From assembly GCA_945860255.1 (NCBI GenBank), contig CAMAQI010000003.1, positions 1 through 35,210 of the forward strand: a stretch of 35,210 nucleotides of DNA. Reading direction: 5' to 3'. Under the pieces are notes generated by a model, which did no database searches, was not told where the DNA came from, and worked only from the letters and a program-made list of their open reading frames with translations. The DNA is from Methylacidiphilum caldifontis (GTDB lineage Bacteria > Verrucomicrobiota > Verrucomicrobiia > Methylacidiphilales > CAMAQI01). The position numbers and the translations under genes are program-made. Every line of letters starts with the position of its first letter. The first letter of the stretch is position 1. Shown here one piece after another: positions 1-35,210 of the stretch.

Positions 1-2
1 TA

Positions 3-272
3 ATGGCAATTTTTATGCGTCGATTTACCACCGCAGGAGCGGTCGCGAGTATGATCGTGGGAACTCTGTCCTCCTTGCTTTTAATCTGGTTTTCACCGAC
101 GGTACACATCGATATTTTGAAGCATTCGGAAGCTCTTTTTCCCTGGAAAAATCCGGCTCTTGTCAGCGTTCCACTTTCTTTTGTCGTCGGGATTGTGGTC
201 TCGATGCTGACCTATCGACTTGAAGATGATCTCAAGTACCGAGCCCTCGAAAAGAAATTGCATTTAGGATAA
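3..272 (+). CDS. C-terminal fragment of a sodium:solute symporter (ActP/SSS-like); gene truncated by the left window edge
   Basis: Peptide 'GTLSSLLLIWFSPTVHIDILKHSEALFPWKNPALVSVPLSFVVGIVVSMLT' resembles the final TM region of acetate/cation symporters. The Met at position 3 is probably internal. Confidence 0.6.
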   Translation: MAIFMRRFTTAGAVASMIVGTLSSLLLIWFSPTVHIDILKHSEALFPWKNPALVSVPLSFVVGIVVSMLTYRLEDDLKYRALEKKLHLG

Positions 273-479
273 TCATCACCCGGTCTAGCCAGAACCAAGA
301 CTCGCTTGGTTGTGGTATAATGGGTGGGATCGAATTTATTTCTAAAAACGCCTCTCTATCGATCTCCCTTGATCTCAACGGTTTGTCATATAAATCGATT
401 CACTTTGCATATAAACGATCGTTAAATAGAAACTAATAAACTTGCATCACCTTCATAAGATTTTTATAAGTAGTTACTT

Positions 480-1526
480 ATGACACGCGATATTGAACGA
501 ACGATTGAGTTTGAATTTGTACGAGCCACCGAAAATGCGGCCCTTGTGGCCTCACTTCATTGGTTAGGTCGTGGTAATAAAGAGGCTGCCGATGAAGCGG
601 CTTGCGATGCGATCCGCGGCGTTATGGGGATGGTTGATATTGCCGGTGAATGTATGATTGGTGAGGGAATTAAAGATAAAGCCCCCGGAATTTTTTTAGG
701 GGATAAATTGGGAACCTGGAAAGAGGGCTCTCCTCGTTTTGAAATCGCACTAGATCCGATTGATGGAACCTCCAATATTGCGAAAGGATTGCCGAACTCG
801 ATTTCCGTCATGGGGGCAACACTTGTTGATGCAGGAAAGCCAGGGATTCGAAATCTTCCGGGATTTTATTGCGAAAAACTTTCTTATGGGCCGAAGGTCA
901 TCGCCTATATGCAGAAGTTGGGAATGAAGCATATTAAGCTCGATAATTCAGTTGAAGATACTCTTCCCCTGGTTGCTGCAGCGTTAGGAAAACGGGTCTC
1001 CGAGTTGGTCATTGTCACTTTAGATCGTCCCCGCAATCAACACATTATCGATCAAGTGCGCGCCGTCGGTGCCTCTTTACGTATGGTTTCCGATGGAGAT
1101 ATCACGGCGGCTGTGGCTCCTTCACTGCCTGATTCTGGGGTTGATCTCTACTGGGGGATTGGCGGAACTCCCGAAGCGATTTTAACGGCGATTGGATTAA
1201 AATGTTTAGGGGGAAATATTCAGTCTCGCATGTGGTTTAAGACGGAGGCCGAAAAACAGGAGCAATGCGCGGGAATGCTTCACGAAGATATTTCCAAGAT
1301 TTACCATGTTGATGATTTAGTTCTCAGTGAGAGCGCCATCTTCTGTGCGACCGGAATTAGCGACAGTCCCTTATTGCCTGGAGTGAAGTTTATTGGACGT
1401 ACAGCAACCACACAATCGATTTTGATGCGCGCCAAGAGTAAGACCGTTCGCTATATTCGTGCCGAGCATAACCTCGAGCATAAACGAATTCCGATGGGCC
1501 ATGATAAAGGTTACCACCACATTTAA
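480..1526 (+). CDS. glpX: Class II fructose-1,6-bisphosphatase (GlpX type)
   Basis: 348 aa; N-terminal 'ATENAALVAS...GRGNKEAADEAACDAIR', 'MIGEG', and metal-site motif 'DPIDGTSNIAKGLPNSISVMG' typical of GlpX proteins. Confidence 0.93.
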   Translation: MTRDIERTIEFEFVRATENAALVASLHWLGRGNKEAADEAACDAIRGVMGMVDIAGECMIGEGIKDKAPGIFLGDKLGTWKEGSPRFEIALDPIDGTSNIAKGLPNSISVMGATLVDAGKPGIRNLPGFYCEKLSYGPKVIAYMQKLGMKHIKLDNSVEDTLPLVAAALGKRVSELVIVTLDRPRNQHIIDQVRAVGASLRMVSDGDITAAVAPSLPDSGVDLYWGIGGTPEAILTAIGLKCLGGNIQSRMWFKTEAEKQEQCAGMLHEDISKIYHVDDLVLSESAIFCATGISDSPLLPGVKFIGRTATTQSILMRAKSKTVRYIRAEHNLEHKRIPMGHDKGYHHI

Positions 1527-1574
1527 CATTTTTTCATTCTGGCATTCGGAAGAGCGATCGGATAAAAGAGAGTC

Positions 1575-1991
1575 ATGGGTGCAGATTCTCAGGTTGAAAG
1601 TGGGTTAAAATTAATGCCAAAATTTGATGTGAACGGGCTTTTGCCTTGTGTCACGATTGATGCCGCAACCCAACGGGTTCTCATGGTCGGCTACATGAAT
1701 GAGGAGGCTTTACGCCTCACGATTTCAACAAAGCGCGCGACTTACTTTACTCGTTCCCGAAAGAAAATATGGGTCAAGGGAGAGTCCTCGGGACATTTTC
1801 AAGAGGTCGTGGAACTCCTGGTTGACTGCGATCAAGATTGCATTGTCCTGAAGGTCAATCAACTCGGAGCCGCTTGTCATACCGGTTTTCCAAGTTGTTT
1901 TTACCGTCGCCTCAAACCAGGAACAGAAGAGGAGCTGGAGTTCCTGGGAGATGAAAAACAATTCGATCCCGCAAAAGTCTATTCAGTCTAA
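1575..1991 (+). CDS. hisI: Phosphoribosyl-AMP cyclohydrolase
   Basis: 'LPCVTIDAATQRVLMVGYMNEEALRLTISTKRATYFTRSRKKIWVKGESSGHFQEVVELLVDCDQDCIVLKVNQLGAACHTGFPSCFYRRL' is a classic PRA-CH signature with Zn/Mg ligand motifs. Confidence 0.95.
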   Translation: MGADSQVESGLKLMPKFDVNGLLPCVTIDAATQRVLMVGYMNEEALRLTISTKRATYFTRSRKKIWVKGESSGHFQEVVELLVDCDQDCIVLKVNQLGAACHTGFPSCFYRRLKPGTEEELEFLGDEKQFDPAKVYSV

Positions 1992-2003
1992 AAGATCTTG
2001 ATT

Positions 2004-2034
2004 TAGCATTGCTATCAATGCTAGCAATGCTAGC
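2004..2034. promoter_or_regulatory. Putative operator of the downstream toxin-antitoxin operon (inverted plus tandem repeats)
   Basis: TAGCATTG-CTAT-CAATGCTA (2004-2023) is a perfect 8-bp inverted repeat. CAATGCTAG occurs twice in tandem (2016-2024, 2025-2033). It sits 9 nt before the antitoxin ATG, typical of autoregulated RHH antitoxins. Confidence 0.55.
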
Positions 2035-2042
2035 GTTATTGG

Positions 2043-2294
2043 ATGAGCACGACCCTTACGATTCGTAATTTAGATGAAGCCGTAAAACAAAAACTTCGTC
2101 TTCAAGCGGCAATCCACGGACGATCGATGGAGGCAGAAGCGAGAGAAATTCTTTGGCGGGGGGTATTTCAAAAAGAGCACCCCCACTTTCAAGAGGCACA
2201 GGGAACAGCAAAAGGAAGGTTTGATTCGTTAATCGGCATTTGGAAGGGACGTCTTTCCACTGATGAGTTAATGAAAATCACCCGGGGAGAATAA
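2043..2294 (+). CDS. FitA/VapB-like ribbon-helix-helix antitoxin
   Basis: 'MSTTLTIRNLDEAVKQKLRLQAAIHGRSMEAEAREILWRGV' matches Arc/FitA-type RHH antitoxins; followed 3 nt later by a PIN toxin. Confidence 0.85.
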   Translation: MSTTLTIRNLDEAVKQKLRLQAAIHGRSMEAEAREILWRGVFQKEHPHFQEAQGTAKGRFDSLIGIWKGRLSTDELMKITRGE

Positions 2295-2297
2295 TCG

Positions 2298-2696
2298 ATG
2301 TCTATTCTCATCGATAGCAATGTGATTTTGGATCTTGTGAATCAAGATCCCATATGGCTTGATTGGTCTCTTTCTAGCATTGAGCGTTATAGCTCGGGAG
2401 GGCTTATCATCAATTCGATTATTTTCTCTGAGTTATCGACAAATGCGACAAGTACCGAGGAAGTCGAATCTCTTCTCAAGTCGCTGGAAATAGAAATGAT
2501 CGAAATTCCACGAAAAGCCCTATTCCTCGCCTCAAAAGTCCATCTTGATTATCGTCGTCGCGGAGGAACAAGATCGACTGGACTTCCTGATTTTTTCATA
2601 GGAGCCCATGCTCAAATTGCCTCTATCCCCCTCATCAGTCGTGATAAAAGTCGATATCAAACCTATTTTCCTCAGATTACGTTGATCTCTCCATAA
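2298..2696 (+). CDS. VapC-like PIN-domain ribonuclease toxin
   Basis: 'ILIDSNVILDLV' N-terminal Asp, internal 'SELS' Glu, 'LPDFFIGAHAQIASIPLISRDKSRY' C-terminal acidic motif; paired with the upstream RHH antitoxin. Confidence 0.85.
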   Translation: MSILIDSNVILDLVNQDPIWLDWSLSSIERYSSGGLIINSIIFSELSTNATSTEEVESLLKSLEIEMIEIPRKALFLASKVHLDYRRRGGTRSTGLPDFFIGAHAQIASIPLISRDKSRYQTYFPQITLISP

Positions 2697-3149
2697 GAAT
2701 AAAAGGGAGTCCAAGACGAAGGGAAGTCGTTAAAGTATGGGCTCGCATTATGGTTAAGGGAGGTGACCTCTACTCGTTAATTTCATTTTGGGACAAATAT
2801 TATCATGACACTCGGGCCAATACCTTTCCCTTTGTCATACACAACTCGTTTGGAAAAATTTCGGCTCTTGGCTTCGTACCATTCGATCCGATGCCCGCCC
2901 CTCAGAATCCGTCACTTCCTGCGCACTGCGTTCCTCAATGCCTCCATTTCTCGCAGATACTCCAGATATCTTCCCCTGCAAGTTATTGTTCCATAAATAC
3001 GCTGACCCCGTGCGTTCTTCATTCCTAAAAGCCGCATAAATCAAATCCAAAATTTTATCTTGAGAGTGGCAAAAATCCGCCATTCTTAAGCCGAAAGTTA
3101 AAGAAAAAATGAATATTGATGTGCACGATTTTCTGCTACGGTGAAGTAT

Positions 3150-5063
3150 ATGGAAACAAGCGGACAGATAATTGCGATCATACTAATAATATTAGCCGGT
3201 GCATTTTTGCTCTTTTTCGCAATTCCGTTCGTGAAAACCAAGAGTTCGTTAAAAAGGGCGATTAAAGGGCTCAAACAACTCAAAAAAGATCCAGATCCTA
3301 ATCTTGAATCCCTCTTCGCGGAATGCGATACACTATCTCACTTATGGGCCGAATATAAAGACACACTCCATGAGCAAAAGTCGCGTAATCCTGAAACAGG
3401 GGAATTTGCAGTAGTACGAATTCGCGCAACGGTTCCAGCAGAAGTTTACTTTAAAACTGACGTAATTGTGGACACGACGCTTAATGTTGATTTTTTTAAG
3501 CACTTACCAGGTATATTCACAGGGATAGGAATCATTGGAACATTCCTTGGAATTCTAAAAGGACTTCACGATTTTAAAATCTCCGACGACTCAAATATGG
3601 TTCGTCATTCGCTTCAAGGATTGTTAGGCGGCGTTACTGAAGCATTTTTAATTTCCTGCATTGCAATCTCATTAGCAATGGTAATCACGATCATCGAAAA
3701 GATATGCATTAACCTGCTCAATAAATATGTCGAGGTACTGGTGCAGTTAATTGACGGACTTTATAATGCTGGTGCCGGTGAAGAATATTTAGCTCGATTG
3801 GTTAAAGCGACTGAGGAATCAGCTGGGCAGATGTCCGTGTTAAAAAACACACTTGTTAAAGACTTAAAAGATATTCTTACTGAATTAACCAACAGGCAGA
3901 TTGCAGCAACTCAGCAATCTACAGAACACATAGGTGCTAATGTAAGCTCAGCTTTAGGAAAAATTCAGCAAGGGAACGGCAATGCGGTGGCCGGCATGAT
4001 GCAAGATGCAATGGCTGCTTTTTTGGCAAAAACAGAAAGCTTATTTAGCGGGCAAATTAATGGAATTAATGAGCTGCAGCGTCAAACAGCAGATTCTTTA
4101 AGGGATGCAGTATCCAACATTCAAAAAGCGGCTGGTGATATTAAAAATGCGGGGGCCAGCGGAGCAGAGGTAATGTCTAACAAACTTGCAAAGGCGATGC
4201 AGGATGCCGAGCAAAGACAGTCTGACATGGATGCCAGAATGAAAGTATTCCTCGACGAGTTAAAGAAAATTTCGGATGAGTCGGCGCAGAGTTCCCAACA
4301 AAAACTTCAAGTATCTCTTGATGTTCTCACAGCGACAATGAAGGAATTCACCGAACAAATCACAATTCAGGTAAAGGGAAGCGCTGAAGCAGGTAGAGAA
4401 AAGAACCAAGCCATTGCAGACACAGCCAAAATTGCCGTCGAGGGCATGGGAGGCCAAGTCAGTGCAGTGGTGGATGAAGTGGGCAAGGCAGTTGCGGAAA
4501 TGAATTCAGCAGTACAAACATTAAAACAGACAAGCGTTGATGCCTTTGGAAAGATGAATAGCGGCGCAGATACACTTTCAAATACACTGCGACAATTTAA
4601 CGATGCTGGTCAGAGCGTATTAATCACACTTCAAAAAGCAACACAACTAACAAATGACCTTTCAAAGACATCTGGCGACATTGCAACTGTCTCACAAGCA
4701 TTAAACGGCGTAAGCGGATCCTATAAAGATACGACAGAAAAAATGGTACAACTCGTTAACCAAATGAATCAGGTCGTTGAAACAGCAAAACGAGAGACTG
4801 GCGCAACATCTGATATAGTCGCGACAATTGAAAGGGCTAGTAAATCGTTAGTCGATGCTCAGAATAACGCAGATCAATATCTCCAACGGGTCAATCAAGT
4901 TATTGAAACAGCACATGGCGAATTTACAGAAGGAATGACAAAGGCCGTGGATGAGGCAAATACTAGTTTTCATCAGTCTCTTAATAATGCCGTTAACTTG
5001 TTGAGTGGCAGCATCCAAAATCTGTCTGATACAATCGACGAACTTAGCGATAAAAAGTCATGA
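3150..5063 (+). CDS. zorA: ZorA: MotA/TolQ/ExbB-like proton channel with long C-terminal coiled-coil tail (Zorya)
   Basis: TM segment at N-terminus, 'FFKHLPGIFTGIGIIGTFLGILKGL' and 'LLGGVTEAFLISCIAISLAMVITIIEK' MotA-family core, then about 400 aa of helical tail. Context with zorB/C/D. ATG at 3150; an in-frame GTG at 3141 is an alternative start. Confidence 0.9.
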   Translation: METSGQIIAIILIILAGAFLLFFAIPFVKTKSSLKRAIKGLKQLKKDPDPNLESLFAECDTLSHLWAEYKDTLHEQKSRNPETGEFAVVRIRATVPAEVYFKTDVIVDTTLNVDFFKHLPGIFTGIGIIGTFLGILKGLHDFKISDDSNMVRHSLQGLLGGVTEAFLISCIAISLAMVITIIEKICINLLNKYVEVLVQLIDGLYNAGAGEEYLARLVKATEESAGQMSVLKNTLVKDLKDILTELTNRQIAATQQSTEHIGANVSSALGKIQQGNGNAVAGMMQDAMAAFLAKTESLFSGQINGINELQRQTADSLRDAVSNIQKAAGDIKNAGASGAEVMSNKLAKAMQDAEQRQSDMDARMKVFLDELKKISDESAQSSQQKLQVSLDVLTATMKEFTEQITIQVKGSAEAGREKNQAIADTAKIAVEGMGGQVSAVVDEVGKAVAEMNSAVQTLKQTSVDAFGKMNSGADTLSNTLRQFNDAGQSVLITLQKATQLTNDLSKTSGDIATVSQALNGVSGSYKDTTEKMVQLVNQMNQVVETAKRETGATSDIVATIERASKSLVDAQNNADQYLQRVNQVIETAHGEFTEGMTKAVDEANTSFHQSLNNAVNLLSGSIQNLSDTIDELSDKKS

Positions 5064-5749
5064 TAGGCACACGAATTTCGTTAGGGAAGAAACATAAGGA
5101 TGAAGGAGAAAAGCCATTCTGGATTTCTTTTTCTGACCTGATGACAGCACTGATGGTCTTATTTTTACTTGTCATGAGTGTTGCACTGCTTTCTGTCACA
5201 AAAACCGTGACAGATGCAGAACGTGAAAAGCTCGAAATGGAGAATGACATCGAATCAGTCATGAATGAAATTGAGCAATCCACAAAAGATTTCCCTGGAA
5301 TAACGATCGACAAAAAACGTGGGGTAATAGACTTCGGCGACAAAGCAAGGTTTGATACTGGCAGTAGTTCCCTAACCGCACAGCAAGGCGAATATCTGAG
5401 AGCGTTTATTCCCGGACTGCTCCAAATAGCCAACGGAATTAAAGGGACAAAGTGGCTTAAGCGATTTGTTGTGGAGGGATTTACCGATGAGCGAGGTGAG
5501 TATTTAATGAATCTCAACCTTAGCCTTCAAAGAAGCCAGCGTGTTATTACGATTGTGCTGGCTCCACCAAGCCCCGGAGCTGTTACTTTTACAACCGAGC
5601 AAATTCAGCAAATAAAAGAGAAGTTTTTGGTGGGAGGCTTTTCTTCAAATTCAGCAAAGAAGTCATATGAAGAAAGTCGTCGCATAGAAATCAGAATTGA
5701 GTGTTACAGTTTGGAAGAAAAGAAGAAAATGGAAGCTGCAAAACAGTAG
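5060..5749 (+). CDS. zorB: ZorB: MotB/OmpA-like stator subunit (Zorya)
   Basis: 'FWISFSDLMTALMVLFLLVMSVALL' single TM with proton-carrying Asp; OmpA-like peptidoglycan-binding C-terminus ('VEGFTDERGEYLMNLNLSLQRSQRV ... EESRRIEIRI'). ATGA overlap with zorA. Confidence 0.9.
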   Translation: MIGTRISLGKKHKDEGEKPFWISFSDLMTALMVLFLLVMSVALLSVTKTVTDAEREKLEMENDIESVMNEIEQSTKDFPGITIDKKRGVIDFGDKARFDTGSSSLTAQQGEYLRAFIPGLLQIANGIKGTKWLKRFVVEGFTDERGEYLMNLNLSLQRSQRVITIVLAPPSPGAVTFTTEQIQQIKEKFLVGGFSSNSAKKSYEESRRIEIRIECYSLEEKKKMEAAKQ

Positions 5750-5754
5750 TAATT

Positions 5755-7770
5755 ATGACAACCGCTGCCGATGAGCTTCAAACAGCACTTCATACCATAG
5801 GCAAAAGATCAATTGGTAGTCGTGCTTTTGTTGATTTGCGGCCCATGTCCAAAACTATTGAGATACTTAGTGCGATAAACGATAGACCAGTTCAAATTAG
5901 TAAACAGCCCATCGAAGAGGCGCTTCACATGTACATGGCCTGTGGGCAAATTGAGACACCAAGACAGGCTAAATATCTCTGTTACGGAATCTGCAGCTCA
6001 ATTGTCCAACACGGAAAAAAAATCAAGCTCATTACAAATCAGGACAAGCTAACAACTTTACTTTCCTACGTTGAAAAATTCACAGACAGACCACAACGAT
6101 TCCAACGCTATTACCGAGGGCTTTTGGATTCCTATTTTCATTTTTCGCTAGAGCACGGCCATGAAAGTAAAGAGAATGGGAGAGAACAACTCAGGCAATT
6201 TTTAGAATCAAAACTATCTTTGATCAATAAGGAGGGGATTAATCCACAGTGGGTTACAGAGCTTAATCGCAATAGCAATCTATTAGGAAAGCGGCCAACT
6301 AAGAAGTATAGCGAAATTTTTGCTGTCGAAGGATCAGATCCATTCATGGACGTATGTGATAAAGTCCAAATACGCGAAACAACATGGCTTCAAAAGGATT
6401 ACATTAATGAAAAGGTTAAAGCCATAGCGGCCATTGATGATCATGGTTTTAAATCAAAGATAACGTATTTACTTGGGTTAATTGAGCAAAACTTAGCATC
6501 ACAAAACACTAATTTAGCCTGTATATTAGACAGATACGCACAATGTTCTGATCCTTCAATCCATACCGATTTACGAGATAAAGCTGTCGGGCTCTGGAAA
6601 AATCCTTGGATTGAGGCCAATAAAGCGCAATGGGGACTGGTTGAAGATACAACAAGAGAAATGGTCGTTGGATGGCTTAAAAAACATCTCATAGGAGCAT
6701 TCTTCGAGTATTTATCGGCAGACGGGTCAAACAACAGTAGACGCGTCAATATGTGGCGTGAGTATCACGCTGAAATTGAAGATATGTATTTTGCGCTGGG
6801 AACAAACGCACAAAAAGACAACTCGCGTAGCATGCAAGACATGAAGCGGAAAATGGTAGGGAGAACATTGACTCTGGAGGGCGTGTCGAATACTAATAAT
6901 GCTTTCATTATGATTTTCCAAAAGCATGTGATCGTCGAATTTGGCGAGCATGGAAACGCGTGCTATATCTATGAAAGAGGAGCATATTTACCATTTAAAT
7001 TGCAAGGCCAGGTAATAGGTGACAGTAGCCAATTAAAAAATGATAGCTCTGCAGCATACGTTAATAAATTAAGGCACCGAGATAAAATAAGCGAAACATG
7101 GGAAGAAACGTTTAAAGATTATCTTAAAAGCCTTGGCATTAGAATTAAGGCGCACACCCCAAGAGCTGCGAATCCACCGATACATCGACCTATCCCGCGC
7201 CCTCCAGTTGAAGATAATCCGGGATTGCGTTTACCTGCGAATAAAAAGGCTGAAATTAATGTTGCAGATGAACAACTTATCGCATCACTACCGTTAAGAA
7301 AAGAATTTCGCCTCAAACTAGAGGAATTAGTTAGTGGAACTGGTGGACGGATCAAGAGAAAATTGAATAGTGCGAATGGAGTTTGGTTTTATCCCAAAAG
7401 CCTATTGACTCATGAACAAAAACGACAAATTGAAGAACTTGGATTCCAATGGAGTTCTATGGTGCAAGGATTTTCAAAGGAAGATTTTAACGATGAGATT
7501 ACTATTAAAATCGAAAATAAACAGTTAGATGAAGAGGGCGGATTTGACTGCAATGTACTAAAAGATGTGCAGCTGCCACCGCATATCAAAAACCCATTAA
7601 AAGATTTGTTTAAAAGCCATGCCCTGACAATAAATGACCTACGCCACAAAGGTGGATCGCTATGGGTAAGTGGCAATGAAACGAATATCCCACAACAAGT
7701 TAAGCATGAGTTGGAGCGATTGGGATTCCGCTGGTCAGCTAAACGAGAAGAATTTTATTTGCCTGTATGA
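5755..7770 (+). CDS. zorC: ZorC: EH-signature-domain type protein of type I Zorya
   Basis: Position between zorB and zorD; 'WLKKHLIGAFFEYLSADGSNNSRRVNMWREYHAEIEDMYFALG' resembles the EH-signature region. ATG at 5755, 5 nt after the zorB stop; ATGA overlap with zorD. The 5701 start in the ORF track lies inside zorB. Confidence 0.8.
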   Translation: MTTAADELQTALHTIGKRSIGSRAFVDLRPMSKTIEILSAINDRPVQISKQPIEEALHMYMACGQIETPRQAKYLCYGICSSIVQHGKKIKLITNQDKLTTLLSYVEKFTDRPQRFQRYYRGLLDSYFHFSLEHGHESKENGREQLRQFLESKLSLINKEGINPQWVTELNRNSNLLGKRPTKKYSEIFAVEGSDPFMDVCDKVQIRETTWLQKDYINEKVKAIAAIDDHGFKSKITYLLGLIEQNLASQNTNLACILDRYAQCSDPSIHTDLRDKAVGLWKNPWIEANKAQWGLVEDTTREMVVGWLKKHLIGAFFEYLSADGSNNSRRVNMWREYHAEIEDMYFALGTNAQKDNSRSMQDMKRKMVGRTLTLEGVSNTNNAFIMIFQKHVIVEFGEHGNACYIYERGAYLPFKLQGQVIGDSSQLKNDSSAAYVNKLRHRDKISETWEETFKDYLKSLGIRIKAHTPRAANPPIHRPIPRPPVEDNPGLRLPANKKAEINVADEQLIASLPLRKEFRLKLEELVSGTGGRIKRKLNSANGVWFYPKSLLTHEQKRQIEELGFQWSSMVQGFSKEDFNDEITIKIENKQLDEEGGFDCNVLKDVQLPPHIKNPLKDLFKSHALTINDLRHKGGSLWVSGNETNIPQQVKHELERLGFRWSAKREEFYLPV

Positions 7771-10700
7771 GCATTTTTAAAACCAAACCAGAGTCTGCTG
7801 CCTATTTTCTAAATTTCGAAGAAGGAGGCGTTTCATGGAGCACATTTCAATCGGATAAGGCCGTGAAATGTGAATCCAAACCCAACCCCATGCTGGAAAT
7901 TTTAAGGGATGAAGGTTTAGTGGAAAACTCAGGCAGTGGTTACAAAGCTTCTTGGCAAAGCGTCTATACGATTTTACAGCATGATGATGTGAATCCTGGA
8001 GCGCTTGGAATTCCGAGTGTTAGAGATATTGCGCCGACTATAGAAAGCCTAGGCACATTAACAGACAAAGATTTTGGCATATCCATTTCTGATTGGCGAG
8101 AGATTAACGGCTCAACACTAGGAATACTCCAACCGACGGGGGCGGCATTCAAAAAAGGTGAGTGGTGGTTACTTCCTGAAGAAAGTTGGAAGCTAAGAAG
8201 TAAAATACTTGAATTTTGGAAAAGACCAGAAGAACAGAGGACGCACGAATTAAATCGGCAGAACTGGAGTCAAATCCGGCAGATGGCGCTTGCAGCAAAA
8301 GCTGAAATGACAGGCTTTCTTTATAAGTGCATCGTTATTACTCCAGATAAGCTAAAGATTGATCTAAGACGCGGAGATGCTTTAGGCACCAAAGTGATTG
8401 AAGTCATTCCGAGCTTTAACGAATGTCCTGAGAATTGGCTTGATGCGTTTGATAAACAAAACAGCGTACTCGACGAATATGTTTTACCAACTAAAGAGGG
8501 AGTTGTTCAAATTCTCTTAAAGCCAGAGGTAAAATCCGTTCTTAAACAGATAAAGCAGATGCCAGGGCGTAGAGCAGCCAGTCAACGCGCCGAGGCATTT
8601 GTCATAAATCCATTTGCCGCTCTTGGTGAGGATGCAATCAATACTATCGATATTGAAGAGTTCGAACAGGCACGAGCAGCAGCAGGGATGCAATCGGATC
8701 GTTTTTTTGCCTTTGTTGGACACGAAGAAAATTCAAGCACGCTAAAAATCGGCTTGAGGGTTTTGAGGGGAGGGGTGGTCGGAGAAGAAGAGCGTTACGA
8801 GTTTGCTAGTGACGAGCTTTTAAGCAGGTTTATTCAAAGAGCTGAAAAGAATCTGGCCGATGGAATGCAACTGATCGCTTGGGAAGATTTCGAGTTTGAG
8901 ATTTTGGGTGATACGCGCAATGAACTAGAAACAATTAAAGAAGCGCAGAAGTTAAGACAAAATGGAAAGAATATTACGAAGGAATCGGTTTTTAATTTAA
9001 CAAAATACGGCGCTAGAATAATACATATTGGAGAGCAGCCTATAATTTCTTCGCCGCATATACCAAAGCCAGAGAGTGTAAAAATAAGTATAGACATTTA
9101 TGAGTCAACCTCTAACGGTGCCGTTAATACAAGCACTGAAATAAACACTGACGATCTTAAGAATGCAATTGATAAGGCAATAGCGAACGGGGACGAGACG
9201 GTTACAACGTCATGGGGCGAAGTAATATCTATTAGCAAAGCCCAAACACTATTGGTTAAAACAAAGGGGACAGCGCCGGTTCCAACCCCACCGCCACCAC
9301 CAAAACCCATTATTCCTACGCTTGTTATTGGGCAAAACGTAAATGAATTAGAATATTTAGAGAAACGAAAAGAGCTTCTTACTGCAGATAAGAAGAAATT
9401 AGTGCTGCCTACCTCACTGCGGCCTGAGTGTAAGCTACTGGATCACCAGCTTGCGGGAGTAGCTCAAATGCAGCACCTCTATCAACTTGGGCCGCAACAC
9501 GCGCGAGGCGTCATATTGGCAGATGACATGGGTCTTGGAAAAACACTCCAAACGCTGACTTTTATTTCTAGCGTCTTTGAACTCAATAAAGATGCGTCGC
9601 CTGCTTTAATCGTAGCACCTGTATCACTGTTAGAAAACTGGCAGGATGAGATTGAGAAATTTTTTATTAAAGGATCTTTGCCATATTTAACAGCGTATGG
9701 ACAAAACTTATCCAAGTTAAGGGTTCACAAAAGTAGTATTGACGATCAATTGGTGCAGATGGGGCTAATAAAGTTTTTGAAAGATAACTGGATAGGAAGT
9801 GCGAAAATAGTCCTCACCACTTATGAAACGTTAAGGGACTTGGAGTTCTCATTTGCGGCTGAGAAGTGGTCAGTGATGGTTTGCGACGAGGCCCAAAAAA
9901 TTAAAAATCCCAATGCTCTTGTTACAAGGGCCGCGCTAAAACAAAATGTGACGTTCAAAATTGCCTGTACTGGCACGCCAGTTGAAAACAGCTTGGCCGA
10001 TTTATGGTGTCTGTTTGATTTCATCCAGTCTGGATATTTAGGAACGTTAAAAGAATTTGCAAATACCTACAGACGACCAATTGAGGCTGAGTTATCAAAA
10101 GACCAAGAAAAAATTAAAAGAGTAAATGAGCTCAGATCTAAAATTGAACCCCAAATTATCAGAAGAATGAAGCATGATGTTTGCAAGGATTTGCCAATAA
10201 AAATATTTGATAAAAAATGCAAAAACATACCCATGTCGAAATATCAAATAGATCTTTATGTGAAGGCGATAAAGTCATACGATAGAAGAGATGAAGCTGG
10301 TTTTGTTACCCAGTATGATAGCAAATTGAAATTGATTCAGTATCTTCGAGCCGTAAGCATTGATCCAAGGCCGATAGGCACGGAAATAAACTTAACCTTA
10401 AGTATTAAGGATTACTGCAAGCAGACGCCAAAAATGGGATGGCTTCTTGAAACATTGGATTCAGTTAAGAAAAAGAGTCAAAAGGCCATAGTTTTTTGTG
10501 AATTTCGTTCAATTCAAATAGTGTTAAGACACTATATTCACGAAAAATTTGGATTTTCGCCGGACATTATAAACGGCGATACTGAAACATCGACAAGCTC
10601 AGATGACAGTAGAAAAAAACGGATTGATGTTTTCCAACAAAGGCCAGGATTTGGCGTTATAGTTCTAAGTCCTATAGCAGTAGGGTTTGGAGTGAACATT

Positions 10701-11396
10701 CAGGAAGCAAATCACGTCATTCATTATACGAGGCATTGGAATCCAGCCAAAGAAGATCAAGCCACAGATAGAGCTTATCGAATTGGGCAAAAGCAAGACG
10801 TTTATGTTTACACTCCCGTGATGACAGCCGACTTCACGACTTTTGAGCAAAAGCTAGATGCTTTACTGCAATTTAAGCGGGAATTATCTAAGGACATGTT
10901 AAATGGTTGTGGCGATGTTGATCTTGGAGGATTTATTATAAAAGGAATCGCACCAAGAGGGATTGTAAATAATGAAAATGAATATTTTAATCCCGCATCA
11001 CTTCCACGAGTAAAACCATTATATTTCGAAGGATTGATTGCTGCATTGTGGAGAGCAAAAGGTTACGTTTCATATTTGACACCGCAGCATGGTGACTATG
11101 GCGTTGATGTCGTCGCTATTAATGGAAATAGGGGCGCTCTTATTCAATGCAAAACCTCAAAGAAGATAAATAATCGTGAAACATGGGATGCGATAAAGGA
11201 AGTATATACCGGAAAATCGCATTACGAACGAGTGCATAGTGGAGTAACCTTTGAGCTTTTCTGTGTGACAAATAACTATTTTAACGAAAATGCAATGCAC
11301 CACGCAAAACTTAATAATGTCACATTAATAGAGAGACAGATTTTGGAAAACGAATTAAAATTGCATCCAATTTTAGTCGATGACATACCATCATAA
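7767..11396 (+). CDS. zorD: ZorD: SNF2-family helicase with C-terminal Mrr-like PD-(D/E)XK nuclease domain
   Basis: Walker A 'ADDMGLGKTLQTLTFIS', Walker B 'VMVCDEAQKIKNP', 'TGTPVENSLADLWCLFDF', C-lobe 'HWNPAKEDQATDRAYRIGQKQDVYVYTPV'; C-terminal 'GLIAALWRAKGYVSYLTPQHGDYGVDVVAINGNRGALIQCKTSKK' = D...QxK nuclease motif. Confidence 0.92.
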   Translation: MSIFKTKPESAAYFLNFEEGGVSWSTFQSDKAVKCESKPNPMLEILRDEGLVENSGSGYKASWQSVYTILQHDDVNPGALGIPSVRDIAPTIESLGTLTDKDFGISISDWREINGSTLGILQPTGAAFKKGEWWLLPEESWKLRSKILEFWKRPEEQRTHELNRQNWSQIRQMALAAKAEMTGFLYKCIVITPDKLKIDLRRGDALGTKVIEVIPSFNECPENWLDAFDKQNSVLDEYVLPTKEGVVQILLKPEVKSVLKQIKQMPGRRAASQRAEAFVINPFAALGEDAINTIDIEEFEQARAAAGMQSDRFFAFVGHEENSSTLKIGLRVLRGGVVGEEERYEFASDELLSRFIQRAEKNLADGMQLIAWEDFEFEILGDTRNELETIKEAQKLRQNGKNITKESVFNLTKYGARIIHIGEQPIISSPHIPKPESVKISIDIYESTSNGAVNTSTEINTDDLKNAIDKAIANGDETVTTSWGEVISISKAQTLLVKTKGTAPVPTPPPPPKPIIPTLVIGQNVNELEYLEKRKELLTADKKKLVLPTSLRPECKLLDHQLAGVAQMQHLYQLGPQHARGVILADDMGLGKTLQTLTFISSVFELNKDASPALIVAPVSLLENWQDEIEKFFIKGSLPYLTAYGQNLSKLRVHKSSIDDQLVQMGLIKFLKDNWIGSAKIVLTTYETLRDLEFSFAAEKWSVMVCDEAQKIKNPNALVTRAALKQNVTFKIACTGTPVENSLADLWCLFDFIQSGYLGTLKEFANTYRRPIEAELSKDQEKIKRVNELRSKIEPQIIRRMKHDVCKDLPIKIFDKKCKNIPMSKYQIDLYVKAIKSYDRRDEAGFVTQYDSKLKLIQYLRAVSIDPRPIGTEINLTLSIKDYCKQTPKMGWLLETLDSVKKKSQKAIVFCEFRSIQIVLRHYIHEKFGFSPDIINGDTETSTSSDDSRKKRIDVFQQRPGFGVIVLSPIAVGFGVNIQEANHVIHYTRHWNPAKEDQATDRAYRIGQKQDVYVYTPVMTADFTTFEQKLDALLQFKRELSKDMLNGCGDVDLGGFIIKGIAPRGIVNNENEYFNPASLPRVKPLYFEGLIAALWRAKGYVSYLTPQHGDYGVDVVAINGNRGALIQCKTSKKINNRETWDAIKEVYTGKSHYERVHSGVTFELFCVTNNYFNENAMHHAKLNNVTLIERQILENELKLHPILVDDIPS

Positions 11397-11583
11397 TTAA
11401 ACACTGCTTTTAAATATTTTAGCATTTTAAAAATCGGCAGCTGTGGATTGGGGGGGCCGTGGATACGTGCATAATCGGGGCCTATGGAAGATCTCAAGTA
11501 AGCGTCACTGCAAGCATTTAAAGAGGTTTCGAAGTTGCTGGCTCCTTAAGTCAAAAGTCAAAATTCATAAATATTGCTCTCAT

Positions 11584-11612
11584 TTGACAATATTATTGGC
11601 AAGTGTTATTTT
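11584..11612 (+). promoter_or_regulatory. Candidate sigma70-type promoter for the ACIII operon
   Basis: TTGACA (11584-11589), 17-bp spacer, TATTTT (11607-11612), about 140 nt upstream of actA. Confidence 0.5.
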
Positions 11613-11751
11613 GCTATTTTTTAGCGCATTTTTGTGGAAAAAAGGTTGCCATAATCGATTGGGTTGCTTAAACAAAAGGGGCTCATGAGTTATTCGCAAT
11701 ATCAAATTTCGTATTCCTTCATCGGAAAAGCTTTCATCAAGGGGTTGCTCC

Positions 11752-12411
11752 ATGGCTAATCTATTTCCTAAAGAATCAAATATTGTTCCAATCAAAATTA
11801 TCCTCTGTAAGGTCATCACGGTGATCGTCATTATTTTAGGGATTACTTACTATTTCACTCCAAAGTACACCCGAGTCGGTTATAAGCCTACTCAACCGGT
11901 GGCTTTTGATCACTCTCTTCACGCCGGACAACTCGGATTGGATTGTCGTTATTGTCATAGCTTTGGAACCGTAAGCTCTCATTCTAATGTTCCGACGACT
12001 CAAACCTGTATGAATTGTCACCGTCAGGTGAAATCAAACAGTCCTAAACTCGCCCCACTTCGTGAAAGCTGGGAGACCGGAAAGCCGATGAAATGGATCA
12101 AAATCCATCAAGCACCTGATTATGTCTATTTCAATCACTCCGCTCACTTAAATCGTGGAATTAGCTGCGCAAGCTGTCACGGGAAGGTCAATGAGATGGA
12201 GGTTGTTTGGCATGATAAGCCACACAGTATGGGTTGGTGTTTAGAGTGTCATCGGAATCCTGAATTTCATATTCGACCACAAGAAGAGGTCTTTAATTTA
12301 GATTGGAAAGCCGGAGACGGCAGTACCAAAGCCCAAGTTGCACAAGGCCGTGAACTTGTCAAAAAGTGGGATGTCAATCCTCCTCAAAACTGTCAAGCCT
12401 GTCACCGCTAA
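11752..12411 (+). CDS. actA: Alternative Complex III subunit A, pentaheme cytochrome c
   Basis: N-terminal TM and five CXXCH motifs (CRYCH, CMNCH, CASCH, CLECH, CQACH); first gene of an act cluster. Confidence 0.92.
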   Translation: MANLFPKESNIVPIKIILCKVITVIVIILGITYYFTPKYTRVGYKPTQPVAFDHSLHAGQLGLDCRYCHSFGTVSSHSNVPTTQTCMNCHRQVKSNSPKLAPLRESWETGKPMKWIKIHQAPDYVYFNHSAHLNRGISCASCHGKVNEMEVVWHDKPHSMGWCLECHRNPEFHIRPQEEVFNLDWKAGDGSTKAQVAQGRELVKKWDVNPPQNCQACHR

Positions 12412-12435
12412 ATCAATTTAAAGAGGTTCCTGATC

Positions 12436-15400
12436 ATGAAACGCAAGTGGCAACATCCAGAAAACACACAGAACGGCAAGCAATACTGGCGCAGCTTAGA
12501 TGAGCTCGCCGGAACGCCTGCGTTTAGCAAATGGCTCCAACGCGAATTTCCCGCAGGGGCCGATGAACTCGAGCTCGATGCCGTCAGCCGCCGTAGTTTT
12601 CTCCGTCTCATGGGAGGATCGCTCGCCCTTGCCGGACTCGGAATGACCGGCTGCCGTCGTCCCGAAGGTTACATTGTCCCTTTCACCAACTCTCCAGAAT
12701 GGATGGTTCCTGGAAAAACAACGCTTTACTCAACCGCAATGCCTCGCCGTCGCGGTGCCGTTTCTTTACATGCCACGACTTATGAAGGTCGCCCGACAAA
12801 GCTAGATGGAAATCCGTTACTAAACAACGGTCTCTCGGATTCCCATGTTCAAGCAGCGATTCTTGATCTTTATGACCCAGACCGCACTCGTTCCTTTAAA
12901 AAAGGGACCAAGAAAGTTGATCTCGCTGCTTTTGCTGCTTTTATTGAAGAGGTTTCGAAAAACTACGCAGCAACTCAAGGAGAAGGACTCGCTTTCCTCA
13001 CGGAATCATCGACTTCGCCAACGCTCCAACGTCTCCGTGCCGAATTTAAATCCAAATTCCCTAAGGCGCTTATCTCAGCCTACGAAGCGATTTCGACCGA
13101 TTCAGAGCTGAAAGCGACGGAGATTGCCTTTGGTCAACGTCTTCAACTGCTTCCTCAGTTTGATAAAGCCGATGTCATCCTTTCTCTCGACTGCGATTTT
13201 TGTGCAACCGATGAAGGGGGAATTGGGGCGATTAAAGGATTTGCCTCCCGTCGTCGTGTCCGTAAATCGGGCGACACCATGAATCGTCTTTATGTCGCTG
13301 AAAGCCGAATCACCAGCACCGGAGGAATGGCCGACCATCGGCTCCGTCTCAAAGCATCACAACAGCCAGCTTTCCTCGCTTTAGTGGCGAAAGAGATGTC
13401 CGCTAACGGAGCTGGAGCTGATCTCACGACGCTTGCAAATAACGTTTCTGGATCAGTCACCTTCACAGAGGTTCAACTCCGTTGGGCGCGTGAAACTGCG
13501 ATTGATTTAATTAAGTACGGGAAGGGAATGGTCGTTGTCGGAAGTCAACAACCGGTTGCCGTTCATTTGCTGGCGATTGCAATCAATCAAGCTTTAGGGG
13601 CTTATCGCAACGAAGTGATTCGAGTCACGGCTCCTGTTCAAATTCCAGCCGCTCCTTTTTCTGAGCTCGTCACGGCAGTCAAAGCTGGATCGGTCAAAAC
13701 GCTTTTCATTATTGGTGGAAACCCGGTTTACAATACCCCGGCGGATATTGCCTGGGCTGATTTACAAAAATCAGTTGAGCAAGTGGTTCGTGTCGGTTCT
13801 TATGAAGATGAGACGACTTCCGTTAAATCGGATTGGACGATCCCTCTCGCTCATTTCCTTGAAACTTGGGGAGATGCTCGTGCGGTTGATGGAACCTACC
13901 TTGCCCTCCAGCCGATGATTCTCCCGCTTTTCGGTGCGGTTTCAGAGCTTCAAATTTTTGCCGCGCTTTTGGGTGAAAAAGAGTGTCTCATGCCCCTCCC
14001 GGTCGTTGCCCCTGCGAAAGTCGCAACTCCGACGGTCCCTGGTCAGGCGAGCAATCTTCCGATCCCTCCCGAGTTGACGGTGGTTCAAAAAACCTTTGTC
14101 GAAGTCACGAAAGCAAACAACTGGAATAAGCTCCTTCATGACGGTTTCTGGGCCGGTTCTGCTTTTGCAAATGTTGCGGTCGCTTATCGCTCCGCAGCCG
14201 TCGTCGAGTCGGTGAAGCAAAATTTCCCAAGCTATCAAGAAGGGCTTGAAGTCACATTCTTTGCTTGTCCTAAAATTGATGACGGTCGCTATGCGAACAA
14301 CGGATGGCTCCAAGAGTTGCCCGATGTTCAATCGAAGTTGACTTGGGATAACGCTGCTTACGTCAGCTATACCACCGCTCGCAAACTGGGATTAAGAATT
14401 GCAGAGATCAAACCGATCACAATTGCTTTAGACCCCGCCGAGGTCAAACGTCGCGAAGAGAATCCGACTTTGGAACTTGATGGCGATGATGCCGATGTCG
14501 TGATCATTGAGGTTGAGGGACGCTCGATCGAGATTCCGGTTTATGTGATGCCTGGTCAAGCCGATGATTCGATTGCGATTGCGCTCGGATACGGAAGATC
14601 CTTTAACGGTTATGTCGGAAACAAAGTCGGGTCAAATGCCTTTGCGATTCGAACCTCCACAAATTTATTTGTCGCTCAGAACGTTAAAATCAGTCGTGCG
14701 AACAAAGATTTTAGACTCGCGCAAACCCAACACCATTTCAGCATGGAAGGGCGTGCGATTGTTCGTGAGTTGACCTTGGAAGAGTTTAATAAGAACGCTG
14801 GCATCGTGAAGATCATGGGCATCGATGGTCACCAACCTGCAGATATGGCCTCTCTCTATGAGACTCAAATGGGTACGGGACATCGTCCGCAGCTCACCGA
14901 TCCTCATCAATGGGGAATGGTCATTGATCTAACAACCTGCGTCGGCTGTAACGCTTGCGTCGTTGCTTGTCAAAGTGAGAACAACATTCCGATCGTCGGA
15001 AAGAGTCAAGTCGGACGCGGTCGGTCGATGCATTGGATGCGAATCGATCGTTACTACTCTGAATCCCCTACCGATCCACAGATGGCGGTTCAACCGATGC
15101 TCTGTCAGCATTGCGAAAATGCGCCGTGCGAAACGGTTTGTCCAGTGAATGCAACCGTTCACAGTGAGGATGGATTAAATGTGATGGCTTATAACCGTTG
15201 TATCGGAACTCGATATTGCGCCAATAACTGTCCTTATAAAGTCCGTCGTTTTAATTTTTTCGATTACAATAAACGTAAAGTCAACAAGTCACATAAGTTG
15301 CTTGGATTTGAGGTCGGCAATCTTTACTTTGGACCGTTCGGCGAGCAAAATGATGACAAGGTGGCGGAGATGCAAAAGAATCCGAATGTCACGGTTCGTA

Positions 15401-15819
15401 TGCGCGGTGTCATGGAGAAGTGTACTTTTTGTATCCAACGCGTTGAAGAGGCGAAGATCAATGCTCTCCGACTTTCGAAAAATACGGAAAAGCAGAAAGT
15501 GGCAACCGACTCCTTTAAATCGGCCTGTCAACAAGCTTGTCCTGCAGAGGCGATTGTTTTCGGAGATATTGCAAATCCAGAAAGTGCCGTGACCAAGCTT
15601 CGTGCATTGGAGCAAAATTACGGCGTTCTTTCCTATCTTGGAACTCGGCCTCGTGTGACTTACTTGGCACGCGTTCGAAATCCAAATCCGTTACTCCCCG
15701 ATGACTATGAAAAAGTTGGGCTCAAGAGTGATTGGGATAAACAAAGTCACCTCGGCGGACATGGAGATGGCCATGGCGAGGAACACGGAGCTCATAAAAG
15801 TGAGTCCGGACACCACTAA
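12436..15819 (+). CDS. actB: Alternative Complex III subunit B, molybdopterin-oxidoreductase-like / iron-sulfur fusion with Tat signal
   Basis: Tat motif 'SRRSFLRLMGGSLALAGLGMTGC'; ferredoxin-like clusters 'CVGCNACVVACQ', 'CQHCENAPCETVCP', 'CIGTRYCANNCPYK', 'CTFCIQR...ACQQACP'; 1127 aa. Confidence 0.94.
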   Translation: MKRKWQHPENTQNGKQYWRSLDELAGTPAFSKWLQREFPAGADELELDAVSRRSFLRLMGGSLALAGLGMTGCRRPEGYIVPFTNSPEWMVPGKTTLYSTAMPRRRGAVSLHATTYEGRPTKLDGNPLLNNGLSDSHVQAAILDLYDPDRTRSFKKGTKKVDLAAFAAFIEEVSKNYAATQGEGLAFLTESSTSPTLQRLRAEFKSKFPKALISAYEAISTDSELKATEIAFGQRLQLLPQFDKADVILSLDCDFCATDEGGIGAIKGFASRRRVRKSGDTMNRLYVAESRITSTGGMADHRLRLKASQQPAFLALVAKEMSANGAGADLTTLANNVSGSVTFTEVQLRWARETAIDLIKYGKGMVVVGSQQPVAVHLLAIAINQALGAYRNEVIRVTAPVQIPAAPFSELVTAVKAGSVKTLFIIGGNPVYNTPADIAWADLQKSVEQVVRVGSYEDETTSVKSDWTIPLAHFLETWGDARAVDGTYLALQPMILPLFGAVSELQIFAALLGEKECLMPLPVVAPAKVATPTVPGQASNLPIPPELTVVQKTFVEVTKANNWNKLLHDGFWAGSAFANVAVAYRSAAVVESVKQNFPSYQEGLEVTFFACPKIDDGRYANNGWLQELPDVQSKLTWDNAAYVSYTTARKLGLRIAEIKPITIALDPAEVKRREENPTLELDGDDADVVIIEVEGRSIEIPVYVMPGQADDSIAIALGYGRSFNGYVGNKVGSNAFAIRTSTNLFVAQNVKISRANKDFRLAQTQHHFSMEGRAIVRELTLEEFNKNAGIVKIMGIDGHQPADMASLYETQMGTGHRPQLTDPHQWGMVIDLTTCVGCNACVVACQSENNIPIVGKSQVGRGRSMHWMRIDRYYSESPTDPQMAVQPMLCQHCENAPCETVCPVNATVHSEDGLNVMAYNRCIGTRYCANNCPYKVRRFNFFDYNKRKVNKSHKLLGFEVGNLYFGPFGEQNDDKVAEMQKNPNVTVRMRGVMEKCTFCIQRVEEAKINALRLSKNTEKQKVATDSFKSACQQACPAEAIVFGDIANPESAVTKLRALEQNYGVLSYLGTRPRVTYLARVRNPNPLLPDDYEKVGLKSDWDKQSHLGGHGDGHGEEHGAHKSESGHH

Positions 15820-15838
15820 AGCACAAGGGTAAACAATT

Positions 15839-17278
15839 ATGGCGCATGGCACGACATCAGTGAACGCGAATAGCCCCGACTACATCGCCGCGGCGAAGCA
15901 GGTCGAACGTCCTCCTCTCGTAGGGAATGGTCGTGGCTTTCATTGGATCACCGAAAAAATTTGTTCAATCATCGAGGGGGATACTCCTCGTTGGTGGTGG
16001 ATCGCTTTTTTCATCACGGGAGCTATTTCACTCCTCGTTCCGATTAGTTTGATTTATCTTGTCTCCACTGGAATTGGAACTTGGGGGTTAAATCATCCCG
16101 TCGGTTGGGCTTGGGATATTACGAACTTCGTTTTTTGGATCGGTATTGGACACGCTGGAACGTTGATTTCTGCGATTCTCTTTTTAACTCGTCAAAAATG
16201 GCGTACCTCCATTAATCGTGCCGCTGAAGCGATGACTCTTTTTGCGGTGGTCTGTGCTGGTATCTTTCCGGCCTTTCACGTTGGACGGGTCTGGTTTGCC
16301 TGGTTTTTAGCTCCCGTTCCTCAAGCGAATGCGATTTGGCCGAACTTCCGAAGTCCGTTGCTCTGGGACGTTTTTGCGGTCTCGACCTACTTCACGGTTT
16401 CAGTTCTTTTCTGGTACACTGGTTTGATTCCTGATTTCGCAACCTTACGGGATCGTGAAGTCAAGGTTTGGAAAAAGAAGCTTTATCATATTCTCTCCTT
16501 CGGCTGGCGCTCCTCCAATCGTCAGTGGAAGCATTATGAAATGGCTTATCTTTGTCTCGCCGGTTTAAGCACTCCGTTGGTGCTTTCGGTTCACTCGATC
16601 GTTTCCTTTGACTTTGCGACTTCTGTCATTCCTGGTTGGCATACGACGATTTTCCCTCCTTACTTTGTGGCAGGAGCGATCTTCGGAGGATTTGCGATGG
16701 TGTTGACGGTGATGCTTCCATTCCGAGCGATTTTCGGATTAGAGGATTTGATCACGGAAAAGCATATCGACAATATGTGTAAGATCATTTTGCTGACGGG
16801 ATCGATCGTTGGTTATGCCTATTTAATGGAACTTTTCATTGCGTGGTATAGTGGAAATCCGTACGAGAAATATGCATTCTGGAATCGTGCGTTAGGACCT
16901 TATTGGTGGTCTTATTGGGGGATGATGATTTGTAACGTCCTGATTCCTCAGCTTTTCTGGGTGAACAAATTCCGTAAAAATGTAGTCGCGGTTTGGATTA
17001 TCGTTTGGGGACCGAATATCGGGATGTGGTACGAGCGTTTCGTGATCATCGTGACCTCGATTCATCGCGATTTCCTTCCCTCCTCATGGGGAATGTTTAA
17101 GCCTGAATTGAATGACATCACTCTCTTTGTCGGAACTTGTGGGTTATTTACTTGGTTGTTTTTGGTCTTTATCCGATTCCTCCCAGTGATTGCGATTGCT
17201 GAAGTGAAAGGGGTGATTCCTGAAGCGGATCCCCACTTCCATGGAAAAGAGGATCCTAAGGGAGGTCATCATGTCTAA
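15839..17278 (+). CDS. actC: Alternative Complex III subunit C, NrfD/PsrC-like quinol-oxidising membrane subunit
   Basis: Polytopic; '[53 protein letters not shown]' typical NrfD/ActC core. Confidence 0.94.
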
Positions 17279-17858
17279 TGCACCTGTTTATGGCGTGGGA
17301 GCTGAATTTAAATCGGCGACGGAACTTTATCATGCGGCGGAGGTCGTACGGGATAAAGGATTCAAATGGTGGGATACCTATTCTCCTTATCCGATCCACG
17401 GAATGGAAATTGCCATGGGGACTGGGAAATCATGGGTCTCGACCTTTGTTCTTTGCGGAGGAATGATGGGGTTTACACTCGGAATTTCTTTAGAGTCATT
17501 GACATCAATTCCTCGTCCTGAGTTCCTTAAAGATATTCAAAGCGGTTGGTTGCTCGATCTTTTTTATCCATTGATCGTTCATGGAAAACCGTATTGGGCC
17601 TTACCTGCTTTTTTTCCAGTGATGTTTGAGCTGACCATTTTGCTCTCGGCTTTTGGAGCAATTCTCGGAATGTTGATTTGCAATATCTTACCTCGATTGA
17701 ACCATCCGGTTTTTAATTGGGAGCTTTTCTGCAAAAGGGCGAGCGATGACAGCTTCTTTTTGATCATTGAAGCGGCCGATCCTCTTTATGCAGAAGAAGA
17801 GACGAAGAAGCTATTGGAAGAACTGGGTGGAACCCAAATTACGGTGATTTCAAAATGA
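17271..17858 (+). CDS. actD: Alternative Complex III subunit D (DUF3341-like membrane protein)
   Basis: '[41 protein letters not shown]' N-terminus and two TMs; ATG at 17271 overlaps the actC end. The upstream 17241 start is unlikely. Confidence 0.92.
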
Positions 17859-18472
17859 GATACTACCTTTTAGGATTATTTGTAGTGGTCACAGCGATTC
17901 TCTGTGTCGTCGGCTTTCGCGGTCAAATGACCGAGCGAACACCGATCGAGCTCTTTGATGACATGGATCGCCAAGCTAAAGTAAAATACCAAAAGCCCAG
18001 TGAGTTCTTTGCGGATGGACGAGCCTCTCGGATGCCGGTTACGGGAACGATTCCTGCAACCATTCCGATTGATGATGAATATTTCGTGACCGGAGCGATT
18101 GGAAATCAGTGGGGAGATGGAATGCCGAAAAGCGTAACGGTTTCCACCAAGTTTATGGCTGCGGGGAAAGAGCGTTATGAGATTAACTGTCGGGTCTGTC
18201 ACGGATCGACAGGAATGGGCAACGGGATTGTGACTCAATACGGATTAGCAGGAGTCGCTAACTTGCTTGATGAGCGTATCCGAACGATGTCGGATGGAGA
18301 GCTCTTTAATACGATTACCAAGGGTAAAGGGCAAATGATGGGCTACGGGGCAAATATCACCCCTCAGGATCGATGGGCGATTGTCGCTTATATGCGGGCA
18401 CTTCAACGAAGCCAAAAAGCTTCATTAAGTGACGTTCCAGAAACTGAACGTGGAAAATTGCTGAAAAAATAA
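17855..18472 (+). CDS. actE: Alternative Complex III subunit E, monoheme cytochrome c
   Basis: Single CXXCH ('CRVCHGSTGMGNGI'), 'YGANITPQDRWAIVAYMRALQRS'; overlaps actD stop. Confidence 0.92.
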   Translation: MRYYLLGLFVVVTAILCVVGFRGQMTERTPIELFDDMDRQAKVKYQKPSEFFADGRASRMPVTGTIPATIPIDDEYFVTGAIGNQWGDGMPKSVTVSTKFMAAGKERYEINCRVCHGSTGMGNGIVTQYGLAGVANLLDERIRTMSDGELFNTITKGKGQMMGYGANITPQDRWAIVAYMRALQRSQKASLSDVPETERGKLLKK

Positions 18473-18485
18473 CAGGTCAAAAGTC

Positions 18486-19712
18486 ATGGAAGCAAAAGTT
18501 CAAGATCGAGTCAGTTTAAAGAAAGAGGACCTAGGGGGGACGATTACCGCCCTTTGGGTCATTGGGATTATCGGATTGATTGGTGCGGCAATTGGCTGTC
18601 ATCTGAATCCGAAGGCCTTTAATTTTTCGTGGTTATTTTCTTTTATGGTATTTTACACGATGGCAGCCGGTTGCTTTTTCTGGCTCATCGTTCAACATGC
18701 GACAAATTCCGGATGGAATACCTTGGTTCGCCGTCAATTGGAGAACGTTGTCGGGGTATTTCCTTATTTGGCCTTATTCTTTATTCCGTTATTGCCAATT
18801 GTCGGTGGAGATCGTCTTCACTCGCTCTGGCCTTGGTTAGATCCTGCGGTGACGGACCATGATCCTCTTTATCATGCAAAGGCTGGTTATTTTACGATGG
18901 GTTTTGATTGGCCCGCCTTTTTTTATGTACGCTTGGCCTTTTACTTTACGACTTTTGTATTAGTCGGGGCTTGGTTTCGTCGTCGATCGCTACAACAAGA
19001 TAGCGATGGTCATCCGATTCACTCGGTAGTGATGAGAAAGACTTCTTATGGCGTGATCGCCCTCTTTGCGATCAGCATAAGTTTCTCGGCAATCGATTGG
19101 ATGATGAGTATGGATTATCGTTGGTATTCAACGATGTGGGGAGTTTATATTTTTGCAGGCTCTGCAGGTTCCGCAATGGCGCTCTTGGCGATCATTCTTC
19201 ATGCTTTGAAAGCAAAGGGATACCTTCAACTCGTCACTGAGGAGCATTTTCATATTGTTGGTAAGTTGATGTTTGCCTTCACGATTTTCTGGTCCTACAT
19301 CGCGTTCAGTCAATTCATGTTGATCTGGTATGCAAATATTCCGGAAGAGACGATTTTTTATAAAATTCGTAATACGCCCGAATGGTTTCCATTAAGTATT
19401 GGATTGCTCTTGGGACATTTTATTATTCCGTTTCTTTGGTTACTCGGACAGGCGGCAAAGAAAACCCCATGGCGCCTCATCGCAGGGGCTTCGTGGATGA
19501 TTTTCATTCATATGTGTGATCTTTATTGGATTATCATGCCCGTTTATCAAAAGAGTCCGATTCCAGATTGGAAACATTTCCTTCTCAATGGAAGTTGCCT
19601 TTTGGGGATAGGTTGCATTATTGCGGCGGTTTTCTTGAGAAATCTGACAAAAGCAAACCTCTATCCTGTGAAAGATCCTCGTCTGGACGAGTCGATTCAC
19701 TTAAAGAATTAA
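18486..19712 (+). CDS. actF: Alternative Complex III subunit F, polytopic membrane protein
   Basis: About 10 TM ActF-type protein following actE: 'SISFSAIDWMMSMDYRWYSTMWGVYIFAGSAGSAMALLAIILHALKAKGYL'. Confidence 0.92.
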   Translation: MEAKVQDRVSLKKEDLGGTITALWVIGIIGLIGAAIGCHLNPKAFNFSWLFSFMVFYTMAAGCFFWLIVQHATNSGWNTLVRRQLENVVGVFPYLALFFIPLLPIVGGDRLHSLWPWLDPAVTDHDPLYHAKAGYFTMGFDWPAFFYVRLAFYFTTFVLVGAWFRRRSLQQDSDGHPIHSVVMRKTSYGVIALFAISISFSAIDWMMSMDYRWYSTMWGVYIFAGSAGSAMALLAIILHALKAKGYLQLVTEEHFHIVGKLMFAFTIFWSYIAFSQFMLIWYANIPEETIFYKIRNTPEWFPLSIGLLLGHFIIPFLWLLGQAAKKTPWRLIAGASWMIFIHMCDLYWIIMPVYQKSPIPDWKHFLLNGSCLLGIGCIIAAVFLRNLTKANLYPVKDPRLDESIHLKN

Positions 19713-19721
19713 GGAAAATTT

Positions 19722-20054
19722 ATGACAGATACCCATGACTCATCAGAATCGAAAGGGGGCTTCGGCTCTTTTTTAAAGATCTCCTTAGGGATTGCTTTTT
19801 TTGCTTTCGTGACTGGATCGATTCTTTGTGCTTATCGTTTGGAGAATAAGACCTACGATCAAACGCGTGCGATTGAGCGGACAAAAAAATTAAATGAGCT
19901 GCGTACTAAAGAGGCAGCGATTTTGGATTCCTACGCTGTTTTGGATGAGGCAAAAGGGATTTATCAAATTCCGATTGCAAGATCGATGGAGCTTGAGATT
20001 GAGGCGCTGAAGGACAAGCCTCTTCGTACAGTGGGAGTGATCCCTGTTAAATAA
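19722..20054 (+). CDS. Small single-TM protein associated with ACIII/oxidase operons
   Basis: 110 aa with one N-terminal TM; 'LDSYAVLDEAKGIYQIPIARSMELEIE' resembles the 'YGWVD...G..RIPI.RAMEL' motif remembered from small proteins of such respiratory clusters. Lies tightly between actF and the ccoN-like gene. Confidence 0.8.
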   Translation: MTDTHDSSESKGGFGSFLKISLGIAFFAFVTGSILCAYRLENKTYDQTRAIERTKKLNELRTKEAAILDSYAVLDEAKGIYQIPIARSMELEIEALKDKPLRTVGVIPVK

Positions 20055-20063
20055 AGGTTTTAT

Positions 20064-21539
20064 ATGAATGGCTCAAAAGATGTACAGTTAGAGGGGTATG
20101 GCGATGAGAATTTAGACCGTTCTTTGCAGGGACCGTTAAGTCTTCTTTTTGTTTGCTCTGCCTTATGGTTGGTCGTCTCCAGTCTTTTAGGAGCAGTCGC
20201 TTTTTGGCAGCTTAAATTTCCTGGATTAATTGATTTTAAAGCTGGGATTCAGACTCCTTATGTCGGATGGTTTTTTGATTTCATTCATCAGGCCTTGAAT
20301 TATGGACGTGCCGTTGCGGCGACGAAGAGCGTGATGATTTACGGGTGGTTGTTGCAAGGATTCCTTGGGGTGGCGATTTGGCTCACGGGACGTTTGACAA
20401 AGAAGATGATTTGTAAAACAGGAAACTATTTTTTACTCGGGGCCATTGCGCTTTGGAATATCGGAGTTCTTGTTGGGTTAATGGGAGTTTTCTCAGGGGA
20501 AGCGAGTGGGTTTTCCGGATTTGATTTTCCGAAATATGCCGCAGCAATTCTCTTTACTGCTTACGCTTTTATCGGTTTAGGGATGGGAATGCGATTTGCG
20601 AAGAAGAGTTGTTCGGTACCGACGCCATCAGAATGGTATTTGATCGGGGCAATCTTCTGGTTTCCTTGGTTTTTCGGGGTCGCCTACTATTTTGTTTTTT
20701 GTAAAGTCGTTTTTGGGGTGATGCCTGCACTCGTCCATGCGTGGTATATCGGGGGACTTGAAGTGTTGGTGTTAGGATCTTTAGCGATATCGATTCTTTA
20801 CTATTTAGTCCCTTCGATTTTGGGGTTGGCGTTAAATCGAGTTCATTCTGCGAAAAGTGCGTTTTGGTTTTTTGCCTTTTTAGGAGCTTGGTCAGGGGTT
20901 CGACATTTGGTTGGCGGACCGCTTCCGGCATGGATGATTAGCTCAAGTGTTGTTGCGGGGGTATTGCTTTTGATTCCAGGAACGATCATCGCCAATAATC
21001 AAATGGTTCCGCTTTGGTCAAACTGGTGCAAGGTTAAGTCGACGCCCGTTCTCTGGTATTTGGCGACCGGCGGGGTTTCCCTTTTAGTTTGGATTTCGCT
21101 TGAGGCCATGATGTCGTTACGAGGAGTAAGTGCGGCGCTTCGATTCAGCTATTTTGAAATGGGAGTTTCAGCGGTTTTTGAATATGCCTTTTTATCGATG
21201 GTTTTATTCGGATCGATCTATGCGATTCTTCCGACGCTGACTGGAAAAGAACTACCATGCTGTGTGAAGTGCTGTTCCAAGTGTCAATTTTGGTGGGGCT
21301 TTTGTGGAGTGATTACTTTTTTTACGGGAACATTTTTTGCTGGGACCTTTATGGGATTGGGAATTAACTTCGCTCCGATGGCTTTTGTCGCAACAACGAA
21401 TTTAGCAAGTCCCTTCTTTTGGCTCTCAGTGGCAGGAGGGATCATGGTTCTTCTTGCGAATTTAATCTTCGTCAAAAACGTAGTAGCAACGGTGTTGTCT
21501 GCTTGTTGTGAATCGAATAAGGAAGGATGTTGCTCATGA
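20064..21539 (+). CDS. CcoN-like (cbb3 oxidase subunit I-like) membrane protein apparently lacking heme-copper ligands
   Basis: Order N-O-P and alignable landmarks ('ALVHAWYIGGLEVLVLGSLAISILYYLVP', 'SGVRHLVGGPLPAWMISSSVVAGVLLLIPGTIIANNQ'), but the canonical WWYGHN, GPHHL and GHVHSGALG motifs are replaced. Only four His in 491 aa. Confidence 0.8.
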   Translation: MNGSKDVQLEGYGDENLDRSLQGPLSLLFVCSALWLVVSSLLGAVAFWQLKFPGLIDFKAGIQTPYVGWFFDFIHQALNYGRAVAATKSVMIYGWLLQGFLGVAIWLTGRLTKKMICKTGNYFLLGAIALWNIGVLVGLMGVFSGEASGFSGFDFPKYAAAILFTAYAFIGLGMGMRFAKKSCSVPTPSEWYLIGAIFWFPWFFGVAYYFVFCKVVFGVMPALVHAWYIGGLEVLVLGSLAISILYYLVPSILGLALNRVHSAKSAFWFFAFLGAWSGVRHLVGGPLPAWMISSSVVAGVLLLIPGTIIANNQMVPLWSNWCKVKSTPVLWYLATGGVSLLVWISLEAMMSLRGVSAALRFSYFEMGVSAVFEYAFLSMVLFGSIYAILPTLTGKELPCCVKCCSKCQFWWGFCGVITFFTGTFFAGTFMGLGINFAPMAFVATTNLASPFFWLSVAGGIMVLLANLIFVKNVVATVLSACCESNKEGCCS

Positions 21540-22189
21540 ATGGTTACGGACGTCTTTTTGTCGGAATCTTGTTTGCCTTTGTTTTCTCTTGGGCGGCGTT
21601 GATTTTAGTTCCTTTAAATCAGGTGGGAAACTTAATGCCTTTGGAGGATCAAACCAGTGGGGATCTGAACCCACCCGCGTTGAGTGGTTTAGCGAAACGA
21701 GGCTCTCAAGTCTATGCGGCTAATGGATGTGCCAGTTGCCATACGCAGCAGGTTCGCTCGGAGAGCGGCGGTTCGGATATTGCGCGTCAATGGGGAGCTC
21801 GTCAAACGGTGGCTCGCGATTATTTATATCATTCGAATCCGAATTTGGGTTCAATGCGCTTAGGGCCGGATCTTGCAAATTTGGGAGTCGAGCGCCCTGA
21901 TTTGAATGTCAATGCAGGGCCGAAGAAAAAATATGATGCAGCGGGGCTTCACCAACTTTTTTATGCCCCTCGATCGATCAAGGGATCAAGCCATCCGAGT
22001 TATTCCTTTTTATATGAGAAACGGGAAATTAAGGGAGCCAATGCAGAGGTCTCTTTGATTCTTCCTGTCGGATTTGAAACAGAAGAGGGGAAAGAGGTTG
22101 TTCCTTCCGAAGATGCGAAAGCGTTGGTCGCTTATCTTCTCTCTTTAAATCGTATGTATGCGCTTCCTGAAGCGCCGGTGAAACCTTAA
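21536..22189 (+). CDS. ccoO: CcoO-like monoheme cytochrome c
   Basis: 'YAANGCASCHTQQVRSESGGSDIARQWGARQTVARDYLYHSNPNLGSMRLGPDLANLG'; ATG at 21536 overlaps the ccoN-like stop (ATGA). Confidence 0.85.
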   Translation: MNGYGRLFVGILFAFVFSWAALILVPLNQVGNLMPLEDQTSGDLNPPALSGLAKRGSQVYAANGCASCHTQQVRSESGGSDIARQWGARQTVARDYLYHSNPNLGSMRLGPDLANLGVERPDLNVNAGPKKKYDAAGLHQLFYAPRSIKGSSHPSYSFLYEKREIKGANAEVSLILPVGFETEEGKEVVPSEDAKALVAYLLSLNRMYALPEAPVKP

Positions 22190-22203
22190 AGAGGAACGGG
22201 TGT

Positions 22204-22803
22204 ATGTCTGATCATTCTTCAAATCAATCGAACGAAAATTCTCATCAAGAATCGATGCTTCCTCAGTGGATGTATTGGGTTTTTGCAGCCCTTCTTATTT
22301 GGGGAGGGGCTTATTTAATGCGTTATTCCGGAGGGTTCAGCGGTGAGGTTTATGATGAATCGACGGTGACTTATGGACCGGTAAAAGGGGGAGCGGCGGC
22401 GGTCGAAGATCCTAAGGTTTTAGGGGCACGGGTTTATAAAGCGAATTGCGCACAGTGTCATCAATTGACAGGACTCGGCGTTGAGGGGCAGTATCCTCCG
22501 TTGGCTGGTTCGGAATTTGTATTAGGCAGTGAGGCTCATGTGATCCGTATTCTGCTTCATGGTTTAGTTGGCCCTATTACGGTGAACGGAAAACCTTACA
22601 ATGGGAATATGGCCCCTTGGAAAGATGTTTTGGATGACAAAAAAATCTCTCAAGTGCTCACTTATATTCGATCGGATTGGGGAAATAATGCCTCGGCGAT
22701 TACTCCAGAGATGGTTGCGGCAGTTCGCAAAGAAGAGGCAGCGCGTTCGGCCTCTTGGACTGAAAAAGAGCTTGAAGCGGCTCCTAAGGTTCTTCCGAAA
22801 TAG
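22204..22803 (+). CDS. CcoP-like membrane-anchored monoheme cytochrome c
   Basis: N-terminal TM, single CXXCH 'KANCAQCHQLTGLGVEGQYPPLAGSEFV', distal Met in 'YNGNMAPWKD'. Confidence 0.82.
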   Translation: MSDHSSNQSNENSHQESMLPQWMYWVFAALLIWGGAYLMRYSGGFSGEVYDESTVTYGPVKGGAAAVEDPKVLGARVYKANCAQCHQLTGLGVEGQYPPLAGSEFVLGSEAHVIRILLHGLVGPITVNGKPYNGNMAPWKDVLDDKKISQVLTYIRSDWGNNASAITPEMVAAVRKEEAARSASWTEKELEAAPKVLPK

Positions 22804-22883
22804 ACTCTTTTCCGAATTGCAATTTTTCCTAAACTGTTGGAAATCCGTATGATCGGTGGTTCCAACTGTTTTTTAGATTGAAA

Positions 22884-22919
22884 CCTTTGCGGAACTCTGC
22901 GTCCTTTGCGGTGAAAAAT
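22884..22919. repeat. 'CTTTGCGG / CTCTGCG' type intergenic repeat fragment
   Basis: CCTTTGCGG at 22884-22892 and 22903-22911 within 'cctttgcggaactctgcgtcctttgcggtgaaaaat'; resembles a dispersed intergenic repeat seen in many bacterial genomes. Confidence 0.45.
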
Positions 22920-23025
22920 GAATTTCGTTGCGTCGCCGCGGGAGACGTTCCCCTGTATTTGAGAGGCATTTAAGCTATCCAGCGATTAGGCCTTCCTCGA
23001 TTTATCCCTAATACAGGAAGTGGGA

Positions 23026-24033
23026 TTATTCTTGGATGGAGACGGTCATTCCGATGCGGATCATTTTGAGAAGCTTTTCGGCGTTCCAGTTGCAAAGGCG
23101 GAAGCAGCCGTGGGATTGGGTGGCGGAGATCTCTTCTGGGATGGGAGTTCCATGGATCCCATAACCAGGGAGGCTGAGGCCAATCCAAGCGGTTCCAACA
23201 GGGTTATTAGGTCCAGGGGGGATAATGAGTTTTTTTGTGATTTTTTCCTGAAGCGCTGCTCCCTTAAAAAGTTCCGGATCAAAGGTATAGTTAGGGTTGG
23301 GGGCGAAATTTTTTACGGTTAAAATTCCAGTCGGTCTTTTTTGTTTGTCGGCAGCGATGGAGCAGGCGAAGTGGCATAGGATGAGTCCAGTCGCATCGAT
23401 TCCTTGAATACTCGTTTCCGAAAGAGAGATGCGGATTGAGTCGATTTTAGGAAGGGGGAGAAATCCCTGAAGGTTGGGAACAAGAAGTTGGTCTCCAAGC
23501 TTAGGCTCTTTAACCGTGGGGTTGAGCTCCTTGATGAAGCGTTGAGCCGTATGATGGCGCTCGGCAATGAGTTCCCATAGGGAATGGTATCCGAGAGTTT
23601 TTTGCTGACTTTTCTCGATCCAAGTGGAGAGCGGGGGGGTGATCTGAAGAAGATCGCTTTCTGTGATGGTGTAATAGGTAAAGGGGTCACTTAACGGGTG
23701 GAGAAGATTTTTTGTATTCGAGTCGAGAGTTCCTGTGATCGGGAGTTTTTGGTTTTCTTGAAAGGCGGCAATTGCACGGGTCGTTCGCTTGCCCTCTCGG
23801 CCATCAATGAAGCCGCAAGAAAAGTGACGCTGTTCGAGTCCGATTTGAAGTTGAGCTCGTTCAAATTTAGTGAGAGGCTTAGGGGGAGTTGTTGTCGGTT
23901 GAGCGGAGAGAAAGAAAATCGTTCCGATGAAAACGATGAAGCATGCAAGAGAGCGGAATCGCTTGGCAACCCAATGACTTAAAAGCCTGGGGGAGATAAA
24001 GGAAGCTTTCAATGCGACGATTTTGCATTGCAC
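23026..24033 (-). CDS. L,D-transpeptidase (YkuD domain) with N-terminal peptidoglycan-binding domain
   Basis: 'YGIHGTPIPEEISATQSHGCFRLCNWNAEKL' = HG...SHGCxR catalytic motif; 'GKRTTRAIAAFQENQKLPITGTLDSNT' peptidoglycan-binding domain; 'GDQLLVPNL' LysM-like region. Confidence 0.92.
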   Translation of the reverse strand: MQCKIVALKASFISPRLLSHWVAKRFRSLACFIVFIGTIFFLSAQPTTTPPKPLTKFERAQLQIGLEQRHFSCGFIDGREGKRTTRAIAAFQENQKLPITGTLDSNTKNLLHPLSDPFTYYTITESDLLQITPPLSTWIEKSQQKTLGYHSLWELIAERHHTAQRFIKELNPTVKEPKLGDQLLVPNLQGFLPLPKIDSIRISLSETSIQGIDATGLILCHFACSIAADKQKRPTGILTVKNFAPNPNYTFDPELFKGAALQEKITKKLIIPPGPNNPVGTAWIGLSLPGYGIHGTPIPEEISATQSHGCFRLCNWNAEKLLKMIRIGMTVSIQE

Positions 24034-24221
24034 TGAATATTTGAAAAGAGATTTATCATCAATCGGTTTAAGATCGAAACCAAGGATATCTCCTTAATGA
24101 AAACATTCTCACCCTCATCCAAATCGCTTTGAATTCAGATTGATGAATTTTAAATTCGTTTTTTTGTTTTAGGGTTATCAATTCTTTATAGCGAGCCAGC
24201 GATGGGGCTTGTTATGATGTT

Positions 24222-25253
24222 TCACCGTCGCTTATCAGAGGATCTAAAGAATGCGACGAGAGGACGGTGGTCGCTGGCTGAGGTACTGAGATAGGATTCG
24301 GGGTCTCCTTCTTTGGAGCGGTAGATAAAGGACTTTTCTTTGATCCAATCGCGCATGAGTCCTTCGCTAGCGATCATGTAATCGATTCGGCTATAGGATT
24401 TGTCGGGAAAGTAGAAATGAGTCCACCAGTCTCCGAGCCAGTCTTGGAGCCAGAGGTCGTAGGTGGGAATCTCGCTTCCTTTCGTTCCGATAATGGTTTT
24501 AACGGCCTTACTGCGAGGGGTATCATTGAGATCTCCCATCAGCAGGAGATTTGCTTCAGGCTGGGCAACAAGAAGTCGGTTCAGGGTGTTTTTGATGAGC
24601 AGGGCTTCTTGACGTCTGACGTAGTCATCTCCTGTTTCATTGGGGGAATCGGAAAGAAGGGAGGGGTCGGGACGTTTTGATTTGAGGTGAACCTGCATGA
24701 GTTGAAGTTCGTAGTCAGGAGTAATTTGAATGCGAAGATGGAGAAGTCCTCTTAAGAGTCCTTGGGGAGAACGCTCACGAGAGCCTTCTTTGGATTGATG
24801 GGTGACTTCGAATTGAAGGCTGGAATGAGAGTATTGTTCAAGAATCGGAAAACGGGAGAAGACGGCGCATTGGATTCGTAAGTCACTGCCATGAACGGTG
24901 GCGAAATAGGGATAATCGAGGCCCACTTTTTTAAGCCGCTCTTGGAGGAGTTTTAGGTAACGATCTTGAGGGTCACGAAGGATCTCACTAACTCCAAGAA
25001 TATCAGGGTGAATTCGTTTCAGAATCGTGAGAATGGATTTCATCTCCTCCTCCGGTTTCATGGCCTCTTTTTCAAATCGTCCGTTGACAAATCGGTCGGT
25101 GACCCCCCAGTTCTGGATGTTCCAGGTACAGACAGAGTAGCTTTCGGAAGATTGAGAAAAAAGCGTGACTGAGTGTAGGAAAAGAAAAAAGAGGAAAAGA
25201 GGCATGATGAGGAGTTGGGAGAAAAAAGGGGAGTCGTCAAGAGATTGTCTCAA
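24222..25253 (-). CDS. Secreted endonuclease/exonuclease/phosphatase family protein
   Basis: Signal-like N-terminus; 'CTWNIQNWG', 'PDILGVSEI', 'LLLMGDLNDTPRSKAV', 'SASDHRPLVAFF' EEP motifs. Start may be the Met of 'MPLFLFFLF'. Confidence 0.9.
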   Translation of the reverse strand: MRQSLDDSPFFSQLLIMPLFLFFLFLHSVTLFSQSSESYSVCTWNIQNWGVTDRFVNGRFEKEAMKPEEEMKSILTILKRIHPDILGVSEILRDPQDRYLKLLQERLKKVGLDYPYFATVHGSDLRIQCAVFSRFPILEQYSHSSLQFEVTHQSKEGSRERSPQGLLRGLLHLRIQITPDYELQLMQVHLKSKRPDPSLLSDSPNETGDDYVRRQEALLIKNTLNRLLVAQPEANLLLMGDLNDTPRSKAVKTIIGTKGSEIPTYDLWLQDWLGDWWTHFYFPDKSYSRIDYMIASEGLMRDWIKEKSFIYRSKEGDPESYLSTSASDHRPLVAFFRSSDKRR

Positions 25254-25385
25254 GTCAGGGGGTCCGAAGGGGATAGAAAATGTGACTTTTTGAATCGCTC
25301 ATTCTAATTATTGTCCGTTTTATTCAAGATATTTGTCCATTTCTCAATTAGATTTAAATTCGAAATCTTGCCAAGGAAATATTAA

Positions 25386-25910
25386 ATGAAAATAATCATC
25401 CAATCGTTGTCTGCAATTTATCAATCCCCATCAATTCTCAGTTTTTGGCTGCTTCGTCTCTGGTTAGGGTTTCGAGCCTTACTAACTGGAATTGAAAAAT
25501 TTTCTGGTTATAAAATTGTTCAGGAACCCCTTTTAGATGAAACGGGAAATCCGGATATCACTGGGGCGATTGTTGAGGTTAAATACAAGTTTTATGCCTT
25601 GGCGAATTATCATGGGCTTCCAGAGGCATTATCGGCCAACTTTAAGAAAGAGCCACTACTTCATCCGTTTTTATTAAACGCTTATGCGACTGTTTTGGGG
25701 CCGCTTCTTCTTCTCACGGGAGGTTGTTTGTTGCTGGGGCTTTTCACGCGACTTTCACTTTATGTGATGGGGCTTCTTTATATTTCTTTGACCTTTGGAT
25801 TGATCATGATCAATCAGAACGACGGAATAGCCGCTTTAGCGGTGCATGTAGGTCTTTGCGCGTATGCACTTCATTTATCAGTGCATAATAAACTGGAGAT
25901 CGTTCGTTAA
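25386..25910 (+). CDS. DoxX-family membrane protein
   Basis: Four-TM protein: 'LRLWLGFRALLTGIEKFSGYK' and 'LLLLTGGCLLLGLFTRLSLYVMGLLYISLTFGLIMI'. Confidence 0.7.
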   Translation: MKIIIQSLSAIYQSPSILSFWLLRLWLGFRALLTGIEKFSGYKIVQEPLLDETGNPDITGAIVEVKYKFYALANYHGLPEALSANFKKEPLLHPFLLNAYATVLGPLLLLTGGCLLLGLFTRLSLYVMGLLYISLTFGLIMINQNDGIAALAVHVGLCAYALHLSVHNKLEIVR

Positions 25911-25970
25911 TTATAGATTTCTTCAAATGTCTATCGATTCAGATGATAAAATGAGTTGGAGGAAAAAAAG

Positions 25971-27317
25971 ATGAAACAAGCAAATTTTGGCTCTCTATTG
26001 ACTCGGCGAGATTTTATGGCGCGTTCTGCACTTCTTGGAGCGGGGACACTTCTCACAAGCTCATGGGCTTTTGGAGAAACGCAAACGAAGCCCATCGCTG
26101 CTGCCTCTTCAAATGATATTCAAATTGCGATTGTGGGGGTAGGGGCTCAAGGGCGTATCTTGATGGATGCCTTGCTTCAAATTCCGAATATTCGCGTTCG
26201 GGCCGTCTGTGATATTTGGGATTATGCTCGAAAGTATGCCGTCAATAAACTGAAACAAGCAGGAATGGAGGCAACGGGGTATATTGACATCGAAGAGATG
26301 CTCCAAAAAGAAAAACTGGATGCGGTGGTGATTGCGACTCCTGATTTCTGGCATGCTCCGCATACCAATCTCTGTCTGAAGGCGGGGCTCCATGTTTATT
26401 GCGAAAAGATGATGTCCAACACCGTGGAAGGGGCCCGTTCGATGGTCCGTACCATGCGTGAGACGGGGAAGCTTTTACAGATTGGCCATCAACGTCGCAG
26501 TAACCCTCGTTATATGCATTCCCTTTTTAATTTGATTCAAAAAGGAAATCTTTTGGGGAAGATGACTTGTGCAAGTGCCCAGTGGAACCGTGCCGTAGCA
26601 GAGGATGTCGGCTTTCCGAAGGCTTACGAAATTCCAGCGGCGACATTGAGTCGATTTGGTTTCAAAGATATGCATCAATTTCGTAATTGGCGTTGGTTCC
26701 GTGATTTAAGCGGGGGGCCGATTTCTGATCTTGGGGCGCATCAGATCGATATTTTCAATTGGTATTTTGGGGTTCGTCCAAAAAGTCTTATGGCATCGGG
26801 GGGAACTGATTATTATCAAGGGCGAGAGCATTATGATAATGTGATGGTGGTTTATGAGTATCCACTGGCACATGGAACTGCACGGGCCTTTTATCAGGTA
26901 CAGACGACGACGAGCTCAGGGGGGGGATATTTTGAACTTTTTAATGGGGATCAAGGATCGCTGCAGATCTCTGAAAATCCTCGTTTAACGAAAGTTTATC
27001 GTGAGACAACCGCTCCTTCGTGGGAACCGCTTGTTGAAAAGCATTATCTTGCGAAGTCGGCTTATGTTGCCCCTTCTGCTGAGAAAGTCGATTCCCGGGA
27101 GAGTAAACCGCCAGAAGGGTTTGAGATTCCGGTTGTGTTGAATAAAAAACTTCATCAACCGCATCTTGAAAACTTTTTTGATGTTGTTCGGGGAAAAGGG
27201 CAGTTGACCTGTGCGGCAGATCATGCCTTTGAGAGTGAGGCCTCGATTTTTCCAGTGAATGCGGCGGTTGAGGCGCGAAAAGTGATCGATCTGACCCCAG
27301 AGATGTTTGCCGTTTAA
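25971..27317 (+). CDS. Gfo/Idh/MocA-family oxidoreductase with Tat signal
   Basis: 'TRRDFMARSALLGAGTLL' Tat motif; Rossmann 'IAIVGVGAQGRILMDALL'; 'CEKMMSNTVEGARSM'. In-frame ATG at 25971 after 'ggagg'. Confidence 0.92.
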   Translation: MKQANFGSLLTRRDFMARSALLGAGTLLTSSWAFGETQTKPIAAASSNDIQIAIVGVGAQGRILMDALLQIPNIRVRAVCDIWDYARKYAVNKLKQAGMEATGYIDIEEMLQKEKLDAVVIATPDFWHAPHTNLCLKAGLHVYCEKMMSNTVEGARSMVRTMRETGKLLQIGHQRRSNPRYMHSLFNLIQKGNLLGKMTCASAQWNRAVAEDVGFPKAYEIPAATLSRFGFKDMHQFRNWRWFRDLSGGPISDLGAHQIDIFNWYFGVRPKSLMASGGTDYYQGREHYDNVMVVYEYPLAHGTARAFYQVQTTTSSGGGYFELFNGDQGSLQISENPRLTKVYRETTAPSWEPLVEKHYLAKSAYVAPSAEKVDSRESKPPEGFEIPVVLNKKLHQPHLENFFDVVRGKGQLTCAADHAFESEASIFPVNAAVEARKVIDLTPEMFAV

Positions 27318-27338
27318 AATGATCATTTAAAATTATTT

Positions 27339-28373
27339 ATGAGACCCGTTACCTTATTTACCGGACAGTGGGCTGATTTGCCCCTGAAACAGCTCCTTAC
27401 TCATGTCAAAGCCCTTGGTTTTGATGGGGTCGAATTAGCCTGTTGGGGGGATCACTTTGACCCCATTCTCGCTCTTGAGAACAAAGAGTATATTCCTGAA
27501 CTTTGGAATTTACTTCAATCTCATGGCTTAACCTGTGTCTCGATTTCCTCCCATCTGATTGGGCAGGCGATCTGCGATCGGATTGATGAGCGACATCAAT
27601 CAATTCTTCCCTTGGAGATCTGGGGGGATGGGGAGCCTGAAGGGGTTCGACAACGTGCGGCGGAACGGATGAAAGTAACCGCGCGTGCCGCTCGGAAATT
27701 TTTCGATGCGGCGCCAGCCTCCCTCAAGCCAGAGCGGGTGGTAGTGAATGGGTTTACCGGTTCTTCGATCTGGCATTCATTGTACGCATTTCCTCCGCTT
27801 CCTGTTGGGTACTGGGAAAAGGGATATGAGGATTTTGCGAATCGCTTTCTTCCGATTCTCGATGTTTTCGAGGAAAATGATGTTTACTTTGCCCTCGAAG
27901 CCCATCCGACAGAGATTGCGTTCGATCTCGTCTCTGCAGAAAAATCGGTCCATGCGGTCAAGGGACATCGACGGTTTGGATTTAATTTTGATCCCTCTCA
28001 TTTTGGGTATCAAGGGGTGGACTATGTCCAGTTTATCTATCGATTTGCCGAGCGTATTTTCCATGCGCACATGAAAGATGTTTGGTGGAACAGTGGCAAT
28101 GGATCGGTCGGGGTTTTTGGAGGGCATCTTCCCTTTGGAGATCGTCGACGTCATTGGGATTTTCGCTCGTTAGGACGAGGCAATATCGATTTTGAAAAAA
28201 TTATCGTGGCACTCAATGATATTGGGTATCAAGGGCCGCTTTCTGTGGAGTGGGAGGATGGTCGTATGGATCGTTTTCACGGGGCCAAGGAATCGTGCGA
28301 GTTTGTTCGTCGACTTCAGTTTACGCCGAGTGACGCCGCCTTTGACTCCGCTTTTTCGAAGGAGGTCGCATGA
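27339..28373 (+). CDS. Sugar phosphate isomerase/epimerase (xylose isomerase-like TIM barrel)
   Basis: '[17 protein letters not shown]', '[13 protein letters not shown]', '[16 protein letters not shown]', 'HAHMKDVWW', 'LSVEWEDG' AP-endonuclease-2-like metal-site motifs. Confidence 0.9.
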
Positions 28374-29527
28374 GTCGAAAGATTCGAATGGGGATGATTG
28401 GCGGGGGGGAGGGATCATTTATTGGAGCCGTGCATCGGATGGCGGCAAATTTGGATGGTCAAATTGAATTGGTTGCGGGCTGTTTTTCGTCGCAGAAAGA
28501 GCGAAACAAGATCTCCGGGAAGCAATTATTCATTGAGCCACGACGGATTTATTCTGACTTTGAATCGATGGCGAAAGGGGAGGCAACATTGCCTGAAGGA
28601 GAACGAATTGACTTTGTCTCAATCGTCACTCCAAATCATTTACATTACACCCCTGCGATGGCTTTTTTGAAAGAAGGATTTCATGTGGTTTGTGATAAGC
28701 CGATGACCTTCACATTAAAAGAGGCCTTAGAATTACGGAAGGCGGCACAGAAATCAAAAAAACTTTTCATGCTCACGCATAATTACAGTGGGTATCCGAT
28801 GATTCAAGAGGCCCGAGAGCAGGTTAAAAAAGGAGCCCTAGGGAAGATCCTAAAAATTGTCGTTGAGTATTCACAGGGGTGGCTGTTAAAGCGGATTGAG
28901 CGTGAAGGACAAAAGCAGGCGGTTTGGCGTACCGATCCTAAAAAAGCCGGAATTTCATGCTGTATTGGAGATATCGGGACACACGGCGAACATCTTGCAC
29001 GATTTGTGACCGGCTTGGAAATCGAGAGTCTTTGTGCCGATTTAACGACCTTTATTAAGGGACGACCTCTTGAAGATGATGGGAATGTACTCCTGCGTTA
29101 CAAGGGAGGAGCAAAGGGGGTCTTGATTTCATCGCAGATTATGGCCGGGGAAGAGAATAACTTAGTACTTCGAGTCTACGGCGAAAAAGCCTCATTAGAA
29201 TGGCATCAAGAACATCCCAATGAGTTGAGTTTGAAATTTTTGGATCAGCCGCGACAAATTCTTCGTCGAGGAAATAGTTACATCGGTGATGTCGCAAAAG
29301 ATTACACGCGGATTCCGTTTGGGCATCCGGAGGCCTTCTTAGAGGCGTTTGCGAATCTATATCAATCGATGGTACGAGCCATACGGCATCGGGAATCGAC
29401 CTCCGACCCCACCCTTCTTCGAGATTTTCCCGGAGTTGAAGATGGAGTAAAGGGGATGGCTTTTGTGGAGACAGTGGTACGGAGTTCAAAAAGTTCTCAA
29501 AAATGGACGAAACTGACAAAGTCTTGA
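28370..29527 (+). CDS. Gfo/Idh/MocA-family oxidoreductase
   Basis: '[22 protein letters not shown]', '[34 protein letters not shown]'; ATGA overlap with the upstream isomerase. Confidence 0.93.
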
Positions 29528-29563
29528 ATCTTTTAAAAATCAAGATAACCTAAGGAAAAGCGA

Positions 29564-30220
29564 ATGAAAAAAATATCAATGCAAGTTAAATTAATCGTTC
29601 CCCTCTTGGCTCTCATTTTTTACCCGCTTCAGGCAGCAGAGGCACCTGTTTCGATCTCATTTCCACCCCCGAAGATTATTGGGACTCCTGTTCCGATTAA
29701 GGTTCCGAATTTGGAAAAACCGGGAAAACAGCCAACGATTATAGCTCCTGCGGGAACCGTTAACCTTGCCGCAAACAAGAAAGTGACTTCGAGTGATGCC
29801 GCCCCGATCATTGGTGATCTTTCCTGTGTTACTGATGGCGATAAACTTTCCGATGATGGTTATTTTGTGGAGCTGGCGGAGGGAAAGCAATGGGTTCAGA
29901 TTGATCTCGGGAAAAGTTCTCCGCTTTATGGAATCGTTCTTTGGCATTATCATGGACAGCAGCGCGTCTATTTTAACGTTGTGGTTCAAGTATCAGACGA
30001 CGAAGATTTTTTGACCAACGTCAAAACGGTTTTTAACAACGATCGCGATAATTCCTTAGGCCTCGGCGCCGGAACGAATCTTTCCTATATCGATACAAAT
30101 GAAGGAAAAGTTATTCCGTTGAATAAAATTTCAGGGCGTTACGTTCGACTTTTTAGCAAAGGCAACACCTCGAATGCGGCCAATCACTATATTGAAGTTG
30201 AGGTATACGGAACTCCATAA
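29564..30220 (+). CDS. Secreted F5/8 type C (discoidin-like) domain protein
   Basis: Signal peptide 'VKLIVPLLALIFYPLQAAEA'; 'NLAANKKVTSSD...CVTDGDKLSDDGYFVELAEGKQWVQIDLGKSSPLYGIVLWHYH' and C-terminal 'GRYVRLFSKGNT..NHYIEVEVYG'. Confidence 0.8.
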   Translation: MKKISMQVKLIVPLLALIFYPLQAAEAPVSISFPPPKIIGTPVPIKVPNLEKPGKQPTIIAPAGTVNLAANKKVTSSDAAPIIGDLSCVTDGDKLSDDGYFVELAEGKQWVQIDLGKSSPLYGIVLWHYHGQQRVYFNVVVQVSDDEDFLTNVKTVFNNDRDNSLGLGAGTNLSYIDTNEGKVIPLNKISGRYVRLFSKGNTSNAANHYIEVEVYGTP

Positions 30221-30265
30221 TTCAGAGAAGCGATTTAGAAATAGAAGCGCCTATCCGTTAATCTT

Positions 30266-31162
30266 ATGAAGTCACATCGTTTTGAACATCAAGCGATGGC
30301 GACAGTATTTGAGATCTGGATCAATTCAGAAGATCAGGCCTATGCGAAGCAGGCGGCATTGGAGGCCAAGAGGCTTATCGATGAAATTGAGTCGGAGCTG
30401 AGCTTTTATCGCGAGGAAAGTGACATTAGTCGTATTAATGCGTTGCAGCTGGGGGAAACGATTTTCATTGGAGAGCATACAAGACGTTCTCTCCTCCTTT
30501 CTCTTGAGCTTTGTCAAGAAACGCAAGGGGCCTTTGATCCGAATGTCGGGCATTCGATGAAAGTGATTAAAGATGAAAAGGGGAATGCTTCCCATTGGTC
30601 TGAGTGGTTTACTTTAAAAAAGAGATCTGCGGTCGAGTCGAAAGGACTACTAATATTTGATGAATCCAAGCGGAGTGTCGAACTTGGAAGTGAACTTCCT
30701 GTTGCCTTTGATCTTGGGGCGATTGGGAAAGGGTATGCTCTTGATCGACTGGCGTTATTGTTGAAGGAGTGGGAGTTGTCTCGTTTTCTTCTTTCTGGGG
30801 GAGGAAGTAGTCTTCTTGCCGGAGCCTCCCCAGAGGGAGAAGTGGGGTGGCAGGTGGCGCTGGGGAAAAAAGAATATGAAATCTCCGAGAGGTCACTTGG
30901 TGCCTCGGGGATTCAGCTCAAGGGAGCCCATATTATTGATCCCCGGAGTGGATTGCCAACGGCACGATTTAGAGCTTGGGCATTTGCAAAAAGTGCGGCA
31001 CGAAGTGACGCCCTTTCAACCGCAGCGATGCTCTTGCCTCTTAATTGGTTTCAAGATCGAATCGACTCCTCATCTGAGGAGCTCTTTTGTATTCAAGAAA
31101 CAGAGCAAAGCGAACCGCTGTTTTTTGGGGCTTTCCCAAACGAAAAGAGCTTCGTAGAATAG
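30266..31162 (+). CDS. apbE: FAD:protein FMN transferase
   Basis: 'FEHQAMATVFEIWI', 'FDPNVGHSMKV', 'DLGAIGKGYALDRL', 'LLSGGGSSLLAG', 'GAHIIDPRSGLPT', 'ARSDALSTAAMLL' ApbE motifs. Confidence 0.92.
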   Translation: MKSHRFEHQAMATVFEIWINSEDQAYAKQAALEAKRLIDEIESELSFYREESDISRINALQLGETIFIGEHTRRSLLLSLELCQETQGAFDPNVGHSMKVIKDEKGNASHWSEWFTLKKRSAVESKGLLIFDESKRSVELGSELPVAFDLGAIGKGYALDRLALLLKEWELSRFLLSGGGSSLLAGASPEGEVGWQVALGKKEYEISERSLGASGIQLKGAHIIDPRSGLPTARFRAWAFAKSAARSDALSTAAMLLPLNWFQDRIDSSSEELFCIQETEQSEPLFFGAFPNEKSFVE

Positions 31163-31170
31163 AAATCATT

Positions 31171-31962
31171 ATGGCAAAGATCAACTCCACGATCTCTTCT
31201 TTGGGTCAGATCTCCGATCAGCTTCTTTTTTCACTGGAATTTAAATCCTTTCCGATCTCCTCGGAGCTTGTTTTTCAATTAATGAATCTGCTTAAGGACG
31301 TTCATTTTTTCGTTAAAAATTGTGAAGGAAAGTTTATTGCGGTGAATCGGGCATTTCAGCTCAATGCGGTGGGCTCTGAGGAACGGTCAATGCTCGGAAA
31401 AATCGATGAAGACTTTTTTCCGATTGATCTGGCAAGTAAATTTATGGAGGACGATCAAACGGTTTTAAAAAGCGGAATGCCGTTGCTTCATCGGATCGAA
31501 TTGATTCCCCATACCGATCTTTCGGTTTATTGGTATGAAACAAACAAGTTTCCTGTTTTTGATTCTGAGCGGCGTGTTGTTGGGCTTGTGGGGACGACCC
31601 ATCAGATCTCGGAGAGCCATCAGGGAATTACCTCCTCTTCTGAAATAAATAAGGCACTTTCCTATCTTCGGAATAATTTTTCTCGAAGAATTGAGTTAGA
31701 AGAAGTTGCGGAGTATTCGGGGTTAGAGTCTCGGACATTGAATCGGCGTTTTACTCGACTCTTTCAGTTGACTCCGATTCAATTTCTTCGAAAAATCCGA
31801 TTAAATGCCGTTTGCCAGCTCTTGATTCGAACGGATAAGAGTATTTCAGAAATTACCTATGACACCGGATTTTGTGATCAAAGTCATCTGAATCGCGATT
31901 TTCTCAAAAAAATTAAAATGACCCCATTTCAGTATCGAAAAAAATATAAACATGATTTTTAG
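31171..31962 (+). CDS. PAS-domain AraC-family transcriptional regulator
   Basis: PAS-like 'LKDVHFFVKNCEGKFIAVNRAFQL' and C-terminal HTH_18 'EVAEYSGLESRTLNRRFTRLFQLTPIQFLRKIRLNAVCQLLIRTDKSISEITYDTGFCDQSHLNRDFLKKIKMTPFQYRKKY'. Confidence 0.92.
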   Translation: MAKINSTISSLGQISDQLLFSLEFKSFPISSELVFQLMNLLKDVHFFVKNCEGKFIAVNRAFQLNAVGSEERSMLGKIDEDFFPIDLASKFMEDDQTVLKSGMPLLHRIELIPHTDLSVYWYETNKFPVFDSERRVVGLVGTTHQISESHQGITSSSEINKALSYLRNNFSRRIELEEVAEYSGLESRTLNRRFTRLFQLTPIQFLRKIRLNAVCQLLIRTDKSISEITYDTGFCDQSHLNRDFLKKIKMTPFQYRKKYKHDF

Positions 31963-31963
31963 G

Positions 31964-33409
31964 ATGAAGAAAGGAACCCTATTAGTTTCCTGTTTATTTA
32001 TTGCGCTCCTTGTTTTGATAAGTTTTTCTTTTCGATCAGATCTCTCTTACAAAATCCCCTTTCACACCGATGAATCGACCCAAGCGTGGATTCTCCAGGA
32101 GGGAATGAAATTAGGGTATATCAAATATGATCCGCTGCATCATCATGGTCCAGCACCTCTGTATCTTAGGCAACTTTTTTTGGGTTTTCAGCAAAGTTCC
32201 GATTGGGGGGAATGGACGGAGCCCGGGCTTCGTCGGTCGGGAATCTATTGTTCGATTTTAACGCTTGTCCTTTTTTTTGTGATGCTTGTTCGCTATTCCG
32301 TATATTCTGCCCTTTTGACAGGGCTTCTTTTTGCCTTTCATCCCTATTTGATTTATTATCACACCCAAGCGATTCATGAGCCTATTTTTGTTTTTTTTGG
32401 AATTGCTCTCTTAAGTTCTCTTCATTATGCAAAACTGAAATCGAGTTTTATCCTGCTGCTTGTTGCTGGAATTTTTGCGGGACTTTTTCAATCGAGCAAG
32501 GAGACGTGGGTTCTCCTTCCTGTTTGTGCTTTTTTTGCTTGGGGGGTGAATGGGTCGCTGCGTTCTTTTTTGCCCCTTTTTATCGAGGCCAATCGTGCAA
32601 TTTACTTTTTTTTGGGGGCGATATTGATCTCTGTTCTTCTCTATTCCGGTTTTTTTCAAGATCTTCACGGAATTTTCAATTCTTGGGCCACTTTTTGGAG
32701 TTATCAAACGGAAGAAGGACATACGAAGCCGTTTTTTTGGTATTTCCAGTCACTCTTTGGATTATTCCCCTTAAATCTCCCGTTGCTGCTCTGCTCACTT
32801 GTTTGGGTCATTCCGTGGATTCCATTAAAAAATAAATCGGCGGTTCCTTGCTGGGTTTGCGTGTGGAAGTGGATCGCTCTTTTTCAGCTCATCAGCTATT
32901 CGTTGATTCCGTATAAAACTCCGTGGCTTCTTTTGTTGGCCTGGACCTTGATCATTCCTGCTGCGGGGTGTCAGCTTGACTTGTTTTTACGCTCTTCGTA
33001 TTGGCATAAACGACTCGGTATTTTAATGATCTTGTTGCTTGGAATCGGGTTTTACGTTCTTCAATGGAACCCATTAAGTGCCTCTCTCTATCCCTATTCT
33101 TATTCTGCGACTTCGACAGAGATTCACGGAGTTCTTGAGTTCGTCAGAAAAAAACAAAGATCTGTTCATCGGGAGATTCGAATAGCCGTCGAAGGGGATT
33201 CGTATTGGCCGCTTCCTTGGTATCTCAGGGGATATCCTTCCGTTGGGTATTTTGAACATGAAGCCCCCGAAGGGTTCGATTATATTATGAGCGTAGAACC
33301 GCAATTGACAAAGGAGTCGAGATTAGATCAATGGGAGTTGCGAGAAAATATTGCGGTGACATTGATCGATTGTGCGGTCCCGACGCAAATGATTGATCAG
33401 AAACAATAA
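31964..33409 (+). CDS. Polytopic glycosyltransferase-like protein (Agl23/ArnT-like, TIGR03663-type)
   Basis: 'FHTDESTQAWILQEGMKLGYIKYDPLHHHGPAPLYL' and 'FAFHPYLIYYHTQAIHEPIFVFFG' GT-C-like motifs; many TMs. ATG at 31964 (31952 also possible). Confidence 0.75.
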   Translation: MKKGTLLVSCLFIALLVLISFSFRSDLSYKIPFHTDESTQAWILQEGMKLGYIKYDPLHHHGPAPLYLRQLFLGFQQSSDWGEWTEPGLRRSGIYCSILTLVLFFVMLVRYSVYSALLTGLLFAFHPYLIYYHTQAIHEPIFVFFGIALLSSLHYAKLKSSFILLLVAGIFAGLFQSSKETWVLLPVCAFFAWGVNGSLRSFLPLFIEANRAIYFFLGAILISVLLYSGFFQDLHGIFNSWATFWSYQTEEGHTKPFFWYFQSLFGLFPLNLPLLLCSLVWVIPWIPLKNKSAVPCWVCVWKWIALFQLISYSLIPYKTPWLLLLAWTLIIPAAGCQLDLFLRSSYWHKRLGILMILLLGIGFYVLQWNPLSASLYPYSYSATSTEIHGVLEFVRKKQRSVHREIRIAVEGDSYWPLPWYLRGYPSVGYFEHEAPEGFDYIMSVEPQLTKESRLDQWELRENIAVTLIDCAVPTQMIDQKQ

Positions 33410-33599
33410 ATTATTTCCGCTTCCAGCGTCGAGTGCTTCTCGTTTTACGAGCCTTTTCCCCGTAGCCCGAGGCACAGCTCCGAAAGCATTCGGTGGTGCC
33501 CCTCCAGTTTTTCATCACCAGTTTGGTTGCAGAGTTTACGAGGCGAAGTAGTTTCTCATTCAAGAAATGGGTTGAATGAAAGGGGGAACAAGGCCTCTG

Positions 33600-35210
33600 T
33601 TAAGGAGCAGGAATGAGCTCGATTGTTTTCTCCATATCCTCTCCGTCACGAAGGATCAGATTTTCTTCGTAAGATAATTTTCCGTCGATAAAAAGTTGAA
33701 TTCGCTGTTCTCCAGAAGAGAGCGTCAGATCGCGCCGACCGTTCTGGAGCGAGTGAGTGATATCGTTTATCCGTAGCCTTAATCCTGTACGTAGTGGCTT
33801 CACCTGAATTCTGAGGATACCTGAGGAGACGCTGAGCTCGGAGATGTTTTCGGTTGATCCCTCTACTTGGATACGTCGAGACTCACGAATATCCCCTCTT
33901 GAATCAGAGAAGATAGCCTCGTGATATCCGATCGGAAGGAAAAATCGATACGGGATGAGGCGTTTACTGGAGTTATTAATCGAGACAAAGAGATCTTCCG
34001 CATTGGCTTCGAAACGAATGGCAACCCAAGGAGAACTTAAGACGACGGTCTCATTCCGCTGAGCGATCATTTGAGGGAAGCTAAACTCCGGTTGGCCTTC
34101 TTGCGTGATCGAGAATCGGTGGATTCCTTTCGACAGATAGAGGCCCTCGAGTTCCGGGGGAATCGGAATACGGTCGACCTTGAGTAGATAGGCTTTTGGG
34201 TCTAACGAGTTTTGGCGTGTGGAATCGAGCACTTGAATGCGAACGAAAGGGTTTGAAAAGAGACTATTTTGAGAGACCGATTGGTACTGTTTTCCATTCC
34301 AAAGAATCCGATGGAGCGCGGCTCGGTTTCCTTGTCGTAATAGGAGAAAGAGGGGTTGGTTTTGGGTTGAGAGTTCGGCATTTCCTTTTCCTTCTTGAAG
34401 GAGATCCCCATTGTCGCGAAAGAGGCTCCAAGTGACGCTTGAGTTCGTGGTATTAATATCGAGTTGACTGCTGATAAGGATTTGACCTGAGGGTCGCAAG
34501 AAATAGATAATCAACAAAAGGAGCGTTGTGGCCACGAGGATGGAGCCCCATTTGACGAGAATCGCTTTGCGGTTTCTTTTAACATAGCCTTCGATGAGAG
34601 TGAGAAGGCGTGAGGCTTCGACTTCGTAGTCACTTCCTGAGAGCTGATCGTTATGAAGAGTTTCTCTAATTTCTTCGCAAAATTCTGAAATGGCACTCCA
34701 ATCCAGTTTTTGAAGATCCATTTCTTGGAGCTTCGTGAGAACCGCCTGGATTTGAACGAGCCGTTGGTTGATTTTGGCAACGAGATCGAGTACTTCTCGC
34801 TGCTCATTGATACGAAAGTGAGGAGGAATAGACTTAATTGCCTCCATTGCCTTCAGGTGATTTCCTGCCACCGCCATCGCTCTGGCTTGTTGGACAGAGA
34901 GTTGGAGGTTGCTGTTTTTTTTGCGAAGCTCTTCGACTGCTTTTTCCGAAGTGAGAAGTTGATGACGTAAGACCGTCGTGCAGGAGTTTGGATCTGTGAG
35001 GAGGGTTGCGGTGAGTCGGATATCAGGCAGGTTGACGCTAGGGCTTTGAAGTTTTCGAATTGCAGAAATCTTTAAAAGAAGGATTATAGAATTTAAATCA
35101 CGAGGCCAGACGAACGGATCGGCTCCGATGGGGGATTGATCGGAGGCAAAGGCAGAGATGGCGGAGTCGAATTTTTTTTGGTATTCTTGAATCTCACGGC
35201 TGAGAAAATC
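33600..35210 (-). CDS. Single-TM protein with C-terminal PEGA-like region; N-terminus outside the window (partial)
   Basis: The ORF track starts at the Met at 34877, but hand translation upstream stays open for 111 codons to the edge ('DFLSREIQEYQKKFDSAISAFASDQSPIGADPFVWPRDLNSIILLLKIS...'). TM 'GSILVATTLLLLIIYFL'; C-terminal 'GILRIQVKPLRTGLRLRINDITHSLQNGRRDLTLSSGEQRIQLFIDGKL'. Confidence 0.75.
   Translation of the reverse strand, partial: DFLSREIQEYQKKFDSAISAFASDQSPIGADPFVWPRDLNSIILLLKISAIRKLQSPSVNLPDIRLTATLLTDPNSCTTVLRHQLLTSEKAVEELRKKNSNLQLSVQQARAMAVAGNHLKAMEAIKSIPPHFRINEQREVLDLVAKINQRLVQIQAVLTKLQEMDLQKLDWSAISEFCEEIRETLHNDQLSGSDYEVEASRLLTLIEGYVKRNRKAILVKWGSILVATTLLLLIIYFLRPSGQILISSQLDINTTNSSVTWSLFRDNGDLLQEGKGNAELSTQNQPLFLLLRQGNRAALHRILWNGKQYQSVSQNSLFSNPFVRIQVLDSTRQNSLDPKAYLLKVDRIPIPPELEGLYLSKGIHRFSITQEGQPEFSFPQMIAQRNETVVLSSPWVAIRFEANAEDLFVSINNSSKRLIPYRFFLPIGYHEAIFSDSRGDIRESRRIQVEGSTENISELSVSSGILRIQVKPLRTGLRLRINDITHSLQNGRRDLTLSSGEQRIQLFIDGKLSYEENLILRDGEDMEKTIELIPAP

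Follow-up and report, generated by a model that had tools for sequence, protein, structure and literature searches.

A CcoN-like subunit with most of its metal ligands replaced in the alternative complex III operon of Verrucomicrobiae

The alternative complex III (ACIII) of Flavobacterium johnsoniae is said to have been presented by Sun et al. in 2018 as a supercomplex with an aa3-type oxidase, reportedly without any CcoNOP-like module. The later account of the ACIII-aa3 supercomplex likewise describes it without such a module between ACIII and the oxidase (PMC8552683). In verrucomicrobial methanotrophs, ACIII genes have been reported to lie directly adjacent to those of a cbb3-type oxidase (PMC8498564), and the genome paper of Methylacidiphilum kamchatkense Kam1 makes the same statement and ties this oxidase to a high O2 affinity (PMC6688271). 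No prior report of a ligand-less CcoN or of an ACIII-linked pseudo-oxidase was found in the open-licence literature.

An ACIII operon with a ccoN-ccoO-ccoP module

The window analysed here, which is the whole stretch of 35,210 nucleotides, comes from a 244-contig assembly of an aquatic bacterium that is not itself a methanotroph but belongs to the same order as the methanotroph family. Among the genomes examined, the particulate methane/ammonia monooxygenase subunit A was confined to those of family f7. Positions 11752 to 22803 of the forward strand form a single tight operon with the gene order actA-actB-actC-actD-actE-actF, an ORF for a 110-amino-acid membrane protein, and genes for CcoN-like, CcoO-like and CcoP-like proteins, as follows:

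11752-12411, forward strand: ActA-like multiheme cytochrome c of ACIII, the first gene of the operon and conserved (Pfam Cytochrome_C7, E 3e-13; QrcA-like, 89 bits)
12436-15819, forward strand: ActB, molybdopterin-oxidoreductase-like and Fe-S subunit (Fer4_7, 1.1e-15; QrcC-like, 191 bits; TAT-variant MoCo domain TIGR04519 above its cut-off)
15839-17278, forward strand: ActC, NrfD-like membrane subunit (NrfD PF03916, 2.7e-20)
17241-17858, forward strand: ActD (PF11821, 4.2e-55)
17855-18472, forward strand: ActE-like monoheme cytochrome c (Cytochrome_CBB3, 1.4e-14)
18486-19712, forward strand: ActF-like membrane subunit, without Pfam match and named from its length, its operon position and its conservation there
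19722-20054, forward strand: small membrane ORF of 110 amino acids between actF and ccoN, without family match but at the same place in most homologous operons
20064-21539, forward strand: ligand-less CcoN-like subunit (family searches, alignments, AlphaFold and Foldseek)
21527-22189, forward strand: CcoO-like membrane monoheme cytochrome c with CXXCH present and the distal axial Met changed to His (FixO PF02433, 1.6e-11)
22204-22803, forward strand: CcoP-like membrane cytochrome c with one heme motif (Cytochrom_C, 4.8e-11; FixP_N, 1.8e-05)

The actA-actF set is thus present in order and includes the ActD family protein, ActF being assigned by position only. The product of the 110-amino-acid ORF is possibly an unrecognised subunit of ACIII or of CcoNOP. 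Directly upstream of the ACIII operon, positions 3141-11396 of the forward strand encode a type I Zorya system for defence against phages with all its components, ZorA (638 bits), ZorB, ZorC with the EH signature, and ZorD, an SNF2 helicase with an Mrr nuclease (1262 bits).

Fold and metal ligands of the CcoN-like protein

The ORF at 20064-21539 is intact and encodes 491 amino acids. Its product is a COX1-family protein (PF00115 in Pfam, 81.9 bits against a cut-off of 34.8), and its score with the CcoN equivalog TIGR00780 (61.7 bits) lies far below the cut-off of 583. An AlphaFold model of the protein (pLDDT 81.5, pTM 0.85) was compared to known structures using Foldseek, and the top seven PDB matches were all CcoN chains, the best being 3mk7_A (E 3.4e-17, TM 0.84/0.89, rmsd 2.2 A, 18% identity). 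Both the family match and the predicted fold bear out the CcoN landmarks that the initial annotation had recognised in this gene.

As Foldseek returned no residue list, the mapping of the ligands rests on sequence alignments. The positions, numbered according to Pseudomonas stutzeri CcoN, were read from an alignment to PDB CcoN chains and from an alignment of 127 sequences, both anchored by conserved neighbours (W227, the G279-L282 region, P286, P288 and P390). The following codons of the window were found at these positions:

20322-20324, forward strand: T87, at the position of the TM2 heme b ligand H60
20751-20753, forward strand: G230, at the position of the CuB ligand His207
20883-20885, forward strand: G274, at the position of the active-site Tyr251
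20901-20906, forward strand: R280-H281, at the CuB ligands His257-His258, H281 being the sole ligand left
21165-21173, forward strand: V368 and A370, at heme b His347 and heme b3 His349

A histidine therefore occupies one of the six ligand positions (H281), and the active-site tyrosine of TM7 is replaced (G274). The initial annotation had described the metal site as apparently erased and had named an alignment to CcoN structures as the check; the description holds for five of the six histidines and for the tyrosine, but the histidine of the RHL motif aligns with the second CuB ligand. Its count of only four histidines in the 491 amino acids was correct (positions 75, 225, 261 and 281). Alignments and the predicted structure together confirm that the protein has retained the fold of CcoN and that its metal site is gone, and there is good support for its having lost the chemistry of an oxidase.

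Two other genomes from this genus show the same ligand-less pattern (93% and 81% identity), and the dN/dS values of the CcoN-like gene within the genus are 0.081 and 0.092. A frameshift and an assembly or sequencing error are ruled out by these three genomes together with the dN/dS values. The intact ORF, the conservation of the operon and the low dN/dS support the earlier view of a functional gene rather than one in decay, and show it to be kept by selection.

Distribution and recurrence of ligand loss

A profile of twelve relatives was searched against 287 genomes of the class Verrucomicrobiae (E <= 1e-30). It matched in 226 of them, a tally that can include genuine CcoN, and ActD was present in 239 of the 287; outside the class, within the phylum, the profile gave weaker matches only. 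The loci around the gene were then read in 60 of the matched class genomes and in those from the order, and the order Act(A-F)-sORF-CcoN-CcoO-CcoP was held in every locus with enough flank. The co-occurrence of ligand-less CcoN with actABCDEF, which had been proposed as a check, is positive across the class.

The ligand histidines were counted in 123 ACIII-type CcoN proteins, which were sampled by profile score and taxonomic spread, so that the fractions are not population estimates. All six are present in 35 proteins, five in 2, three in 2, two in 11, one in 35 and none in 38, and 86 of the 123 have three or fewer. As read from these residues, ligand loss is a recurrent class-wide transition, in which complete, partial and ligand-less orthologues share one operon position.

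Other degenerate CcoN-like genes were seen away from ACIII. The one at L049 (genome G007 of family f4, without ActD) is short (362 amino acids) and very degenerate, has CcoO-like and CcoP-like neighbours and is found near heme biosynthesis-like genes. A second CcoN-like protein without most ligands is encoded at L050:11135-13259 and L051:6286-8343, both of the same genus, and on contig C189 of the window's own genome; it is accompanied by an intact CcoO-like gene and is divergent from the genuine ccoNO fusion.

The complete ligand set is the ancestral state, as follows from genuine CcoN and the complete forms within the superfamily. The main tree was a mixture-model tree of 43 CcoN sequences from which the motif columns had been left out, and it was relied on because a quick 127-row tree carried long-branch warnings. 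On the 43-row tree, the label complete or incomplete required 5 changes (5-7 over bootstraps) and a single origin was recovered in 0 of 200 bootstrap trees, while the tree of the linked Act subunits (ActB/C/D/F) required 6 changes. A single ancient loss of the ligands is ruled out by both the CcoN and the Act-subunit trees; in each of the trees, the deep branching of the lineage of the window is uncertain. The losses occurred in place, as pairs of related proteins show. L086, without ligands, is 59% identical to L085, which is complete, and the two are also paired in the ActB/C/D/F tree. L015, which reads YHVYYHH at the seven positions and has three of the six histidines, H207 among them, is 55% identical to the complete L011, and L063 and L069 each miss one histidine.

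The seven active-site columns, invariant in the complete forms, are variable in the ligand-less set (p = 0.0008 compared to random invariant columns), where P53, G94, P286 and P288 are still invariant. The conserved residues of the ligand-less set are Gly, Pro and aromatic residues, one Arg (R82) and one His (Gln in the window), and conservation of 80% or more is not seen for Asp, Glu or Lys at any position of this set. Within the genus of the window, the dN/dS values are 0.08-0.09 for CcoN, 0.07-0.08 for CcoO and 0.04 for CcoP, compared to about 0.03 for ActB/ActC.

The ACIII-linked CcoN of M. kamchatkense Kam1 (G026, L041) reads SESSHFV at the seven positions and thus has one of the six histidines, and the same residues are found in the ACIII-linked CcoN of G025 and G024, taken as strains V4 and SolV. 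No genuine CcoN above 46 bits was detected in thirteen methanotroph genomes. Another cbb3 oxidase elsewhere in these genomes was considered and rejected, the COX1 matches of 473-534 amino acids being read as NorB-like. In these genomes, the ACIII-linked locus therefore encodes no cbb3 oxidase of known chemistry.

Cytochrome partners, neighbouring oxidases and possible role

Canonical CcoP carries two heme motifs. The CcoP of the window has one heme site, CAQCH, and the heme c site of its CcoO is CASCH. The CXXCH motif of CcoO is kept in all of the 84 ligand-less or partial loci checked, and that of CcoP in 84 of the 86 loci with a readable CcoP; blanks for CcoO or CcoP are loci cut by contig or sequence ends, or an unreadable CcoP. 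As read from an alignment, all 37 complete-ligand rows have the distal axial Met of CcoO; in L050 and L051, which are among these rows, the gene is a second CcoO near genuine CcoNO. It is kept in 61 of the 84 operons with a CcoN that is not complete and replaced in 22 of them, by Cys in 17, by His in 3 including the window, by Lys in 1 and by Ala in 1. The replacement, His in the window's genus and Cys in several families, is limited to operons with an incomplete CcoN. The heme potential would be lower after such a replacement, in which case CcoO may not conduct electrons through to a high-potential acceptor.

Genes for CoxA/CoxB of an aa3-type oxidase adjoin 38 of the 64 not-complete loci, and in the methanotrophs they lie directly downstream of ccoP. 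No aa3 genes were found within about 11 kb of about ten ligand-less operons, and a direct hand-over of electrons to aa3 is therefore not universal. All of the 18 ligand-less genomes tested encode one or more further COX1-family proteins; the window's genome has CoxA on contig C54 and pieces of genuine CcoNO on contigs C79 and C189. G068, which has a single COX1-family protein, has the complete-ligand form. These observations fit a scenario in which loss of the site becomes tolerable when the chemistry is taken over by another oxidase. A strict link between ligand loss and an adjacent aa3 was rejected, as complete forms (G004, G009, G038 and G040) also adjoin CoxA and some ligand-less ones do not.

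The reading that we prefer, with a probability only a little better than even, is that a former C-type oxidase has become a non-catalytic membrane scaffold for the CcoO and CcoP hemes, which would serve as an electron outlet of ACIII. A C-type (cbb3-like) module ccoN-ccoO-ccoP would have been permanently incorporated into the ACIII operon of Verrucomicrobiae, and the catalytic subunit would then have lost heme b, heme b3 and CuB in many lineages, including that of the window. CcoN would have been kept as the membrane scaffold that holds CcoO and CcoP, with their c-hemes retained. Electrons would enter from ACIII, passing from menaquinol to ActB, ActA and ActE, and the c-hemes of CcoO and CcoP would extend the ActA/ActE wire so that it reaches a genuine oxidase, in many cases the aa3 encoded alongside, or some other acceptor in the periplasm. 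From synteny we infer that the CcoNOP module and ACIII are physically associated in a supercomplex, in which the module would conduct electrons while the task of CcoN would be structural. In the lineages where the CcoO Met is replaced by Cys or His, the window's included, the outlet may be a low-potential one.

A scaffold, a quinone or electron relay and proton handling had all been put forward in the initial annotation. The scaffold is favoured here because CXXCH is kept in CcoO and CcoP and the ligand positions are variable. A less likely idea is that the same module does not lead to oxygen: once the oxidase site was lost, CcoO and CcoP would have become a branching or low-potential route from ACIII to acceptors other than oxygen, or would buffer electrons, a role suggested for F. 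johnsoniae ActE. The axial Met, present in 37 of 37 complete-ligand rows and changed to Cys or His in 20 of the 84 others, would agree with it, as would the ligand-less operons without linked aa3 genes and the finding that ActE of F. johnsoniae is dispensable for aa3 activity yet aids growth (PMC8552683). However, the Met is kept in 61 of the 84 not-complete operons, and aa3 genes adjoin 38 of the 64 not-complete loci.

A proton or ion channel, or a pump part added to ACIII, is improbable, as Asp, Glu and Lys stay below 80% conservation at every position of the ligand-less proteins and the redox sites needed for redox-driven pumping are lost, even if the protein has the HCO fold, with proton paths in its ancestor, and the energy coupling of ACIII is debated (PMC8498564). 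We give equally little credence to a protein that still binds heme or quinone via other, lineage-specific ligands. Some groups keep two or three histidines (e.g. AHAHDNF and HNSQRYH), and H225 of the window sits five residues before the lost CuB histidine, but no other histidine is conserved across the ligand-less set and the four found in the window's genus all lie away from the heme sites of TM2 and TM10. A slowly decaying relic would be in line with the recurrence of ligand loss and with the faster evolution of the CcoN-like gene (dN/dS 0.08-0.09 against about 0.03 for ActB/ActC). This last explanation is very improbable and largely refuted by the frames, intact in at least 85 ligand-less loci with one in-frame stop in a complete-ligand form, by purifying selection and by the deeply conserved operon position.

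Taken across the class, the non-catalytic scaffold would be the outcome of several events: it seems reasonably probable that the terminal oxidase of the ACIII operon was repeatedly, independently and in place converted into a non-catalytic c-heme module of ACIII in Verrucomicrobiae, and that the annotated cbb3 of the methanotrophs and their relatives is an electron-transfer scaffold. The finding corrects the published annotation of the methanotroph locus, which had been read as a cbb3 terminal oxidase and taken to imply a high affinity for O2 (PMC6688271, PMC8498564), and genes annotated ccoN, ccoO and ccoP in Verrucomicrobiota are no proof of microaerobic respiration. The locus clearly illustrates how a catalytic subunit of respiration has turned into a pseudoenzyme. 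Since complete, partial and ligand-less orthologues share its operon position, it can be tested in which order the ligands were lost and what became of the electron flow.

Compared to CcoN of P. stutzeri (3mk7), the window's protein has the same fold (TM 0.84/0.89), helix landmarks and genetic partners CcoO and CcoP, whereas five of the six ligand histidines, the tyrosine and the canonical Glu region are lost, CcoP has a single heme motif and the genes are encoded in an ACIII operon. The complete-ligand ACIII-linked CcoNOP modules (L010-L014, L058-L085 and others) are orthologous and have the same operon position and partners, but unlike the window's protein their CcoN keeps all six histidines and the tyrosine and may still be an O2 reductase. 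In such complete forms (e.g. L010, L012, L016 and L058), Gln mostly takes the place of the Glu found in the canonical active centre (FEGP) and a pair of additional histidines (NHH) is present, which makes them a distinct C-type subgroup. With the ACIII-aa3 of F. johnsoniae and the ACIII-caa3 of R. marinus, the locus shares an ACIII operon that has genes of an A-type oxidase, the electron acceptor, close by or downstream (PMC8552683), but no CcoNOP-like module is described between ACIII and the oxidase in those systems. The 'cbb3-type' oxidase of verrucomicrobial methanotrophs is the same locus, described in the literature as a terminal oxidase whereas its sequence has one of the six histidines (PMC8498564, PMC6688271). 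The fused cbb3 of Nitrospina gracilis also has unusual substitutions in the active site of CcoN, but there the surroundings of CuB are altered and the His ligands are kept, whereas those of the window are gone (PMC3578206).
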